A stretch of 64,000 nt of DNA from Novosphingobium sp. B 225 (GTDB lineage Bacteria > Pseudomonadota > Alphaproteobacteria > Sphingomonadales > Sphingomonadaceae): contig NZ_MWLM01000064.1 of the NCBI RefSeq assembly GCF_002198665.1, forward strand, positions 177,832-241,831, given 5' to 3'. Of the stretch, positions 1 through 64,000 are shown piece by piece. Position 1 is the stretch's first letter. Each line of letters starts with the position of its first letter. The translations under genes were made by a program, and so were the position numbers. A model generated the notes under the pieces. It had not been told where the DNA came from and did not search any database. It saw only the letters and a list, made by a program, of their open reading frames with translations.

Positions 1-37
1 CCATCGTCACCCCGGGTCAAGCCCGGGGTGACGATGG
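1..37. repeat. Perfect palindromic hairpin, possible terminator of the mtt-like operon
   Basis: Perfect 16-bp inverted repeat (1-16 CCATCGTCACCCCGGG, 22-37 its reverse complement) around a 5-nt loop. It lies 38 bp beyond the stop codon of the MttB-family gene, so it may end the minus-strand operon, but no clear T-run follows. GTCACCCCGGG-type palindromes are recurrent intergenic repeats in alphaproteobacteria, so it may equally be a dispersed element. It may extend left of the window. Confidence 0.75.
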
Positions 38-75
38 AAGGGGAGAGAGAGGGTTCGGTGAGGCCGACTGCTTCC

Positions 76-1611
76 TCAGCTGATGTTCGAATCCGGGAAA
101 CTGGCCTTGCGCTGTTCCATATAGGCCAGCAATTTGGCGTCGATTTCGGGATCAAGCTCGGGCGCGACATAGCTGGCCAGCATGCTCTTGTAGAGCTTCT
201 CGGCCCGCTCCTCGGCATCCAGCTTGCCGTCTTCGATCCACTGTTCATAGCTGTTGTTGTCAGCAATGGTCGAACGGTAGAACGCGGTCTTGAAGTTGGC
301 CTGGGTGTGGCTGCAGCCCAGGAAGTGCTGGCCCGGACCAACCTCGGCCATGGCATCCAGCGCCTGACCGTTGGCGCTCATGTCCACACCCTTGGCATAG
401 ATCGCCATCATCGCCGCCTGATCGCAGTCCATCACGAATTTTTCATAGCCCATCGCCAGCCCGCCTTCGAGCCAGCCAGCGGTGTGGAGCATGAAGTTGA
501 CGCCTGCCATCAGCCCCTGCTGCAGCGTGTTGGCGCTTTCATAAGCAGCCTGTGCATCGGGTACCTTGGAAGCGTTGAAGCCGCCGGCACTGCGGAACGG
601 CACGCCCAGCCGCCGGGCCAGCGCCGCGCCGACGTTGATGATCAGCGATGCTTCGGGTGTGCCGAAAGTCGGCGCGCCAGACTGCATCGACATTGATGAC
701 ACGAAGTTGCCATAGATCACCGGAGCGCCGGGGCGGACCAGCTGGGCCAGCGCCATGCCGCACAGCCCTTCGGCCAGGCTTTGCGCCGCCACGGCTGCAA
801 CCGTCACCGGGCTCATCGCTCCGGCGACGATGAACGGGCTGATCATGGTCGCCTGGTTGTGCCGGGCATAGACCTTGAGCGCACCCAGCATGGTCGCGTC
901 AAAGGTCATCGGCGAATTGGCGTTGATCAGGTTGATCATCACGCAGTTGTTTTCAACGAAATCGTCACCGAACACGATCTTGGCCATGGCGACCGAATCT
1001 TCGGCGCGTTCGGGATGCGTGACCGAGCCCATGAACGGTTTGTCGCTGTACTTGATATGACTGTAGACCATGTCGAAGTGCCGCTTGTTGACCGGCAGGT
1101 CGACCGGCTCGCAGATCGTGCCGCCCGAATGGTGCAGGCTGTCAGCCATGTAGGCCAGCTTCACGAAATTGCGGAAGTCCTCGATCGTGGCATAGCGGCG
1201 GCCACCTTCGCGGCTGTAAACGAACGGGCTGCCATAGGCCGGGACCAGCACCAGCGCGTCGCCGCCGATCTGGACGTTGTTGGCCGGGTTGCGGGCATGC
1301 TGGGTGAAGATCCGGGGCGCGCTTTTCTGCACGATGCCGCGCAGCAGGCCGCGCGGAAAGCGCACGCGCTCACCATCTGCGGTTGCGCCGGCGGCCACGA
1401 ACAGCGCGATCGCTTCGGGGTCATCCTTGATGTCGATCCCGATCTCTTCCAGAATCGTGTCGGCGTTACGTTCCAGCTGCGCCAGATCATCATCGCCCAG
1501 CACCGAATAGGGCGGGATCTTGCGGGTGATATAGGCTTCGCGCGGGGCCAGTTCCGCAGCATTGGCGGCGGCGCGGCCACGGCGGCCTCCGGTGCGTCCT
1601 TCTCTCGACAT
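76..1611 (-). CDS. MttB-superfamily (non-pyrrolysine) corrinoid methyltransferase
   Basis: Predicted substrate:corrinoid methyltransferase of 511 aa that moves a methyl group from a quaternary or tertiary amine to the Co(I) corrinoid protein. The frame is open throughout, with no in-frame UAG, so it belongs with the non-Pyl members of the family, which include glycine betaine (MtgB), carnitine and proline betaine methyltransferases, rather than trimethylamine-specific Pyl-MttB. The core is full length. The N-terminus carries an extra basic segment with RTGGRRGR at residues 6-13 that reappears in the DUF1638 protein of the same operon. It is last in the operon, starting 1 nt after the stop of the activator gene. 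The cognate corrinoid protein (7067), activator (1613) and methyl-THF methyltransferase (3983) are all present. The substrate cannot be read from sequence; a betaine is favoured by the dimethylglycine/sarcosine genes at 34-47 kb. Confidence 0.88.
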   Translation of the reverse strand: MSREGRTGGRRGRAAANAAELAPREAYITRKIPPYSVLGDDDLAQLERNADTILEEIGIDIKDDPEAIALFVAAGATADGERVRFPRGLLRGIVQKSAPRIFTQHARNPANNVQIGGDALVLVPAYGSPFVYSREGGRRYATIEDFRNFVKLAYMADSLHHSGGTICEPVDLPVNKRHFDMVYSHIKYSDKPFMGSVTHPERAEDSVAMAKIVFGDDFVENNCVMINLINANSPMTFDATMLGALKVYARHNQATMISPFIVAGAMSPVTVAAVAAQSLAEGLCGMALAQLVRPGAPVIYGNFVSSMSMQSGAPTFGTPEASLIINVGAALARRLGVPFRSAGGFNASKVPDAQAAYESANTLQQGLMAGVNFMLHTAGWLEGGLAMGYEKFVMDCDQAAMMAIYAKGVDMSANGQALDAMAEVGPGQHFLGCSHTQANFKTAFYRSTIADNNSYEQWIEDGKLDAEERAEKLYKSMLASYVAPELDPEIDAKLLAYMEQRKASFPDSNIS

Positions 1612-1612
1612 C

Positions 1613-3583
1613 TTAACGTCCTTCTTGTCTGCCGCGTTCGCGCATGCGGCTGCGGCGGCCTCGGCCAGTCGCGGAATCGCCTTGCGTTGCGGGTGCGGTG
1701 GGGAATTGCATAGCGGCTACGAAGTAGTCCTGGAACTTGGGTTCGGTAGCAGTCTCAACTTTGATGATGTGCTTTACCGCTTCGATGATCCGCGCCTTTT
1801 CGGCCCGGTTGTACAGCGCCATCGCCGCGCCCATGCCCGCGGCATTGCCGATTGAACGGATCTGCGCGGCCGCGGCATTGGGGATGATCCCGATGTCAGC
1901 CACATACTGACTGTCCAGATGGGTGCCGAATGCGCCAGCCAGCAGCACTTCGTCAAATGCCGGACAGTCAAGGTAATCGACCAGCAGCTGCACCCCCGCA
2001 GCCAGCGCTGCCTTGGCCAGCTGCACTGCGCGGACGTCAGTCTGCTTGATGTAAAGCGGGTTTTCCGGACGGTCGAGCAGCAGGTATTTCCAGCTCTGCC
2101 CATCCTGAATGAACCGGTGCGGTGCCTCGCCGGGACGGAACAGCCCGCCCGGTTCGATCAGTCCGGCGCTGGCCAGTTCAACCATCACTTCGAAAATGCC
2201 CGAACCGCAGATCCCGACCACGCGCTTTTCAGCAATGTCGGCAGAATCGTCGCTCAGCCATTCATCGCTGCCGATCACCTTGAAGCGCGGTTGCTTGGTC
2301 ACGGGATCGATCCGCACCCGCTCGATCGCGCCCGGTGTCGCGCGCACCCCGGCGCTGATTTCCGCGCCTTCAAACGCCGGGCCAGTGGGCGATGAACAGG
2401 CCGCGACGCGCCCGCCATGGCTCAGCACAATCTCGGCATTGGTGCCAATGTCGACCAGCAGCACCGACCGCCCGGCCATGGTATCGAGCTGGGTCAGATA
2501 GGCCCCGGTGGTATCCGCACCAACATGCCCGCCAACCAGCGGCAGCAGCTGCACCCGTGCGGTTTCGGAAATGCCCAGATTGAACAGCGGGGCAGGGGCC
2601 TCGAACCAGTCTTTCACTGCCAGGGTGAACGGGGCCTGCCCCAGTTCGACCGGATTGATGCCCAGGAACAGGTGGTGCATGATCGGGTTGCCGACCAGCA
2701 CGACTTCGAGAATCTGGTTCGGTCCCAGCTCCAGCTTGGCCCGTGCGTCCTCCAGCATTCCGGCGATGGCGGTGCGGATTTCCGCCGTCAGCTTTTCCTC
2801 GCCGCCCTTGTTCATCATCACATAGGAGACGCGGCTCATCAGATCTTCGCCATAGCGGATCTGCGGGTTCATCGCCGATGCCTGATGGACCAGCGCGCCG
2901 TTGGTAAGGTCGTAGAGATAGAGCGCGATCGAAGTGGAGCCAATGTCGATCGCCGCGCCATAGGCATCGAACGGCGAGGGCGGCCAGACGTCGATCACGC
3001 TGACATCGTCGCGCACCACCGCAATCAGTTCACGCTCGTTCTGGGCCAGGATTGGCTGCAGCTTGGTCAGCGGGCGCAGTTCCAGCCGGGTCTCAACCCC
3101 GAAGCCGCGCAGCGCTTCGACCAGGGCATCGCCGTCGCTGGGATTGTCATCAAGCTCGGGTATGGGCAGCTTGCACATGTAGAGCCGGATTGCGGGATCG
3201 AGATCGGTCTGAAAGCCGGTGCTGTCCTTGGAAATGCTCGACACCTGATGCCGCGCATCACCGGGCACCTCGACCACGACATCACCCAGCACCTGTGCCC
3301 GGCAGGCGAGGCGGCGGCCGGGTTTAAGGTCACCGCGCCTGGCCGCTTTCTCTTCGCTGTCGGTCCAGCCAGAGAGGTGGTCGGCTTCGACCTTGACCCC
3401 GAATTTGGAATAGTCACCCGGCTCGAATTCAATCTGGCAGCGCCGGCACAGTCCCTTGCCGCCGCAGATCGAGAGTATGTCCACGCCCGAAGCGAGCGCG
3501 ACATCATAGACGCTCTGGCCATGGCTCGCGGTGGCACGGATGCCGGATGGGGTGAAGATCACCTTGTGCGATGTATCGCTCAT
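1613..3583 (-). CDS. ASKHA/DUF4445 corrinoid-activation protein with N-terminal [2Fe-2S] domain (RACo/RamA-like)
   Basis: Predicted ATP-dependent reductive activator that returns the corrinoid protein from inactive Co(II) to Co(I). It is 656 aa from the ATG at 3583. The start is fixed by a TGATG overlap with the upstream gene; an upstream extension in the same frame looks noncoding. The N-terminal ferredoxin-like domain has C40, C46, C49 and C94 in plant-type [2Fe-2S] spacing. The remainder is the large ASKHA region with the glycine-rich 'DIGSTSIALYLYDL' and 'VDIGTNAEIVL' phosphate-binding stretches expected in this family. Such activators accompany MttB/MtgB systems, because cob(I)alamin oxidises often, and more so in an aerobe. 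The MttB gene follows after 1 nt. Confidence 0.87.
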   Translation of the reverse strand: MSDTSHKVIFTPSGIRATASHGQSVYDVALASGVDILSICGGKGLCRRCQIEFEPGDYSKFGVKVEADHLSGWTDSEEKAARRGDLKPGRRLACRAQVLGDVVVEVPGDARHQVSSISKDSTGFQTDLDPAIRLYMCKLPIPELDDNPSDGDALVEALRGFGVETRLELRPLTKLQPILAQNERELIAVVRDDVSVIDVWPPSPFDAYGAAIDIGSTSIALYLYDLTNGALVHQASAMNPQIRYGEDLMSRVSYVMMNKGGEEKLTAEIRTAIAGMLEDARAKLELGPNQILEVVLVGNPIMHHLFLGINPVELGQAPFTLAVKDWFEAPAPLFNLGISETARVQLLPLVGGHVGADTTGAYLTQLDTMAGRSVLLVDIGTNAEIVLSHGGRVAACSSPTGPAFEGAEISAGVRATPGAIERVRIDPVTKQPRFKVIGSDEWLSDDSADIAEKRVVGICGSGIFEVMVELASAGLIEPGGLFRPGEAPHRFIQDGQSWKYLLLDRPENPLYIKQTDVRAVQLAKAALAAGVQLLVDYLDCPAFDEVLLAGAFGTHLDSQYVADIGIIPNAAAAQIRSIGNAAGMGAAMALYNRAEKARIIEAVKHIIKVETATEPKFQDYFVAAMQFPTAPATQGDSATGRGRRSRMRERGRQEGR

Positions 3584-3990
3584 CAGGCGCTCAGCCCCTC
3601 GTCCGGATAGGTGGCAAATTGCGGCAGGCCATCGCTGATCGCGTAATAGCCGCCCCGTTCGCTCAGGTAGATGTGTCCGCGTTCCGCAATGCCCTGGGTG
3701 CTGTCCAGCGATCCGGGTAGGACGCTGATCGTGTCGGTCTGGCGGTTGGTCCAGAACAACAGGCTGCCGCACGCGGCGCAGCGGGCATGTTCGGACGTGC
3801 CCGAATGGCGCGCCCAGACCACGTCGCCGTCCACGTCCAACCGGTCATGCGTGGTCCGGCACGCAGCCAGATAGTGCCCGGTCAGCGCGCGGCACTGGGT
3901 GCAGTGGCAATACCAGATGTCGGCAAGCCCGCGCGCGCGGTAGGTCACCGCGCCGCACAGGCATTTGCCGTGGTGCACGGCTTCACCCAC
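3583..3990 (-). CDS. GFA/Mss4-fold zinc protein
   Basis: Small protein of about 135 aa of the GFA family (once called glutathione-dependent formaldehyde-activating; many members have no proven activity). The zinc-ligand pattern is visible as CLCG, then CHCTQC, then CAAC. I chose the GTG at 3990 because GTGGGTGA overlaps the preceding stop by 8 nt, an overlap size used repeatedly in this operon, and an AAGGG lies upstream. An alternative GTG at 4035 would overlap the previous gene by 53 nt. Its place inside a methyl-transfer operon hints at dealing with formaldehyde or a thiol adduct, but that is only inference. It overlaps the activator gene by 1 nt (TGATG). Confidence 0.72.
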   Translation of the reverse strand: MGEAVHHGKCLCGAVTYRARGLADIWYCHCTQCRALTGHYLAACRTTHDRLDVDGDVVWARHSGTSEHARCAACGSLLFWTNRQTDTISVLPGSLDSTQGIAERGHIYLSERGGYYAISDGLPQFATYPDEGLSA

Positions 3991-4888
3991 GCCGCCGCCG
4001 CCCTTCGCGGCCACCGCGCCCGCCGCGGCCTTCACCTTCGGGGGCGGGTTCGCGGAACATCTTGATCCAGTTGGCGCAGTTGGGATCGACCCCGTTCAGA
4101 ATATCGGCGGCCTTGATCGCGGCGACCACGCCTTCGTGGCACGGGTTAAGGATCGCGCTGGTCATGCCTGCGCCGGCCGCCATCGGCAGGAAGCTGTTGC
4201 CGATCGCATGGCGGTTCGGCAGGCCAAAGGCGATGTTGGAGGCACCGCAGGTAGTGTTGACGCCCAGCTCCTCGCGCAGACGGCGGACGAGGCGGAACAC
4301 GTCGCGCCCGGCGCTGTTGATGGCGCCGATCGGCATGACCAGCGGATCGACGACGACGTCGCACGGCTTGATCCCGTGATCCTGCGCACGCTGGACGATC
4401 AGCTTGGCAATTTCAAAGCGCACATCCGGGTCTTCGGAAATCCCGGTCTCGTCGTTGGAGATCGCGACCACCGCCGCATCATACTTCTTCACCAACGGCA
4501 GCACCCGCTCCATCACTTCGCTTTCGGCCGTGGTGGAATTGACCAGCGCGCGGCCCTGATAGACTGCAAGGCCTGCCTCCAGCGCTTCGATGATCGAGCT
4601 GTCGATGCACAGCGGCACGTCGGTGACCGACTGGACCAGCTGGATCACCTCGGCCAGAATCTTCGGTTCATCGGCCAGCGGGATACCCGCATTGACGTCC
4701 AGCATCTGGGCACCCGCCGCGACCTGGGCGAGGGCATCGGCAACCACGCGGTCGTAATTGCCTTCCTTCATTTCGGCGGCGAGCAGCTTGCGGCCCGTGG
4801 GGTTGATGCGTTCGCCGATCATCACGAAGGGCTGGTCAAAGCCGATCACGACTTCCTTGGTGGCAGACTTGAGGACGGTCCTGGTCAT
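3983..4888 (-). CDS. Methyltetrahydrofolate:corrinoid methyltransferase (MtgA/MtvA-like, pterin-binding)
   Basis: Pterin-binding TIM-barrel methyltransferase of 301 aa, related to the methyl-THF domain of MetH and to MtgA. It should carry the methyl group from methyl-corrinoid protein to tetrahydrofolate. The start ATG at 4888 has an AAGGAAA ribosome-binding site. Near the N-terminus it has the signature VMIGERINPTG, followed by 'DVNAGIP' and 'CIDSS', all typical of the family. The last 17 residues (285-301) form a Gly/Arg/Glu tail (RGGRGGREGRRRR at 288-300) beyond the normal domain end; similar tags sit at the N-termini of the MttB and DUF1638 proteins. It begins 8 nt after metF. Confidence 0.87.
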   Translation of the reverse strand: MTRTVLKSATKEVVIGFDQPFVMIGERINPTGRKLLAAEMKEGNYDRVVADALAQVAAGAQMLDVNAGIPLADEPKILAEVIQLVQSVTDVPLCIDSSIIEALEAGLAVYQGRALVNSTTAESEVMERVLPLVKKYDAAVVAISNDETGISEDPDVRFEIAKLIVQRAQDHGIKPCDVVVDPLVMPIGAINSAGRDVFRLVRRLREELGVNTTCGASNIAFGLPNRHAIGNSFLPMAAGAGMTSAILNPCHEGVVAAIKAADILNGVDPNCANWIKMFREPAPEGEGRGGRGGREGRRRRG

Positions 4889-4896
4889 GGCTTTCC

Positions 4897-5928
4897 TTAC
4901 GCGTTGGCGGTTTGTTTGGAATGGTGAAGATGGCTGGGGGCCCAGGGCTTGCGCCCTTGCAGCACGCCGGAGCGGGCGACGATATCGCCAACCCATTCTT
5001 CCTGCTTGTAGGCCATCAGGTGAATGCCGCTCATACCTTTGATCTCGGCGAGCTGCTGCATGAGCTCAACCGCGATCGCCCGGCCTTCAGCCTTGGGCTT
5101 TTCGGCCTGTTCGAGGCGACGGATGATCTGGTCCGGAATATGCACCCCGGGGATTGCGCCCTTGAGCCACTTGGCGGTCTTGGCCGAGGCGAGCACGCCC
5201 ACGCCCATCAACACGTGGCAATGCTCAAGCAAGCCCAGATCCCGCGCCCGCGCCATGAATTCACGCGCCATTTCGATATCAAAGCAATACTGCGACTGGA
5301 CGAATTCGGCCCCGGCGGCAACTTTCTTGGCGAACTGATCGACGCGGTTGGCATAGGGCGGGGCAAAGGGGTTGATCGATGCGCCCATGAACAGCTGTGG
5401 CGGCAGATCGAGCTTACGGCCCGACAGGAACCGGCTTTCATCGCGCAGAGTCTTCACCGTTTGCAGCAATGAGACCGAATCGAAATCGAACACCGGCTTG
5501 GCTTCGGGGTGATCGCCTACCGATACGTCATCGCCCGACAGGCACAGCACCGAACAGACTCCCAGCGCCGCTGCGCCCAGCAGGTCGCCCTGAATCGCGA
5601 TGCGGTTGCGATCACGGCAACTGACCTGGATGATCGGCGAATAGCCTTCCCGCGTCAGCAGCGCGCAGACCCCCAGGCTCGACATATGGCAATTCGCGCC
5701 CGAACCGTCGGTGGCGTTGATCGCATCGACATGCCCGTCAAACAGCGCGGCGCGGCGCAATACTTCGCCCGGATCGGCACTGTCGGGCGGGGCGATCTCG
5801 GTCGAAATCGCGAAGTGGCCGGCGCGCAGCACGCGTTCAAACCGCCCGTGCGAGACATGGCCGGGCAGGATCGGCAGCGGATCGCCGGGGTTGAGCCCGG
5901 CTTCGTCAAACTGCGCCCGGTCAGTCAT
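4897..5928 (-). CDS. metF: Methylenetetrahydrofolate reductase (MetF family)
   Basis: Flavin-dependent 5,10-methylene-THF reductase of 343 aa. In this operon it probably works in the oxidising direction, turning methyl-THF made by the preceding enzyme into methylene-THF. Family features include the 'EIAPPD' stretch near residue 45 and the conserved 'NATDGSGAN' segment. It is longer at the C-terminus than E. coli MetF (about 296 aa). Its start overlaps the stop of the MetV-like gene by 8 nt (ATGACTGA), so the two are translationally coupled, as expected for subunits of a MetVF complex. A housekeeping copy may exist elsewhere. Confidence 0.87.
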   Translation of the reverse strand: MTDRAQFDEAGLNPGDPLPILPGHVSHGRFERVLRAGHFAISTEIAPPDSADPGEVLRRAALFDGHVDAINATDGSGANCHMSSLGVCALLTREGYSPIIQVSCRDRNRIAIQGDLLGAAALGVCSVLCLSGDDVSVGDHPEAKPVFDFDSVSLLQTVKTLRDESRFLSGRKLDLPPQLFMGASINPFAPPYANRVDQFAKKVAAGAEFVQSQYCFDIEMAREFMARARDLGLLEHCHVLMGVGVLASAKTAKWLKGAIPGVHIPDQIIRRLEQAEKPKAEGRAIAVELMQQLAEIKGMSGIHLMAYKQEEWVGDIVARSGVLQGRKPWAPSHLHHSKQTANA

Positions 5929-6361
5929 CGCGGGCCATCTTCAACCACGAGGAGGTGCCTTTGGCGCGGTGATCGACCGCGAAGTTCACATTCTTGATCG
6001 CATCGCCGTCCTTCATCCGCGAAGCCCCGTCCCACGCCGCAACCCAGACGCAGCGCATTTCGGGCTTCACTTCGCAGTGACCATTCTCGCGCACCCCGCC
6101 GCAGGGGCCGTTGCGGATCGTCTTGGGGCAATTCATCGGGCAGGACATGCCGGTTTTGGACAACGCGCAATCGCCGCACATCTTGCAATCGAAGAAGAAC
6201 CCTTTGGCGGCGGCTTCAACAGCGGTGATCGGCTTGTCGAGCTTGTTGCCGAACACTTTCACTGTTCCGCGCAGCAGCTTGACCACCATGGGATTGAACG
6301 TGGCGTAGAGCCATTCCATCTTGCGCGAATGGCGCACCGACCACAGCCGGACCCTATACAT
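5921..6361 (-). CDS. metV: MetV-like Cys-rich partner of MetF (methylene-THF reductase C-terminal domain family)
   Basis: Protein of 146 aa from the ATG at 6361, which overlaps the DUF1638 stop by 8 nt (ATGTATAG). Eight cysteines lie in the middle: C59, C62, C65, C74, C78, C87, C96 and C104, enough for two iron-sulfur clusters or a zinc plus a cluster. This family pairs with MetF as MetVF in acetogens and is also found near corrinoid methyltransferases. Its likely role is to channel electrons from the flavin of MetF to an acceptor other than NAD(P). The acceptor is not evident from the neighbours. A 12-residue N-terminal extension to 6397 is possible but less likely. Confidence 0.78.
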   Translation of the reverse strand: MYRVRLWSVRHSRKMEWLYATFNPMVVKLLRGTVKVFGNKLDKPITAVEAAAKGFFFDCKMCGDCALSKTGMSCPMNCPKTIRNGPCGGVRENGHCEVKPEMRCVWVAAWDGASRMKDGDAIKNVNFAVDHRAKGTSSWLKMARDD

Positions 6362-7067
6362 CGGCGGCCTCCCTGATCGCTTCGGCCAGATCGCCATAGC
6401 CGACCTTGTGATAGACGTAGTTCAGGCCCAGCCGCGCCGCCGCTTCCTGCGCCTTGGTCTGCAGATCCGGGTTGTCCGTCTGGGCCAGGTACACAAGGTC
6501 GCGGTAGTTGCCGAAATAGGTTTCGAGCATTTCGGGCCGGGTATCGAGGCCGCAACCTTCCCACACCAGCCGGTCGAAATGCCGGACCAGGAAATCAGTC
6601 ACAAAATAGCTGCCGATCTCCGCATCGGTGATCTGGTTGAAGCGCGGCGTCGTGGCGAAGAATTCATAGCAGTGCGCATGCGGCAGCCGGTTCGCCTCAT
6701 GCCGTTCCAGCACCTTGTCGAGCGCGCCGCCGGTGCCGCAATCGCCATAACCCAGGATCACTCGCGAATACTTGTGGCGATGCTCGGACAGAAAGGCATC
6801 CACGCGCGGCGCGATCTGGCCCGGGCGGTTGTGCAGTTCCGCAGGCAGGCAATGCAGCACCATGGCATCGTCCGTCACGCCAAGTTGTTCGCGCAGGGCA
6901 ATGATTTCATTGGCAATTGCGCCGCAGGCCAAGACCAGCACCGGCCCATCGGGATTGGCGCTGGTGGTGACGAGCGATTCCGGCTGGGCCGCCTCAGCTT
7001 CCTGCGGCCGCGCCCGGCGGCCCAGCCTAGCCTGGCGGCCACCGGTCCGGCGCGCAGCGTCGCTCAT
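6354..7067 (-). CDS. DUF1638 protein of the corrinoid operon
   Basis: Protein of 237 aa that I assign to the DUF1638 family, a recurrent neighbour of MttB and corrinoid genes with no function I can assert. Visible possible ligands are C48, H72-C73, H79, C110 (in GYGDCGTGG), H130, H132, C133 and C172, so a metal, cofactor or thiol role is reasonable. The first 20 residues are a basic tag with RTGGRQAR at 7-14 and RRAR at 17-20, matching the tag in the MttB protein. It starts with TAATG overlapping the corrinoid protein's stop and is coupled to metV by 8 nt. Position between corrinoid protein and MetV suggests a direct role in methyl transfer or corrinoid maintenance (inference). Confidence 0.8.
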   Translation of the reverse strand: MSDAARRTGGRQARLGRRARPQEAEAAQPESLVTTSANPDGPVLVLACGAIANEIIALREQLGVTDDAMVLHCLPAELHNRPGQIAPRVDAFLSEHRHKYSRVILGYGDCGTGGALDKVLERHEANRLPHAHCYEFFATTPRFNQITDAEIGSYFVTDFLVRHFDRLVWEGCGLDTRPEMLETYFGNYRDLVYLAQTDNPDLQTKAQEAAARLGLNYVYHKVGYGDLAEAIREAADV

Positions 7068-7753
7068 TAACGGTTTCTGCCGACCAGCGCCTTGGCCAGT
7101 TCCGCGCTGACCGCAGCGTCACGGCCATAGCTGGTCGCACCGATCGCGTCGGCGAATTCCTGGTTGAGCGGGGCTCCGCCGACCATCACCGGCAGGTTCT
7201 TGAGGATCCCGCGCTTTTCCAGTTCTTCGATCACCACGCCCATATAGGGCATGGTGGTGGTCAGCAGCGCCGACATGCCCATGATCGCCGGGTTGTGCTT
7301 GTCGATCGCGGCCAGATAGTTGTCGACCGGGTTGTTGATCCCCAGGTCGATCACTTCAAAGCCTGCACCTTCCAGCATCATGCCGACCAGGTTCTTGCCG
7401 ATGTCGTGAATGTCACCCTTGACCGTGCCGATCACATAGGTGCCGAGGCTGGCTTTGCTGTCGCTGGCGGCCAGAATCGGGCGGAGCAGTTCCATCCCGC
7501 CCTTCATCGCACCGGCGCATTGCAGCACTTCGGGAACGAACAGGATGCCGTCGCGGAAATCGATCCCGACGATGCGCATGCCTTCCACCAGGGCTTCTGA
7601 CAGCACGTCATTGGCGTCCCAGCCACGTTCGAGCAGGATTTGGGTGCCTTCGTGGACTTCGGCAGCCATGCCGTCGTAAAGGTCGTCCTTCATCTGTTCG
7701 ACCAGATCAGCATCGCTAAGGTCGCGCAGGATGATTTCTTCGCCGTCGGACAT
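7067..7753 (-). CDS. B12-binding corrinoid methyl-carrier protein (MttC/MtgC-like)
   Basis: Corrinoid protein of 228 aa that shuttles the methyl group between the MttB-family enzyme and the methyl-THF methyltransferase. The N-terminal four-helix cap spans about residues 1-90. The Rossmann-like cobalamin domain follows, with the DxHxxG lower-ligand motif as DIHDIG (D114, H116, G119), then 'MSALLTT' and the GG motif 'VGGAPL'. The start ATG at 7753 has GAGGGG upstream; a GTG at 7759 is closer to that site and less likely. It is the first gene of the operon and is transcribed away from the GlxA-type regulator at 7881. Confidence 0.9.
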   Translation of the reverse strand: MSDGEEIILRDLSDADLVEQMKDDLYDGMAAEVHEGTQILLERGWDANDVLSEALVEGMRIVGIDFRDGILFVPEVLQCAGAMKGGMELLRPILAASDSKASLGTYVIGTVKGDIHDIGKNLVGMMLEGAGFEVIDLGINNPVDNYLAAIDKHNPAIMGMSALLTTTMPYMGVVIEELEKRGILKNLPVMVGGAPLNQEFADAIGATSYGRDAAVSAELAKALVGRNR

Positions 7754-7820
7754 GGGCACCCCTCATTGGTTTCGGCCCCAGCCGGGGCATTGCTAGCACT
7801 GGCATAATGCGCTTGCGGGC

Positions 7821-7875
7821 CATGACGGTATATCTGAAAAGCGACAAATTCTTGCATTTTTCCGACATGACAAAT
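7821..7875. promoter_or_regulatory. Candidate operator/promoter between corrinoid operon and AraC-type regulator
   Basis: The 127-bp divergent intergenic region is AT-richer than its surroundings. It holds two copies of GACAAAT (7843-7849 and 7869-7875, 26 bp apart) and two copies of CATGAC (7821-7826 and 7866-7871). Direct repeats spaced by two to three helical turns suit an AraC-family activator. No confident -35/-10 pair was assigned. Confidence 0.35.
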
Positions 7876-7880
7876 AAGCA

Positions 7881-8873
7881 TTGCGAGTGCTTGAGGAAAC
7901 ATATCGTTCGCAGCTGAAATGGCCGCGCAGCTTTGGCTTTGTGCTGGTGCCGGACTTTTCGATGATGCCCTTTACCGCCGCGATCGAGCCGCTGCGCGCG
8001 GCGAACCGGATGCACGGGCGCGAGCTCTATCGCTGGACCACGCTAAGTGCTGATGGCCAGCCCGTTCGGGCCAGCAATGGAGCGATCGTGCAAGTGGACG
8101 GGCCCCTGACCGGCAGGGCAACAGTCGATGCCGTGGTGGTCTGTGCGGGCGTAAACGCCTATGATCACCGTAATCCGGGTATCTCGGCGCTGCTGCGCAA
8201 GCTTTCGCGCCAGGACTGCCTGATCGGCAGTGTCTGTTCGGGCAGCATCGTGCTTGCGGATACCGGGTTGCTCGATGGGCGGCGCTGCACGGGACACTGG
8301 GAAGACCTTGATTCACTTGCGGAAAACTATCCGTCGCTGGACGTAACGCAGAGCATTTTCGAAATCGATGGCAACCGTTTCACCTGTTCGGGCGGCACCG
8401 CGCCGCTGGACCTGATGATCCATTTCATCGCCCAGGATTTTGGCCGCGAACTGGCTGCGCGGGTGGCGGACCAGATGCTGCACCATTCGGCTCGCAAGCC
8501 CACCCAGCCGCAGCGGCTTGACCTGTCCGAACGCACGGGCGTGCGTCATCCGCGCTTGCTTGATGCGATCGCGGCGATGGAGGCCAGCCTGGAAGCGCCG
8601 CTGCCGCTGGCCGATCTGGCTGAGCGCGCGGGGCTATCACTCCGTCAGCTGGAACGGCTGTTCGCCGCCGAACTCGGCACTGGCCCGGGCCGCTATTACC
8701 GCGACTTGCGGTTGAACCGCGCGCGGCAACTGGTGCAGCAAACCGGGCTGTCGATGCTGGAAGTGGCCGTGGCAACCGGCTTCGCCTCGGCCGCGCACTT
8801 TGCCAGTGAATATGGCAAGACGTTCGGCCACCCGCCCAGCCGGGAGCGCGAAAAGGCGGCGCTTTTGGGTTAG
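7881..8873 (+). CDS. GlxA-family AraC-type transcriptional regulator (GbdR/CdhR-like)
   Basis: Regulator of 330 aa with an N-terminal DJ-1/PfpI-like amidotransferase-fold domain (about 15-200, including 'VCSGSIVLADTGLLDGR') and a C-terminal double helix-turn-helix AraC domain (about 225-325, 'LADLAERAGLSLRQLERLF' and 'VAVATGFASAAHFASEYGK'). GbdR and CdhR, which activate glycine betaine and carnitine catabolism in pseudomonads, have this architecture, so control of the divergent corrinoid operon is likely. There is no ATG near the N-terminus: an in-frame TAA lies at 7875, leaving TTG at 7881 or GTG at 7887. Its stop overlaps the fdsD stop on the other strand. Confidence 0.85.
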   Translation: MRVLEETYRSQLKWPRSFGFVLVPDFSMMPFTAAIEPLRAANRMHGRELYRWTTLSADGQPVRASNGAIVQVDGPLTGRATVDAVVVCAGVNAYDHRNPGISALLRKLSRQDCLIGSVCSGSIVLADTGLLDGRRCTGHWEDLDSLAENYPSLDVTQSIFEIDGNRFTCSGGTAPLDLMIHFIAQDFGRELAARVADQMLHHSARKPTQPQRLDLSERTGVRHPRLLDAIAAMEASLEAPLPLADLAERAGLSLRQLERLFAAELGTGPGRYYRDLRLNRARQLVQQTGLSMLEVAVATGFASAAHFASEYGKTFGHPPSREREKAALLG

Positions 8874-9076
8874 GCCGGGCTGGCCAACCGCTCCACCGCC
8901 GCTTTGGCGATCGGATCAAGCCCTTCGCGTTCTCCGCCAAGGATGCCGGCCTTCATGCGCGGGTCCCAGAAATCGCGGAGGTGCTGAAAGGTTGCGTCCA
9001 CCGCCGCAGCCTCACCCTGAGGGGCAAGGTTGCGGGCGATCTGGTTGGCCATATAGCGCAGGCGTTCGATATCCAT
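8870..9076 (-). CDS. fdsD: Formate dehydrogenase delta subunit FdsD
   Basis: Protein of 68 aa matching the small delta subunit/accessory protein of NAD-dependent molybdenum formate dehydrogenases: N-terminal 'MANQIARNLA' helix and the 'HLRDFWDPRMK' segment. In the R. capsulatus system FdsD is needed for active, cofactor-loaded enzyme. It is the last gene of fdsGBAD, 6 nt after fdsA. Its TAA overlaps the TAG of the convergent regulator gene by 2 bp within a 4-bp span. Confidence 0.87.
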   Translation of the reverse strand: MDIERLRYMANQIARNLAPQGEAAAVDATFQHLRDFWDPRMKAGILGGEREGLDPIAKAAVERLASPA

Positions 9077-9082
9077 TTGGGG

Positions 9083-11926
9083 TTACTCCGCCGCCACGCG
9101 CTTGATCCGGCGGCTCTTTTCGGACCAGCTGGCATAAGATTCCTGCCATTCGCTGGGCCCGTTGCTGGGCAGGACCTGCACTGCAGTCACTTTGTATTCT
9201 GGGCAGTTGGTGGCCCAGTCGGAATACTCCGTGGTGACCACGTTGGCTTGCGTCGCGGGGTGGTGGAACGTGGTATAGACCACGCCTGGCGCAACCCGGT
9301 CAGTCACGGTCAGGCGCAAGGTGGTTTCGCCGGTGCGGCTGGCCAGACGGGTCCAGTCACCATCCTTCAGTCCCCGGTTCTCGGCATCGAGCGGGTGCAT
9401 TTCCAGCAGGTCTTCCTGATGCCAGACGTTGTTGCCGGTGCGCCGGGTCTGCGCGCCGACATTGTACTGGCTCAGCACGCGGCCGGTGGTCAGCAGCAGC
9501 GGATAACGCGGGCCGGTCTTTTCATCGGTCGGGACATAGTCCGTCACCATGAATTTGCCCTTGCCGCGCACAAAGCCATCGACGTGCATGATCGGGCTGC
9601 CATCGGGCGCCTTTTCATTGACCGGCCATTGCAGCGAGCCTTCGGCATCGAGCCGGGCGTGGCTGACCCCGGCGAAAGTCGGGGTGAGGCGGGCGACCTC
9701 GTCCATGATTTCGCTGGGGTGCTGGTAATTCCAGCCCAGACCCATCGCTTTCGCGAGTTCCTGCGTCACTTCCCAGTCCTGCAGACCGTTGGCGGGTTCC
9801 ATCACCTTGCGCACCAGCTGGATGCGGCGTTCGGCATTGGTGAACGTGCCGTCCTTTTCCAGGAACGTGCTGCCCGGCAGGAACACGTGAGCATAGTTGG
9901 CCGTTTCGTTGAGGAACAGGTCGTGGACGATCACCAGATCCATCGCCTTCAAGCCCGCTGCGACGTGGTGGGTGTTGGGATCGGACTGGAGAATATCCTC
10001 ACCCTGGATATAGATCGCGCGGAAGCTGCCATCGATTGCAGCGTCAAGCATGTTGGGAATGCGCAGGCCCGGTTCGGGATCAAGCGCAACGCCCCAGTCC
10101 GCTTCGAAGCTGTCGCGCACTTCCTTGCCCGAGATGTGGCGATAGCCGGGCAGTTCGTGCGGGAAGCTGCCCATGTCGCAGCTGCCCTGAACGTTATTCT
10201 GCCCGCGCAGCGGGTTCACGCCTACGCCGCGACGGCCGATGTTGCCGGTGACCATCGCGAGGTTGGCGATGCTCATCACGGTCGAGCTGCCCTGGCTGTG
10301 CTCGGTCACGCCCAGCCCGTAATAGATCGCGCCGTTTCCGCCCGTGGCAAAAAGCCGCGCGGCGGCGCGCAAGGTCTCGGCGGGAACGCGGGTGACCGGT
10401 TCAAGCGCTTCGGGGCTGTGGCGATCCTGCGCCACGAAGCCTGCCCAATCCTGATACTCATCCCAGTCGCAGCGTTCGCGAATGAACTGTTCGGCGGCCA
10501 GGCCTTCGGTAACGATCACGTGGGCCATGGCGGTCAGCACCGCGACATTGGTGCCGGGTTGCAGCGCCAGGTGGTGCTGCGCCTCGATATGCGGGCTGCG
10601 GACCATGTCGATCCGGCGCGGGTCGATCACGATCAGCTTCGCGCCTTGCCGCAGCCGCCGCTTGAGTCGGCTGGCGAACACGGGGTGGCCGTCGGTGGGA
10701 TTGGCGCCGATCACCATCACCACGTCGGCGTCCATCACGCTGTCAAAGTCCTGCGTGCCCGCGCTGGTGCCAAAGGTCTTGGACAGGCCATAACCGGTGG
10801 GCGAGTGGCAGACCCGCGCACAGGTATCGACGTTGTTGCTGCCAAAGCCCGACCGGATCAGCTTCTGGACCAGCCAGACTTCCTCGTTGGTGCAGCGGCT
10901 GGATGTGATCCCGCCCAGCGCTCGCGCGCCATACTGCGCCTTGATGCTGTTGAGCTTGCCGGCGGTATAGCCCAGCGCCTCGTCCCAGCTGACTTCGCGC
11001 CAAGGCTCATCGATGCTGTCCCGGATCATCGGCTTGGTGATGCGGTCCTGGTGGTTGGCATAGCCCCAGGCAAAGCGGCCCTTGACGCAAGAGTGGCCGC
11101 GGTTGGCCTTGCCGTCCTTCCACGGCACCATGCGGACGAGCTGTTCGCCCTTCATTTCGGCGCGGAAAGTGCAGCCGACGCCGCAATAGGCGCAGGTGGT
11201 GACGACGGCGCGTTCGGGCTTGCCGATTTCCTTGACCGCCTTTTCCTGCAAGGTCGCAGTCGGGCAGGCGGCCACGCAGGCCCCGCAGCTGACGCATTCG
11301 CTGGAGAGGAAATTGTCACCGGTCTGACCGGCCGAAACCTTGCTGGCAAAGCCGCGCCCGTCGATGGTCAGGGCAAGGGTGCCCTGAACCTCGTCACAGG
11401 CGCGGACGCAGCGCGAGCAGGCGATGCATTTGCTGGCGTCGAAATCGAAATAGGGGTTCGAGGTGTCGATTTCCGCTCCGAGATGGTTCGCCCCATCATA
11501 GCCATAGCGCACATCGCGCAGGCCAACTTGCGCGGCGGTATCCTGCAATTCGCAATCGTTGTTGGCGCTGCAGGTCAGGCAATCGAGCGGGTGGTCGGAG
11601 ATGTAGAGTTCCATCACCGAACGGCGCAGCTTGGCGAGTTTCGGCGTCTGGGTGTGGACCACCATGCCCGGTTCGACCGGTGTGGTGCAGCTGGCCGGAG
11701 TGCCGCGCCGTCCTTCGATCTCGACGAGGCACATCCGGCACGAGCCGAAGGCCTTGACGCTGTCAGTCGCGCAAAGGCTGGGAATGTCCCCGCCGCACTG
11801 ACCGGCGGCGCGCATCACGCTGGTTCCGGCGGCCACGGTCACTTCGCGGCCATCGACCGTCAGGGTGACGGCGATGTCACTGGTCACTTCAGGGGTGCCG
11901 AAATCGGCCTGCCGTTCGTAGCCCAT
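9083..11926 (-). CDS. fdsA: NAD-dependent formate dehydrogenase alpha subunit (Mo-bisMGD)
   Basis: Catalytic subunit of 947 aa that oxidises formate to CO2. The N-terminal [2Fe-2S] domain has C44, C52, C63, C66 and C80. Two ferredoxin-type [4Fe-4S] sets follow (C167, C170, C173, C177 and C211, C214, C217, C221), and the cluster next to molybdopterin uses C245, C248, C252 and C280. The molybdenum-ligand position is C373 in ARVCHSPTG, so it is the Cys form, not selenocysteine. Length and domain order match FdsA of soluble cytoplasmic FdsABG. TGATG overlap with fdsB. In context it is the last oxidation step for C1 units leaving the folate pool. Confidence 0.96.
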   Translation of the reverse strand: MGYERQADFGTPEVTSDIAVTLTVDGREVTVAAGTSVMRAAGQCGGDIPSLCATDSVKAFGSCRMCLVEIEGRRGTPASCTTPVEPGMVVHTQTPKLAKLRRSVMELYISDHPLDCLTCSANNDCELQDTAAQVGLRDVRYGYDGANHLGAEIDTSNPYFDFDASKCIACSRCVRACDEVQGTLALTIDGRGFASKVSAGQTGDNFLSSECVSCGACVAACPTATLQEKAVKEIGKPERAVVTTCAYCGVGCTFRAEMKGEQLVRMVPWKDGKANRGHSCVKGRFAWGYANHQDRITKPMIRDSIDEPWREVSWDEALGYTAGKLNSIKAQYGARALGGITSSRCTNEEVWLVQKLIRSGFGSNNVDTCARVCHSPTGYGLSKTFGTSAGTQDFDSVMDADVVMVIGANPTDGHPVFASRLKRRLRQGAKLIVIDPRRIDMVRSPHIEAQHHLALQPGTNVAVLTAMAHVIVTEGLAAEQFIRERCDWDEYQDWAGFVAQDRHSPEALEPVTRVPAETLRAAARLFATGGNGAIYYGLGVTEHSQGSSTVMSIANLAMVTGNIGRRGVGVNPLRGQNNVQGSCDMGSFPHELPGYRHISGKEVRDSFEADWGVALDPEPGLRIPNMLDAAIDGSFRAIYIQGEDILQSDPNTHHVAAGLKAMDLVIVHDLFLNETANYAHVFLPGSTFLEKDGTFTNAERRIQLVRKVMEPANGLQDWEVTQELAKAMGLGWNYQHPSEIMDEVARLTPTFAGVSHARLDAEGSLQWPVNEKAPDGSPIMHVDGFVRGKGKFMVTDYVPTDEKTGPRYPLLLTTGRVLSQYNVGAQTRRTGNNVWHQEDLLEMHPLDAENRGLKDGDWTRLASRTGETTLRLTVTDRVAPGVVYTTFHHPATQANVVTTEYSDWATNCPEYKVTAVQVLPSNGPSEWQESYASWSEKSRRIKRVAAE

Positions 11927-13449
11927 CAGGCTTCTCCTCCAAAGTCTTCAGGCCAGTGCTTCAGCGCAGACATCACCGGATAGGGCGTGAAACCGCCCAG
12001 CGCGCAAAGCGAGGCGCTCTGCATCGTTTCGCACAAGTCTTCGAGCAGGGTCAGCTCTTCCTCGCGGCTGCGACCGGCCTTGCGGGCATTGTGCATCTGC
12101 GGCAGTGCCTCAACCGCGTCGGCCATCACCTTGCCGCCCGAACGGATCCGGTCGACCAGTTCGACCCCGCGCGTGCTCCCGATCCGGCAGGGGGTGCATT
12201 TGCCGCAGCTTTCCGCCGCGCAGAATTCAAACGCAAAGCGCGCCATCGCGCCCATGTCCGCCGTGTCGTCAAACACGCTGATCCCGCCGTGGCCGATCAG
12301 GGCATCGGCCTTGGCATAGGCTTCGTAATCGAACGGCAGGTGGAACTGGCTGGGCGGCACGTAGGCCCCCAGCGGCCCGCCAACCTGCACCGCCTTGACC
12401 GGGCGGCCCGACGCCGTGCCGCCGCCGATCTGATTGACCAGCGCGTCCAGCGTGATCCCGAAGGCGGTTTCATAGAGCCCGCCGTGCTTGATGTTGCCCG
12501 CCAGCTGGATCGGCATGGTCCCCTTGGACCGGTCGATCCCCAGCTGCGCGTAAAGCCCCGAACCGCCCTCGGTCATGATGTGCGGGATCGCGGCAAGGGT
12601 GAGGACGTTGTTGACCACCGTCGGGCAGCCGAACAGCCCTTCCAGCGCGGGCAGCGGCGGCTTGGCGCGCACTTCGCCACGCTTGCCCTCGATCGAGTTG
12701 AGCAGGCTGGTTTCCTCGCCGCAGACATAGGCCCCGGCGCCAACGCGCACTTCCAGCGTGAACGGCGCGATCTTGGCGGCGGCCAGCGCAATCGCGGCTT
12801 CCAGTTTGGCGATCGCGTGCGGGTATTCGCTGCGGACGTAGATGTAGCCTTGCTGCGCGCCAACGGCATGGGCGGCAATCGCCATACCCTCGATCAACTG
12901 GAACGGATCGCCTTCCATCAGCATCCGGTCGGCAAAAGTGCCGCTGTCGCCTTCGTCAGCGTTGCAGACCACGTATTTCTCGGCGCGCTTGGCTTCCAGC
13001 ACGGTGCGCCACTTGATCCCGGCGGGAAAGCCCGCGCCGCCGCGGCCGCGCAGGCCGCTTTCGATCACTTCGGCGACCACGTCCTCCGCGCTCATCGCGC
13101 GGGCGCGATCCAGTCCGGCCCAGCCGCCAGTTGCGGCATAGTCGTCCAGGCTGAGCGGGCGAGTGCGCCCGGCGCGGGCAAAGGTCAGCCGCTGCTGGCC
13201 CGCGATGAAGGCGTGATCTTCGATCTTGCCAATCGCCTTGGCGCTGGTCCCGTCTAGGATCGCGGCGACATCGCCCGCCTTGACCGGTCCAAAGCCCATG
13301 CCGCCCATCTCGACCAGCGGTTCCAGCCAGTGCATGCCCCAGCTCGACACGCGCTCAACCGTGCAACCGGCCTTGGCGAACGCATCGGCAAGCTCGTCAG
13401 CGCCCAGCGCCACAGCCAGCGCATCGTCGGAAATTCGGACCAGAGTCAT
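11926..13449 (-). CDS. fdsB: NAD-dependent formate dehydrogenase beta subunit (NuoF-like)
   Basis: Diaphorase subunit of 507 aa that binds FMN and a [4Fe-4S] cluster and reduces NAD+. The N-terminal thioredoxin-like region (about 1-110) is followed by the NuoF-type FMN/NAD domain with 'GRGGAGFPAGIKW', 'CNADEGDSGTF' and 'GAGAYVCGEETSLLNSIEG', and by the cluster motif ESCGKCTPCRIG. The start ATG at 13449 overlaps the fdsG stop by 4 nt (ATGA); an in-frame extension to 13548 would run through fdsG and is rejected. Confidence 0.96.
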   Translation of the reverse strand: MTLVRISDDALAVALGADELADAFAKAGCTVERVSSWGMHWLEPLVEMGGMGFGPVKAGDVAAILDGTSAKAIGKIEDHAFIAGQQRLTFARAGRTRPLSLDDYAATGGWAGLDRARAMSAEDVVAEVIESGLRGRGGAGFPAGIKWRTVLEAKRAEKYVVCNADEGDSGTFADRMLMEGDPFQLIEGMAIAAHAVGAQQGYIYVRSEYPHAIAKLEAAIALAAAKIAPFTLEVRVGAGAYVCGEETSLLNSIEGKRGEVRAKPPLPALEGLFGCPTVVNNVLTLAAIPHIMTEGGSGLYAQLGIDRSKGTMPIQLAGNIKHGGLYETAFGITLDALVNQIGGGTASGRPVKAVQVGGPLGAYVPPSQFHLPFDYEAYAKADALIGHGGISVFDDTADMGAMARFAFEFCAAESCGKCTPCRIGSTRGVELVDRIRSGGKVMADAVEALPQMHNARKAGRSREEELTLLEDLCETMQSASLCALGGFTPYPVMSALKHWPEDFGGEA

Positions 13450-13868
13450 GCGCTTTTCACCAGATTGACCAGCTCGGCTTCGTCGAGCCCGGCATAGAGT
13501 TTGCCGCGCACTCGCGCGCTGGGGCCCATCGAGCACAGCCCGAGACAATAGACCGGCTTGAGGTTCACACGTTCGCCAGCGGCCGCTTCCGCCGCATCAA
13601 CCAGCGCCTCAACCCCGCGCGCTTTGCAGGCTTCGGCGCGGCACAGTTCGACGACCGGGCGCGGATCGGGGGCGGGTGTGAAATCGTGGTAGAAGCTGAC
13701 TACCCCATGCACTTCCGCGCGGCTGAGGTTCAGTGCTTCGGCGATGGCTCGTTCAGCAGCGGCATCGACGCAGCCGAAGGCGTGCTGGATGTCATGCAGC
13801 ATCGGCAGCAAGGCACCCTTGCGGCCAGCATGTGCGGCGATGATCCGGTCTAGTTCAGTGGCTCCCAT
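13446..13868 (-). CDS. fdsG: NAD-dependent formate dehydrogenase gamma subunit (NuoE-like)
   Basis: Thioredoxin-like [2Fe-2S] subunit of 140 aa. Ligands appear as CRAEAC and CLGLC, the expected NuoE/FdsG spacing (Cx4C and Cx3C). It passes electrons between FdsB and FdsA. It is first of the four fds genes and follows the LysR gene after a 46-bp gap containing a tandem decamer (13873-13892). Confidence 0.94.
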   Translation of the reverse strand: MGATELDRIIAAHAGRKGALLPMLHDIQHAFGCVDAAAERAIAEALNLSRAEVHGVVSFYHDFTPAPDPRPVVELCRAEACKARGVEALVDAAEAAAGERVNLKPVYCLGLCSMGPSARVRGKLYAGLDEAELVNLVKSA

Positions 13869-13872
13869 CGCG

Positions 13873-13908
13873 CCCGATTGTTCCCGATTGTTACATTGGT
13901 CAAATCGG
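13873..13908. promoter_or_regulatory. Tandem decamer upstream of fdsG
   Basis: CCCGATTGTT occurs twice in tandem (13873-13882, 13883-13892), and an imperfect inverted copy CAAATCGG lies at 13901-13908. The only genes that end or start here are lysR and fdsG on the minus strand, so a LysR-type or anti-repressor site for the fds operon is plausible. No core promoter was identified. Confidence 0.4.
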
Positions 13909-13914
13909 AATTTG

Positions 13915-14829
13915 TCATGTTTGATAGAATTTATCTATCAACGTACTCGGGTCAAGTCGCTGCGCCACGGTAAGTCCGGCGCGGGCCATCGCTCCCAAGG
14001 GGTCGCGATTGACTACAACCAGACCGACCCGGCGAAGTTCTGCCGCCGGCTCGATTGGCAAGAACCGGCACCAGTCCATCCCCTGCATCAGCCGGGCATA
14101 GCCATCCGGCACCACCGAAACGAAGGCTCCCGAGCGCACCAGCGAAATCAGCGAGATATAACTGTCTGCGATTGCGACAGGGTTGACCGAAAGTCCGCGC
14201 ATCGCGAACTGGCGGTCAAGGATCCGGCGATATTGCATGCCCTGGTGCAGCAGGCACATCGGCAGCTCGGCCAGCTCCTCCCAACCGATGCTTTCGCGCT
14301 GATCGAACCCGCGATCGCGCCGGGCGATGAAGGCGTACTGTTCAAGATGCAACGGGGCGGTCAGCATGTTGGCGGGCGGTTCATGGTCAAGATAGGTCAG
14401 GCCAGCGTCGAACTCGTTGACCAGCAGGCTCTGCTCGATTTCACGTGAAGTGCCAGTCTGGATCGACAGGGTCAGGCCGGGATTGGCCGCCAGCAGCGCC
14501 TCACCAAACGGGCCGACCAGCCCCAGTGCGGCGGGAATGGCGTGCAGCCGGAACTCCCCCGTAAGTGTCTGGGTGCTGGCGCTGGCGGCCTGGCTCAGCC
14601 CGCGCACCGCGCCCAGCGCCTGTTCGGCCCAGGGCAGGATTGCCTCGCCCTGCGCTGTCAGGCCGATGAAGCGGCGGTCACGCTCAACCAGCCGCTTGCC
14701 AAGCTCCTGCTCAAGCGCCGCCAGTCCGGCGGACAGCGTCGGCTGCGACACCCCGCAGGCATTGGCGGCTTCGGCAAAATGGCGCGCCCGGGCGAGGGCG
14801 ACGAAATAGCGCAAGTGCTGGAGCTGCAT
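13915..14829 (-). CDS. LysR-family transcriptional regulator of the fds genes
   Basis: LysR-type regulator of 304 aa: winged helix-turn-helix at residues 1-60 ('FAEAANACGVSQPTLSAGLAALEQELG') and a periplasmic-binding-protein-like effector domain from about 90. LysR genes are usual neighbours of fdsGBAD. Here the gene is codirectional and just upstream rather than divergent, so it may be cotranscribed with the enzyme or share readthrough. CynR/OxyR-like in the effector domain; the ligand, perhaps formate, is a guess. Confidence 0.83.
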   Translation of the reverse strand: MQLQHLRYFVALARARHFAEAANACGVSQPTLSAGLAALEQELGKRLVERDRRFIGLTAQGEAILPWAEQALGAVRGLSQAASASTQTLTGEFRLHAIPAALGLVGPFGEALLAANPGLTLSIQTGTSREIEQSLLVNEFDAGLTYLDHEPPANMLTAPLHLEQYAFIARRDRGFDQRESIGWEELAELPMCLLHQGMQYRRILDRQFAMRGLSVNPVAIADSYISLISLVRSGAFVSVVPDGYARLMQGMDWCRFLPIEPAAELRRVGLVVVNRDPLGAMARAGLTVAQRLDPSTLIDKFYQT

Positions 14830-14886
14830 CGGAACCTCTTGTTTGAGAGGCTTCGTCTATCACAACACAGGTTAAGACCGAAATAG

Positions 14887-16263
14887 TCAGCAGGCCGGCA
14901 CGTTGACCGCGAGCCCGCCAAGTGAGGTTTCCTTGTACTTGTCGCGCATGTCGAGCCCGGTCTGGCGCATCGTTTCGATGACTTTATCTAGGCTGACCAT
15001 ATGCGTGCCATCGCCCAGCATGGCGAGGCGCGCGGCGTCGATCGCCTTGACTGCGCCCATCGCGTTGCGTTCGATGCAAGGGATCTGCACCAGCCCGCCC
15101 ACCGGATCGCAAGTCAGGCCCAGGTTGTGCTCCATGCCGATTTCGGCGGCGTTCTCGACCTGGGCATTGGTTGCGCCCAGCGCCGCTGCCAGTCCTGCCG
15201 CTGCCATCGAGCAAGCCACCCCGACTTCGCCCTGGCATCCAACTTCCGCCCCGGAAATTGAGGCGTTCTTTTTGTAAAGCGCGCCGATTGCCGCCGCCGT
15301 AAGCAGGAACGTCCGGCGGGTTTCCGCCGTGCCGCGATAGCAGCGATCGTGGAATCGCATCACTGCCGGGATGATCCCCGCAGCACCGTTGGTGGGGGCG
15401 GTTACAACGCGCCCGCAAGCTGCGTTTTCTTCATTGACGGCCATGGCCCACAAGTTGATCCAGTCCAGGATCGCGAGTGGATCGCCCAGGTTTGATCCAT
15501 GGTTGGCCGCCAGATCAGCGGCGAGCGATGGCGCGCGGCGGCGCACATTGAGCCCGCCGGGAAGTATTCCGGTCTCGCGGCAGCCCCGGTCGATCGAATC
15601 CGACATCGCCTGAGCGATTCCATCGATCCCGGCCAGCACTTCGGCTTCGGGGCGGCGGGCGCATTCGTTGGCAAATTCCAGATCGGCAAAGCTCTTGCCG
15701 CTCGCTTCGCCCAGTGCGAGCAGTTCAGTGCCCGAAGAAAAGTCATAGGGCAGGGCGCAGCGCTCCACCCCGGCGTTCTCGTTGCTGCCGGCCTCGTCCT
15801 CATCAACCACGAAGCCGCCGCCGATCGAGTAATAGAGCCGCCGCGCCAGTTCTGCGCCCGCACCATCAAGCGCGACAAAAGCCATCGCATTGGTGTGATA
15901 GGGAAGCCGCTTGCGCTGGAAGAAAACTATGTCGCATGCTGGATCGAATGCGACTGCTTGGCCGCCCAGCACGATCTGCTTCGCTTCAGCGATCCGGGTC
16001 AGGATCTGGGGGACAGCTTCGACATCAACTGTCGCGGGCGCTTCACCCGCCAATCCCAGGATCACGGCGTTGTCGGTGGCGTGGCCCTTGCCGGTCAGCG
16101 CCAGCGAGCCATAGAGCTCAACCTTGATCCGCCGCACCGCCGCGAATTCCGGCTGCAGTGCCATCCAGTCTCCAAACCGCCGCGCCGCAACCATCGGGCC
16201 AACGGTGTGCGAGCTCGACGGACCGATCCCGATCTTGAACAGTTCGAACAGGCTGATGCTCAT
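14887..16263 (-). CDS. sdaA: L-serine ammonia-lyase, iron-sulfur dependent
   Basis: Single-chain L-serine dehydratase of 458 aa converting L-serine to pyruvate and ammonia. The N-terminal regulatory beta domain starts with '[12 protein letters not shown]'. The catalytic alpha domain has '[13 protein letters not shown]', the Cys-containing '[13 protein letters not shown]' and '[16 protein letters not shown]', supplying [4Fe-4S] ligands, and it ends in the usual C-terminal Cys tail (NVPAC). The start overlaps the YbaK gene stop (ATGA). Next to C1 genes it fits conversion of glycine plus methylene-THF, through serine, to pyruvate; glyA is not in the window. Confidence 0.94.
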
Positions 16264-16757
16264 ACGCGGGCCGGAAGCTCGGTAACCACCGGTTCGTGCC
16301 CGGTCAGGCGCAGAAAGGCCTGCAGGTCCGCGCCGGACAGGCCCAGTGTGGCGGTGTTGCGCAGCGGGTGGACGTTGACCGTGTCCGCATCGGCCAGGCG
16401 GTGGTCGACCACGAAAGTTACCGCCTGCGCCGTATCGTTGAACGCGGCGAGCGGGGTAACCGAACCCGGGACCACGCCGAGCAGTTCCTCCATCGCCTCG
16501 GCCTTGCCGAAGCTGACTTTCTTCGAACCGATCGCGGCGGGCAGCGCCTTGAGGTCAATCGAGACGTCATGCGGCGCGGTGACGACCCAGAACTGGCCGC
16601 CAGCGTCCTTCAGGAACAGATTTTTGGTGTGGGCCCCGGCGATCTCCGCATGGAGCCGCGCGCTTTCCTCGACGGTAAAAACCGCCTCGTGCTCGTGCAG
16701 CGACCAGGCGATGCCATTGGCTTCGAGCATGCCCAACATTTCGGATTCACGGGTCAT
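16260..16757 (-). CDS. YbaK/ProX-type prolyl-tRNA deacylase domain protein
   Basis: Protein of 165 aa of the YbaK/prolyl-tRNA deacylase (ProX) family, which clears alanine mischarged on tRNA-Pro in trans. Recognised from the fold pattern 'EHEAVFTVEESARLHAEIAGAHTKNLFLKD', with the conserved Lys of TKNLFL (K45), and 'VSFGKAEAMEELLGVVPGSVTPLAAFND'. The start ATG at 16757 fits the domain boundary; a 40-residue upstream extension looks noncoding. It is coupled by ATGA to sdaA. Confidence 0.85.
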   Translation of the reverse strand: MTRESEMLGMLEANGIAWSLHEHEAVFTVEESARLHAEIAGAHTKNLFLKDAGGQFWVVTAPHDVSIDLKALPAAIGSKKVSFGKAEAMEELLGVVPGSVTPLAAFNDTAQAVTFVVDHRLADADTVNVHPLRNTATLGLSGADLQAFLRLTGHEPVVTELPARV

Positions 16758-17067
16758 TTTATGGATCTGCTGTCTGGAGTGGCGGCCAGGTGGCCATCGC
16801 GTGCAGGGGCTATGGGGGGCAACGCCGAAGGTCCATGCGCTGAGCCGAGCATAAGCAGGTTTGATTGAGAGCTGCAATTCCCGTGATTTCTATCGGAATG
16901 AGTTTTGATGCCATGAAAAAAAGGCATTGTCCGATCCCAGCATAATGGGTGACTTTGTCGTGCCGAGTTGCGGGACGGAAAGTTCCGAGGCCTGACAATG
17001 GGGGTTGGGGTACTGAGGGTCAGTACCGTCACCTCGTGCCGTCATGGTGTTTCTAGGGAGGGGTTAA
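16758..17067. promoter_or_regulatory. 310-bp divergent intergenic region with perfect inverted repeat
   Basis: No gene is seen here. Divergent control region between the YbaK/sdaA unit (minus) and the TonB-receptor gene (plus). A perfect 8-bp inverted repeat with a 3-nt loop, GGTACTGA-GGG-TCAGTACC, lies at 17009-17027, about 40 bp before the receptor start, positioned like a repressor site or 5'-UTR hairpin. A GGGAGG ribosome-binding site lies just upstream of the GTG at 17068. A poly-A run sits at about 16915-16922. Confidence 0.5.
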
Positions 17068-19845
17068 GTGAAAGCAGCACTCAAGATTTCAAGCGCGATC
17101 GCCGCAGTGGCGATGTTCGGGGCCGGTGGCAGTGCTGCCTGGGCTCAGGATGCCGGTGGCGCCGAGACGTCGCTGGGCGTGGACGATATCGTGGTGACCG
17201 CAACGCGGCGCGAAGAATCGGCCAACCGCATTCCGGTCGCGATTCAGGCGCTTGGTGCCAAGCAGCTTGAACAGCTCAACGTCACCAGCTTCGAAAAGCT
17301 GGTTGAATACCTGCCCTCGGTCCGCACCGCTTCGCGTGGTCCGGGCATTTCGTCGGTCTATATCCGCGGGCTGTCGACGGACACCGCCGGGTCGCAGATC
17401 CTCGGCGTGGCGGGCGTGCAGCCCAACGTGGCGCTCTATCTCAACGATGCCCCCGCTTCGACCCCGGGCCGCAACCTTGACATTCACCCAACCGACATCA
17501 ACCGCATCGAAGTGCTGGCGGGCCCGCAGGGCACGCTGTTTGGCGCGAACGCGATGGGCGGGGCGATCCGCTACATCACCAACAAGCCGAACCTCAACGA
17601 ATTCGAAGCCGGCTTCACCGGGATGGCCGCCACCACCAAGGGCGGTGCGGCCAGCTTTGGTGCGGAAGGCTTTATCAACCTGCCGATCGTCAAGGACAAG
17701 CTGGGCCTGCGTCTGGCGTTCTACAGCGATCACCAGGGCGGCTATATCGACAACGTCGCCGGTACCTATCGCATGCCGTGGGATGCGGGTGGCCCGGGCC
17801 GTCTGCCCACCGGCAACCCGCTGCTGGTTACCCAGGCGATCCAGAGCTGCGTCGGCAAGGTGAACTGCGTTGCCACCGCGACGGGAACCAGCGGCGGCTT
17901 CAAGGTGCCGCTGCGCCAGTCGATCAGCAACAACGCCTTCATCGAAGACAATTACAACGATGCCAACTACAACGGCGGCCGCGCCACGGTTGATTTCCAC
18001 ATCAACGATGACTGGTCGATCGAAGCGATGACGCTCTATCAAGAGCTCAAGACCAACGGCGTGTTTGACTATGCGCCGGGGGTGGGTGACCTCAAGGTTC
18101 AGCAGTATGGCCCGAACACTCTGAAGGACACGATCAGCCTGTCTACCCTGACCCTCAAGGGTCGCATGGGTATCCTGGATATGATCTTCACCTCGTCCTA
18201 CCAGAACCACCATTCGGTCCAGCAGGCTGACTACGCGAAGTACGCCAACATCGGCCTCTATATGCCGTTCTACAACTGCGACCGCGGCGTCTATTATGCC
18301 GGTTATGCCACTTCGGCGGCGCAGGGTCAGACCTGCTATTCCCCGGCCAACAGCTACAAGGTCAATGACCGCAACAAGCGCTGGACGCAGGAATTCCGCA
18401 TCACCACTCCGGCCGAAAACCGGCTGCGGGCAACCGTTGGCGGTTTCTACGATCTCAACAAGATCTATGACGTTACCCAGTGGAACTATGTCCTGCCGGC
18501 CGCCGGCTTCATTTATGATCTGACGCCAAATCCGCAGGTCAACAAGGAAATTGGTGCCGGCGTGCTGCCGGGGGCCGGGTTCGTCAACACGATCCTGCGC
18601 CGTGACCGCCAGTTCGCACTTTACGGCGAAGCCTCGTTCGACATCGTGCCCGACAAGCTGACCATCACCGGTGGCGCGCGGTACTACGATGAAAGCGCGG
18701 CGATGTACGGCGGGTCGAGCTCAAGCTTCTCCGGCACGGTGCGTGCCACTTGCGCCACGGTCAGCACCGATCCGGCGACTGGCCTCACCACCTGCAACTA
18801 TGTGCCCAAGGCCGTCGCGCCGACCAGCCTTGCTGCCAGCGCGGTGCTTTCGACCAACCTGGCCGGGATCAACCCGGCCAAGTACTCGGGCGTGATCTTC
18901 AAGGGCAACCTGACCTACAAGATCACTCCGGATTCGCTGATCTATGCCACCTTCTCCGAAGGGTTCCGTCCGGGCGGCTTCAACCGCAAGGGCTGCAACG
19001 GCGGCGTTGCGGCGCAGGCAGCCTATGCTGCGGCATGCGCGGCCAACCGTGCCTATGCTCCGGACAAGGTCAAGAACTACGAACTCGGAGCCAAGTTGGG
19101 CCTGCTCGATCGCCGGCTGCAAATCAACGTGGCGGCCTACAAGATCGAATGGAAAGACATCCAGATGGCGGCGTTTGACCAGAACATCTCGAACCAGACC
19201 TTCGTCAGCAACCTGGCCAATGCGCGGATCTATGGCTTTGAAGGCGATATTACCGCACGTCCCAGCGCGGGTCTGACCATTTCGAGTGGCTTCTCGTACA
19301 ACGACACCAAGCTGACCGGCTGCACCGGCAATGCGATTGCCACTTTGCTCTGCGCACAAGGTGTGCTGGTTCCCGCAGGTAGCCCGCTGGCGCTTAGCCC
19401 GAAGTTCCAGGGCAACCTGCGCTTCCGCTATGAGTGGGAGATGGAAGGCGGGCTCAAGCCGTTTATCTCGGCGGGGATGCACTATGTCGGCAAGACGATC
19501 ACGTCAGACATTGCCAACACCAACATCCTCTACACCGGCTGCAACTCGCCCTATGCAACCTGCCCGAGTGCAGCAAACCCGAACGCCGCAAATGCGACAA
19601 TTAACGGCGTGTTCGTCAAGCCAGGCGATCCGATCCAGCTTCAGCCGAACTCGTTCAACCAGCCCAGCTACACCACCTTCGAAGCCTCGATCGGGGTCAG
19701 CAAGGACAACTGGTCGCTCACCATTTACGGTGAGAACCTGGGTGACAAGCGGCCGCAGTTGTTCACCAGCGCCAACGACGGTGAAAAGCGCGTGACCACT
19801 TCGCGCCCCCGTACCATCGGTATGCGCGTTTCGTACAAGATGTGA
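17068..19845 (+). CDS. TonB-dependent outer-membrane receptor
   Basis: Receptor of 925 aa for energised uptake across the outer membrane. It has a signal peptide (about 1-27, cut after AWAQ), a TonB box-like 'DDIVVTATRR' at about 38-47, a plug domain to about 170 ('SSVYIRGLSTD', 'RIEVLAGPQGTLFGANAMGGAIRYITNKP') and a 22-strand barrel ending in 'MRVSYKM'. It starts at GTG 17068 behind a good ribosome-binding site. This is the large catabolic type common in sphingomonads. No FecIR-type regulator is adjacent. The substrate is probably that of the following catabolic genes. A hairpin follows the stop. Confidence 0.94.
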   Translation: MKAALKISSAIAAVAMFGAGGSAAWAQDAGGAETSLGVDDIVVTATRREESANRIPVAIQALGAKQLEQLNVTSFEKLVEYLPSVRTASRGPGISSVYIRGLSTDTAGSQILGVAGVQPNVALYLNDAPASTPGRNLDIHPTDINRIEVLAGPQGTLFGANAMGGAIRYITNKPNLNEFEAGFTGMAATTKGGAASFGAEGFINLPIVKDKLGLRLAFYSDHQGGYIDNVAGTYRMPWDAGGPGRLPTGNPLLVTQAIQSCVGKVNCVATATGTSGGFKVPLRQSISNNAFIEDNYNDANYNGGRATVDFHINDDWSIEAMTLYQELKTNGVFDYAPGVGDLKVQQYGPNTLKDTISLSTLTLKGRMGILDMIFTSSYQNHHSVQQADYAKYANIGLYMPFYNCDRGVYYAGYATSAAQGQTCYSPANSYKVNDRNKRWTQEFRITTPAENRLRATVGGFYDLNKIYDVTQWNYVLPAAGFIYDLTPNPQVNKEIGAGVLPGAGFVNTILRRDRQFALYGEASFDIVPDKLTITGGARYYDESAAMYGGSSSSFSGTVRATCATVSTDPATGLTTCNYVPKAVAPTSLAASAVLSTNLAGINPAKYSGVIFKGNLTYKITPDSLIYATFSEGFRPGGFNRKGCNGGVAAQAAYAAACAANRAYAPDKVKNYELGAKLGLLDRRLQINVAAYKIEWKDIQMAAFDQNISNQTFVSNLANARIYGFEGDITARPSAGLTISSGFSYNDTKLTGCTGNAIATLLCAQGVLVPAGSPLALSPKFQGNLRFRYEWEMEGGLKPFISAGMHYVGKTITSDIANTNILYTGCNSPYATCPSAANPNAANATINGVFVKPGDPIQLQPNSFNQPSYTTFEASIGVSKDNWSLTIYGENLGDKRPQLFTSANDGEKRVTTSRPRTIGMRVSYKM

Positions 19846-19853
19846 GAGTGATA

Positions 19854-19879
19854 GCCCCCCGTCATCATGAACGGGGGGC
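19854..19879 (+). terminator. Hairpin after the TonB receptor gene
   Basis: A perfect 9-bp GC-rich inverted repeat (GCCCCCCGT / ACGGGGGGC) with an 8-nt loop lies 9 bp after the receptor stop. A T-tract is lacking, so termination may be partial. It separates the receptor from the sulfotransferase gene. Confidence 0.6.
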
Positions 19880-19987
19880 GGGCTCTTCGGGTCGGATCGG
19901 GGGTGGCGCCCGCAAGGTGCTGCCCCCGTTCTTTTGGAGAGTCGCTTTCGTGTTGGACAATGCCGGATCTCAAGCCAAACTGACCGC

Positions 19988-22012
19988 ATGGTGACCAATC
20001 AACAGACCGATACCCTTGTACCAGCCCAGTCGGAGGAAGCCGACCGGCTGGTCGACGCGGCCAGACAGGCGTTGCAGCGCGGCCAGTTGCCGCAGGCCGA
20101 AGGACACTGTCAGCAGGCTCTGAAACTACGCAGCGATCACCGCGAAGCCTTGTTCATGCTGGCCGCAATCCAGCGCTTCTCACGCCGCCCGCTGGATGCA
20201 CTGGCCACCGCCGCGCGGCTGATCGAACTCGATAGCGGCTATGGCCGCGCCTACCAGGAACGCGCACTGTGCCTGCGCGCGCTGGGCCGCGATGCCGAAG
20301 CGCTGACTGCCTTTCAGGATGCGGTTGCACTCAATACCGGATTGCTCCCCAGCTGGCGCGCCCTTGCGGAATTGCAGCGGGCCAACGGTCAGAGCGAAGC
20401 GGCGGAATTTGCCCTGGCACAGTGCGCCTATCTGGAAAGCCTGCCGGATGAATTGCAAGCGGTGATCCGGTTGATCCAGGAACACCGTTTGGGCATGGCC
20501 GAAAACCTGTGCCGGGCTTTTCTGCAAAAGCATGGCCATCACACCGAAGGGATGCGTTTGCTCGCGGAAATCGGTGTGAAGTTCAATTCCTATGACGAGG
20601 CGGAGTTTCTGCTGGAATCATGCCTGGTGCTGGAACCCCAGAACACCAACGCCCATTTTGACTACGTCAACGTGCTGAACAAGCGCCAGAAATTCGGCGA
20701 TGCGGTGGAACAGGCCAAGGCGCTGCGGCAAAAGGCACCGGGCATGGGGCAGTTCGATCTGCTCTATGCCAACCAGGTTCTGGCCGTGGGCGAATTTGAC
20801 GAAGCGCTGGGGATCTATCGCCAGCAACTGGAACGGATGCCGCGCAATCCTACGCTGCACCTGTCGGTTGGCCATGCGCTGAAAACGATCGGACAGCAGG
20901 GTGAAGCAATCGCGGCCTACCGCGATGCGTACAAGGTCAAACCCGATTTTGGCGACGCCTATTGGAGCCTGGCCAATCTCAAGACCTATCGCTTTGAAGA
21001 CAGCGAACTGGCGCAGATGCGGGCGTTTGAAGAACGCGGCGAAACTGGGCTGGCGGACCGTTATCACCTCTGCTTTGCGCTGGGCAAAGCGCTGGAAGAC
21101 CGCGGCGAATATGGCGAAAGCTTTGCCTATTACGAACGCGGCAACCGCCTGAAGCGTGACGAAGTGGGTTATGACTGGCGGCGGATCACCAAGGAAATCG
21201 GACTGCAGCAGGACCATTGCGGGCCGGAGCTGTTCGAGCAGTTCAAGGGGGCCGGCTGCCCCGCGCCGGATCCGATCTTCATTCTGGGGCTGCCGCGCGC
21301 CGGATCGACCTTGATCGAACAGATCCTGTCATCGCACAGCGAGGTTGAAGGCACGCTGGAACTGCCCAACATCCTGTCACTGGCCCACCGGCTGGACGGC
21401 GCGCGCCGACGCGACGAGGAAGCGAATTATCCCCGCAACCTGACCGAACTGGACCGCGCCGCGCTGACCCAGTTTGGCGAGCATTTCATCCGCGATACCA
21501 GGATCCACCGCAAGCTGGGCAAGCGCTTGTTTATCGACAAGATGCCCAACAATTTCCGGCACATTGCGCTGATCCACCTGATCCTGCCCAATGCCCGAAT
21601 CATTGATGCCCGGCGCGGTGCCATGGGTTGCTGCTTCTCGGGCTTCAAGCAGCTGTTCGCCGAAGGGCAGGAGTTCACTTACGGGCTGGAGGAAATCGGC
21701 CACTATTACAGCGACTATGTGGGCCTGATGGATCACTGGGACCGGGTGCTGCCCGGCAAGGCGCTGCGCGTTCAATATGAAGACGTAGTCTCTGATCTGG
21801 AAAACCAGGTCCGGCGGCTGCTCGATTTTCTGGGCCTGCCGTTTGAACAGGCGTGCATCGATTTTCACCGCACCGAACGTGCCGTGCGCACGGCCAGTTC
21901 GGAACAGGTGCGGCAACCGATCTATCAAAGCGGCGTCGACCAGTGGGAGAATTACTCGGACTACCTGGATCCGCTCCGTACGGTTCTGGGATCGAAGCTG
22001 GCGAACACTTGA
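19988..22012 (+). CDS. TPR-repeat sulfotransferase family protein
   Basis: Protein of 674 aa with tetratricopeptide repeats over about the first 400 residues and a C-terminal sulfotransferase domain. The 5'-phosphosulfate-binding loop is 'LGLPRAGSTLIEQ' at about residue 430, and 'YEDVVSDLENQVRRLLDFLGLPFE' is typical of the domain end. Such proteins are frequent beside TonB receptors in sphingomonads and caulobacters; their acceptors are mostly unknown. I prefer the ATG at 19988; a TTG at 19934 adds 18 residues. No signal peptide is apparent. Confidence 0.83.
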   Translation: MVTNQQTDTLVPAQSEEADRLVDAARQALQRGQLPQAEGHCQQALKLRSDHREALFMLAAIQRFSRRPLDALATAARLIELDSGYGRAYQERALCLRALGRDAEALTAFQDAVALNTGLLPSWRALAELQRANGQSEAAEFALAQCAYLESLPDELQAVIRLIQEHRLGMAENLCRAFLQKHGHHTEGMRLLAEIGVKFNSYDEAEFLLESCLVLEPQNTNAHFDYVNVLNKRQKFGDAVEQAKALRQKAPGMGQFDLLYANQVLAVGEFDEALGIYRQQLERMPRNPTLHLSVGHALKTIGQQGEAIAAYRDAYKVKPDFGDAYWSLANLKTYRFEDSELAQMRAFEERGETGLADRYHLCFALGKALEDRGEYGESFAYYERGNRLKRDEVGYDWRRITKEIGLQQDHCGPELFEQFKGAGCPAPDPIFILGLPRAGSTLIEQILSSHSEVEGTLELPNILSLAHRLDGARRRDEEANYPRNLTELDRAALTQFGEHFIRDTRIHRKLGKRLFIDKMPNNFRHIALIHLILPNARIIDARRGAMGCCFSGFKQLFAEGQEFTYGLEEIGHYYSDYVGLMDHWDRVLPGKALRVQYEDVVSDLENQVRRLLDFLGLPFEQACIDFHRTERAVRTASSEQVRQPIYQSGVDQWENYSDYLDPLRTVLGSKLANT

Positions 22013-22023
22013 AGGGGGATGGG

Positions 22024-23328
22024 ATGATGCAGGCAGAAAGACCGATAACCGCCGATGACAAATCGACGGTTTATGAACGCTGGTACGTCCTGTTCATCAT
22101 GATGCTGGTCTATACGATCAGCATCGCTGACCGGTACGTTTTCTCGCAGGTGCAGGATCAGATCAAGGCTGAGCTGCAGCTTACCGATTTCGGGATCGGG
22201 CTGGTTGGCGGGGTTTCACTTGGGTTGTTCTATGTGACGATGGGCATCCCCTTGTCCTGGCTAGCGGATCGGAAAAATCGTCGCAATCTGCTGGCTTTTT
22301 CAATTACCGTATGGTCGGTGGCGACGGCCCTGTGCGGCCTTTCCAAGACCTTCTGGCAACTTCTGCTTGCGCGGATCGGCGTGGGTATCGGAGAGGCTGG
22401 CGGAACACCGCCCTGCAATTCGATCGTGGCCGATTATTTTCCGGCTGCGCGCCGGCCGATGGCGATGACCCTGTTTGCGCTGGGCGCACCGATCGGAGCA
22501 TGGCTCGGGGCCGATATGGCCGGTGCGATCAGCCACGCCTATGGCTGGCATATGGCCTTCCTGGTGCTCGGCGTGCCGGGCGTCCTGCTGGCCGTGATCA
22601 TCATGCTGACGATCAAAGAGCCTGAACGCGGCCGGCTTGACGCGGTGTCGAGCGAGGAAACGCCGACCTTGAAGGAAACGCTGCGCTTCCTGCGCACGCA
22701 AAAAGCTGCCTTGCACGGCATGATGGGCGGCGGGCTCTCGGCTTTTTGGGGCTGGGGGCTGATGTGGTTTACCTCGCCGTTCCTGCAACGGAATTTCCAG
22801 CTCAACGAGGCTGAGGCCGGGGCGATCACCGGTCCGATCCATCTGTGGATGGGCATCGGGGCTTCGCTGCTGACGGCATGGATCCTGACCAAGCCAAGTT
22901 TTGCAAGCCCGAAGCAGGTCACCAGATTGCTGAGCGTGGTCACCGCTTTGGCGACAGTGCCATCGATCATCGCCTATTACACTCACTCGCTTCCGCTCGC
23001 GACCCTGATGCTGTGGATCTTCATTCCCGCGATCTATTTCTACATCGGTCCGGCTTTCGCACTGGTCCAGAATCTGGCCCCGTCGAAAATGCGGGCGATG
23101 TTTGTCGCGATCTCGTTGCTGTTCGCAAACATCCTTAACCTCGTCGTGATTCCGCCCTTGATCGGCTTTCTGAGCGATACATTCGCCGGGCCGGGCGGGG
23201 CAGATGGGGCGTCGCTCAGGACAGCCTTGTTGATTCTTGCTCCGACCGGATTCTGGGCCGCCTACCACTATTGGGCCGCCGGGAAGACCATCGAGGCCGA
23301 CCAGAAGCGAGCAGTTGGGTATGTCTGA
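22024..23328 (+). CDS. MFS transporter, spinster-like family
   Basis: Membrane transporter of 434 aa with about 12 predicted transmembrane segments. The MFS signature lies between TM2 and TM3 (GIPLSWLADRKNRRNLL), and 'ARIGVGIGEAGGTPPCNSIVADYFP' is typical of the spinster-type group that moves small organic acids or lipids in sphingomonad catabolic clusters. The start ATG-ATG at 22024 follows a GAAGGGGG site 12 nt after the sulfotransferase. Its last 8 nt overlap the aldehyde dehydrogenase start. Confidence 0.88.
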   Translation: MMQAERPITADDKSTVYERWYVLFIMMLVYTISIADRYVFSQVQDQIKAELQLTDFGIGLVGGVSLGLFYVTMGIPLSWLADRKNRRNLLAFSITVWSVATALCGLSKTFWQLLLARIGVGIGEAGGTPPCNSIVADYFPAARRPMAMTLFALGAPIGAWLGADMAGAISHAYGWHMAFLVLGVPGVLLAVIIMLTIKEPERGRLDAVSSEETPTLKETLRFLRTQKAALHGMMGGGLSAFWGWGLMWFTSPFLQRNFQLNEAEAGAITGPIHLWMGIGASLLTAWILTKPSFASPKQVTRLLSVVTALATVPSIIAYYTHSLPLATLMLWIFIPAIYFYIGPAFALVQNLAPSKMRAMFVAISLLFANILNLVVIPPLIGFLSDTFAGPGGADGASLRTALLILAPTGFWAAYHYWAAGKTIEADQKRAVGYV

Positions 23329-24754
23329 TTCTTTGCTGTCCTATATCGCCGGGCAATGGGTTCTGCCCGGCGACAATGGTGTGCACGAGGCGGTAAATCC
23401 GGCCACTGAACAAGTCTGCGCCCGGGTCGCGTTGTGCGGACCCGCCGAAGCCGATGCTGCTGTGCGCGCGGCGCGGGAGGCATTTGAGGGCTGGCGCACG
23501 ACCCCGCTCGATGCGCGTATGGCATTGGTTGAGCGGCTGATCGCCGTGTTCCAGCGCCGCTATGATGCAATGGTGTCAGCGATCTCAACCGAAATGGGCG
23601 CGCCGCATGACCTTTCGCACAATTCGCAGGCGGAATGCGGTCCCGGCCACCTGACCGAGACATTGCGCGCGGCGCGGGCGATGGAGTGGGAAAGGCCGAT
23701 TGGCACAGGGGCCTTGCTGGTTCACGAACCGGTTGGCGTCTGCGTGCTGATCACCCCGTGGAATTGGCCGATCAACCAACTGGCTGCCAAGATCGGCCCG
23801 GCGCTGGTCGCGGGCTGCACCATGGTGGTCAAGCCGAGTGAAATGGCCCCGCTTTCCGCGCAGCTGTTTGCCGAATTCGTGGATGAAGCAGGTTTTCCGG
23901 CCGGGGTGTTCAATCTGGTTCATGGCACCGGGGCCAGCGTTGGTCCAACGCTGACCGCGCATCCCGAGGTTGACATGATCTCGTTCACCGGATCGACTGC
24001 AGCGGGGATCATTGTCAGCAAGTCCGCTGCGGATACGGTCAAGCGAGTCTCGCTGGAGCTGGGCGGAAAATCGCCCAACCTGGTATTTGATGATGATGCG
24101 CTGGAAGCGGCGGTTACGCGCGGCGTGCTGCATTGCTTCAACAACACCGGCCAGTCCTGCAATGCTCCAACCCGGATGCTGGTGGAAGCAAGCGCTTATG
24201 CCCGCGCGGTTGAAATCGCGGGCCGCGTGGGGGCCGCCGCCGTGCTGGGCGATCCGGCCAGGCCGGGTGCGCATCTGGGACCGGTCAGCAGCAAGGCGCA
24301 GTTCGACAAGATCCAGAGACTGATCCAGGCCGGGATTGATGAAGGCGCGCAACTGGTCTGTGGCGGTCCTGGCCGGGCAGACGGGTTCGATCGCGGATAC
24401 TATGTCCGCCCGACGATCTTTGCCGGTGTTCACAACGATATGACCGTGGCGCGCGAGGAGATCTTCGGCCCGGTCCTGGTGATGATCCCCTTTGCCGACG
24501 AGGCTGAGGCCGTGCGCATTGCCAATGACACGCCCTATGGCCTGGCTGCCTATGTCCAGAGCCAGGACATGGACCGCGCCCGCCGTATCGCCCGTCAGAT
24601 CCGCGCGGGCAGCGTCCACCTCAACGGCACCGGGCAGGATTATTGCTCTCCCTTTGGCGGGTTCAAGCAATCCGGCAATGGCCGCGAATGGGGCGAATGG
24701 GGCCTCCATGATTTCGTCGAACTCAAGGTTATCAACGGATACGGCGCCGCATGA
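23321..24754 (+). CDS. Aldehyde dehydrogenase (NAD(P)-dependent)
   Basis: ALDH-superfamily enzyme of 477 aa oxidising an aldehyde to its acid. Catalytic residues are E246 in LELGGKSPN and C280 in NTGQSCNA, with the oxyanion Asn147 in PWNWP. The start ATG at 23321 overlaps the transporter stop (ATGTCTGA), and the gene ends coupled to the enolase-family gene by ATGA. The partner GMC oxidoreductase in the same operon would supply the aldehyde. Substrate not determined. Confidence 0.92.
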   Translation: MSDSLLSYIAGQWVLPGDNGVHEAVNPATEQVCARVALCGPAEADAAVRAAREAFEGWRTTPLDARMALVERLIAVFQRRYDAMVSAISTEMGAPHDLSHNSQAECGPGHLTETLRAARAMEWERPIGTGALLVHEPVGVCVLITPWNWPINQLAAKIGPALVAGCTMVVKPSEMAPLSAQLFAEFVDEAGFPAGVFNLVHGTGASVGPTLTAHPEVDMISFTGSTAAGIIVSKSAADTVKRVSLELGGKSPNLVFDDDALEAAVTRGVLHCFNNTGQSCNAPTRMLVEASAYARAVEIAGRVGAAAVLGDPARPGAHLGPVSSKAQFDKIQRLIQAGIDEGAQLVCGGPGRADGFDRGYYVRPTIFAGVHNDMTVAREEIFGPVLVMIPFADEAEAVRIANDTPYGLAAYVQSQDMDRARRIARQIRAGSVHLNGTGQDYCSPFGGFKQSGNGREWGEWGLHDFVELKVINGYGAA

Positions 24755-25938
24755 AGCTTTCTGACATCAAGACCTTTGTGGTCGGCAATCCGCCGCCGCA
24801 TTTCGGCGGGCGTTACTTTGTGTTCGTCAAGCTGACCACGGCCTGCGGGATCAGCGGGGTGGGCGAGGCTTATTGCGTGCCGTTCGAGCCGCATCTGGTC
24901 GCGAAAATGATCGAGGACGTGTTCGGCCGCTATCTGGCCGGGCAGGATCCGCACGACATCGAGGCGATGTGGCGGCGGGTCTATTCCAGCGGGTTTACCC
25001 AGCATCCCGACCTGACACTGATGGGTGTGCTGAGCGCGCTGGAAATGGCCTGCTGGGACATCGTCGGCAAGGCGGCGGGGCAGCCAGTGCACAAGCTGCT
25101 GGGCGGCCGCGTGCATGAACGGCTGCGCGCTTACACCTATATCTATCCGCGCCCGGGCGACCAGACCGACGTCTACCATGATCCGGATCTCGCCGCCGAA
25201 CGTGCGCTGACCTATCTCGACATGGGCTTTACCGCGCTCAAGTTCGATCCGGCCGGGCCCTATTCGGCTTTCGACGGGCGGCAACTTTCGCTTGAAGCGC
25301 TCGACCTGTCTGAACGGTTCTGCAAGCGCCTGCGCGAGGCGGTGGGCACACGTGCCGATCTGTTGTTCGGCACCCATGGTCAGATGACCGCCGCTGGGGC
25401 GATCCGGCTCGCCAAGCGGCTTGAGAAGTACGATCCGCTGTGGCTGGAAGAACCGGTTCCGCCTGATGCGCCCGAAGAAAGCGCGCGGGTCGCGCGAGCC
25501 ACCTCGATCCCTGTCGCCACGGGTGAGCGGCTGGCCACCAAGTACGATTTCGCCCGCTTGCTCGATTGCGGCGGGGCTGCAATTCTGCAGATGAACCTGG
25601 GCCGGGTAGGTGGTTTGCTCGAAGCCAAGAAGATCGCCGGAATGGCCGAGGTCCGTCACGTCCAGATCGCTCCGCACCTCTATTGCGGGCCGATCGTCGG
25701 CGCGGCGAATGTCCAGCTTGCGGCCTGTTCGCCGAATTTCTTGATCCTCGAAAGCATCGAGGATTGGAGCGGATTCCACGCGCAGATTCTCAAGGTTCCG
25801 ATCCGGTTCGAGGATGGGCATGTGATCCCGCCCGATGCCCCAGGGTTGGGAGTGGAGATCAACGAAGATGTCGCGCTTGCGCACCCCTACAACGGGACCA
25901 TGCTGCATCTCGAAATGACCCAGCATCCCGTGCGCTGA
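24751..25938 (+). CDS. Mandelate racemase/muconate-lactonizing (enolase superfamily) enzyme
   Basis: Enzyme of 395 aa with the enolase-superfamily capping domain (1-125) and barrel. Candidate catalytic features are KFD at 164-166, WLEEP with E233/E234, the TGER stretch with E259, and H309 in IAPHLYCGP. At the usual first metal ligand, where sugar-acid dehydratases show D-x-H, I read G207-T-H209. Members of this group are often sugar-acid dehydratases or racemases; the substrate here is unknown. Coupled by ATGA to the aldehyde dehydrogenase and by TGATG to the GMC oxidoreductase. Confidence 0.86.
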   Translation: MKLSDIKTFVVGNPPPHFGGRYFVFVKLTTACGISGVGEAYCVPFEPHLVAKMIEDVFGRYLAGQDPHDIEAMWRRVYSSGFTQHPDLTLMGVLSALEMACWDIVGKAAGQPVHKLLGGRVHERLRAYTYIYPRPGDQTDVYHDPDLAAERALTYLDMGFTALKFDPAGPYSAFDGRQLSLEALDLSERFCKRLREAVGTRADLLFGTHGQMTAAGAIRLAKRLEKYDPLWLEEPVPPDAPEESARVARATSIPVATGERLATKYDFARLLDCGGAAILQMNLGRVGGLLEAKKIAGMAEVRHVQIAPHLYCGPIVGAANVQLAACSPNFLILESIEDWSGFHAQILKVPIRFEDGHVIPPDAPGLGVEINEDVALAHPYNGTMLHLEMTQHPVR

Positions 25939-27557
25939 TGGACGAATTTGACTATATCATCGTGGGTGCCGGCACCGCAGGCTGTGTCGTCGCCAGTCGG
26001 CTGGCCGAGAGTGGGCGGCACAAGGTCTTGCTGCTTGAGGCGGGAGGATCGGATCGCAACGTCTGGATCCAGCTGCCGATCGGCTATGGCCGGACCTACT
26101 TCGATCCCAACGTGAACTGGATGTACGATACACAGCCCGTGCCGGGGCTGGGCGGGCGCAGCTCCTATTGGCCGCGCGGCAAGGTGGTGGGCGGTTCAGG
26201 CTCGATCAACGCCATGGTCCATGTGCGCGGGCAGCCGCATGATTTCGATGACTGGCGCGCTCTCGGCAATCCCGGGTGGGGGTGGGAGGATGTGCTGCCC
26301 CACTTCATCAAGGCCGAAGACAGCGACATCGTCGAACCGGGCCTGCGCGGGCAGGGCGGGCCGCAGCATGTTACCGACATTTCTGATAAAGTGCATCCTC
26401 TGTGCCACCGTTTTGTGGCTGCTGGGGCAAGCCTTGGATTGCCCCGGGCGCTGGATTTCAACGGCAGTGAGGGGGAAGGGCTGGGCATTTTCCAGATCAA
26501 TACCCGTGACGGTCGCCGCGCCTCAACCGCCAATGCCTATCTGCGCCCGGCCTTGCGACGCGGGAAAATTGTGCTTGAAACACATGCACTTGCGACACGG
26601 ATCTTGTTCGAGGGGCGAAGGGCCAGCGGGATCGAGTATCGCCAGCGCGGCACGATCCGGCAGGCGCGCGCGCAGGGCGAGGTGATCCTGTGCGGCGGCG
26701 CGGTCAATTCGCCGCAACTGCTGCAACTGTCCGGGATCGGCCCTGGCGCACTGCTTTCGGCGCTGGGGATTGAAACCCGGTCAGACCACACGGCGGTTGG
26801 CCAGAATCTGCAGGATCATCTGGCGGTCAGCTATTTCCATCGCAGCGCATTGCCGACGTTGAATGATGAACTTGGGCCGCTGTGGGGCAAGGCCAAGGCG
26901 GCACTGCACTATGCCCTGAACCGGGGCGGGCCATTGTCGATGAGCGTCAACCAGGCAGGCGGCTTCGTGCGCAGCACGCCGAACGCGCCGCGGGTTGATC
27001 TGCAACTCTACTTCTCTCCGGTCAGCTATACCCAGACCCCGCTATCCGAGCGGAGACTGGCCAATCCTGACCCGTTTTCAGCGTTCCTGCTGTCGTTCAA
27101 CGCCTGCCGCCCGACCAGTCGGGGCACCCTGGAGATCGCCAGCAGCGATCCTGCGCTGTCGCCGCTGATCCAGCCCAATTACCTCGATACGCAAAGTGAC
27201 ATCGATGAAGCCCGCCGGGGCATCGCCCTGATCCGCCGTATTGCCGAAGCCGCGCCGCTGGCCGAGATCATTACCGGGCAACTGGTGCCAGGCGCAGAGG
27301 TGGTTTCGGACGACCAGTGGCTGGAGGATTTCCGGGCCCGCGCGGATACGGTCTATCACCCCACCTCGACCTGCCGGATGGCCCCCGATCCGGCGCAAGG
27401 CGTGGTTGACGCGCGGCTGCGCGTGCATGGGCTGGCGGGGCTGCGCGTGATTGACGCCTCGATCTTTCCCACGGTCACATCGGGCAACACCAATGCCCCG
27501 ACCGTGATGGTCGCTGAAAAGGGCGCTGCAATGGTGCTTGAGGACTGCCCGGCCTGA
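25938..27557 (+). CDS. GMC-family FAD oxidoreductase (choline-dehydrogenase-like)
   Basis: Flavoprotein alcohol dehydrogenase of 539 aa. The N-terminal FAD fold is '[19 protein letters not shown]', followed by the GMC signature '[18 protein letters not shown]' and a C-terminal active site with the His of YHPTSTCRM and the Asn of GNTNAPT. BetA-like in length and layout, but other alcohols are equally possible. The start ATG at 25938 overlaps the preceding stop (TGATG). With the aldehyde dehydrogenase it could make an alcohol-to-acid pair, for example choline to betaine, though that is not shown by sequence alone. Confidence 0.9.
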
Positions 27558-27558
27558 A

Positions 27559-29064
27559 TCAGCCCAGACTGATCCAGGCCGATTTTGACTGCATGTAGCC
27601 TGCCAGCGATTCCAATGACTTGTCGCGCGTATTGCCCGATTGCTTGAACCCGCCAAACGGCTGGTTCATGTCACCATCGCCAAAGCAGTTCACCCAGACC
27701 ACGCCCGCTTCCAGCGCTTTCACCACCCGGTGCGCGCGGGCCAGATCGGCCGTCCAGACCGAGGCTGCCAGACCATAGATCGAATCGTTGGCGATCCGGA
27801 TCGCCTCGTCCTCGCTGGTAAAAGTCAGCAGGCTGACAACCGGTCCGAACACTTCCTCGCGCCCGATCGCCATCTGCGGCGTTACCCCGGTGAACAGCGC
27901 GGGCAGGACATAGGCACCATCCGGCCGGGCCGGATCGGGCGTCCCGCCCATTTCCAGCCGCGCGCCTTCGGTTGTGCCGGTCTTGACCCAGTGCAGCACT
28001 TTGTCCTGCTGGGCGCGCGAGACCAGCGGGCCGAGCGTGGTGGCGGGATCAAGCGGGTTCCCGGGTTGGTAAAGTTCCGCCGCCTTCTGCTTGAACGCGG
28101 CGGTGAACGCTTCGGCGATGTCGGCATGAACCAGCAGGCGCGAGCCGGCATTGCAGACCTGGCCGGCGTTGTCGAAGATGCCGCGTACGGCATGTTCGGC
28201 GGCACGGTCCAGATCGGGCAGATCAGGCATGAAGATCTGCGGGCTTTTGCCGCCGGTTTCCAGCGCGACCCGCTTCATGTTTGATTGACCAGCATAAACA
28301 AGCAGTTGCTTGCCGACATTGGTGGAGCCGGTGAAGCTGATCTTGGCCACATCGGGATGCAGGGCAAGCGCCTGCCCGGCGTCGATCCCGGTGCCATTGA
28401 CCACGTTGAACACCCCCGGCGGGCCGCCCGCTTCGAGGAACAGCAGGGCCAGTCGGATTGAGGACAGCGGCGCCAGTTCGGAGGGTTTGAGCACCACGCA
28501 ATTGCCTGCCGCGAGCGCTGGGGCAATCTTCCACGCGGCCATCAGCAACGGGTAATTCCACGGACTGATCGCGCCGACAACTCCCAGCGGTTCGCGCGCG
28601 ACCTGGTGCACCGCATCGTGCGCGCTGGTGCTGACCGAGCCGTGCAGCTTGTCAATCGCCTCGCCGAAATAGCGCAGGGTTACAACCACTTCCGGCAAGT
28701 CGATGGTCAGCGCGTCGGTGATTGGTTTGCCCATCGACAGCGTTTCAAGCAGGGCCAGTTCGGCGCTGTGTTCCTCGACCAGATCGGCCCAGCGACGCAT
28801 GATCGCCATGCGGTCGCGCGGGTACATGTGGCGCCAGCGGCCGTCCTGCCAGGCGGCACGCGCAGCGGCGACAGCGCGGTCAATATCGGCCGCTCCGCCG
28901 CACGAAACCTGGGCGACCGTGCTGCCATCGGCGGGATTGATCACGGGATGAACCGCGCCGCCGAACGCAGGCACAAGCGCGCCATCGATTACCAGGCCGG
29001 TGTCGATCCGCAATTCAGCGGCGCGCGCCTGCCATCCGGCCAGATCGCTGGGAATTCCGCTCAC
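27559..29064 (-). CDS. Aldehyde dehydrogenase (PuuC/aminobutyraldehyde-dehydrogenase-like)
   Basis: ALDH of 501 aa with E269 (LETGGKSPQ), C304 ([11 protein letters not shown]) and N170 (SPWNYP). Overall it resembles gamma-glutamyl-gamma-aminobutyraldehyde and trimethylaminobutyraldehyde dehydrogenases. It starts with GTG at 29064, overlapping the preceding stop as GTGA. It ends 1 bp from the convergent GMC gene. In a trimethyllysine/carnitine route it could make gamma-butyrobetaine for the dioxygenase at 30986, which is inference. Confidence 0.9.
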
Positions 29065-30014
29065 CGCCGGGGGACCACTTCGTAACCCGGCTCTTCGGGT
29101 TCATCATCGACCATCTGGTCAGGGAAGCCGCTGCCCAGCACTTTCAGACCCAGCGGTTCTTCGAAGCGGCGGATGATGTTGGGCGAAAATTCCCGGTCAC
29201 CGTATTGCGCGCGGGATTCCTTGAACAGGCGCACGATCAGCGGGGAGAGTTCCACCGGAACGCCGTGTTCCTGCGCGATTTCATCGAACAGGCCGATGTC
29301 CTTGCTGACCAGATCCATGGTGAAGTTGATGTCGCGGCTGCCGTTCAGGATCACCTGGCTTTCGGTTTCATGGACAAAGCTGTTGCCCGAGGAAATGCGG
29401 ATCGCTTCATAGGTGGTGTTCATGTCCAGCCCGGCGGCCTTGCAGGTGGTCAGCGCTTCGGCCAGCGCAACTAGATGCACGGTGCACAGGTAATTGGTCA
29501 TCACCTTGAGCTGTGAAGCGGTGCCCAGCGGTCCGGTGTGGAGCAATCGGCGGCCCATCGATTTCAGCAGCGGCAGGACCCGGTCAAAGCCCTCGCGCGG
29601 GCCGCCCGCGAAGATCGAGATGTTGCCGGTATCAGCACGGTGGCACCCGCCCGAAACCGGGCATTCCATGAACAGCGCACCCTTGGCATCGACCAGCGCG
29701 CCCAGCCGGATCACTTCCTCGTAATCGGTGGTGCTCATTTCCATCCAGACCTGGCCCGGACGCATCACTTGCAGAAAGCCGTCCGCACCCTCGGCCACGG
29801 CCGCGCTGGCGGCGGGGCTGGGCAGGCAGGTGACGATCACGTCGCACTTTTCACCCAGATCGCGCGGACTGGTCGCCGCGCTGGCACCGCGCGCGGTGAA
29901 TTCCGCCATCAGTTCAGGATTGAGATCACGCACGGTCACATCATGGCCGTTGCGAATCAGGCTTCCGGCCAGTTTGCCGCCAACGTTGCCCAGGCCGATA
30001 AATCCGATTTTCAT
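29061..30014 (-). CDS. Beta-hydroxyacid dehydrogenase family oxidoreductase (3-hydroxyisobutyrate-dehydrogenase-like)
   Basis: NAD(P)-dependent dehydrogenase of 317 aa. It has the Rossmann GLGNVG motif at 8-13, the substrate-binding segment CPVSGG at 118-123 and catalytic Lys170 in GTASQLK. The C-terminus carries an extra acidic tail ('DDEPEEPGYEVV'). It lies between an SDR (29-bp gap) and an aldehyde dehydrogenase (GTGA overlap). Substrate unknown; carnitine, serine, tartronate or other 3-hydroxyacids are possible. Confidence 0.87.
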   Translation of the reverse strand: MKIGFIGLGNVGGKLAGSLIRNGHDVTVRDLNPELMAEFTARGASAATSPRDLGEKCDVIVTCLPSPAASAAVAEGADGFLQVMRPGQVWMEMSTTDYEEVIRLGALVDAKGALFMECPVSGGCHRADTGNISIFAGGPREGFDRVLPLLKSMGRRLLHTGPLGTASQLKVMTNYLCTVHLVALAEALTTCKAAGLDMNTTYEAIRISSGNSFVHETESQVILNGSRDINFTMDLVSKDIGLFDEIAQEHGVPVELSPLIVRLFKESRAQYGDREFSPNIIRRFEEPLGLKVLGSGFPDQMVDDEPEEPGYEVVPRR

Positions 30015-30043
30015 GTCTTCACTCTCTCTGTTCGATATTCCGG

Positions 30044-30805
30044 TCAGGCCCGCGTTTTCAGACGCAGGCTGTCCCAACTGATGTCTCCGGTCCACCCGCC
30101 ATCGACCGGCAGGCAGATCCCGTTGATGAAAGCCGCCGCATCCGAGGCGAGGAAGGCGATGCCTTCGGCCACGTCTTCCGGCTGCGCGAACCGCGCCATC
30201 GGCACGCGGTTGACGATGTCGGTGTCGCTATAGGCGCCCGAGCCCATGTCCTTCACGTCCATTTCGGTCTTGATCCAGCCGGGGCAAACCGCGTTGACGC
30301 GGACCCCGCGTCCGCCCCATTCGCCGGCCAGGGTCCGGGTCAAGCCGATCAGCCCGTGCTTCGAAGTATTGTAGGCTGAACGATGGATCACCCCGCCAAG
30401 CCCCGCGACCGAGGCCACGTTGACGATTGAGCCAGTGCCTGCCGCCAGCATCTGACGGCCAAAGGCGCGGCAGAGCAGGAAGGGGCCTTGCAGGTTGACC
30501 GCCATCACCTGTTGCCATTGATCAAGCGAGGTTTCCTCGGCCGGCTGGATCAGGCTGATCCCGGCATTGTTGACCAGCACCTGTGCGCCGCCGCAATCCT
30601 TGGCAATCCGTGCCGCAAGGTCCGTGACAAAGGCTTCGTCCGAAACGTCTCCGCTGATCGCAATTGTGGCGGGGCCAATTGCCGCAGCGGCAGCTTCCAC
30701 CGGCTGCAAGTCGGTCAGCACCACGCGGTAACCAGCAGCGGCAAGTTTGCGCGCCGTTACTTGCCCCAATCCCTGCGCCGCACCGGTGACGACAGCCGTC
30801 TTCAT
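30044..30805 (-). CDS. Short-chain dehydrogenase/reductase
   Basis: Classical SDR of 253 aa. The cofactor motif is TGAAQGLG at 7-14, then NNAG at 79-82, with the catalytic triad S132, Y145 and K149 (YNTSK). D31 after the second strand suggests NAD(H). The start ATG at 30805 has GGGAG upstream. First gene of a three-gene minus-strand unit with the hydroxyacid and aldehyde dehydrogenases, divergent from the dioxygenase gene. Substrate not identified. Confidence 0.88.
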   Translation of the reverse strand: MKTAVVTGAAQGLGQVTARKLAAAGYRVVLTDLQPVEAAAAAIGPATIAISGDVSDEAFVTDLAARIAKDCGGAQVLVNNAGISLIQPAEETSLDQWQQVMAVNLQGPFLLCRAFGRQMLAAGTGSIVNVASVAGLGGVIHRSAYNTSKHGLIGLTRTLAGEWGGRGVRVNAVCPGWIKTEMDVKDMGSGAYSDTDIVNRVPMARFAQPEDVAEGIAFLASDAAAFINGICLPVDGGWTGDISWDSLRLKTRA

Positions 30806-30985
30806 TGCAATCTCCCGCTGGCTCTTCGCCCGCGCAGCGTCCATGCAATGTTGCGGCGTTAATCGCCACTATTAGAATTTTTGATAGCTGATTTGGCACA
30901 AATGCGGCGGGCCACTGACAGGCTATGCCTCGGCGCGCCGTTGCTGACGGCTGGGATCACATAAAGCAGGAAATGAGACGCAGGG

Positions 30986-32116
30986 ATGGCGACCGTCGAA
31001 GCAGGTGAAGGTATCCGGTTGGCCGCAAAGGGCCTGGACGTGGCACTGCCGGGCCGGGGCGATACCTATTTCAATTACTACTGGCTGCGCGACAATTGCA
31101 GCACCTCGTTCGACCGCGAAACGCGCGAACGGGTGTTCGACATTTTCCATCTCTCTACACCGCCCGCGCCGCGCGCTGCGCGCATCGTTGGCGATGCGCT
31201 GGTGATCGAATGGGCGGGGGAGGACCACGTATCAACCTACCCGCTGAGCTGGCTGGAAAGCTGCGCTGCAGGCTCGCGGTTCGATCCGGCCGATATGCCG
31301 CGCCAGCCCTGGTATTCGGATCACTATGCAACGCTGCACCGCGTCCCCTTCGCCAGCCTGCGCGCAGACAAGGCGGCACTGGCAGGCTGGCTCAAGGCCG
31401 TACTAGTCGAAGGCGTGGCTTTCGTTACCGACATGCCTGACAGCGACGAGGCGCTGACCGAACTGGTCCAGCATATCGGCCTGGTCCGCCCGACTTTCTT
31501 TGGCGAATATTTTGACGTGCGCACCCACATCGAACCCAGCAATCTGGCCTATACCGCCAAGGCACTGGAACTGCACACCGATACCCCGGCAGAAGAGCTC
31601 GCGCCGGGGATCCAGTTCCTGCATTGCCGCGCCAATTCGGTCGAAGGCGGGGACAACCTGTTCCTGGATGGGGTGGCCGTGGCGGAAGACCTACGCTACG
31701 AAGCGCCCGAGGATTTCCGGATCCTGTCGGAAACCCGCGTGCCCTATTATTGCGAGCATGACACCTATGACATGCGATCGTACCAGCGGGTGATCGAACT
31801 GGATGATAATGGCGCGGTTTCGGGGGTGACGATCAGCCAGCATATGGCCGATGTGTTCGATATGCCGCAGCAGGATCTCGATGCTTTCTACCCCGCGTTT
31901 TGCCGGTTTGGGCAAATGTTGCAGCGCGACAAGTACCTGATGCGGTTCAACATCCGCGCGGGCGAATGCATCGTGTTTGATAACCACCGGATCGTTCACG
32001 GGCGCGATGCCTATTCTGCCACCAGCGGGGATCGTTACTTGCGTGGCTGCTATGCTGATCGCGGCGAACTGCGCAGCGCGTACCGCATCCTGGCCGGGGA
32101 GGGCCGGTTCAAATGA
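30986..32116 (+). CDS. 2-oxoglutarate/Fe(II) dioxygenase, gamma-butyrobetaine hydroxylase/TauD-like
   Basis: Protein of 376 aa with an N-terminal DUF971/BBOX-type domain (about 1-90) and a C-terminal TauD-type dioxygenase domain. Iron ligands are H197 and D199 (LELHTDT) and H338 (NHRIVHGRDAY); R353 likely binds 2-oxoglutarate. This layout is that of gamma-butyrobetaine and trimethyllysine dioxygenases, which hydroxylate trimethylammonium substrates. The N-terminal zinc cysteines of classical BBOX are mostly absent: C38 is present, the next positions are Thr40 and Asp43. Coupled to the aldolase-like gene by ATGA. Confidence 0.85.
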   Translation: MATVEAGEGIRLAAKGLDVALPGRGDTYFNYYWLRDNCSTSFDRETRERVFDIFHLSTPPAPRAARIVGDALVIEWAGEDHVSTYPLSWLESCAAGSRFDPADMPRQPWYSDHYATLHRVPFASLRADKAALAGWLKAVLVEGVAFVTDMPDSDEALTELVQHIGLVRPTFFGEYFDVRTHIEPSNLAYTAKALELHTDTPAEELAPGIQFLHCRANSVEGGDNLFLDGVAVAEDLRYEAPEDFRILSETRVPYYCEHDTYDMRSYQRVIELDDNGAVSGVTISQHMADVFDMPQQDLDAFYPAFCRFGQMLQRDKYLMRFNIRAGECIVFDNHRIVHGRDAYSATSGDRYLRGCYADRGELRSAYRILAGEGRFK

Positions 32117-32823
32117 GCCTGCCGAGCGAAGCTCAACTGCGTGAGGATCTGGCCGCCGCTTTCCGGCTTGCCGCGCGGTTCGGCTGGCATGAATCGGTGG
32201 GCAATCACTTCAGCGCCGCAGTTTCCGAGGACGGGCGCAAATTCCTGCTCAACCGACGCTGGCAGCATTTTGAATCGATCCGTCCGGATGACCTGCTGCT
32301 GCTCGATGCCGATGATCCATCGGTGATGGAGGGGCCGGATGCACCCGATGCTTCGGCCTGGACAATCCACGGCACGATCCACCGGCTCAGCCCGGCAACC
32401 CGGGTCGTGCTGCACTGCCATCCGGTCCACGCGACGGCGCTGTCGATGCTGGCCGATCCCGAACTGAAGCCGCTCGACAACAACACCGCCCGCTTTTTCA
32501 ACCGGGTCGCAATTGACCGGGAATTCGGCGGGATTGCCGATGATGCGGCGGAAGGCGTGCGGCTGGCCAAGGCGTTGGGCAATCACAAGGTCATGTTGAT
32601 GGGCAACCACGGCCTGTTGTGCAGCGGCGCCAGCGTGGCTGCTGCATTTGAAGACATGTATTATTTCGAACGTGCGGCCCAGACCCAGTTGCTCGCCTAT
32701 TCCAGCGGTCAGCCGCTGGCAGTGCTGGACGATGCGACGGCCGAAAAGACCGCGCAAGGGTGGGAACCCTATGCCGGCATGGCCGATGCCCATTTCGGCC
32801 ACCTCAAGTCCACTTTGGCGTAA
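32113..32823 (+). CDS. Class II aldolase/adducin family protein
   Basis: Protein of 236 aa with the class II aldolase/adducin fold. Likely zinc ligands are H101 and H103 (LHCHPVH) and H166 (MGNHGLL). The Glu that usually serves as acid/base before the substrate-binding helix is not evident; the local sequence is ASAWTIHGTIH. It is therefore uncertain whether it is a lyase. Next to a trimethyllysine/butyrobetaine-type hydroxylase, an aldol cleavage of a hydroxylated product is one idea. It is followed after 5 nt by an oxidoreductase gene. Confidence 0.8.
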   Translation: MSLPSEAQLREDLAAAFRLAARFGWHESVGNHFSAAVSEDGRKFLLNRRWQHFESIRPDDLLLLDADDPSVMEGPDAPDASAWTIHGTIHRLSPATRVVLHCHPVHATALSMLADPELKPLDNNTARFFNRVAIDREFGGIADDAAEGVRLAKALGNHKVMLMGNHGLLCSGASVAAAFEDMYYFERAAQTQLLAYSSGQPLAVLDDATAEKTAQGWEPYAGMADAHFGHLKSTLA

Positions 32824-32828
32824 CGGGA

Positions 32829-33890
32829 ATGGCCGGGCGCATTCCTGCAACAATGCGTGCGGTCGAACTGGTCGGGTTCGGCGGGTTTGAGCAGCTGCGG
32901 TACCGGGTCGACACTCCGGTTCCCTGTCCGCAGGCGGGCGAAGTGCTGATTGCGATTGGCGGGGCAGGGGTCAACAACACCGATATCAACACCCGGATCG
33001 GCTGGTATTCCAAATCGGTCCGCAGCGCGACTTCGGCCGGCGGCAACGGCGGTTTTGAAGAAGCCGAAGGTGAAGGCTGGAGCGGCGCGCAGTTCACTTT
33101 CCCCAGGATCCAGGGGATCGACGCCGCCGGGCGGATCGTGGCGGTTGGCGAAGGTGTGAGCGCGGCGCGGATTGGCGAACGCGTGCTGGTCGAACCGGCG
33201 CTGCGCCGCGACGATGGCCGAACCGATTTCTTTGGATCGGAATGCGACGGGGCCTTTGCTGAATTTGCGGTGGCACCCGCCGCGCATAGCTACCGGATCG
33301 AATCGACGCTGTCCGATGCCGAACTCGCTTCGTTCCCCTGCGCCTACTCCACCGCCGAAAACCTGCTCCACCGCAGCGGCGTTGGCACTGGCGAGCGCGT
33401 GCTGGTAACCGGCGCTTCGGGCGGGGTGGGATCGGCCGCGGTGCAACTGGCCAAACGCCGCGGTGCGCATGTCACGGCGCTGGCCGGCACGTCGAAGCAT
33501 GCGGCGGTGCAAGCAATCGGCGCTGACGTGGTGCTCGATCGCTATGCCCCGCTGGCCGAGAATGACTTTGATGTGGTGATCGACGTGGTCGGCGGACAGA
33601 GCTTTCCCGAACTGCTGCGCGCGCTGCGTTCGCGCGGCCGGTATGCCACTTCGGGGGCGATTTCCGGCCCGCTGGTCGAACTTGACCTGCGGACCCTCTA
33701 CCTCAAGGACCAGACCCTGTACGGCTGCACCGCGCTCGATCCAGGGGTGTTCGCCGATCTTGTCGGTTATATCGAACGCGGCGAAATCCGGCCTTTGGTG
33801 TGCGAAACTTTCCCGCTGGAATGGATCGAGGCGGCGCAGCGCCTGTTCCTGGAAAAGCGCCACGTCGGCAAGATCGTACTGATCCCCTAG
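32829..33890 (+). CDS. Medium-chain reductase, quinone-oxidoreductase-like, apparently zinc-free
   Basis: MDR-superfamily NAD(P)-dependent oxidoreductase of 353 aa. The N-terminal GroES-like half has 'GAGVNNTDINTR', with Asn where zinc alcohol dehydrogenases carry the catalytic Cys, so it is probably zinc-free. The nucleotide-binding stretch is 'VTGASGGVGSAAVQLAKRRG'. Start ATG at 32829, 5 nt after the aldolase-like gene; an internal ATG at 32853 is possible. Substrate unknown. Confidence 0.86.
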   Translation: MAGRIPATMRAVELVGFGGFEQLRYRVDTPVPCPQAGEVLIAIGGAGVNNTDINTRIGWYSKSVRSATSAGGNGGFEEAEGEGWSGAQFTFPRIQGIDAAGRIVAVGEGVSAARIGERVLVEPALRRDDGRTDFFGSECDGAFAEFAVAPAAHSYRIESTLSDAELASFPCAYSTAENLLHRSGVGTGERVLVTGASGGVGSAAVQLAKRRGAHVTALAGTSKHAAVQAIGADVVLDRYAPLAENDFDVVIDVVGGQSFPELLRALRSRGRYATSGAISGPLVELDLRTLYLKDQTLYGCTALDPGVFADLVGYIERGEIRPLVCETFPLEWIEAAQRLFLEKRHVGKIVLIP

Positions 33891-34030
33891 GCTGCAGCGC
33901 CGCGCGCCGGAATGGCACTTATCCATACCATTAAAATGCGCCATATCGCCCCGACGGACCGCTTGCGCCCTGTTTTACTTTGGCGTTGGCTGACATAGGG
34001 ACCCTGACAACAGGCAGGAAGCGCAAGGCA

Positions 34031-36538
34031 ATGCAATCGACGGCAAGAGTAGTGGTTATCGGTGGCGGCGTGGTGGGGGTCAGCACGCTCTATCACCTCG
34101 CGAAAATGGGCTGGAGCGACTGCGTCCTGATTGAGCGCAAGGAACTGACCAGCGGTTCCACCTGGCACGCGGCCGGGCTGCTGCCGCTGTTCAACCTGTC
34201 CTACTCGGTCGGCAAGATTCACCAGTATTCGGTCGATTTCTATCCCAGCCTTGAAGCAGAGACCGAACTCAACGTCGGCTTCTCCAACGTCAGCAACATC
34301 CGTCTGGCCCGCACCCAGGACCGGTTTGACGAATACAAATACTACGCCGGGGTGGCCAAGACGATCGGGGTCGACGTCAAGTTCCTCACGCCCGAGCAGG
34401 TCCAGGAAGTCTGGCCGCTGTGCAATGTCGCCGGGATCATCGGCGCGATCCAGCACCCGGATGATGGCTATATCCAGCCTGCCGACCTGACCCAGGCGCT
34501 GGCCAAGGGTGCCCGGCAGCGCGGCGCCAAGATTGAACGCAACACCACCGTCACCGGCATAACGCAAAAGCCGAACGGGGAATGGGTGGTCCAAACCGAT
34601 CAGGGCGATATCACCTGCGAACACGTGGTTTCCGCCAGCGGCAACTTCGCCCGCCAGACCGGCCGCATGGTCGGGCTCGACATTCCGGTGGTGCCGGTTG
34701 AGCACCAGTACATCGTTACCGATCAGCACCCGCTGATCATGGAGCGCCGCGCCAAGGGGCTGCCCGAAATGGGCGTGCTGCGCGAAAGCGATTCCAGCTG
34801 GTACATGCGCGAGGAAGCCGGTGGGCTGCTGCTTGGGCCCTACGAAATCGGCGCGCCCGCGTGCTACGTCGATGGTCCGGCGGCAAACAGCGAGTACGAG
34901 CTGTTCCCTGACGATCTGGAACGGCTGATGCCCTACATCGAAACCGCGATCACGCGCGTTCCGGCGTTCGGCGAAGTCGGTGTGAAGAAAGTTTACAACG
35001 GCGCGATCGCCTATACCCCGGATGGTTCGCCGATTGTCGGCCCGGCCTGGGACAAGAAGAACTTCTGGCTCAACGAAGGGCATTCCTTCGGGATCACCGC
35101 CGCGGGCGGGGCCGGGTGGCAGCTGGCGCACTGGATTGTCGATGGCGAACCCACCATCGACATGATGGGCGTCGATCCGCGCCGCTTTGGTGACTATGCC
35201 GGCGAAGGCTATCTGATCCAGAAGAACGAAGAAGCCTATGCCAAGGTCTTCACCGTTCACTACCCGGACGAGGAACGCGAAGGTGCGCGTCCGCTGCGCC
35301 AGACGCCGTGCTACAGCCGGATGAAGGATCTGGGCGCGGTGTTCGGTTCGGTGTTCGGGTGGGAACGGCCCAACTGGTTTGCGCCCAAGGGCTATGAGCT
35401 GAGCGACGCCGATCTGGACCGGCCGGACGTGCTGCTTAACCACAACCACCCCGATGTGGACGGAGAGCCGATCCGCGAAAAGTGGTCGTTCCGCCGCTCG
35501 AACTATTTCGAACATGTCGGCAATGAATGCCGCCACGTGACCGAAAAGGTCGGGCTGCAGGATATGAGCGCTTTCGCAAAGTGCCGGATCAGCGGTCCGG
35601 GTGCGGAAGAGTGGCTGAGCGGCCTGCTGACCAACGCCGTGCCCAAGATGGTCGGCCGCGTTACGCTGTCCTACCTGCTCACCGCCAAGGGCGGGGTGCG
35701 CGCCGAATTCACCGTCTACAAGACCGCTCCGCAGGAATACTATCTGGTTTCCGCCGGGGCATATGAACGCCACGATCAGGATTACCTGAAGAAGGCGCTG
35801 CCCAAGGACGGTTCGGTCACCTTCGAACGGCTCACCACTTCGATGGGCGTGCTGGTGCTGGCCGGGCCGCGCAGCCGCGATGTGCTGAAGAAACTTACTC
35901 GCACCGACCTGTCGAACGAGGCGTTCCCCTGGCTGACCGGCCAGCGGATCAGCATCGGCGCGGCCCCGGTCGATGCGCTGCGCGTCAACTTCATTGGCGA
36001 GCTGGGCTGGGAAATCCATCACCCGATCGAGATGCAGAACTACATCTTCGACAAGCTGATGGAAGCGGGTGCGGAGTTTGATATCAAGCCGTTCGGGATC
36101 AAGGCGATGACCCTGATGGCGCTGGAAAAGAGCTACAAGCTGATCCCGCGCGAACTGTCGGTGGAATACAACGCCTATGAAAGCGGGCTAGACCGGTTCA
36201 TCAGCCTCAAGAAGCCCGGCTTCCACGGCAAGGACGGGCTGCTGGCCGGCAAGGAAGCAGGCCTTGCCAACCAGTTGGTGACGATGGAAGTGCTGGGCGT
36301 GACCGACGCGGATGCGCGCGGCAGTGAACCGATCTATCTGGGCGACGAACTGGTCGGCCGGGTCACTTCGGGCGGCTATGGCTGGCGCGTGGGCAAAAGC
36401 CTGGCACTGTCGATGGTCCGGCCAAGCCTTGCCGCTGTCGGTACCGAGCTTGAGATCGCGATTCTGGGCGTGCGCCACAAGGCTGTGATCATTGCCGACA
36501 GCCCGTTCGATCCGGAAAACACCGCGCTGCGGAGCTGA
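34031..36538 (+). CDS. Dimethylglycine/sarcosine-dehydrogenase-like flavoprotein with C-terminal GcvT folate domain
   Basis: Protein of 835 aa with an N-terminal FAD oxidoreductase domain (VVVIGGGVVGVS; probable covalent FAD at H46 in SGSTWHAAG), a middle FAO-type linker and a C-terminal GcvT/aminomethyltransferase-like folate domain from about residue 460. Enzymes of this type demethylate dimethylglycine or sarcosine and deliver the carbon as methylene-THF. Start ATG at 34031 with AGGAAG upstream. It heads a plus-strand operon with a cupin and soxBDAG. In the proposed pathway it acts on the product of MttB demethylation. Confidence 0.9.
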   Translation: MQSTARVVVIGGGVVGVSTLYHLAKMGWSDCVLIERKELTSGSTWHAAGLLPLFNLSYSVGKIHQYSVDFYPSLEAETELNVGFSNVSNIRLARTQDRFDEYKYYAGVAKTIGVDVKFLTPEQVQEVWPLCNVAGIIGAIQHPDDGYIQPADLTQALAKGARQRGAKIERNTTVTGITQKPNGEWVVQTDQGDITCEHVVSASGNFARQTGRMVGLDIPVVPVEHQYIVTDQHPLIMERRAKGLPEMGVLRESDSSWYMREEAGGLLLGPYEIGAPACYVDGPAANSEYELFPDDLERLMPYIETAITRVPAFGEVGVKKVYNGAIAYTPDGSPIVGPAWDKKNFWLNEGHSFGITAAGGAGWQLAHWIVDGEPTIDMMGVDPRRFGDYAGEGYLIQKNEEAYAKVFTVHYPDEEREGARPLRQTPCYSRMKDLGAVFGSVFGWERPNWFAPKGYELSDADLDRPDVLLNHNHPDVDGEPIREKWSFRRSNYFEHVGNECRHVTEKVGLQDMSAFAKCRISGPGAEEWLSGLLTNAVPKMVGRVTLSYLLTAKGGVRAEFTVYKTAPQEYYLVSAGAYERHDQDYLKKALPKDGSVTFERLTTSMGVLVLAGPRSRDVLKKLTRTDLSNEAFPWLTGQRISIGAAPVDALRVNFIGELGWEIHHPIEMQNYIFDKLMEAGAEFDIKPFGIKAMTLMALEKSYKLIPRELSVEYNAYESGLDRFISLKKPGFHGKDGLLAGKEAGLANQLVTMEVLGVTDADARGSEPIYLGDELVGRVTSGGYGWRVGKSLALSMVRPSLAAVGTELEIAILGVRHKAVIIADSPFDPENTALRS

Positions 36539-36542
36539 GGGG

Positions 36543-36908
36543 ATGTTCGAGGCGCTGGGGGGAGATGTGCTGACAGTGCCCGCCACGGGCTCTGCCGTGC
36601 TGCGCGCGGGCGGCGATTGGCGCCCCAGCGGCACGCCGGGCTTCTGGGTCAAGCCGTTGGTCGAGGACGCCGAGGCCGGGGTGCGGACCTGGCTGATGAA
36701 AAGCGATCCGGGCGCTTCCTCCACGCTCCACAGCCATGATGAAATCGAGCAGATCTTCGTCATGGAAGGCACCTTTAGTGATGCTGAGGGCAGCTATGGC
36801 CCGGGTGATTTCATTGTGCGCGCCGTGGGGGCGCAGCACCTGACCAGTTGCACCGATGGTTCGCTGTCGCTGGTGATCTATTCCTCTGACGCAAGGAGCC
36901 GCGCATGA
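36543..36908 (+). CDS. Small cupin-domain protein
   Basis: Protein of 121 aa with one cupin barrel. The metal-binding motif one is HSHDEIEQIFVMEG (two His and Glu/Gln), and motif two is 'GPGDFIVRAVGAQH'. It resembles ChrR-type and small sensor cupins. It begins 4 nt after the dehydrogenase and ends with ATGA overlap to soxB, so it belongs to the operon. Function could be substrate sensing or a minor isomerase or dioxygenase role; not recognisable. Confidence 0.8.
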   Translation: MFEALGGDVLTVPATGSAVLRAGGDWRPSGTPGFWVKPLVEDAEAGVRTWLMKSDPGASSTLHSHDEIEQIFVMEGTFSDAEGSYGPGDFIVRAVGAQHLTSCTDGSLSLVIYSSDARSRA

Positions 36909-38158
36909 CCCGTTTCAGCGCGATGAGCCTGTTTGCCAAGGCGCTTGGCAACCACAAAACCTGGCCCGAACTGTGGCCCGATGCGCAGCCTAAGGCGAGC
37001 TACGATGCGATCATCGTTGGCGCGGGCGGACACGGGCTGGGCGCGGCCTATTACCTCGCCAAGAAGTACGGAATCACCAATGTCGCGGTGATTGAAAAGG
37101 GTTGGCTGGGCGGCGGCAACACCGGACGCAACACCACCATCGTGCGCTCGAACTATCTCTACGATGAAAGCGCGCATCTTTACGATCACGCGGTCAAGCT
37201 GTGGGACGGGCTCAGCCAGGATCTCAACTTCAACGTGATGTATTCGAAGCGCGGTGTGATGATGCTCGCGCACAATGTTCATGACGTGCAGAGCTTTCAG
37301 CGCCACATCCACGCCAACCGCCTGAACGGGGTGGACAACGAATGGCTGACGCCTGAGCAAGCCAAGGAATATTGCCCGCCGCTGAGCATCGATCCGGGTG
37401 CCCGCCATCCCGTGCTGGGCGCGGCGCTGCAGCGGCGCGGCGGGACCGCGCGGCACGACAGCGTGGCCTGGGGCTATGCCCGCGCGGCTTCGGCGCTGGG
37501 CGTGGATATCATCCAGAACTGCGCCGTCACTGGCATCCGCCGGGGCGCCAATGGCGCGATTGAGGGCGTGGAAACTACGCGCGGGTTCATCGCTTCGAAG
37601 AAGGTCGGTGTTTCGGCGGCGGGCAACACCTCGGTCGTGATGCAGATGGCCGGGCTTGATTTCCCGCTCGAAAGCTATCCGCTGCAAGCGCTGGTTAGCG
37701 AGCCGATCAAGCCGGTGTTCCCCTGTGTGGTCATGTCCAATACGGTCCACGCCTATATCAGCCAGTCGGACAAGGGCGAGCTGGTGATCGGCGCGGGGAC
37801 GGACCAGTACGTGTCCTATTCGCAGCGCGGCGCGCTCCACATCGTCGAACACACGCTGGCCGCGATCTGCGAGATTTTCCCGATGTTCCGCCGGATGCGG
37901 ATGCTGCGCAACTGGGGCGGGATCGTGGACGTCACGCCCGATCGCTCACCGATCCTGGGCAAGACGCCGGTGCCGGGGCTCTACGTCAATTGCGGCTGGG
38001 GCACCGGCGGCTTCAAGGCAACCCCCGGCGCGGGCGACCTGTTGGCCTATACCATGGCCAGGGACGAACCGCACTGGATCAACGCCCCCTTCAACCTCGA
38101 CCGGTTCCGCAACGGACGCCTGATCGACGAAGCGGCAGCAGCAGCGGTGGCGCACTAA
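36905..38158 (+). CDS. soxB: Sarcosine oxidase-like beta subunit (set 1)
   Basis: FAD/FMN subunit of 417 aa. 'YDAIIVGAGGHGLGAAYYLAKKYG' at 33-56 is the dinucleotide fold; the family's covalent FMN site is probably H184 in RGGTARHD. It forms the catalytic core of heterotetrameric sarcosine oxidases, which produce glycine (or an N-demethylated amine), peroxide and methylene-THF. Coupled to the cupin gene by ATGA and separated from soxD by 1 nt. About half the residues match set-2 SoxB at 45458 by eye, so the two are old paralogues. Confidence 0.9.
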   Translation: MTRFSAMSLFAKALGNHKTWPELWPDAQPKASYDAIIVGAGGHGLGAAYYLAKKYGITNVAVIEKGWLGGGNTGRNTTIVRSNYLYDESAHLYDHAVKLWDGLSQDLNFNVMYSKRGVMMLAHNVHDVQSFQRHIHANRLNGVDNEWLTPEQAKEYCPPLSIDPGARHPVLGAALQRRGGTARHDSVAWGYARAASALGVDIIQNCAVTGIRRGANGAIEGVETTRGFIASKKVGVSAAGNTSVVMQMAGLDFPLESYPLQALVSEPIKPVFPCVVMSNTVHAYISQSDKGELVIGAGTDQYVSYSQRGALHIVEHTLAAICEIFPMFRRMRMLRNWGGIVDVTPDRSPILGKTPVPGLYVNCGWGTGGFKATPGAGDLLAYTMARDEPHWINAPFNLDRFRNGRLIDEAAAAAVAH

Positions 38159-38159
38159 G

Positions 38160-38432
38160 ATGATCCTGATTCATTGCCCCTATTGCGACGAGACCCTGCC
38201 AGAGCTCGAATTCGCTTATGCCGGCGAAGCCCACATCGCGCGCCCGCTCGACCCGAGCGGGCTGAGCGACGAGGATTGGGAACGCTATCTGTTCATCCGC
38301 GCCAACCCACGGGGTCGCCACAACGAACGCTGGCGGCATGTCCATGGTTGCGGGCGGTTTTTCAATGCGGTGCGCGATACGGTAACGGACAAGTTCGAGC
38401 TGACCTACAAGGCGGGAGAGCCGCGTAAATGA
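38160..38432 (+). CDS. soxD: Sarcosine oxidase-like delta subunit (set 1)
   Basis: Zinc-binding subunit of 90 aa. Ligands are C6 and C9 (HCPYC) and H60 and C64 (WRHVHGC), the pattern of SoxD of heterotetrameric sarcosine oxidase. Start ATG at 38160; the stop overlaps soxA by ATGA. Confidence 0.9.
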   Translation: MILIHCPYCDETLPELEFAYAGEAHIARPLDPSGLSDEDWERYLFIRANPRGRHNERWRHVHGCGRFFNAVRDTVTDKFELTYKAGEPRK

Positions 38433-41290
38433 GCGCCTATCGCCTCGACGGCATGGGCCGCGTGAACCGCGGCGCGCCGGTCAATTTCACTTTCGACGGC
38501 AAAAGCTATCAGGGCTTTGCGGGAGACAGCCTCGCGTCCGCGCTGCTGGCCAATGGCGTCAGTCTGTTCGGCCGCTCGTTCAAGTATCACCGCCCGCGCG
38601 GGCTGCTGGGGGCAGGGGCGGAAGAGCCCAATGCGCTGGTCAGTGTCGATCGCGGCGGCGGGCGCTACACGCCCAACCTGCGCGCGCCTGCAGTGGAGCT
38701 CTACGAAGGGCTGAACGCCCGCAGCCAGAACCGCTGGCCGTCGCTGCAGACCGATTTCGGATCGATCAACGACCGGCTCGGGCGGTTCTTTCCTGCCGGG
38801 TTCTACAACAAGACCTTCATGTGGCCGCGCTCGTTCTGGGAAAAGCTGTACGAGCCGTCGATCCGCCGCATGGCCGGGCTTGGCGATGCTCCGACCGAAG
38901 CTGATCCAGACACCTATTCGGCCTGTTACGCCTATTGTGACGTGCTGATCGTCGGGGCCGGTCCCGCCGGGATCGACGCCGCGCTGGAAGCCTGCGCGGC
39001 GCGCAAGCACGTGATCCTGATCGATGAAAATGACGAGCTGGGCGGCGGGGCACTGGCCGATCCGGCGCTGGCGGCCTGGCTCGAAACCAGCCTGCGCGAT
39101 CTGGCCAATGCCCCCAATGTCACGTTGCTGCGGCGGACGACGGCGCTGGGCTATTACCACGACAACTTCATCGGCGCGGTTGAGCGGCTGACCGACCATC
39201 TGGCGCAGCCTGGCCACGGCGCGCGCGAGCAGCTGTGGCGGATCCGCGCGGGCGAGGTGGTGCTGGCCCAGGGCGCGATCGAACGTCCGCTGGTGTTCGA
39301 AGGCAACGATGTGCCCGGCGTGATGCTGGCCTCTGCCGCGCGGACCTATCTGTTCCGCTTTGGCGTGGCTGTGGGCCGTAATGTCGCGGTGATGGCAGTG
39401 CATGACAGCGGCTGGAAAGATGCGCTGGCCATGGCCAAGGCCGGGGTCCGGATTGCCGCAATCATCGACTTGCGCGAAACGGTCGCTGCTGCGCTGGTGG
39501 ACGAAGCCAAGGCGCTTGGCATCCGCACCGAACTCGGTTCGGCGGTAATCGGCGTGGCGGGTCGGCAAGCGGTCAAGGGGATCGAAGTGTCCCGCGCCGA
39601 TGGCTCGATGCGCCAGAAACTGGCCTGCGATGCCGTGCTGATGGCGGGCGGATGGACCCCCTCGGTCCACCTCTGGTCGCATTCGCTCGGCAAGCTCGCC
39701 TGGTCGGATGACTGGGGGGCTTATCTGCCCGATGTGCCGAACGAGAACTGCCGCTGCGTCGGCGCCTGTGGGGGCAAGTGGAGCTTTGGCTCGGGCCTCA
39801 ACATCGGTGCCTTGCCCAGCCCGCGCGATCCCGCGACGTTCAAGGCCTTCGTCGATTTCCAGAACGATGTGACCGCCAAGGACATCGCGCTCGCGGTGCG
39901 CGAGGGGATGAAATCGGTCGAGCATATCAAGCGCTATACCACCAACGGCATGGCGACTGATCAGGGCAAGACCAGCAATCTCAATGCCCTGCAGCTGGCC
40001 TCCAGCGCGCTGGACCGGCCGGTTCAGGCAATCGGCCTCACCACCTTCCGTCCGCCCTATACCCCGCAGACCTTCGGGGCACTGGCGGGCCATGCCAAGG
40101 ATGCGCTGTTTCAGCCGGTCCGCAAGACCGGAATCGATCCCTGGGCCGAGGAACACGGCGCGGTGTTCGAACTGGTCGCGCAGTGGCGGCGCGCGCGCTA
40201 TTTCCCCAAGGCCGGGGAAGACATGCACGCGGCGGTAAACCGCGAATGTCTGGCTGTGCGTGAGGGCGTCGGCATTTTCGATGCCTCGACCCTAGGCAAG
40301 ATCGAGGTGGTCGGCCCGGACGCCGCGGAATTCCTCAACCGCATGTACACCAACCCGTGGAAGCAGCTGGAACCCGGTCGCTGCCGCTATGGCCTGTTGC
40401 TGCGAGAGGACGGCTTCATCACCGATGATGGCGTGTCCGCGCGGATGGCACCGGACCGGTTCCACCTGACCACCACCACCGGCGGTGCGGCGCGCGTGCT
40501 GAACATGATGGAGGATTACCTCCAGACCGAATGGCCCGATCTGAACGTCTGGCTGACCAGCACGACCGAGCAGTACGCCGTGATCGCGCTGCAAGGCCCC
40601 AAGGCGCGCGATGTGATTGCGCCGCTGGTTGCGGGGATCGACCTTTCGCCCGAAGCGTTCCCGCACATGGCGGTGCGCGAAGGCACGATCTGCGGGGTGC
40701 CGACGCGGCTGTTCCGAGTCAGCTTCACCGGCGAACTGGGCTTTGAAATCAACGTCCCCGCGGCTTACGGGCGGCATGTATGGGAGGCGGTCTGGGCCGC
40801 CGGACAGGCGCACGGGATCACTCCCTATGGCACCGAAACCATGCACGTGTTGCGCGCCGAAAAGGGCTTCATCATCGTCGGGCAGGATACCGATGGCACG
40901 GTGACTCCCTTTGACGCCGGGCTTGATTGGGCGGTGGGCAAGAAGAAGCCGGACTTCGTTGGCAAACGCTCGATGGCGCGGCCCGATATCGTTGCTTCCG
41001 GTCGCAAGCAGCTGGTCGGGCTGCTGACCGACGATCCCTCCGTGGTGCTGGAAGAAGGCGCGCAGATCGTGCTCGATCCGAACCAGCCGGTGCCGATGAA
41101 GATGGTCGGCCACGTCACCTCCAGCTATTGGAGCGCCACTCTGGGTCGTTCGATTGCCATGGCGCTGGTCGCCGGCGGGTTCGACCGGATGGGTGAGACC
41201 ATCTATGTGCCGATGCCGGGCAAGACCCTGACTGCCAAAGTGGTGAAGCCGATGTTCTATGACGCGGAAGGGAGCCGTCTCAATGGTTGA
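38429..41290 (+). CDS. soxA: Sarcosine oxidase-like alpha subunit (set 1)
   Basis: Large subunit of 953 aa. The N-terminal [2Fe-2S]-ferredoxin-like fold (about 15-95, 'FDGKSYQGFAGDSLASALLA') lacks cluster cysteines, as in sarcosine oxidases. A pyridine-nucleotide domain follows ('DVLIVGAGPAGIDAALEA' at about 170), and the C-terminal GcvT-like folate-binding half covers about 590-950. It channels the oxidised methyl group to tetrahydrofolate. Stop overlaps soxG by 8 nt (ATGGTTGA). Confidence 0.93.
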   Translation: MSAYRLDGMGRVNRGAPVNFTFDGKSYQGFAGDSLASALLANGVSLFGRSFKYHRPRGLLGAGAEEPNALVSVDRGGGRYTPNLRAPAVELYEGLNARSQNRWPSLQTDFGSINDRLGRFFPAGFYNKTFMWPRSFWEKLYEPSIRRMAGLGDAPTEADPDTYSACYAYCDVLIVGAGPAGIDAALEACAARKHVILIDENDELGGGALADPALAAWLETSLRDLANAPNVTLLRRTTALGYYHDNFIGAVERLTDHLAQPGHGAREQLWRIRAGEVVLAQGAIERPLVFEGNDVPGVMLASAARTYLFRFGVAVGRNVAVMAVHDSGWKDALAMAKAGVRIAAIIDLRETVAAALVDEAKALGIRTELGSAVIGVAGRQAVKGIEVSRADGSMRQKLACDAVLMAGGWTPSVHLWSHSLGKLAWSDDWGAYLPDVPNENCRCVGACGGKWSFGSGLNIGALPSPRDPATFKAFVDFQNDVTAKDIALAVREGMKSVEHIKRYTTNGMATDQGKTSNLNALQLASSALDRPVQAIGLTTFRPPYTPQTFGALAGHAKDALFQPVRKTGIDPWAEEHGAVFELVAQWRRARYFPKAGEDMHAAVNRECLAVREGVGIFDASTLGKIEVVGPDAAEFLNRMYTNPWKQLEPGRCRYGLLLREDGFITDDGVSARMAPDRFHLTTTTGGAARVLNMMEDYLQTEWPDLNVWLTSTTEQYAVIALQGPKARDVIAPLVAGIDLSPEAFPHMAVREGTICGVPTRLFRVSFTGELGFEINVPAAYGRHVWEAVWAAGQAHGITPYGTETMHVLRAEKGFIIVGQDTDGTVTPFDAGLDWAVGKKKPDFVGKRSMARPDIVASGRKQLVGLLTDDPSVVLEEGAQIVLDPNQPVPMKMVGHVTSSYWSATLGRSIAMALVAGGFDRMGETIYVPMPGKTLTAKVVKPMFYDAEGSRLNG

Positions 41291-41795
41291 TGCGGCACTC
41301 AGAACCGCACCGGTTCCCGCTGATCCGGCAGTGTATGACGGGGTCACGATCACGCTGGGCACGCCGCTGGAACGGCGCTCACTGCGCGCACGCGATGCCA
41401 AGGCGCTGGGCAAGTTGCTGGGGCGCAAATTGCCTGAGCAGATCGGCCGGAGCAGCGAAGATGTGCTTTGCCTCGGCCCGGACGAATGGCTGCTGCGCGC
41501 ACCTGCCGGGACTGCAGTGCCAGACGGCGCCGGGCTGCCACTGGCCTTAGTCGACATCTCCGAACGGGCGCTGACCCTGGTGCTTGAAGGGCCACGCGCG
41601 ATTGACGTTTTGCAGGCCGGGTGCCCGCGCGATTTGCGCAAGCTCACCGTTGGTGAAGGGCGGCGGACGGTGTTTGAAGGCGTGGAAATCGTGCTGCTGC
41701 GCACAGGTGAGGACCGCTTTGAAGTAGACGTTTGGCGCAGCTTTGCGTCGTGGCTGCACCTCGCGCTGACTACTGCGGCAAGCCACCTGCGCTGA
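41283..41795 (+). CDS. soxG: Sarcosine oxidase-like gamma subunit (set 1)
   Basis: Gamma subunit of 170 aa, recognised from position and from the family pattern 'LCLGPDEWLLRAP', 'LVDISERALTLVLEGPRAIDVLQAGCP' and a C-terminal 'FEVDVWRSFASWLHLAL'. Start ATG at 41283, overlapping soxA by 8 nt. Its last 26 bp (41770-41795) overlap the 3' end of the convergent set-2 gamma gene. Confidence 0.87.
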   Translation: MVDAALRTAPVPADPAVYDGVTITLGTPLERRSLRARDAKALGKLLGRKLPEQIGRSSEDVLCLGPDEWLLRAPAGTAVPDGAGLPLALVDISERALTLVLEGPRAIDVLQAGCPRDLRKLTVGEGRRTVFEGVEIVLLRTGEDRFEVDVWRSFASWLHLALTTAASHLR

Positions 41796-42237
41796 TCTGC
41801 CAGAAATGCAGCAGGTCCGCCGCGTGGCTGGCCGGGACATAGGCAAGGCATGAGTCCGGGCCTTCGACCCGCAGCGTCACACTGACATGGTCGATCACGG
41901 TGATGACGACGCAATCTGTTGTAAAGGCAGGGCTTTCGAAATCGAACAAGCCGCCTTCCATCAGCAAACTGCGCCAGTTCGGACCTGACAGCCGGACCCG
42001 CAACAACCCGCCGCCAACCGCTGCAATTGCTCCGTCTCCACTAATTGCCGCCTTCAGGGCAGAGACTTCGCCCTCGATCAGCCAGCTGGTTGGCCCAGTG
42101 CGTAGCACTCCACCTTCAGCGCGGCCGACGGGCGGCAGAGCGTGTCCGAGAACCTGCTGAACACCGCCGGGATCACCCCACAAGTCAAGCAGCTGCAGCG
42201 GCGCGAAGCCCAGGCGTTCAACCACTACGTCAGTCAC
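41770..42237 (-). CDS. soxG: Sarcosine oxidase-like gamma subunit (set 2), divergent
   Basis: Protein of about 155 aa at the position of soxG in the second set. It keeps 'GPTSWLIEGEV', 'RVRLSGPNWRSLLMEGG' and the C-terminal 'FWQISAG' region, but is poorly conserved compared with set 1. I place the start at GTG 42237, which overlaps the soxA stop by 8 nt (GTGACTGA) with GGGAG upstream; the ATG at 42261 would overlap soxA by 32 nt. The 3' end overlaps the set-1 soxG end by 26 bp. Confidence 0.76.
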   Translation of the reverse strand: MTDVVVERLGFAPLQLLDLWGDPGGVQQVLGHALPPVGRAEGGVLRTGPTSWLIEGEVSALKAAISGDGAIAAVGGGLLRVRLSGPNWRSLLMEGGLFDFESPAFTTDCVVITVIDHVSVTLRVEGPDSCLAYVPASHAADLLHFWQISAGGLPQ

Positions 42238-44980
42238 GATAGCGCTCCCCGCTGGGATCATAGAAGTGGGGTGAGCCGACCCGGACTTTCACAGTCTGCT
42301 TGCGGGTCGGCGAATGGGCGTAGAGTTCCTCGCCGTGGCGCATGTGCCCGCCCATCAGGTGCGCCAGCGCGATTGAACCGCCTTCCATGATCCGCAGTCC
42401 CGATGCCGTCACGTGCCCTTCGGCCTGCTCTCCGACCCTGCGGACCAGCATCGCGCCTTCCGGGATCGATCCGCCGTTCACCGCTTCGATCCCGACCAGT
42501 TGTTTGCGCATGGAATCGGCAAAGTCCGGACGGTGCAACGTTGCCGCGCCGATCCAGCCCCCGGCCTTGTTGACCATCTTGCCCAGGCCCAGCTCGTCCG
42601 CGGTCAGCCGCCCGTCGATGTCAGGGCCGACCACCAGATGGCCCTTTTCGATCCGCAGCAATTCCATCGCCTCGATCCCATAGGGCGCGCCGCCCGCTTG
42701 CAGCACTTTGTCCTCGATCGCCCGCCACACCGCCTCAGCATGGCGCGCGTCGAAATGGACTTCGAAGGCGCGTTCGCCGGAAAAGCTGGCCGCCATCAGC
42801 AGTACCGGCACGCCCGCGATCCCGGTTTCGCTGACCGACATATGACGCGGGGCCTCCGCGCCGGTCAGTTCGGCCATCACCGCTGACGATTGCGGCCCGG
42901 CCACGGCGATTGCGGCATAGTGTTCCTGCACGCAAACCACCGAGACTTTCAGGTCCGCGCAAAGGTAATTCCGCACATAAGACAGCCATGTTGCCATCCG
43001 GCTCGCCCCGCCGGTCGAACTGGTCAGCAGGTAGCGGTTGTCCTCCAGCCGCCAGACGGTGCCATCATCGAACACCAGCCCATCTTCACGCGCCATGAAA
43101 GTATAGCGCCCGCGCCCGACTGCCAGTTTGCCGACGGTGGTCTGGCAGACGCGTTCAAGGAACTGGACCGCATCCGGCCCCTGAACTTCGAACTTCGCGA
43201 GGGTCGACACGTCGCACAGCCCCACCGCCTGCCGCACGCTGCGTGCCTCGCGCAATCCCGCCTCGGCCAGCGTTTCGCTGCCCACCGGATAGGCGCGCGG
43301 GCGTTTCCAGTAACCGGCGTTGAGCCAGATCGGGTGCTTCGCGGCGTGCAGATCGTACAGCGCGGGGCGGCGCGTTGGCTGTGCGTGCTCGCCGGTTGCC
43401 AGACCCACCAGTGCGCCCATCGATACCGGGGTATAAGGCGGGCGGAACGTGGTGAGGCCGGCTTGCGGCACCTCCATCCCCTCGCGCCGCGCGATCCGGT
43501 CGAGCGCGGCCATGTTGCTGGTCTTGCCCTGATCGGTCGCCATGCCCAGTGTGGTATAGCGCTTGAGATGCTCAACCGAGCGGTATCCCTCGCGCCAGGC
43601 AAGATCGAGATCGGCCACGGTCACATCGTTCTGGAAATCGACGAAGGCTTGCTTGGCCGGGCCGAGTGCGCCGAAGGTCTCCGCCGGGGCGGGGGCTGCG
43701 GCACTGCCGACCGTGCGGACGTTTTGCCGCGTCGCGCCGGGCACGAACGCCTGCGCCGCATCGTCCCAATCGAGCTTGCCCCCGGCCTGCATGTGCAAGT
43801 GGACCACCGGGGTGAACCCGCCCGACATGGCGATCAGATCGCAAGCGAAACTGCGCTCAGCCCCGTCGATCAGGGCTGTCACCCCGGTGACCCCGCGCTT
43901 GCCGCCCGCGGCAGACACCGGCGCGGCGCAGTTTAACACGGCAAAGCCGCTGTCCTGCCCGGCCGGGGAAGGGCGGCTGTCGAGCACGGCGACCACTTCT
44001 GCCCCGGCCTGGCGCAGCGCTGTCGCGGTCAGGTAGGCGTCATCATTGCTGGTCGCCACCACCACGCGCTGACCCGGCACCACGCCAAACCGGCTGACAT
44101 AGGTCCGCACCGCCTGGCTCAGCATCACGCCGGGGCGGTCATTGTTCGCAAAGGTCAGCGGGCGCTCGAGCGTGCCGGTGGCGAGCACAACTTCGTCCGC
44201 GCGGACGTGCCAATAGCGCTGGGTGAAGGCACCTTGCGGCACTTGTCCGGGCTCAACCAGCTTTTCGGACAGGCAGATGAAATTGTCATCCCACAGCCCG
44301 CTGGCACTGGTCCGGGTCAGCACGCGGCCCCCTTTTGCACGCAGTTCGGCGGCAACGCTGGCGGCCCAGACACTGCCGGGCTGACCCTCGATCTCCTGCG
44401 GGTCGCGCAGCAGTGATGGTGCGAGTTCCGCGTCCTGCTCGACCAGGATCACCCGCTTGCCCGCGCGCGCGGCATCGCGTGCAGCGATCAGTCCTGCGGG
44501 GCCAGCACCCACCACCAGCACGTCGCAAAACGCGGCGCGCTGGGCATAACGGTCAGGATCGGCTTCCACCGGGGCAGGGCCCAGTCCTGCAGCGCGGCGG
44601 ATGAACTTTTCGTAGAACAGCCACAGCTTGGGCGGGCCGAAAAAGGTCTTGTAATAGAACCCCGCAGGCAGGGCTTTTGCCACCAGTTGCAACGCGCTGC
44701 CAAGGTCACTCGACAGGCTGGGCCAGCGGTTCTGGCTGGTGGCGACCATACCGTCATAGACGTAGAGATCTGTTGCGCGCGTATTGGGTTCGGCCCGCCC
44801 GCCGGTGCCGACCGTGACCAGCGCATTGGGCTCTTCCACCCCGGCCGACAGGATCCCGCGCGGACGGTGATATTTGAAGCTGCGCCCAACCAGCTTGATC
44901 CCGTGATCGAGCAAGGCCGCGGCGAGTGTCTGACCGGGTTTGGCGGTCAAGGCGCGGCCATCGAAAGTGAAGCGGATCAT
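42230..44980 (-). CDS. soxA: Sarcosine oxidase-like alpha subunit (set 2)
   Basis: Large subunit of 916 aa with the same domain order as the set-1 protein: N-terminal ferredoxin-like fold ('FDGRALTAKPGQTLAAALLDHG'), dinucleotide domain ('DVLVVGAGPAGLIAARDAARAG' near 165) and GcvT-like C-terminal half. Start ATG at 44980 overlaps soxD (ATGA). Clearly a paralogue of 38429-41290 rather than a recent copy. Its substrate may be a different N-methyl amino acid. Confidence 0.93.
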   Translation of the reverse strand: MIRFTFDGRALTAKPGQTLAAALLDHGIKLVGRSFKYHRPRGILSAGVEEPNALVTVGTGGRAEPNTRATDLYVYDGMVATSQNRWPSLSSDLGSALQLVAKALPAGFYYKTFFGPPKLWLFYEKFIRRAAGLGPAPVEADPDRYAQRAAFCDVLVVGAGPAGLIAARDAARAGKRVILVEQDAELAPSLLRDPQEIEGQPGSVWAASVAAELRAKGGRVLTRTSASGLWDDNFICLSEKLVEPGQVPQGAFTQRYWHVRADEVVLATGTLERPLTFANNDRPGVMLSQAVRTYVSRFGVVPGQRVVVATSNDDAYLTATALRQAGAEVVAVLDSRPSPAGQDSGFAVLNCAAPVSAAGGKRGVTGVTALIDGAERSFACDLIAMSGGFTPVVHLHMQAGGKLDWDDAAQAFVPGATRQNVRTVGSAAAPAPAETFGALGPAKQAFVDFQNDVTVADLDLAWREGYRSVEHLKRYTTLGMATDQGKTSNMAALDRIARREGMEVPQAGLTTFRPPYTPVSMGALVGLATGEHAQPTRRPALYDLHAAKHPIWLNAGYWKRPRAYPVGSETLAEAGLREARSVRQAVGLCDVSTLAKFEVQGPDAVQFLERVCQTTVGKLAVGRGRYTFMAREDGLVFDDGTVWRLEDNRYLLTSSTGGASRMATWLSYVRNYLCADLKVSVVCVQEHYAAIAVAGPQSSAVMAELTGAEAPRHMSVSETGIAGVPVLLMAASFSGERAFEVHFDARHAEAVWRAIEDKVLQAGGAPYGIEAMELLRIEKGHLVVGPDIDGRLTADELGLGKMVNKAGGWIGAATLHRPDFADSMRKQLVGIEAVNGGSIPEGAMLVRRVGEQAEGHVTASGLRIMEGGSIALAHLMGGHMRHGEELYAHSPTRKQTVKVRVGSPHFYDPSGERYRD

Positions 44981-45240
44981 GGCAGCACCGCCGGGCCAAT
45001 CGGCTTGACCCATTCGATCGCGTGGCTCACCCGGTCGCGGCGGATCAGCATCCAGCTGCCGCAGCCGTAGGTGTGACGCCAGATCTCTTCGTCGATGCCG
45101 CGCGGGTTGGTGCGGGTGAACAGCGCCGCGACGGCTTGGTCGGGTGCGGCGTCGAGCGGTACGACCGAATCAGCCGTGCGCTCGTAAGCGAACTCGGCCT
45201 GGGCGCGGTCTCCGCAGTGGGGGCAGGGGATCAACAGCAT
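44977..45240 (-). CDS. soxD: Sarcosine oxidase-like delta subunit (set 2)
   Basis: SoxD of 87 aa with zinc ligands C6, C9 (PCPHC), H56 and C60 (WRHTYGC). I start it at ATG 45240 because the family begins just before the CPxC pair; an upstream in-frame start at 45285 lies partly in the repeat element. The preceding gene, soxB, is separated by a 217-bp spacer filled largely by a palindromic repeat. Confidence 0.88.
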   Translation of the reverse strand: MLLIPCPHCGDRAQAEFAYERTADSVVPLDAAPDQAVAALFTRTNPRGIDEEIWRHTYGCGSWMLIRRDRVSHAIEWVKPIGPAVLP

Positions 45241-45272
45241 AGCGACGATCCGCCGTTCGTATGGAGTTGCAT

Positions 45273-45423
45273 GATCCTCTCCCAACGGAGGAGGGGAACC
45301 GCGTAGCGGTGGAGGGGGGCTGGCAAGATTGCACGCGGTAGCGCGCAGCCGCTGACGCGGCGTTGCCGGTTAAGCCCCCCTCCGTCTCGCTGCGCGAGCC
45401 ACCTCCCCCAAAGGGGGAGGATC
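45273..45423. repeat. Palindromic intergenic repeat element inside the sox set-2 operon
   Basis: About 151 bp built from nested inverted repeats: near-perfect ends (45273-45283 and 45413-45423, 10 of 11 bp), an 11-bp perfect pair GGAGGGGGGCT/AGCCCCCCTCC (45312-45322, 45373-45383), a perfect CCTCCCCC-AAA-GGGGGAGG hairpin at 45402-45420 and CTCGC-TGC-GCGAG at 45386-45398. It encodes nothing visible and has the look of a non-autonomous MITE/REP-like repeat. It lies between soxB and soxD, which are adjacent in set 1. Confidence 0.78.
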
Positions 45424-45457
45424 TGAAGGGGCATAGGGCTGGTTGATAGCATGACCA

Positions 45458-46720
45458 TCACCGATGGTTCGGGAACGGGCCGGTGCCGTTCTCATCGACT
45501 GGCGAGCCGCGCTCAAACCGGTCAAGGCTGAACGGCGCGATGATTTCATGGGGGCGCTGGTTGGCCAAAGTGTCGGCAAACAAATAGCCGGAACCGGGTG
45601 TGGCCTTGAACCCGCCATAGCACCAGCCGCCATCGATCCACAGACCGTCCACCGGAGTGCTGCCGATGATCGGTGACCCGTCAAAGCTCATGTCGGTCAC
45701 CCCGGCCCAGGTCCGCAGCATCCGCAGCCGCGACAGCGCCGGGATCAGCGCCAGGCCTTGCTGTACCGCCAGTTCCATCGTCACCGCATGGCCGCGCTGG
45801 GCATAGCTGGGCCAGTTGTCGGGATCGCCGCCAAACACGATCCCGCCCTTGTCGCTCTGGCTGATGTAGCAGTGCAGGCTCTGGGTCATCACCACGGTGT
45901 TGACCATCGGCTTGACCCCTTCGGTGACCATCGCCTGCAAGGTCTGGCTTTCCACCGGCAGCTTGAGCCCGGCCATGGCGGCGACGTGGCCGCTGTGCCC
46001 GGCGGCGCAGATCGCGACCATCCCGGCATTGATCCGCCCGCGCGAGGTTTCGACCCCCACTACGCGGCCCGCGTCCACCACCATGCTGGTCACTTCGCAC
46101 TGCTGGATGATATCCACGCCCTGGCTGTCGGCGCTACGGGCAAAGCCCCAGGCCACGGCATCGTGCCGGGCCGTGCCGCCGCGCCACTGGATCATCCCGC
46201 CCTCGATCGGGAACCGCGCATCGTGGGAAAAATCGAGGCACGGTTCGATCTTCATTACCTGATCGCGGGTCAGCAGTTCGGCATCGATCCCCTGCACGGC
46301 CATGGCATCGCCTTTTTCGGCGAGGCGGATCATATCGCCGTCCGAATGCCCCAGCGTCAGCGCGCCGCGCGGTGAGAACATGACATTGTAGTTAAGCTCG
46401 TCGCTGAGCTGTTCCCACAGTTTGAGGCTGAATTCATAGAACCGGCTCAGCGGCTCAAGCCGGTAGTTGGAGCGAACGATGGTCGTGTTGCGCCCGGTGT
46501 TGCCGCTGCCGATATAGCCCTTTTCCAGCACAGCGACATTGGTGATGCCGTGGTTCTTGGCAAGGTAATGCGCGGTGGCGAGGCCGTGCCCGCCGCCGCC
46601 GATGATCACCACGTCATAGCTGGCCTTTGGATCAGGGTGGCGCCAGGCGGGCTGCCAGTGGCTTTGCCCGTTGAACGCGCCGCGCAGCAGAGAAAGGGCG
46701 GAATACTTAGCCACCGTCAC
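45458..46720 (-). CDS. soxB: Sarcosine oxidase-like beta subunit (set 2)
   Basis: Flavin subunit of 420 aa paralogous to the set-1 beta subunit: 'VVIIGGGGHGLATAHYLAK' fold, 'GNTGRNTTIVRSNY', and a probable covalent FMN His at H186 in GGTARHD. Start is GTG at 46720. It is separated from soxD by the repeat at 45273-45423 and from the upstream flavoprotein gene by another repeat at 46731-46793, yet all lie on the minus strand. Confidence 0.9.
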   Translation of the reverse strand: MTVAKYSALSLLRGAFNGQSHWQPAWRHPDPKASYDVVIIGGGGHGLATAHYLAKNHGITNVAVLEKGYIGSGNTGRNTTIVRSNYRLEPLSRFYEFSLKLWEQLSDELNYNVMFSPRGALTLGHSDGDMIRLAEKGDAMAVQGIDAELLTRDQVMKIEPCLDFSHDARFPIEGGMIQWRGGTARHDAVAWGFARSADSQGVDIIQQCEVTSMVVDAGRVVGVETSRGRINAGMVAICAAGHSGHVAAMAGLKLPVESQTLQAMVTEGVKPMVNTVVMTQSLHCYISQSDKGGIVFGGDPDNWPSYAQRGHAVTMELAVQQGLALIPALSRLRMLRTWAGVTDMSFDGSPIIGSTPVDGLWIDGGWCYGGFKATPGSGYLFADTLANQRPHEIIAPFSLDRFERGSPVDENGTGPFPNHR

Positions 46721-46730
46721 TCCCCAACGC

Positions 46731-46793
46731 CGTTCATGTCGAGTGAAGTCGAGACATCATTGCGCGGCATCTCGACTTCGCTTGATGCGAACG
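46731..46793. repeat. Sphingomonad-type inverted repeat, copy 1
   Basis: Arms at 46731-46755 and 46769-46793 pair at 19 of 25 positions around a 13-nt loop, with the core TCGAGTGAAGTCGAGAC and its complement. It is the same family as the element at 55615-55688. It lies between soxB and the DadA-like gene and may form a stem in the polycistronic mRNA. Confidence 0.78.
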
Positions 46794-46808
46794 GGGAACG
46801 AGAGTGGC

Positions 46809-47933
46809 TCATAGCGCCAACCAACCTCGTTGTTCGCGCCAGTCCGCTTCGATCCCGTCAAACCGGCTAAGCCCCAGCTTGTCGATATCAGTGAAGCTGC
46901 AGCGCCCGTTCAGCACCAGATCGCTGATTGCGTGGCCGCTGGCGGGGGACAGGCCAAAGCCAACCCCGGACATGGTGCACAGCGTCACGTTCTCACGCCG
47001 GTCGATCACCGGGCGGCCATCGGGGGTCATTTCGATCACCCCGGCCCACGACCGGATCACGTTGAGGTGCGCCGCGCCGGGCAGCAGCTCTGCCAGCCGC
47101 CGCGCGAGATTGCGGGTGAGCGGCGTGCTGGGCTTGGTCGCTGGCCCAAGTTCACCGAATTCCACCCATTCGTGCGGGCCGCCGCCATAGGCAAGATTGC
47201 CGCGCAGGGTCTGGCGGCCATAAAGCCCGTTGCCGTCCACTCCGCCCAGCTTCATCATCGGCGCAGGTTCGGTCACGATCATTTCCGCGCGTGCGGCGGC
47301 GAGCGGCAGGTCGATCCCGAGCTGCACGGCGAGCGCGCCGGTCTGCGGCCCGGCGGCGATCGCCACCGCGTCGCATTCATAGGTGCCGCTGGTGCTTTCC
47401 ACCGCTGTCACCTTGCCGCCCGCAGTTTGAAAGCCGGTGACGGGTGAATGCTGCACGATCCGCCCGCCCAGATCCTGCAGGGCCCAGGCATAGGCCTGCA
47501 CCGTGCGGTGCGGGTTGGCGTGGCCGCCGAAGCGGTAGTGGATCCCGCCCAGGCAATTGTCACCCGCCAGCGGCACTGCCTCGCGCACCTGACTCGCATC
47601 GAGCAGGTCGACGCGGTGGCCCAGCCGGTTATTCATCTGCGCGATGTAATGGTACTGCTCCAGCTGGCGCGGGGTCACCGCCATGACGATCCGTTCGGGG
47701 CTGAATTCGGTGGGATAGCCCAGCAGCTCGTCCATTTGCGGCCACAGCCGCTGCTCTTCCTTGAACAGCGGGCTTTGGTAATGTGAACACCCGCCGCCGT
47801 TGCGGCCCGATGCTTCCCAGCCGACCAGGCCCTTGTCGAGCACCGTCACCGAGGCCCCGGCCCGCGCCAGCCACCACGCGGCAGAGAGGCCTGAGGCACC
47901 CGCCCCGACGACCACGATCCGCTGCGCGCTCAT
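46809..47933 (-). CDS. FAD-dependent amino-acid oxidoreductase (DadA/HcnC-like)
   Basis: DAO-fold flavoprotein of 374 aa: 'RIVVVGAGASGLSAAWWLARAG' at 5-26 and 'GWEASGRNGGGCSHYQ' in the region where related enzymes place FAD. It resembles D-amino-acid dehydrogenase, opine oxidase subunit B and HcnC. It is coupled by ATGA to an HcnB-like gene, so the pair likely forms a heteromeric dye-linked amine or amino-acid dehydrogenase. Substrate unknown; N-methyl or opine-like amino acids fit the neighbourhood. Confidence 0.85.
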   Translation of the reverse strand: MSAQRIVVVGAGASGLSAAWWLARAGASVTVLDKGLVGWEASGRNGGGCSHYQSPLFKEEQRLWPQMDELLGYPTEFSPERIVMAVTPRQLEQYHYIAQMNNRLGHRVDLLDASQVREAVPLAGDNCLGGIHYRFGGHANPHRTVQAYAWALQDLGGRIVQHSPVTGFQTAGGKVTAVESTSGTYECDAVAIAAGPQTGALAVQLGIDLPLAAARAEMIVTEPAPMMKLGGVDGNGLYGRQTLRGNLAYGGGPHEWVEFGELGPATKPSTPLTRNLARRLAELLPGAAHLNVIRSWAGVIEMTPDGRPVIDRRENVTLCTMSGVGFGLSPASGHAISDLVLNGRCSFTDIDKLGLSRFDGIEADWREQRGWLAL

Positions 47934-49387
47934 AGCGCCATGGCTCCGCCCAGCACGCGCCGGTTCTCTTCCTCATAAGGTGTGCCGATATCGGCATAGG
48001 GGACCCATTGAGTGGGGATGCCCATCCACACGTCCCACCCGGTGCGCATTTCCTCGCTTTCCTCCCAGTCGGCGATGATCCGCAGTGGCAAGGGGCGAAC
48101 CGGGGCGCGGTGAGTGGCGAGGGGGAGTGCGGACAGTTCGGTTCCGCTCTCAACCGCCAGGATCATCGCCACCGCATCGCGGCAGCGGCGGCCCTGGCAC
48201 TGACCCATGCCGGTGCGGGTCAGCCGCTTGATCTGATCCTGATTGGCCGGGCCATCAGCCAGCAAGGTCTTTAGCGAGCGCTGCTGCAAGGCGGGCGGGC
48301 GATCAAGGTAGCGCGGCGGCTGCACGCCGGTCAGATCGGCCAGAGTCATTTCCTCGCACTGGCACACAATCGTATCGCCACCGCAGGCTCCGCCCAGCGC
48401 GCCAAGCCAGTCAAACCGGTAGGCGGCATGATCAAACCCCGTATCGGGCAGCCCTGCACACAGGCCGACCGCGCTGATCGCGCCGTCCGGCTGCGGGATG
48501 TGCCCGCCGCGCATGGGATCAAACGTGCGCGCGCCGTTCAGGGCATCGTGCAGCTCGATCATCGGCACTAGCCCGATCGCCAGGACCACACTGTCACAAG
48601 TCAGCGTGCTGCCGTCAGAAAGCACCAGCCGCTCCACCCCGTCGATCCCGCCTTGTACTTCGACCGGATGGACCCCGCATTGGATCGCGATTCCCGCTGC
48701 TTTGACCTGATCGAGCAGTGCAGGATCGCCCTGCGGCGCACCGCGCACTTCGAGTACGGCGACCACTTCCAGCCCCTTGGCATGGGCGAGCAGCGCGGTT
48801 TCAAGACCGAGATCGTGCGAGCCCAGGATCACCAGACGGCGACCGGCAAAGGCCTCGTACCGCTCCACCAGCATCCGCAGCGCCGCAGCGCCCATCACGC
48901 CGGGCTGGTTCCAGCCGGGGAAGGGCAGGGCGAGATCGCGCGCGCCGGTGGCGAGCACCAGCCGGTCAAATCCGACCAGCCATGAACGCTCGGCATCGGC
49001 CAGTCCAACCACCTGCCCGGGCAGGCTTCCGACCAGCGGGCCGTTGCGATAGACACCCCAGGCGCAGACGCCCAGTTGCAGCTCAACCCCGGCCTCGATC
49101 GCCGCTTCCAGCCAGGGCATGTTGGTGAATACCGTTTCGATCATGCGGCCAGAATTGCCCACCGCCGTGGTTGCCCGCGCGCCGAAGAACCAGGGCACGT
49201 CATTGCCGATGGCACTGCCCGAAACCGGGTTTTCATCGACCAGCAGGACAGATGCCCCACCTTGCGCCGCCGCCACGGCCGCCGCGCAGCCTGCCTCGCC
49301 CGCGCCAATTACCACTACGGCATAGCGGGTGGTGGGGGCCGGAAATTTACCGTCGATCGCGTGGGGATCGATCTTGCGCGCGGTCAT
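47930..49387 (-). CDS. HcnB/opine-oxidase-A-like FAD protein with C-terminal Cys-rich domain
   Basis: Protein of 485 aa with a two-dinucleotide-binding disulfide-reductase-like flavoprotein ('YAVVVIGAGEAGCAAAVAAAQ' at 22-42; 'RRLVILGSHDLGLE' mid-chain) and a C-terminal BFD-like [2Fe-2S] domain with CQCEE and GQCQGRRC at roughly 340-400. This is the HcnB or opine/octopine oxidase A architecture. The small HcnA-type ferredoxin subunit is not found beside it. Coupled by ATGA to both the preceding PLP-enzyme gene and the following flavoprotein gene. Confidence 0.85.
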   Translation of the reverse strand: MTARKIDPHAIDGKFPAPTTRYAVVVIGAGEAGCAAAVAAAQGGASVLLVDENPVSGSAIGNDVPWFFGARATTAVGNSGRMIETVFTNMPWLEAAIEAGVELQLGVCAWGVYRNGPLVGSLPGQVVGLADAERSWLVGFDRLVLATGARDLALPFPGWNQPGVMGAAALRMLVERYEAFAGRRLVILGSHDLGLETALLAHAKGLEVVAVLEVRGAPQGDPALLDQVKAAGIAIQCGVHPVEVQGGIDGVERLVLSDGSTLTCDSVVLAIGLVPMIELHDALNGARTFDPMRGGHIPQPDGAISAVGLCAGLPDTGFDHAAYRFDWLGALGGACGGDTIVCQCEEMTLADLTGVQPPRYLDRPPALQQRSLKTLLADGPANQDQIKRLTRTGMGQCQGRRCRDAVAMILAVESGTELSALPLATHRAPVRPLPLRIIADWEESEEMRTGWDVWMGIPTQWVPYADIGTPYEEENRRVLGGAMAL

Positions 49388-50643
49388 ACGGCCTCCAGTG
49401 CCTGCGCCAGATCGGCGATCAGGTCGTCAACGTGTTCCAGACCAACCGACAGCCGCATGGTGCCATCTGTGATCCCGCCTTCCATCCGCTGCTGGGGAGA
49501 AAGCGCATAATGCGTGGTGCTTGCCGAATGGCAGATCAGCGTTTCCGATCCGCCCAGGCTGACCGCCAACTTGAACAGGCGCAGCCGGTCGAGCATCCGG
49601 AACGCTTCCGCTTCGCCGCCGTGGAGGTGGAAGCTGAAAGTCGATCCGGCGGCGCGGCATTGCCGGTCATAGACCGCACGCGCGCGGCTGCCTTCGGGCA
49701 GGAAGCCAAGATAGGTGACACCCGCCACCTTGGGATGACTCTGCAGGAATTCCGCCACGCCGCGCGCATTGGCCATGGCGCGTTCGGTGCGGACGTGGAC
49801 CGATTCGAGCGAACGCAGCACCAGCCACGAGGTATAGGGATCAAGGTGGTTGCCCCAGGTGGTGCGCAGCATCAGCAGCCGGTCAATCAGTTCCTTGCGC
49901 CCGGTAATCCCCCCGGCCAGCAGGTCCGAATGCCCGCCGCAATACTTGGTCAGCGAGGTCAGGATCAGGTCCACCCCGAAATCTACCGGGCGCTGGGCAA
50001 AGGGGCCAAGCAGCGTGTTATCGACCACTACCAGCGGGCGGTGCCCCTGCAACTCGCCTACTTCGTCCGCGATCCGCACCATCAGTGCCAGATCGACGAT
50101 CGCGGCGGTGGGGTTGGCGGGGGTTTCGGCGATGATCAGCTTGAGCGGCCCCTGCGCCATGGCCGCCCGCGCGGCGGCGCGCACACCATCTTCATCGGTG
50201 CCGTCCTGATAGACCGACGCATGGGTGCCGAACTGCGGCATGATCGCGTTGTAGAGCATGTCAACGCCGCCATAGATCGGGCGGCCGTGGAGCACGCTGT
50301 CCCCCGGGGTCAGCCAGGCCAGCGCGATGGAGCTATGCGCCGCCATCCCGCTGCTGAACGCCGCCCCGGCCTCCATCCCGTCGATTGCCGCCAGCCGGGC
50401 TTCGAGGATGTCGAGACCCGGATGGCCGAGCCGCGAATAGATGTGGTTGCTTTCCCCGACCAGCGGGCCGGTGCCGTCGAAATAGGCTTCGTGGACATCC
50501 TTGGCATATTGCGCCGAAGGATAGACGAAGGTTGATGTCATGTAGATCGGCGCCTTGACCGATCCCAGGGCGCTGGCCGGGTCATAGCCAAAGGCGACGG
50601 CAAGGGTTTCAGGGTGGAAGCGGGCTGGGTCTTTGTCAGTCAT
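49384..50643 (-). CDS. PLP-dependent cystathionine gamma-synthase/methionine gamma-lyase family enzyme
   Basis: PLP enzyme of 419 aa. The internal aldimine Lys is in LTSLTKYCGGHSD, with 'YSRLGHPG' (tyrosine/arginine phosphate contact from the neighbour subunit) and 'FSSGMAAHSS' typical of the Cys/Met metabolism family. Start ATG at 50643; a GTG at 50661 adds six residues. It heads the minus-strand unit that runs through HcnB-like, DadA-like and soxBDAG set 2. Gamma-elimination or replacement substrate unknown. Confidence 0.87.
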   Translation of the reverse strand: MTDKDPARFHPETLAVAFGYDPASALGSVKAPIYMTSTFVYPSAQYAKDVHEAYFDGTGPLVGESNHIYSRLGHPGLDILEARLAAIDGMEAGAAFSSGMAAHSSIALAWLTPGDSVLHGRPIYGGVDMLYNAIMPQFGTHASVYQDGTDEDGVRAAARAAMAQGPLKLIIAETPANPTAAIVDLALMVRIADEVGELQGHRPLVVVDNTLLGPFAQRPVDFGVDLILTSLTKYCGGHSDLLAGGITGRKELIDRLLMLRTTWGNHLDPYTSWLVLRSLESVHVRTERAMANARGVAEFLQSHPKVAGVTYLGFLPEGSRARAVYDRQCRAAGSTFSFHLHGGEAEAFRMLDRLRLFKLAVSLGGSETLICHSASTTHYALSPQQRMEGGITDGTMRLSVGLEHVDDLIADLAQALEAV

Positions 50644-50889
50644 GGCTGCGAACCGTGCCACAATGCAGTGCGCCGCGCCAAGGGGTTAGAGCCGAACAGG
50701 GCGGGGCGGCGGGGCATGGCAACCCGGATGGCGGGCATGCGAATCTCCAGGCAGGTTGCGTTGATCTGTTCTTGCCTGCCGCATCCCGCGGCGCAAAATT
50801 GCGATTTGGCATGGCCTCATGCGGAAATGTTCGGCTATGGCCACGGCCGGGAATCGGGAGCCGCGCGGCGGCCGGGATGAGGGACAGGG

Positions 50890-51825
50890 ATCATCGCCAG
50901 CAAGACTTCAATCAACCGCCGCTGGCTGCCACTCAACGCGCTGCGTGCGTTCGAAGCGGTGGGCAAGCGGCTGAGCTTTACCGGCGGCGCGGCGGCACTG
51001 TCGGTTTCGCAAAGCGCGATGAGCCGCCATGTAGCGGGGCTGGAACAACTGCTGGGCAAGCAACTGTTCGAACGCGACGCGGGCAAGCTTTCGCTGACCC
51101 CCACGGGGGAGGAACTGCTGGGCGTGGTCGCCAAGTCGCTCGACCGGATCGAGGCGACGATCAAGGCGATCTGCGAAGACAGCATGCCCGGCCGCGCGGT
51201 GCGGCTGCATGTCCCGCCGTCGCTGCTGCAGCAGACCTTCATGCCGATCCTCGGCCAGTTCCACCGCGAACATCCCGAAATCCGGATCGACGTATCGAGT
51301 GCCCACGTGACCGGACTGCCGCAGGCCGACATCGACATGGCGATCGTTTATGACCGGCCCAATGTGGACGATATGGTGACTGACCTGCTGTGCATGGTCC
51401 GGGTCGCCCCGCTTTGTTCGCCGGCCACGGCCGAGGCCGCGCAGGGCAAGAGCCTGGGCGAGTTCCTGGCCGGGCAGGAATTGCTGCATCTCAAGCTTGA
51501 TAACCAGCCGCGCGAACTGCTGTGGGGTGCCTATCTCCATCAGCTGGGGATCGACTTGCGGCTGGACAGCGGGCTGGCCTTCGACACTTCGATCGCGGCC
51601 TGCAAGTATGCCACGGTCTCGGGCGGGGTGATCCTGGGCGATGTCGACATGTTCGCCCGCGAGCTTGCCGCCGGTGAACTGGTCATGCCGTTCGATGCGG
51701 TGATCGAGGATGGCTATGGCTACTACCTCAAACTCAACCCCGATGATCTGGCGGACCCGGCGATCGCGGTGTTCCGCAGCTGGCTGATCGGCTGCTACGC
51801 CGCCCAACGCGACAAGCCAGAGTAA
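50890..51825 (+). CDS. LysR-family regulator (GcvA-like) with non-canonical start
   Basis: LysR regulator of about 311 aa: DNA-binding domain 'LNALRAFEAVGKRLSF' and 'AALSVSQSAMSRHVAGLEQLLG', effector domain from about 110. The HTH needs sequence upstream of the first in-frame GTG (50959), but between the in-frame TGA at 50878 and that GTG there is no ATG, GTG or TTG; ATC at 50890 or 50893, behind GGGACAGGG, is the best candidate. An ATG at 50876 lies in the +1 frame, so a small frameshift is an alternative. Divergent from the PLP-sox unit, which it may control. Confidence 0.78.
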   Translation: MIASKTSINRRWLPLNALRAFEAVGKRLSFTGGAAALSVSQSAMSRHVAGLEQLLGKQLFERDAGKLSLTPTGEELLGVVAKSLDRIEATIKAICEDSMPGRAVRLHVPPSLLQQTFMPILGQFHREHPEIRIDVSSAHVTGLPQADIDMAIVYDRPNVDDMVTDLLCMVRVAPLCSPATAEAAQGKSLGEFLAGQELLHLKLDNQPRELLWGAYLHQLGIDLRLDSGLAFDTSIAACKYATVSGGVILGDVDMFARELAAGELVMPFDAVIEDGYGYYLKLNPDDLADPAIAVFRSWLIGCYAAQRDKPE

Positions 51826-51874
51826 CCGCGCTGCAGGATTGCGCCGGGGCGCGGTTCCTGCCAAGCGGCGGGGC

Positions 51875-52651
51875 ATGACCCAGCAAACCCGCGTCCTCCC
51901 GCTTGAAGGCATTCACAACTTCCGTGACTATGGCGGCTATGCTGCTGCCAATGGAGCCCGTGTGGTCAGCGGCGTGTTGTGGCGATCGGCCCAACACGGC
52001 GATGCGACCGATGCGGACCTGGACCGGATCCGCCCGCTTCACATCCGCACTGTGATCGACCTGCGCGGGATCAGCGAGCGTCAGGCCAAGCCGTGCCGCC
52101 GCTATCCCGGGTTTGCCGGTGAAGTGCTGTTTCACGAAGGCGAAACCGCCGGGCTGCATATGGAAGCGGCTTCTGGCGCGCCGACTGCCGAGGAGGCCCG
52201 CGCGGCGATGACGCGGCTCTACGCCGGGATTGCGTTCCGCCCCAATCTGGTGCCGATGCTGCAACGCTATTTCCGGGCGCTGGAACAGCGTGAGGGATCG
52301 AGCCTGGTCCACTGCGTCGCGGGCAAGGACCGCACCGGGTTCGCCGTGGCCTTGCTCCAGCACCTGCTGGGGGTCCACTGGGACGACGTGCTGGGAGACT
52401 ACGTGCTGACCAACCAGGCCGGCAATATCGAAGCCCGGATCGCTTCCGGTGCCGAGCAGATCCGGGGTCGCTACGGCCCGATCGACGATGCCACGGTCCG
52501 TGCGCTGATGGGGGTGGAGCCGGGCTATCTCGAAACCGCCTTTGCTGCGGTGAAGGCGGAGCACGGGACGGTCGAGGCCTATCTGGCCGAAGTGCTGGGG
52601 GTCGATTCGGCGCGGGTTGAGGTGCTGCGGGGCAAGTTCCTGACCGCCTGA
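51875..52651 (+). CDS. Tyrosine-protein phosphatase (DSP/PTP-like, Y phosphatase 3 family)
   Basis: Phosphatase of 258 aa with the P-loop HCVAGKDRTG (CX5R; catalytic Cys and Arg) and N-terminal 'EGIHNFRDYGGY', the signature of the bacterial PTP-like family that acts on phosphotyrosine or phosphoinositides. Start ATG at 51875, 49 nt after the LysR gene, so cotranscription is possible. Link to amine catabolism not evident. Confidence 0.88.
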   Translation: MTQQTRVLPLEGIHNFRDYGGYAAANGARVVSGVLWRSAQHGDATDADLDRIRPLHIRTVIDLRGISERQAKPCRRYPGFAGEVLFHEGETAGLHMEAASGAPTAEEARAAMTRLYAGIAFRPNLVPMLQRYFRALEQREGSSLVHCVAGKDRTGFAVALLQHLLGVHWDDVLGDYVLTNQAGNIEARIASGAEQIRGRYGPIDDATVRALMGVEPGYLETAFAAVKAEHGTVEAYLAEVLGVDSARVEVLRGKFLTA

Positions 52652-52823
52652 ATGCCCCCAGCAAAGGTCACAAGGTTGACACAGTTGACACTGTCCAGGG
52701 AAGGAAATGTGCGGAGCCCCGTCAGGACACGTGCCGCCAGCGGCCTTGATGGAAAAAACTCACAATTTCAAAGAGCTGTATCGCTCTTACCACATCGCCG
52801 CGATGTAGGAAAATCCAAACCGG

Positions 52824-53696
52824 TCAGAGGAACGCGCGGATCTCGGCCATGAACCGGTCGAACTGGTCATGGTGCAGCCAGTGCCCGGCATTTTCGAATT
52901 CGATCACTTGCGGATTGTTGTTGAAGGCGGCCAGCCGGCCATCGTTGGCCGGGCTCGATGCCCAGCTGTCGAGGCCATAGAGCAGCAGCATCGGACAGGT
53001 GATCGCGCCCCACAATTCCTCGGTATAGTCCTCGCGCACGTCGGCAAAGGGCCAGACGTTAAGATAGGGGTCGAACTTCCAGCTCCAGGTCCCGTCTTCG
53101 TTCCGGCTGGCACCGTGGATGGTCAGGTGGCGGGCCTGTTCGTCGGTGAGGAAGCTGTTTTCCTCTTTCATCCGGGCAAAGGCTGCTTCGATCGTGGGAT
53201 AGCGGCGCGGGGCGCGGCCAGATGCCTTGCGGCGGCCTTCGATCCAGTCGCGGAACCGGTTGGCATAGCCCGCCGCCTCGCGTTCGGCCCGGACCGCGGG
53301 GGAAGGGCCAAGCCCCTCAATATTCACAAACTTCCTGACCTTTTCCGGGTAAAGTCCGGTAAAGCGACTGGAAATGTTCCCGCCGAGCGAATGAGCGACA
53401 ATCGTTACCTGATCATAGCCGAGGGTGTGGACCAGCTGGGCAAAATCATAAACGAAAGCGTTCATGTCGTAATTGCCATCAGGCACCCAGGCGCTGTCCC
53501 CGTGTCCGCGCAGGTCCGGCGCGATCACGTGCCAGTCCCTGGCCAGTTCTTCGGCCACCCAGTCCCAGCTGCGGCAATGGTCGCGCCCGCCGTGCTGCAG
53601 GATCAGCGGCGGAGCATCGGGATTGCCCCAATCGACATAGTGCAGCCGCAGCCGCTGGGAGATAAAGCTGTTCGAGGTAGGGCCGTGCATCATCAT
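52824..53696 (-). CDS. Alpha/beta-hydrolase
   Basis: Hydrolase of 290 aa: oxyanion region 'LILQHGGRDHCRSWDWVAEELA', nucleophile Ser in VAHSLGG, acid probably Asp in GLDSWAS, and His in AGHWLHHD. Starts with three successive ATG codons. Related to epoxide hydrolase, lactonase and haloperoxidase types; substrate unknown. Convergent with the phosphatase gene; the 172-bp spacer holds TTGACAC twice (52676-52682, 52685-52691). Confidence 0.86.
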   Translation of the reverse strand: MMMHGPTSNSFISQRLRLHYVDWGNPDAPPLILQHGGRDHCRSWDWVAEELARDWHVIAPDLRGHGDSAWVPDGNYDMNAFVYDFAQLVHTLGYDQVTIVAHSLGGNISSRFTGLYPEKVRKFVNIEGLGPSPAVRAEREAAGYANRFRDWIEGRRKASGRAPRRYPTIEAAFARMKEENSFLTDEQARHLTIHGASRNEDGTWSWKFDPYLNVWPFADVREDYTEELWGAITCPMLLLYGLDSWASSPANDGRLAAFNNNPQVIEFENAGHWLHHDQFDRFMAEIRAFL

Positions 53697-53739
53697 GGAA
53701 AGTGCTTTGCTCGCCTCGTCCCGTCAGGTCAATCGGGGT

Positions 53740-54462
53740 TCAGAACTCAAGCTCCAGCGCCAGCCGGAATTGCCCTTTGGTATCCTGCCGCGTGGTGCCC
53801 AGCGCAAACAGATAGCCCGCCTCAAGCTGCAATTCGGGCCCCAGCCCTTCCACTTCGGTGCTGATCACCGGGCCGACCATGTGTCCTGCTGCGGGGAAGA
53901 CCCGGTCAAACGTGCCGAGATCGCCAAAGGCCTGAACGCCCACCCGCAAGTCACCGGCCACGGCCACATCGGCTTGTGCCGCATAAGACAGTTCGATCCT
54001 GGCCCCGCTGACCAGCTCCTTTTCGGCGATCAGGTTTAACCGCAGGTCGAACGGGCCGGGGCGGTGTTGCAGCAGCAGCTTGGTTTCCAATTTGTCCGGG
54101 CCGTCCAGTCCGATCGCATATTCACCGTACAGCGCCAGATCGATTCCGCCGACCCGCCCCAAGGTATAGATCGCCTCGATCCCAAGTTCTTCCGCCTTGC
54201 GCGGTCCGCCCGGCTCCCGTTCAAATTCACCCTGCAAGCCAACCCGCAAGCGCTTTGACAGGCCATAGCCCATTTCCAGCTTGAGCATGTCCTCGCCATC
54301 ATCAGGTCCGCCGGCGAGAGCATCATACCGGCTTTCCAGCTCAAATTCGCCGGGCGAAACAGTGGCGCCATAGATTTCGCCGCCCAGGCCGGGCGCCGCC
54401 CAGGCTGCAGTCGGCGCGAGCAAGGCAAGGGTCAGCAGTGCGGCCTTGATAGTCTGTTTCAC
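53740..54462 (-). CDS. Outer-membrane beta-barrel protein of unknown function
   Basis: Protein of 240 aa with a clear signal peptide (residues 1-22, cleavage near AAWA/A) and alternating barrel-like strands, ending in Phe (LALELEF), as outer-membrane proteins do. The start is GTG at 54462 with a strong GGAGGG 5 nt upstream; longer ATG-like starts upstream lack such a site. No specific family recognised. Stands alone, 43 bp from the hydrolase gene. Confidence 0.75.
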   Translation of the reverse strand: MKQTIKAALLTLALLAPTAAWAAPGLGGEIYGATVSPGEFELESRYDALAGGPDDGEDMLKLEMGYGLSKRLRVGLQGEFEREPGGPRKAEELGIEAIYTLGRVGGIDLALYGEYAIGLDGPDKLETKLLLQHRPGPFDLRLNLIAEKELVSGARIELSYAAQADVAVAGDLRVGVQAFGDLGTFDRVFPAAGHMVGPVISTEVEGLGPELQLEAGYLFALGTTRQDTKGQFRLALELEF

Positions 54463-54636
54463 TCTGCCCTCCGTTTCCTGTGCGCTAATGCGGACAAGTT
54501 GCTCTTGCAAGCGGGGTGTGCGGGGCACTTGTCAGGGGCAAAAGCGCTGGAAAATCGTCTGCGCGCTCTGGCCAATCGCGGCACGGAACCCTATCTGGCT
54601 GCGGCATATATCAGCCCAGTTCAAGGTAGCTCCACG

Positions 54637-55587
54637 ATGACCACCCACACCACCCGCATGCTGATCATCGGTTCCGGCCCGGCCGGGCTTTCCGCCGCGA
54701 TCTATGGCGCGCGCGCCGGATTGCAGCCGATCGTGGTGCAGGGTCTGCAACCGGGCGGACAACTGACCATCACTACCGATGTGGAGAACTATCCTGGCTT
54801 TCGCGATGTGATCCAGGGTCCGTGGCTGATGCAGGAAATGCAGGCCCAGGCCGAACACGTCGGCACGCGGATGCTGTGGGACACGATCACCGAAGTGGAT
54901 CTGTCCGGCCCGCCGTTCCGCGCGATCGGGGACAGCGGCGATGTCTATGAAGGCGAAACGCTGGTGATTGCCACCGGCGCGGCGGCCAAGTGGCTGGGTG
55001 TGCCGGGCGAACAGGAACTGTCGGGCAAGGGTGTTTCGGCTTGCGCGACATGCGACGGGTTCTTCTATCGCGGCAAGAAAGTCGTCGTGATCGGCGGGGG
55101 CAATACCGCCGTGGAAGAGGCGCTGTACCTCACCAACCATTCGCAGGACGTCACCCTGATCCACCGCCGTGACACATTGCGCAGCGAAAAGATCCTGCAG
55201 GACCGGCTGCTGGCGCATCCCAACATCAAGGTGCTGTGGAACAAGGCGGTCGATCACTTTGTTGGCGGGGATACGGGCCTGACCGGCGTGGCGCTGAAGG
55301 ACACGGTGACCGGGGAAAGCTCGGTCGAGCCGTGCGACGGCGCTTTCGTTGCGATCGGCCATGCGCCTTCGACCGAACTGTTCAAGGGTAAGCTGGAAGT
55401 CGATGCGGGCGGCTATCTGGTGGTCCAGCCCGGCACTCCCAAAACCGCGATCCCCGGCGTGTTCGCCTGCGGGGACGTGATGGATCACACCTATCGTCAG
55501 GCCGTGACGGCTGCCGGAACGGGCTGCATGGCCGCGCTGGATGCGGAACGGTTCGTGGCGGAACGCGAGTTTCTGGCGCGGGGGTAG
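54637..55587 (+). CDS. trxB: Thioredoxin reductase
   Basis: Low-molecular-weight thioredoxin reductase of 316 aa: FAD motif 'LIIGSGPAGLSAAIYGARAG', redox pair CATC (CATCDGFF) and NADPH motif 'VVIGGGNTAVEEALYL', then 'GVFACGDVMDHTYRQAVTAAGTGCMAA'. Cytoplasmic, reduces thioredoxin with NADPH. Start ATG at 54637 with AAGG upstream. Followed by the long inverted repeat at 55615. Confidence 0.93.
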   Translation: MTTHTTRMLIIGSGPAGLSAAIYGARAGLQPIVVQGLQPGGQLTITTDVENYPGFRDVIQGPWLMQEMQAQAEHVGTRMLWDTITEVDLSGPPFRAIGDSGDVYEGETLVIATGAAAKWLGVPGEQELSGKGVSACATCDGFFYRGKKVVVIGGGNTAVEEALYLTNHSQDVTLIHRRDTLRSEKILQDRLLAHPNIKVLWNKAVDHFVGGDTGLTGVALKDTVTGESSVEPCDGAFVAIGHAPSTELFKGKLEVDAGGYLVVQPGTPKTAIPGVFACGDVMDHTYRQAVTAAGTGCMAALDAERFVAEREFLARG

Positions 55588-55614
55588 GATATTTCCACCC
55601 CAATTCAGCCACCA

Positions 55615-55688
55615 TCCGTTCGTGTCGAGCGAAGTCGAGACACCTCGCTCAGGGTTGGCGTGTCTCGACTGCGCTCGACACGAACGGA
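55615..55688. repeat. Sphingomonad-type inverted repeat, copy 2 (bidirectional hairpin)
   Basis: Arms of 29 bp (55615-55643 and 55660-55688) pair at 28 of 29 positions around a 16-nt loop, with core GTGTCGAGCGAAGTCGAGAC. Same family as 46731-46793. It sits between the 3' ends of trxB (plus) and the hydrolase (minus), a good position for a bidirectional terminator or mRNA-stabilising stem. Confidence 0.85.
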
Positions 55689-55702
55689 CTGTGGTGATTG
55701 AG

Positions 55703-56524
55703 TTAGGACAGGCCCCGCAGCGCCGCCAGAAGCTGCCCTTGCAGCCAGATCCGCGCTTGCGGTTCAACAAACGAATGGCTTGCCTCCGGGCACTTGCGCA
55801 GCCTTGCGTCGTGCTTGTCCCAGTTGGCTAGAAAAGCCTGTGCGGTGCGGTCGTTTTCGGCCAGCAGGATCGTGGCCGGTCCCGGAAACGCCGCCAATCC
55901 CTCGGCCATCTGCTGTGCCAGCGAACTGGGCGGGGCATCGCTTTTGACCGCATCGACCAGCGATGAGGCCATTTTGCGGACTTCGACCTTGCCGGTCAGC
56001 AGCCGCCACACGGCGCGCGGATCGGTCAGCCGTTTGAGGTAGTGGCGGCGCAGCACCGATGGCGGCATCGGCGTGGGTTCCGGCTCGGCTTCGGCTTCTG
56101 GTGCTTGCTCGGGCTCGGGCTCGGGCTCGAACGTCCAGGGGTTGGCCAGCACCAGAGCGTCGAGTCCCGCGCCTTGCGCCAGCATCAGCGCGCTGGCCCC
56201 ATCGCAATTGCCGAAAGCGACGATGCGCTTCAACGTCGGCACATGCGCGCGGAAGGCTTGCAATGCGGCGGCGATATCGGGCGCGCTGGTGGTGAAAGTG
56301 CCGTTTTCGCCCGAACTGTCGCCCACCCCGCGCCGGTCGAACCGCAGCACGGGAAAGCCTGCTGCGGCAATCTTGGCCGCGATCTGGGTTTGGCTGTCCC
56401 ACGGACCGCTGCGTGTCTCATTCCCGCCGCTGACGATCAGCAGCCCGGTGGTCGCGGGCGCGGTGTCGAGCGAACCGACCAGCGTTTCGCCATCGCAGCC
56501 GAAAGTGAAATGGCGGCGGGTCAT
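55703..56524 (-). CDS. Exosortase-A system-associated hydrolase 1
   Basis: Alpha/beta hydrolase of 273 aa found in XrtA/PEP-CTERM loci. The nucleophile elbow reads FGNCDGAS, so a cysteine (C107) takes the usual serine place. A His near the C-terminus (EASHSF) completes the site. Residues 133-155 form a Pro-Glu/Ala-Glu insert encoded by a GCTCGG hexamer repeat (56107-56130) and an imperfect second stretch at about 56070-56105. Coupled by ATGA to hydrolase 2. Exact reaction unknown. Confidence 0.85.
   Translation of the reverse strand: MTRRHFTFGCDGETLVGSLDTAPATTGLLIVSGGNETRSGPWDSQTQIAAKIAAAGFPVLRFDRRGVGDSSGENGTFTTSAPDIAAALQAFRAHVPTLKRIVAFGNCDGASALMLAQGAGLDALVLANPWTFEPEPEPEQAPEAEAEPEPTPMPPSVLRRHYLKRLTDPRAVWRLLTGKVEVRKMASSLVDAVKSDAPPSSLAQQMAEGLAAFPGPATILLAENDRTAQAFLANWDKHDARLRKCPEASHSFVEPQARIWLQGQLLAALRGLS
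56107..56130. repeat. GCTCGG hexanucleotide microsatellite in a coding region
   Basis: Three perfect GCTCGG units followed by GCTCGA, within the XrtA hydrolase 1 gene, encoding the Glu-Pro insert. Repeat number could change by slipped-strand copying without breaking frame. Confidence 0.8.
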
Positions 56525-57201
56525 GCCTTGATCCCCATCGCAATTACAGCGGCCAGGGCGTCGGCCTGATCGGCATCGTCATCAGGCTCGGCACGCAGCC
56601 ACAGTGGGCTGCCACCCAGCATGTCCTGTTCGATCACCTGCACCCCCATGCGCGGGACGGGCAGGGCAGCCTGCAAGCCCGCTGTCATCGCGGCGGACAG
56701 GCGGTATCCGGCCAATTCGATCCCGCGTTCCTGCGCTTCGGTCAGCAGAGTATCGACGCTTTCCTCACGCCCGGCTTCGCGTGCGGCAAGAGTGCGGGCG
56801 CGAAGCAAGGTGCGCAGCTGGCTGGCGCCTTTGACCGGGCCATAGTGCCAGCCGGGCAGCCCCTCAGGCAGCAGCAACCCGCCACCGCGCACTGCCAGAA
56901 CGTGGGTTGCGCCAAAAGTGTTGGCCGCCGCCGACATCGCGCTGGCCCAATCCTCCAGTGCGATTGCGGACAGTTCCTGTTCGCTTTCGCCGGTGCCGGG
57001 CAGATCGGGCAGCATGCTGTCGATCCCGCTGGCATCAAGCCGGCGCATCACTTCCACGCACAGGCGGCGCAATTTGTGGCCTTCATCGAACAGGGCTGGG
57101 ATCACCAGCACCCGCCGTTCGCGCGCCACATCAAAGCTCAGCGCATATTCCTGCGCGAGGCCGCAATGGGGCAGGGCAAAGGGATAGCTGGCCGGCTTCA
57201 C
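56521..57201 (-). CDS. Exosortase-A system-associated hydrolase 2
   Basis: Protein of 226 aa of the second alpha/beta-hydrolase-like family of XrtA loci. The core 'DVARERRVLVIPALFDEGHKLRRLCVEVMRRL' and 'DLPGTGESEQ' are hydrolase-like, but the elbow reads LAVRGGGLL with no Ser or Cys nucleophile, so it may not be a classical hydrolase. Overlaps both neighbours by ATGA. Confidence 0.82.
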   Translation of the reverse strand: MKPASYPFALPHCGLAQEYALSFDVARERRVLVIPALFDEGHKLRRLCVEVMRRLDASGIDSMLPDLPGTGESEQELSAIALEDWASAMSAAANTFGATHVLAVRGGGLLLPEGLPGWHYGPVKGASQLRTLLRARTLAAREAGREESVDTLLTEAQERGIELAGYRLSAAMTAGLQAALPVPRMGVQVIEQDMLGGSPLWLRAEPDDDADQADALAAVIAMGIKA

Positions 57202-57461
57202 GCGTCCCCGCGCTTGCCTTCGGCAAAGGCGAGCAAGGCGCCGTAGGTTTCCAGCAGCTCACCATCCACCTCGTCATCTTCGATGATGATGTCCAGCCGG
57301 TCTTCCATTTCGGTCAACAGGCCGGCCACGGCCATCGAATCGAGTTCGGGCAGATGGCCGAACAGTCCGGTATCCAGTTCGAAATGATCCGCCTGCCCGG
57401 GCTTCAGGCCCAGAACTTCGGTAAGTATCTTGCGGAGTTGCTTGTCGGTCTTCGAACGCAT
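57198..57461 (-). CDS. XrtA-associated acyl carrier protein
   Basis: Acyl carrier protein of 87 aa with the phosphopantetheine serine S42 in PELDSMAV, acidic helices and a hydrophobic core. Start ATG at 57461 fits the family; longer frames upstream look noncoding. Lies between the FemAB-like gene (43-bp gap) and hydrolase 2 (ATGA). Probably carries an acyl or aminoacyl group made by the AMP-forming ligase of the locus. Confidence 0.86.
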   Translation of the reverse strand: MRSKTDKQLRKILTEVLGLKPGQADHFELDTGLFGHLPELDSMAVAGLLTEMEDRLDIIIEDDEVDGELLETYGALLAFAEGKRGDA

Positions 57462-57504
57462 TGTGAATTCCTGATCGCGCGGCGGCCGGGCCTTTGTGGG
57501 GCCT

Positions 57505-58518
57505 CTAGCCATGCGCGCGGCTCGGCACAAGGCGGCGCAGTGCCTTGCGGGCGATTGCGGGCCAGGTTCCGGGCCAGCGGGGGCGGAAGGCTTCGATCCG
57601 GTAGCGCGGACGAAGCTGCTCCATCCAGTCGCGCTTGTAGGGATCATTGCCAGTGCCGAAATCGACCAGATCGACGTGGTCGCGGTCGATTACCTGCTCG
57701 AACAGTGCGGCGGTGAGGGTGGTGCCGGGGGAAAGCGGCTTGCTGGCTTCGGTATGGGCCAGCTTGTGAATGAAAGCGGTGCCATGCTCAACCGTCCAGA
57801 ACTGCGCAGCGACCGGTTCGCCATCTGCGAGTGCCAGCCCCAGCCGCAAGCGCCCGGCCTTGCCTTCCTGCTCGGCAAAGCGGCGCAGGAACGCAGGACT
57901 GCCTTCCTCGCCTTTCCAGCTTTGCGCATAAATTGTTTCGTAGGCGGCCCAGCTATCGGGGTTGAACGCGGTTTCGATCCGGATCTCGACCTTGCTGGCC
58001 TTGCGTTTCAGGGTGGTGCGGACCTGACCGGGACGTCCGGCGAGGTATTCGGCATAAGTGCGGCCTTGAACCGGCAGGATGTGATTGACGTCGCATTGCT
58101 CGACGAAAGTCACCCATCCGGCCTGACGCAGCGCCTTGGCCAAAGCCGTGGTCTCACCGTTTTCGTCAGGCAACGGGGACAGCACCAGATGCGGGGTCTG
58201 GCCCGGAAGGTCGCTGGCCAGTTCAGCCAGCATTGCAGCCTGATCTGCGCCTGCGCTGAACAGCGGGCTGACGCGGAAATTGTACCAATTGGTCAGGCAA
58301 TGGACCTGACGCGCCTTGCGCAGCAGCGGCATGACGCCCCGCTCATTGCCGTGATGGATCACTGCGATCAGCGGGAACAGGTCGCAGATTGTGGTCAAGC
58401 CCTGCCACCATTCCAGCCGGTCAAACGGCGAGCGGGCACTGGGCGCGCTGAGCAGCGCGGCCAGTGGTGCATCGGCTTGCACTTCTTTAAGATCATCGTG
58501 ATAGGTGACGCTGATCAA
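57505..58518 (-). CDS. FemAB/GNAT-family protein of the XrtA locus
   Basis: Protein of 337 aa with a C-terminal GNAT/FemAB-type acyltransferase domain (about 160-310, 'VDFGTGNDPYKRDWME'), as in the FemAB-related family of exosortase loci. Possible aminoacyl or acyl transfer in polysaccharide assembly. The start must be TTG at 58518, because a TGA lies three codons upstream; a GGGGG ribosome-binding site precedes it. Divergent from the ligase gene, whose start is also TTG, only 34 bp away. Confidence 0.83.
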   Translation of the reverse strand: MISVTYHDDLKEVQADAPLAALLSAPSARSPFDRLEWWQGLTTICDLFPLIAVIHHGNERGVMPLLRKARQVHCLTNWYNFRVSPLFSAGADQAAMLAELASDLPGQTPHLVLSPLPDENGETTALAKALRQAGWVTFVEQCDVNHILPVQGRTYAEYLAGRPGQVRTTLKRKASKVEIRIETAFNPDSWAAYETIYAQSWKGEEGSPAFLRRFAEQEGKAGRLRLGLALADGEPVAAQFWTVEHGTAFIHKLAHTEASKPLSPGTTLTAALFEQVIDRDHVDLVDFGTGNDPYKRDWMEQLRPRYRIEAFRPRWPGTWPAIARKALRRLVPSRAHG

Positions 58519-58552
58519 CTGATTTCAACCCCCTTGCCGGAGCACCTGCCGC

Positions 58553-60064
58553 TTGCCTGACCCGTTCTCCACCGCGATCTGTCCGCTGGACCATCTCGCG
58601 CTGCGGGGTGAGGATCAGGCCCCTGCACTGGTGCTGCGCGAGGGGACCTATAGCTACAAGGACTTAAGGGATCGTGTCGCTGCCATGGCGGGCTGGCTCA
58701 GCGGGCAAGTGCCCCAGCGCGGTGCGCGGGTCGCGACCTGGGCAGCAAAAGGTGCGCTGACCTGCCTGATGCCGCTCGCCGCAGCCCGGGCGGGGCTGGT
58801 CCACGTCCCGATCAACCCGCTGCTGAAGCGCGCGCAAGTGGCACATATCCTTGCGGACAGCGAGGCAAGTCTGCTGATCGGCACCCCGGCGCGGCTGACC
58901 TCGCTGGAGCCCGGAGACCTGCCCGTGGGCTGCGCGGTGCTGGGCGAAGGCGAACCGATGGAGGGGCCGCTGCTGCCCCCGTCCGCAGTCGATCCGGATG
59001 AGCTTGCTGCGATTCTCTATACCAGCGGCTCCACCGGCCGCCCCAAGGGGGTGATGCTGAGCCACGCAAACATGTGGCTGGGGGCGCAAAGCGTTGCGAC
59101 CTATCTTGAACTCAAGGCCGATGACCGCGCCTTGGCAGTGCTGCCGCTGTCGTTCGACTATGGGCAAAATCAGCTGCTGTCGCACTGGTTTGCGGGGGGA
59201 AGTGTCGTCCCGCTCGACTATCTGACCCCGCGCGATGTGGTGAAGGCCATTCAGCGCCATGACGTCACTACGCTTGCCTGCGTGCCCCCGCTGTGGGTGC
59301 AACTGGCCGAGCTCGACTGGCCTGCAGATGTTGCGGCAAAGTTGCGGAGACTGACCAATTCGGGCGGGGCCCTGACCCCGGGCCTCGTCAAGCGTCTTCG
59401 CGCGCAGTTCCCGCAGGCGCGTCTGTTTGCGATGTATGGGCTGACCGAAGCGTTCCGTTCGACCTTCCTCGATCCGGCTTTGATTGACAGCCATCCGACC
59501 TCGATGGGCAAGGCAATCCCCCACGCCGAGATTCTGGTGGTGAACGATGCCGGGCAGATCGCGGCGGACGGCGAAGAAGGCGAACTGGTCCACTGCGGCC
59601 CGCTGGTGGCGCAGGGGTACTGGCAGGATGCAGAGCGCACTGCCGAACGCTTCAAACCAGCCCCTGCTGCGTCGCATTATGGCGGCATTGCGGTCTGGTC
59701 GGGCGACCGGGTGCGGCGCGATGCGGATGGCTTGCTCTATTTCGCCGGGCGGCGCGATGCGATGATCAAGAGTGCCGGCAACCGGATCAGCCCGCAGGAA
59801 ATAGAAGAGGCCGCGCTGGCCAGCGGGCTGGTGGCCGAGGCGGTAGCTTTGGGCATTCCCGATGCACGGCTTGGCCATGCCGTTCATCTGGTGGTGAGGG
59901 CGGCAACGAGTGCCGTGGATGCCGAAGCCGAATTGCCGCGTATCTTGCTGAAAGAACTTCCGAATTTTATGCAACCCAAACAAATCCATTGGCGCACCGC
60001 GATGCCGATTTCGCCCAATGGCAAGATCGATCGCACAGGGCTGTATCAGGAGCTTGCCGCATGA
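58553..60064 (+). CDS. Acyl-CoA ligase (AMP-forming), exosortase-A associated
   Basis: Adenylating enzyme of 503 aa: the P-loop is YTSGSTGRPKG at about 155-165, the AMP motif 'YGLTEAF' around 298, and the catalytic Lys near the C-terminus in 'NGKIDRTG'. Matches the XrtA-associated ligase family, presumed to load the ACP at 57198. Start TTG at 58553 with GGAG upstream. Coupled by ATGA to the PLP decarboxylase. Confidence 0.88.
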   Translation: MPDPFSTAICPLDHLALRGEDQAPALVLREGTYSYKDLRDRVAAMAGWLSGQVPQRGARVATWAAKGALTCLMPLAAARAGLVHVPINPLLKRAQVAHILADSEASLLIGTPARLTSLEPGDLPVGCAVLGEGEPMEGPLLPPSAVDPDELAAILYTSGSTGRPKGVMLSHANMWLGAQSVATYLELKADDRALAVLPLSFDYGQNQLLSHWFAGGSVVPLDYLTPRDVVKAIQRHDVTTLACVPPLWVQLAELDWPADVAAKLRRLTNSGGALTPGLVKRLRAQFPQARLFAMYGLTEAFRSTFLDPALIDSHPTSMGKAIPHAEILVVNDAGQIAADGEEGELVHCGPLVAQGYWQDAERTAERFKPAPAASHYGGIAVWSGDRVRRDADGLLYFAGRRDAMIKSAGNRISPQEIEEAALASGLVAEAVALGIPDARLGHAVHLVVRAATSAVDAEAELPRILLKELPNFMQPKQIHWRTAMPISPNGKIDRTGLYQELAA

Positions 60065-61287
60065 AGCCGCTCGGCCCGATCCCCCCCGGTTTTACCGCGC
60101 TGGATGGCGAACTGGCGATTGCCGGACGCAAGGCATCCGATCTGGTGGCAGAGGCGGGCAGCACGCCACTGTTCGTCTATTCGCGCGATCTGATCGCCCG
60201 GCGCGTGGCCGATCTGCGGGCAGCCATGCCATCGCGATTGGCGCTGCACTATGCGGTGAAAGCCAATCCGTTCGGGCCGGTTCTGGCGGCGATGGACGGA
60301 CTGGTCGATGGGTTTGACATCGCTTCGGGCGGGGAACTCACCATGGTCACCTCGGCCGGGATTGACCCAAAGCGGGTCAGCTTTGCCGGGCCGGGCAAGC
60401 GCGATGCGGAGCTGGAGGCGGCCATTGCCGCCGGAGTAACGCTTAACCTTGAATCCGAAGGTGAGGCCGCGCGCGCGCTGGCCATCGCCGAACGGCTGGG
60501 GATCACCCCGCGGCTGGCGATCCGGGTCAACCCGGATTTTGACCTGAAGGGCTCGGGCATGAAGATGGGCGGCGGGGCCAAGCCGTTTGGCGTGGATGCC
60601 GAACGCGTGCCCGCACTCGCCCGCCAGATCATCGCCAGCGGGGCGGAATGGCGCGGATTTCATATCTTTGCGGGCAGTCAGGCGCTGGGGGCAGAAGCGA
60701 TTGCCGAAACTCAGGGGCAGACGCTCGCCCTCGCAACCCGGCTGGCACAGGAAAGCGGCGTGGCGCTGCCGCATTGCAACCTGGGCGGCGGGCTGGGAAT
60801 CCCCTATTTCCCGGGCGATGAGCCGGTTGACCTGGCACTGGTCGGCGCGCGCCTGGGCGAAGGGTTCGCCGCGCTCCCCCCCGAACTGGCGGAAACACAG
60901 TTCTGCATCGAACTGGGCCGCTATCTGGTAGGTGAAGCCGGGGTCTATCTGACCCGGATCGTCGACCGCAAGGTCAGCCATGGCGAGACCTATCTGGTCA
61001 CCGATGGCGGGCTGCATCATCAGTTGGCAGCTTCTGGCAATTTCGGCACCGTTGTGCGCCGCAACTACCCGGTGGCGATTGCATCGCGCTTTTCAGCGGA
61101 GCCAGAGGAAGAGGCGAGCGTGGTCGGCTGTTTGTGCACCCCGCTCGACCGTCTGGCTGACAAGGGCCATTTCCCGCGTGCAGAAGCAGGCGATCTGGTC
61201 GCGGTATTCTGCGCCGGAGCCTATGGCGCCAGTGCCTCTCCGGCCAATTTCCTGGGGCAGGGGCCGGCACGGGAAATGCTGGTTTAA
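60061..61287 (+). CDS. Pyridoxal-dependent decarboxylase, exosortase-A associated
   Basis: Fold-III PLP enzyme of 408 aa related to diaminopimelate/ornithine decarboxylases: K67 in HYAVKANPF binds PLP; 'HIFAGSQ', 'NLGGGLGIPYF' and a C-terminal 'CAGAYGAS' complete the site. Matches the decarboxylase that accompanies XrtA ligase and ACP genes. Start ATG at 60061 overlaps the ligase stop (ATGA). Confidence 0.9.
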   Translation: MKPLGPIPPGFTALDGELAIAGRKASDLVAEAGSTPLFVYSRDLIARRVADLRAAMPSRLALHYAVKANPFGPVLAAMDGLVDGFDIASGGELTMVTSAGIDPKRVSFAGPGKRDAELEAAIAAGVTLNLESEGEAARALAIAERLGITPRLAIRVNPDFDLKGSGMKMGGGAKPFGVDAERVPALARQIIASGAEWRGFHIFAGSQALGAEAIAETQGQTLALATRLAQESGVALPHCNLGGGLGIPYFPGDEPVDLALVGARLGEGFAALPPELAETQFCIELGRYLVGEAGVYLTRIVDRKVSHGETYLVTDGGLHHQLAASGNFGTVVRRNYPVAIASRFSAEPEEEASVVGCLCTPLDRLADKGHFPRAEAGDLVAVFCAGAYGASASPANFLGQGPAREMLV

Positions 61288-61304
61288 CCAGACCCGCTGA
61301 CCCT

Positions 61305-61350
61305 GTCCCAGATCGGGACCATGGCCAAAATTCCCGCCTGACTCCGGGAA
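61305..61350 (+). terminator. Two small hairpins after the decarboxylase
   Basis: GTCCC-AGATC-GGGAC (61305-61319) and TTCCCG/CGGGAA (61331-61336 and 61345-61350) lie in the 183-bp gap before the polysaccharide-export gene. They could be a weak terminator or a leader structure. No T-tract is present. Confidence 0.35.
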
Positions 61351-61470
61351 TCTACGGTCAAGGCTAACGCAATATTCACCCTTTTTGCCGATACCGCAGC
61401 CTGAATAGCCGGGCTTGCGTGTGGGATGTGCACCCCAGGGCAAGGCTCGGCACCTGTGAAGGAACGCCGA

Positions 61471-62115
61471 ATGCCGATCAACCGTTTCGCCAAACTGCTG
61501 ACTGGCAGCGCTGTGCTGAGCATGGCGCTGACGGGCTGCGCCGGAGTGTCGAGCGGCCCGCAGCTGCCGCCCGCCAGCTTCGTGGCGATGCAGGAAGGCC
61601 CGGGCGAGGAATATGTGATCGGCCCGCTGGATGAACTGACGATCTTCGTCTGGCGCAATCCGGAATTGGGTGCGCAGGTTCAGGTTCGGCCCGACGGGCG
61701 GATCACCACGCCGCTGATCACTGATATGCCGGCCGTGGGCAAGACGCCAAAGATGCTGGCCGACGACATCACCCTGCAGCTTTCGCAGTACATCCAGGAA
61801 CCGCTGGTTTCGGTGATCGTGAACAAGTTTGCGGGCACCTTCAGCCAGCAGGTCCGGGTGGTCGGCGCCACTGGCAAGCCTGCCTCGATCCCCTACCGCG
61901 CCAATATGACGCTGCTCGACGCTATGATCGCGGTGGGCGGCCTCAGCGAATATGCCGCCGGCAACAAGGCGCGGTTGATCCGGTTCGACAAGGAATCCGG
62001 ACGGCAAAAGGAATTCGCACTGCGGCTGGGTGATCTGCTCAAGAAGGGCGAAAGCAAGGCCAATGTCATGCTGATGCCGGGTGACGTGATCATCATCCCT
62101 GAAAGCTCGTTCTGA
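61471..62115 (+). CDS. Polysaccharide export lipoprotein (Wza/EpsE-like), XrtA-associated
   Basis: Lipoprotein of 214 aa with a lipobox LTGC (C23) and two SLBB/Poly_export regions ('EYVIGPLDELTIFVWRNPELG', 'VRVVGATGKPASIPYRANMTLLDAMIAVGG', ending 'MLMPGDVIIIPESSF'). It forms the outer-membrane channel for exopolysaccharide. Start ATG at 61471 behind GAAGGAAC. It is followed after 22 nt by the chain-length determinant. Confidence 0.92.
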   Translation: MPINRFAKLLTGSAVLSMALTGCAGVSSGPQLPPASFVAMQEGPGEEYVIGPLDELTIFVWRNPELGAQVQVRPDGRITTPLITDMPAVGKTPKMLADDITLQLSQYIQEPLVSVIVNKFAGTFSQQVRVVGATGKPASIPYRANMTLLDAMIAVGGLSEYAAGNKARLIRFDKESGRQKEFALRLGDLLKKGESKANVMLMPGDVIIIPESSF

Positions 62116-62137
62116 GGAAGGGGCCCGGGGGCAGACG

Positions 62138-63664
62138 ATGAACAACATCTATGATGAATTGCGCTCGGCGCTCTATTCGGTCTGGCACCGCCGCTGGATC
62201 GTGCTGGGGGTGGCCTGGGCTGTAAGCGTGCTGGGCTGGCTGGTGGTAGCCATGGTCCCCAACAGCTACGAATCGCGCGCGCGCATTTTCGTTCAGCTGG
62301 ACGATGTGCTGGCCCAGCAGATCGGTATCAAGAGCAACCAGAAGGGTGACATCGACCGGGTCCGCCAGACGCTGACCAGTGCGATCAACCTGGAAAAGGT
62401 GATCCGCAGCACGTCCATCGGCGAGGAAATCACCACGCCCAAGCAGATGGAAGGCGCGGTGCTGGGCCTGGGCAAGAAGATCAAGGTCGAAAGCGCGCAG
62501 GAAAACCTGTTCGAGATCACGGCGACCTATGGTGATGGCGGCAACAGCGACGCGGCCAATGCCAAGATTGCCCAGGACATTGTCCAGAAGATGATCGACA
62601 TCTTCCGCGAGGAAAACCTGGCCGGCAACCGCGGCGAAATGAGCCAGTCGCTCGATTTCATGAACCAGCAGCTTGCCACGCGCCAGAAGGAACTGGAAGC
62701 GGCCGAGCAGAAGCGGCTCGCCTTTGAAGCGCAGAATCCGGACATGGCCCAGGGCGGCCTGTCGGTGCTGCAGAAGCTGGAACAGAGCCGCGCCGAAATG
62801 CGCGGGATCGATGCCGATCTGGCGGCAGCGCAAAGCGCGCTTGCCTCGATCAACGGCCAGCTGGCCGGCACGCCCAAGACCATCGCCGGTGCGCCCGGCG
62901 CAGTTGGCGGGGCGCGCGGCGCTCTGGCCGAAGCACAGGCACAGCTTTCGGCCATGCGTTCGCGCGGGCTGACTGAAAACCATCCTGATGTGATCGCCGC
63001 CAAGAACCAGGTCAACGCCCTGCGCGGTGCAGCCGCGTCCGAAGGCGGCGGCGGAGCGGTGGGAACGCCCAACCCGGCGTACAGCTCGCTCCAGTCGATC
63101 CTGGCTGAGCGTCAGGCCAACGTCCAGGCGCTCAGCGCCCGGCGCGCGGCCCTGCAATCGGATGTTGCCCGGATCACCAGCCAGCAGATCAGCAATCCGG
63201 AAGTCGCCGCCGAACAGCAGCGCATCAACCGAGATTACGACGTGCTCAAGCAGCAGTACGACAAGCTCCTGCAGGACCGCGAAGAACTGCGCCTGCGCGG
63301 GCAAGTGGAGACCGAGCATTCGGCCATCAAGTTCCAGGTGATCGATCCGCCGACCACGCCGCGCTCGCCGGTCGCGCCCAATCGTCCGCTGCTGTTGTTC
63401 GCAGTGCTGGTGGTGGGGCTTGGCGCCGGTGCGGCCACTGCTTTCGCGGTTGGCCAGCTGCGCTCGACTTTCGCCACCACGTCCAAGCTTGAGCGCTCGC
63501 TCGGCCTGCCTGTGCTCGGCGCGGTCAGCCGTACGCTGACCGAAAGCGGCCGCGCCTTGCAGCGCAAGCGTCTGAAGATGTTCTACGCCTCGTCGGGCGT
63601 GCTGGGCGGCCTGTTCGTCCTGCTGCTGGCGATCGAATTCTTCCAGCGGGCCCGCGTGGCGTGA
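62138..63664 (+). CDS. Chain-length determinant (Wzz/GumC-like), XrtA-associated
   Basis: Inner-membrane polysaccharide co-polymerase of 508 aa. Transmembrane segment at about 20-40, Wzz domain and long helical coiled-coil periplasmic region (about 160-240 and 300-390), a Gly/Ala-rich linker ('AGAPGAVGGARGALAEA'), a second TM at about 411-434 and a further hydrophobic segment at about 484-501. Matches the XrtA chain-length family. Acts with the kinase encoded next and the export lipoprotein. Confidence 0.92.
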   Translation: MNNIYDELRSALYSVWHRRWIVLGVAWAVSVLGWLVVAMVPNSYESRARIFVQLDDVLAQQIGIKSNQKGDIDRVRQTLTSAINLEKVIRSTSIGEEITTPKQMEGAVLGLGKKIKVESAQENLFEITATYGDGGNSDAANAKIAQDIVQKMIDIFREENLAGNRGEMSQSLDFMNQQLATRQKELEAAEQKRLAFEAQNPDMAQGGLSVLQKLEQSRAEMRGIDADLAAAQSALASINGQLAGTPKTIAGAPGAVGGARGALAEAQAQLSAMRSRGLTENHPDVIAAKNQVNALRGAAASEGGGGAVGTPNPAYSSLQSILAERQANVQALSARRAALQSDVARITSQQISNPEVAAEQQRINRDYDVLKQQYDKLLQDREELRLRGQVETEHSAIKFQVIDPPTTPRSPVAPNRPLLLFAVLVVGLGAGAATAFAVGQLRSTFATTSKLERSLGLPVLGAVSRTLTESGRALQRKRLKMFYASSGVLGGLFVLLLAIEFFQRARVA

Positions 63665-63674
63665 GAGGACGGAC

Positions 63675-64000
63675 ATGACCGAACACACCAAGATCCCCGT
63701 CCCCGACGACAACGCCGACGCCAAATCGACTCTGATCGAGCGCGTGGTGCGCAATTATGACCTGGTGAAGCTGGCGCCTGCGCCGATTCCGCAGGAACTG
63801 GTCCCGCCCGTGTCCAAGCGCCGCCGCTATCGCCGCGCTGACGAAGTGGTGGAAGAAGCCGTGGTCACGCCCGTGGCCGAGGCCCCTGCTGCGCCTGAGC
63901 CCGTGCACGCACCGGCTGCGGCCGCACCTGCACCTGCGGCACCTGTGCCCGAAGTGGTTGAGCCTGAAGTGATCGCTGCCCCGGCGCAAGTACCGGCGGT
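63675..64000 (+). CDS. N-terminal part of XrtA-associated tyrosine autokinase (partial)
   Basis: Open frame from ATG 63675 to the window edge (at least 108 aa). It starts with a conserved-looking segment 'STLIERVVRNYDLVKLAP', a basic KRRRYRR run and then a Pro/Ala/Glu-rich linker. Position after the chain-length determinant is where the CpsD/CapB-type kinase is found in XrtA loci, and such kinases have disordered N-termini. The P-loop would lie beyond the window, so the call rests on context. Confidence 0.6.
   Translation, partial: MTEHTKIPVPDDNADAKSTLIERVVRNYDLVKLAPAPIPQELVPPVSKRRRYRRADEVVEEAVVTPVAEAPAAPEPVHAPAAAAPAPAAPVPEVVEPEVIAAPAQVPA

Follow-up and report, generated by a model that had tools for sequence, protein, structure and literature searches.

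The eight-gene operon and its surroundings

The stretch of the Novosphingobium sp. B 225 genome that was analysed (64,000 nucleotides, hereafter the window) carries eight closely packed genes on its minus strand, from position 7759 to position 76, in the order MtgC, DUF1638 protein, MetV, short MetF, MtgA/D, GFA-like zinc protein, RACo-type activator and MttB (Table 1). Neighbouring genes overlap by at most 53 bases or lie no more than a few tens of bases apart, and the eight constitute one operon; start codons inside the longest open reading frames were chosen by reading the sequence. The operon is real, since family matches with such small E-values are not due to chance. The initial annotation had described a complete corrinoid methyl-transfer operon at this place, and profile matches located every part that it had named at the positions it had given and on the minus strand, but its list of parts overlooked the genes of the DUF1638 and GFA-like proteins.

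Table 1 Features of the operon and of the neighbouring catabolic genes in the window
Feature	Position	Strand	Family matches and remarks
mtgC, corrinoid (B12) shuttle protein	7067..7759	-	PF02607+PF02310; first operon gene; ATG at 7753, GTG at 7759
DUF1638 protein	6354..7067	-	PF07796, E 2e-27
metV, presumed Fe-S electron-transfer partner of MetF	5921..6397	-	PF12225/DUF5981, E 4e-26; likely start ~6319
metF, short type, presumed methyl-THF to methylene-THF	4897..5928	-	PF02219, E 5e-30
mtgA/mtgD, predicted methyl-corrinoid:THF methyltransferase	3983..4888	-	PF00809, NF005719; longest ORF to 4996
GFA-family zinc protein, between mtgD and RACo	3583..4035	-	PF04828, E 8e-17
RACo/RamA-like ATP-dependent corrinoid activator, 2Fe-2S ferredoxin domain	1613..3583	-	PF14574, PF17651, PF17650, PF00111, Fer2
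mttB1/mtgB, predicted non-pyrrolysine betaine:corrinoid methyltransferase	76..1611	-	PF06253, E 1e-221
GbdR-like DJ-1/PfpI-AraC transcriptional activator, divergent from operon	7881..8873	+	PF01965+PF12833
NAD-linked formate dehydrogenase	9083..13868 (alpha 9083-11926, beta 11926-13548, gamma 13446-13868)	-	TIGR01591, PF01512, PF01257
L-serine ammonia-lyase	14887..16263	-	TIGR00720, 643 bits (cut-off 345)
Dimethylglycine/sarcosine dehydrogenase-like protein (DAO+GCV_T)	33980..36538	+	PF01266+PF01571+PF08669
Sarcosine oxidase SoxB-SoxD-SoxA	36905..41290	+	TIGR01373 705/529 bits, PF04267, TIGR01372 1414/1164 bits (score/cut-off)

The operon is placed inside a choline/carnitine/betaine island. 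The best curated match of the divergent regulator was GbdR (NF052371, 335 bits, under the cut-off of 480), and this regulator is kept in all four genomes of the host's family that carry the operon. Scores above the cut-offs were obtained for the formate dehydrogenase alpha subunit (TIGR01591, 926 bits against 666), choline dehydrogenase BetA (833 against 732) and carnitine 3-dehydrogenase (665 against 592), and no equivalog model was reached by the dimethylglycine dehydrogenase (DMGDH)-like protein in the profile search. Additionally, the island contains BCCT transporters, FolD, Fhs and two gamma-butyrobetaine-dioxygenase-like genes. The GbcA equivalog model (NF058607) was not reached by any of the three Rieske (Ring_hydroxyl_A) proteins of the genome (138, 85 and 139 bits against 670), and none of them, all far from this cut-off, was accepted as GbcA of the GbcAB oxygenase route for glycine betaine. 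Two COX1-family proteins provide the genome with terminal oxidase genes, as in an aerobe.

Components of methyl transfer and methyl oxidation

The reading frame of the operon methyltransferase, MttB1, is open, without an internal stop, and a pyrrolysine-type MttB was rejected on this ground and on the score against TIGR02369 (253 bits, cut-off 525). MttB1 shares 46% identity with D. hafniense MtgB (2QNE) and 64% with S. meliloti MttB, and in the alignment it keeps Y94, N199, R309 and H345, as do these two proteins; the four residues have been proposed for betaine binding from docking rather than mutagenesis (PMC6855144). Position 353, F in D. hafniense MtgB, is G in MttB1. The genome encodes a further MttB protein, MttB2, in which two of the four putative substrate residues are A and Q. 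MttB1 and MttB2 are 53% identical and occupied different branches in a quick 93-sequence tree, in which long branches were flagged and from whose MttB alignment proteins shorter than 430 aa and loci L090-L093 were excluded; a recent duplication was rejected on both counts. MttB2 and two orthologues clustered with five gamma/betaproteobacterial sequences (support 86 by the quick method, on a long stem of 0.72). Judging from these sequences, separate acquisition of MttB1 and MttB2 seems likelier, but not firmly so.

The corrinoid protein MtgC carries a DxHxxG motif and is 65.6% identical to its S. meliloti counterpart. The best NCBIfam models remained under their cut-offs (NF047996, 198 bits against 370; NF047995, 153 against 310), so the system is not classed as a D. 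hafniense-type MtgABC. MtgA/D exceeded the cut-off of NF005719 (359 bits against 259) and is 65.5% identical to S. meliloti MtgD, and the RACo-type activator is 42% identical to the corresponding S. meliloti protein.

In Phaeobacter inhibens, fitness data connect DUF1638 with the reactivation of B12 (PMC5764234), and its role here is presumed to be corrinoid reactivation or maintenance. Among 35 aligned sequences, C110, H132 and C133 are invariant and C48 and C73 nearly so. The AlphaFold model (mean pLDDT 86.7 over 237 aa) is good beyond the first ~30 residues. A fold search of the PDB with this model gave no match with E < 0.001 (best 0.013), and the similarities to aspartate/glutamate racemases and to other alpha/beta proteins are weak (Z up to 6.9 over 84 residues) and within the range of common arrangements, so no function is drawn from them. 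In the listed elements of the predicted structure, C48, C73 and C110 lie at strand ends or up to four residues after them, a placement that would fit the binding of a metal or cofactor. The GFA-like protein has mostly conserved Zn-type cysteines in a 17-sequence alignment, and its gene occupies the same slot in all four sphingomonad genomes examined, but a GFA profile match was absent from loci L010, L011 and L012, so the gene is not a constant part of such operons.

MetV combines an NGPCGG motif with a cysteine-rich stretch and is 56% identical to S. meliloti MetV. The short metF lies directly downstream, overlapping metV at 5921-5928; its product is 63% identical to the S. meliloti counterpart, and it is distinct from the metF that adjoins metH on contig C10. 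A separate DUF5981 protein with the NGPCGG motif, encoded just upstream of a short MetF, is thus found here as in the MetVF-type methylene-THF reductases of acetogens, for example Clostridium ljungdahlii (PMC8515935). The acetogen enzyme runs reductively with ferredoxin or NADH, whereas that of Novosphingobium should run oxidatively in an aerobe. MetV was found in 28 of 387 sampled genomes, within 3 kb of DUF1638 in 23 of the 28, and in Alphaproteobacteria the presence of MetV mostly signals this type of operon.

Distribution and relation to known systems

The comparison of operon content across sphingomonad genomes, which had been proposed as a check, located the operon in 4 of 298 sampled genomes of the host's family, the source genome included, so that it is rare there, with an identical eight-gene order each time. 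Among 80 related loci, all six accessory genes were present in 30 and none of them, within the stretches examined, in 33 (15 of these stretches under 12 kb and 18 longer). Genes nearby in the 80 loci, after overlap filtering, were DMGDH-like (23), SoxA (17), SoxB (16) and GbdR-like (25). A contig of Novosphingobium Fuku2-ISO-50 carries the operon except for the GFA gene. In Azoarcus, the six genes have genes for a glycine betaine ABC transporter and a GlxA-type regulator as neighbours, and MttB lies ~25 kb from the six-gene set.

The closest described system is the aerobic route of Ruegeria pomeroyi, demonstrated by proteomics and knock-outs (Mausz et al. 2025, PMC12478193); genome analysis in that study followed the route into Alpha-, Gamma- and Deltaproteobacteria, among them S. 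meliloti. Mutants of mtgC and mtgD in that organism did not grow on GBT, whether or not methionine was supplied (PMC12478193). The features of this aerobic MtgBCD type are found in the operon: a non-pyrrolysine PF06253 MtgB, a free corrinoid MtgC, a pterin-binding MtgD and the RamA-like and DUF1638 reactivation proteins, together with a dedicated methylene-THF reductase. Common to both organisms, moreover, are dimethylglycine and sarcosine demethylation, THF-linked C1 oxidation, a serine deaminase and the standing of an aerobic proteobacterium (PMC12478193). The R. pomeroyi genes are not colocated, whereas those of Novosphingobium form one operon; MetF2 is named for R. pomeroyi and MetV is absent from the main text of that paper, as are the sphingomonads, whereas the operon encodes MetV with a short MetF (PMC12478193).

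S. meliloti counterparts served as a stand-in for the R. pomeroyi proteins in sequence comparison. The bmt-mtg locus of strain Ak57 (L106, CP090106.1, titled pSymB) has the same order MtgC-DUF1638-MetV-MetF-MtgD-RACo, its proteins are 42-66% identical to those of the operon, and its MttB matches PDB 4YYC at all 503 aligned residues. In contrast to Novosphingobium, where mttB is the last gene of the operon, the S. meliloti mttB is divergent, bmt/MtgE is nearby, two small extra genes ("virulence factor" and hypothetical) are present, and no GFA match was obtained in the locus. The D. hafniense MtgABC system is alike in its MtgB homologue, its corrinoid protein and its THF methyltransferase logic, but belongs to an anaerobe, unlike the Novosphingobium host; its MtgA was reported to have no sequence identity to known structures (PMC7154762).

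The initial annotation had spoken of a poorly described aerobic betaine route, a view overtaken by the 2025 description from R. pomeroyi (PMC12478193) and by the S. meliloti locus with its same six-gene order. The operon is a well-organised further example of a known aerobic route, from a group that seldom has it, and not a new kind of system, although no account of the route in sphingomonads was found in the open-licence PMC literature among the matches listed. To judge from the genome, the somewhat new element appears to be that a sphingomonad combines a complete MetH with the lack of a clear MtgE and of any CbiC match, and carries a second MttB having altered putative substrate residues. 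The recently described B12-dependent route is now placed in a sphingomonad, as a compact operon inside a larger island, and this is a convenient setting for asking whether it runs without a methionine-synthase link, which electron acceptor MetVF uses in an aerobe, what DUF1638 does and whether non-marine betaine turnover relies on scavenged cobalamin.

Predicted betaine route and competing readings

The reactions, substrate, regulation and MetVF electron acceptor considered here are deduced from the identity, order, conservation and context of the genes, which were observed directly. Glycine betaine is a common cell osmolyte. Most probably, the operon specifies the demethylation of glycine betaine by a cobalamin-dependent system of the aerobic MtgBCD kind, coupled to methyl oxidation. 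MttB1 would remove one methyl group from glycine betaine, giving dimethylglycine, and load it onto the Co(I) of MtgC; MtgA/D would pass the methyl from MtgC to THF, and MetVF would oxidise methyl-THF to methylene-THF, which could proceed to CO2 via FolD, then reversed Fhs (or PurU) and formate dehydrogenase, or alternatively enter serine, followed by deamination. The DMGDH-like enzyme and the sarcosine oxidase would convert dimethylglycine to glycine, and the GFA-like protein may deal with stray formaldehyde. Accidental oxidation of the cobalt, which should be frequent in an aerobe, would be reversed by ATP-driven reduction of Co(II) to Co(I) by RACo, aided somehow by DUF1638. Betaine would switch on the operon through the GbdR-like activator, and choline and carnitine would enter via BetA and carnitine dehydrogenase. 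The earlier suggestion for this DNA, of an aerobic sphingomonad whose B12-based betaine demethylase feeds oxidative C1 metabolism, has good support from anatomy, synteny, regulator type, pathway genes, terminal oxidases and the lack of a GbcA equivalog in the genome; only its novelty did not hold.

The two gamma-butyrobetaine-dioxygenase-like genes and the carnitine dehydrogenase of the island raise the alternative that the substrate of MttB1 is another quaternary amine (carnitine, gamma-butyrobetaine, choline or proline betaine) and that MttB2, or nothing in the operon, takes glycine betaine. MttB-family members with different substrates use one corrinoid protein in Eubacterium (PMC12478193), and in one genome (G125) MttB2 adjoins a DMGDH-like gene with SoxB beyond, from which neighbourhood MttB2 rather than MttB1 could be the betaine enzyme. 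However, the four residues proposed for betaine binding are kept in MttB1 and altered at two positions in MttB2, GbdR is the best curated match of the regulator, and the Azoarcus version of the operon stands beside glycine betaine transporter genes, so this assignment is considered unlikely.

There is very little likelihood that the set works chiefly as a split methionine synthase (MtgC-MtgD with an MtgE), as in P. inhibens, and only secondarily in catabolism. Methionine synthesis in P. inhibens needs MtgC and MtgD counterparts, a RamA-like protein and DUF1638 (PMC5764234), and MtgC and MtgD are needed for it in R. pomeroyi as well (PMC12478193), but Novosphingobium has a complete MetH, including the PF02965 activation domain, whose absence from the genome marks the split synthase of P. 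inhibens, where the RamA-like protein takes over its role, and a separate metF lies alongside on C10. The sole other homocysteine-methyltransferase-type protein found (PF02574), beside the carnitine genes (L008 9217-10146), was rejected as a clear MtgE orthologue, being 26.6% identical to S. meliloti bmt/MtgE and scoring under the NCBIfam cut-off (117 bits against 215). Catabolism is also indicated by the sarcosine oxidase, formate dehydrogenase and serine deaminase encoded nearby. With a complete MetH and no clear MtgE, the set probably plays no part in methionine synthesis; genomes that carry metH as well as mtgBCD have been reported (PMC12478193). With no CbiC match found in the genome either, the operon looks purely catabolic and supplied by imported cobalamin. 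Equally improbable is a methyl donor other than an amine (e.g. DMSP, a methyl halide or an aryl methyl ether): such donors are used by corrinoid methyltransferases of other families, as in the reported chloromethane system (PMC13222342), whereas MttB family membership, the betaine-type residues and the many neighbouring catabolic genes for N-methyl compounds argue against it.

A more detailed form of the glycine betaine reading is offered tentatively, as a possible but rather doubtful elaboration: a methionine-uncoupled, catabolic MtgBCD in which one MtgC would serve both MttB1 (glycine betaine) and MttB2 (with its A/Q site, another quaternary amine), and MetVF would oxidise methyl-THF under O2 respiration, its electrons going to a carrier that might supply the 2Fe-2S RACo as well, so that the pathway would help to recharge its own B12. 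As no CbiC was found, betaine use would then depend on imported cobalamin. Two B12-cap domains were found in the genome, those of MtgC and MetH.

Substrate of the operon

Eight co-directional genes with overlapping or closely spaced ends form the operon (see table), the main substrate of which is very probably glycine betaine. The initial annotation had the parts and coordinates of this corrinoid methyl-transfer operon right and overlooked the DUF1638 and GFA genes, and the function it proposed, a B12-based betaine demethylase feeding an oxidative C1 pathway, is most likely correct. The operon methyltransferase, MttB1, is 46% identical to Desulfitobacterium hafniense MtgB (2QNE) and 63–65% identical to PDB 4YYC, to which the Sinorhizobium meliloti MttB is identical. 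At positions 94, 199, 309, 345 and 353, the residues Y, N, R, H and G are found in 85 of the 93 aligned sequences, MttB1 included; the second MttB of the same genome, MttB2, and its two sphingomonad orthologues carry A, N, R, Q and G, and D. hafniense MtgB has F at position 353. As the first four positions were proposed from docking as betaine contacts (PMC6855144), the residues of MttB1 fit glycine betaine, and those of MttB2 suggest that its substrate is probably a different one.

In the DUF1638 protein, C110, H132 and C133 are invariant and C48 and C73 nearly invariant among 35 sequences, and these residues may form a putative metal or cofactor site; the predicted structure is confident, without a clear match in the PDB.

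Features of the window and of the loci compared (positions without prefix are those of the window)
Feature	Location	Details
Operon	7759 to 76, minus strand	order MtgC, DUF1638, MetV, MetF, pterin-binding methyltransferase MtgA/D, GFA-family zinc protein, RACo-type activator, MttB1
MttB1	76-1611	
DUF1638	6354-7067	
DJ-1/PfpI-AraC-type regulator	7881-8873	divergent from operon; top curated match GbdR, 335 bits, under the 480 cut-off
Formate dehydrogenase	inside window	TIGR01591, 926 bits; cut-off 666
L-serine ammonia-lyase	inside window	643 bits; cut-off 345
DAO+GCV_T protein	inside window	dimethylglycine dehydrogenase-like
SoxB-SoxD-SoxA	inside window	
Aldehyde dehydrogenase, enolase-superfamily acid-sugar dehydratase-like protein, GMC oxidoreductase	23237-27557	consecutive, with MFS transporter upstream; all three enzymes below curated NCBIfam cut-offs
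Gamma-butyrobetaine-dioxygenase-like, first	30986-32116	
Gamma-butyrobetaine-dioxygenase-like, second	L003:6126-7364	same genome, outside window
Second sarcosine-oxidase-like set	42230-46720	order SoxA-SoxD-SoxB
DAO protein, pyridine-nucleotide oxidoreductase, Cys/Met-type PLP enzyme	46809-50661	after second Sox-like set
MttB2	L003:10068-11702 (genome C61:160082-161599)	same contig, outside window; 53% identical to MttB1; adjoins formate-THF ligase
BCCT-type protein	L004:4118-5737	785 bits; TMAO-permease cut-off 690
'Virulence factor' small gene, S. meliloti	L106:13954-14256	directly upstream of metV
'Virulence factor' small gene, Azoarcus	L108:10285-10620	directly upstream of metV
Third MttB, same-genus genome G249	L094, about 7681-9192	very divergent, ~26% identical; adjoins gamma-butyrobetaine-dioxygenase-like gene

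Comparison with known systems

The view of this pathway as an aerobic route with little description behind it became outdated in 2025, when proteomics and mutants showed that MtgC and MtgD are required for glycine betaine growth and methionine synthesis in Ruegeria pomeroyi (Mausz et al., PNAS, September 2025, PMC12478193). In that study two MtgB proteins, a RamA-like protein, DUF1638 and a MetF paralogue were increased, and the genes were charted across marine bacteria and S. meliloti; the main text makes no mention of MetV, DUF5981, GbdR, glutathione or sphingomonads. RamA-like and DUF1638 proteins have been linked to B12 reactivation (Price et al., PMC5764234).

In an S. meliloti plasmid record, bmt and then MttB lie on one strand, divergent from MtgC-DUF1638-(other genes)-MetV-MetF-MtgD-(small gene)-RACo, with 42–66% identity between the window proteins and their counterparts. 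The same six accessory genes occur in Paracoccus methylovorus, where MttB is divergent and a GlxA regulator is present, and in Azoarcus these six lie among glycine betaine proV, permease and substrate-binding genes, with MttB ~25 kb away. Unlike in S. meliloti and Azoarcus, the window leaves no space between DUF1638 and metV for a 'virulence factor' gene. What is modestly new is the sphingomonad host, the GFA gene within the operon, MttB2 with its altered site and an apparent uncoupling of the operon from methionine synthesis.

Distribution among relatives

MttB1 was compared with named genomes, yielding at least 580 confirmed stretches, and the best 80 were searched with the window proteins (tblastn, E 1e-8). 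All six accessory genes (MtgC, DUF1638, MetV, MetF, MtgA and RACo) were present in 30 of these 80 loci and at least one in 47; the remaining 33 had none (15 on stretches <12 kb and the other 18 on longer stretches). An MttB lacking nearby partners is thus common. After removal of overlapping matches, DMGDH-like (23), SoxA (17), SoxB (16), GbdR-like (25) and GFA (19) genes were found nearby. Judged by record titles, the hosts range over Novosphingobium, Hellea, Henriciella, Arenicella, Thioglobus, Pseudomonas, Rhodoferax, Aromatoleum and SAR324, among others, indicating that the operon is widespread in Proteobacteria.

The comparison across sphingomonad genomes suggested by the initial annotation placed the operon in 4 of the 298 sampled genomes of the family, in the same order where present. 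Named relatives and the grouping of sequences in a tree identify this family as Sphingomonadaceae. DUF1638 occurs in these 4 and PF06253 in 5, of which the four DUF1638 genomes have full-length proteins and the fifth, a fragmented assembly 84% complete, two partial matches. The other three operon-bearing genomes all show the order MtgC-DUF1638-MetV-MetF-MtgA-GFA-RACo-MttB1 with a divergent GbdR-like gene; GFA had no match in the close relatives' loci L010, L011 and L012.

MetFV is described as mainly found in anaerobic bacteria (PMC8515935). MetV (PF12225) was found in 28 (27 above cut-off) and DUF1638 in 78 of the 387 genomes sampled from the class. Since DUF1638 was present in 26 of the 28 MetV genomes (hypergeometric P about 5e-18, relatedness of genomes ignored) and lay within 3 kb in 23, alphaproteobacterial MetV is largely tied to loci of this type.

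Genomic context

Two COX1-family oxidases are encoded in the 3.7 Mb genome, which is 99.96% complete. It also has a complete MetH with activation domain and adjoining metF, so the operon should be dispensable for methionine synthesis. MetH and MtgC carry its only two B12-cap domains, so that MtgC is the single free-standing corrinoid protein identified as a shuttle for MttB1 and MttB2. CbiC, the sole marker gene tested, was matched nowhere in the genome; cobalamin is thus probably imported, and the strain, with both MetH and the corrinoid operon needing cobalamin, is a probable B12 auxotroph. None of the three Rieske oxygenases is a GbcA equivalog (138, 85 and 139 bits against 670), so the genome shows no evident oxygenase route for glycine betaine.

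Outside the window, the same contig carries FolD beside a BCCT transporter faced by the BCCT-type protein, choline dehydrogenase (833 bits; cut-off 732) and carnitine 3-dehydrogenase (665 bits; cut-off 592) adjoining a BKACE enzyme. Together with the window genes, these could break down choline, carnitine and betaine, with glycine and CO2 as products. Both gamma-butyrobetaine-dioxygenase-like proteins fall below the cut-offs for gamma-butyrobetaine, trimethylaminoethylphosphonate and trimethyllysine dioxygenases and are possibly other quaternary-amine hydroxylases.
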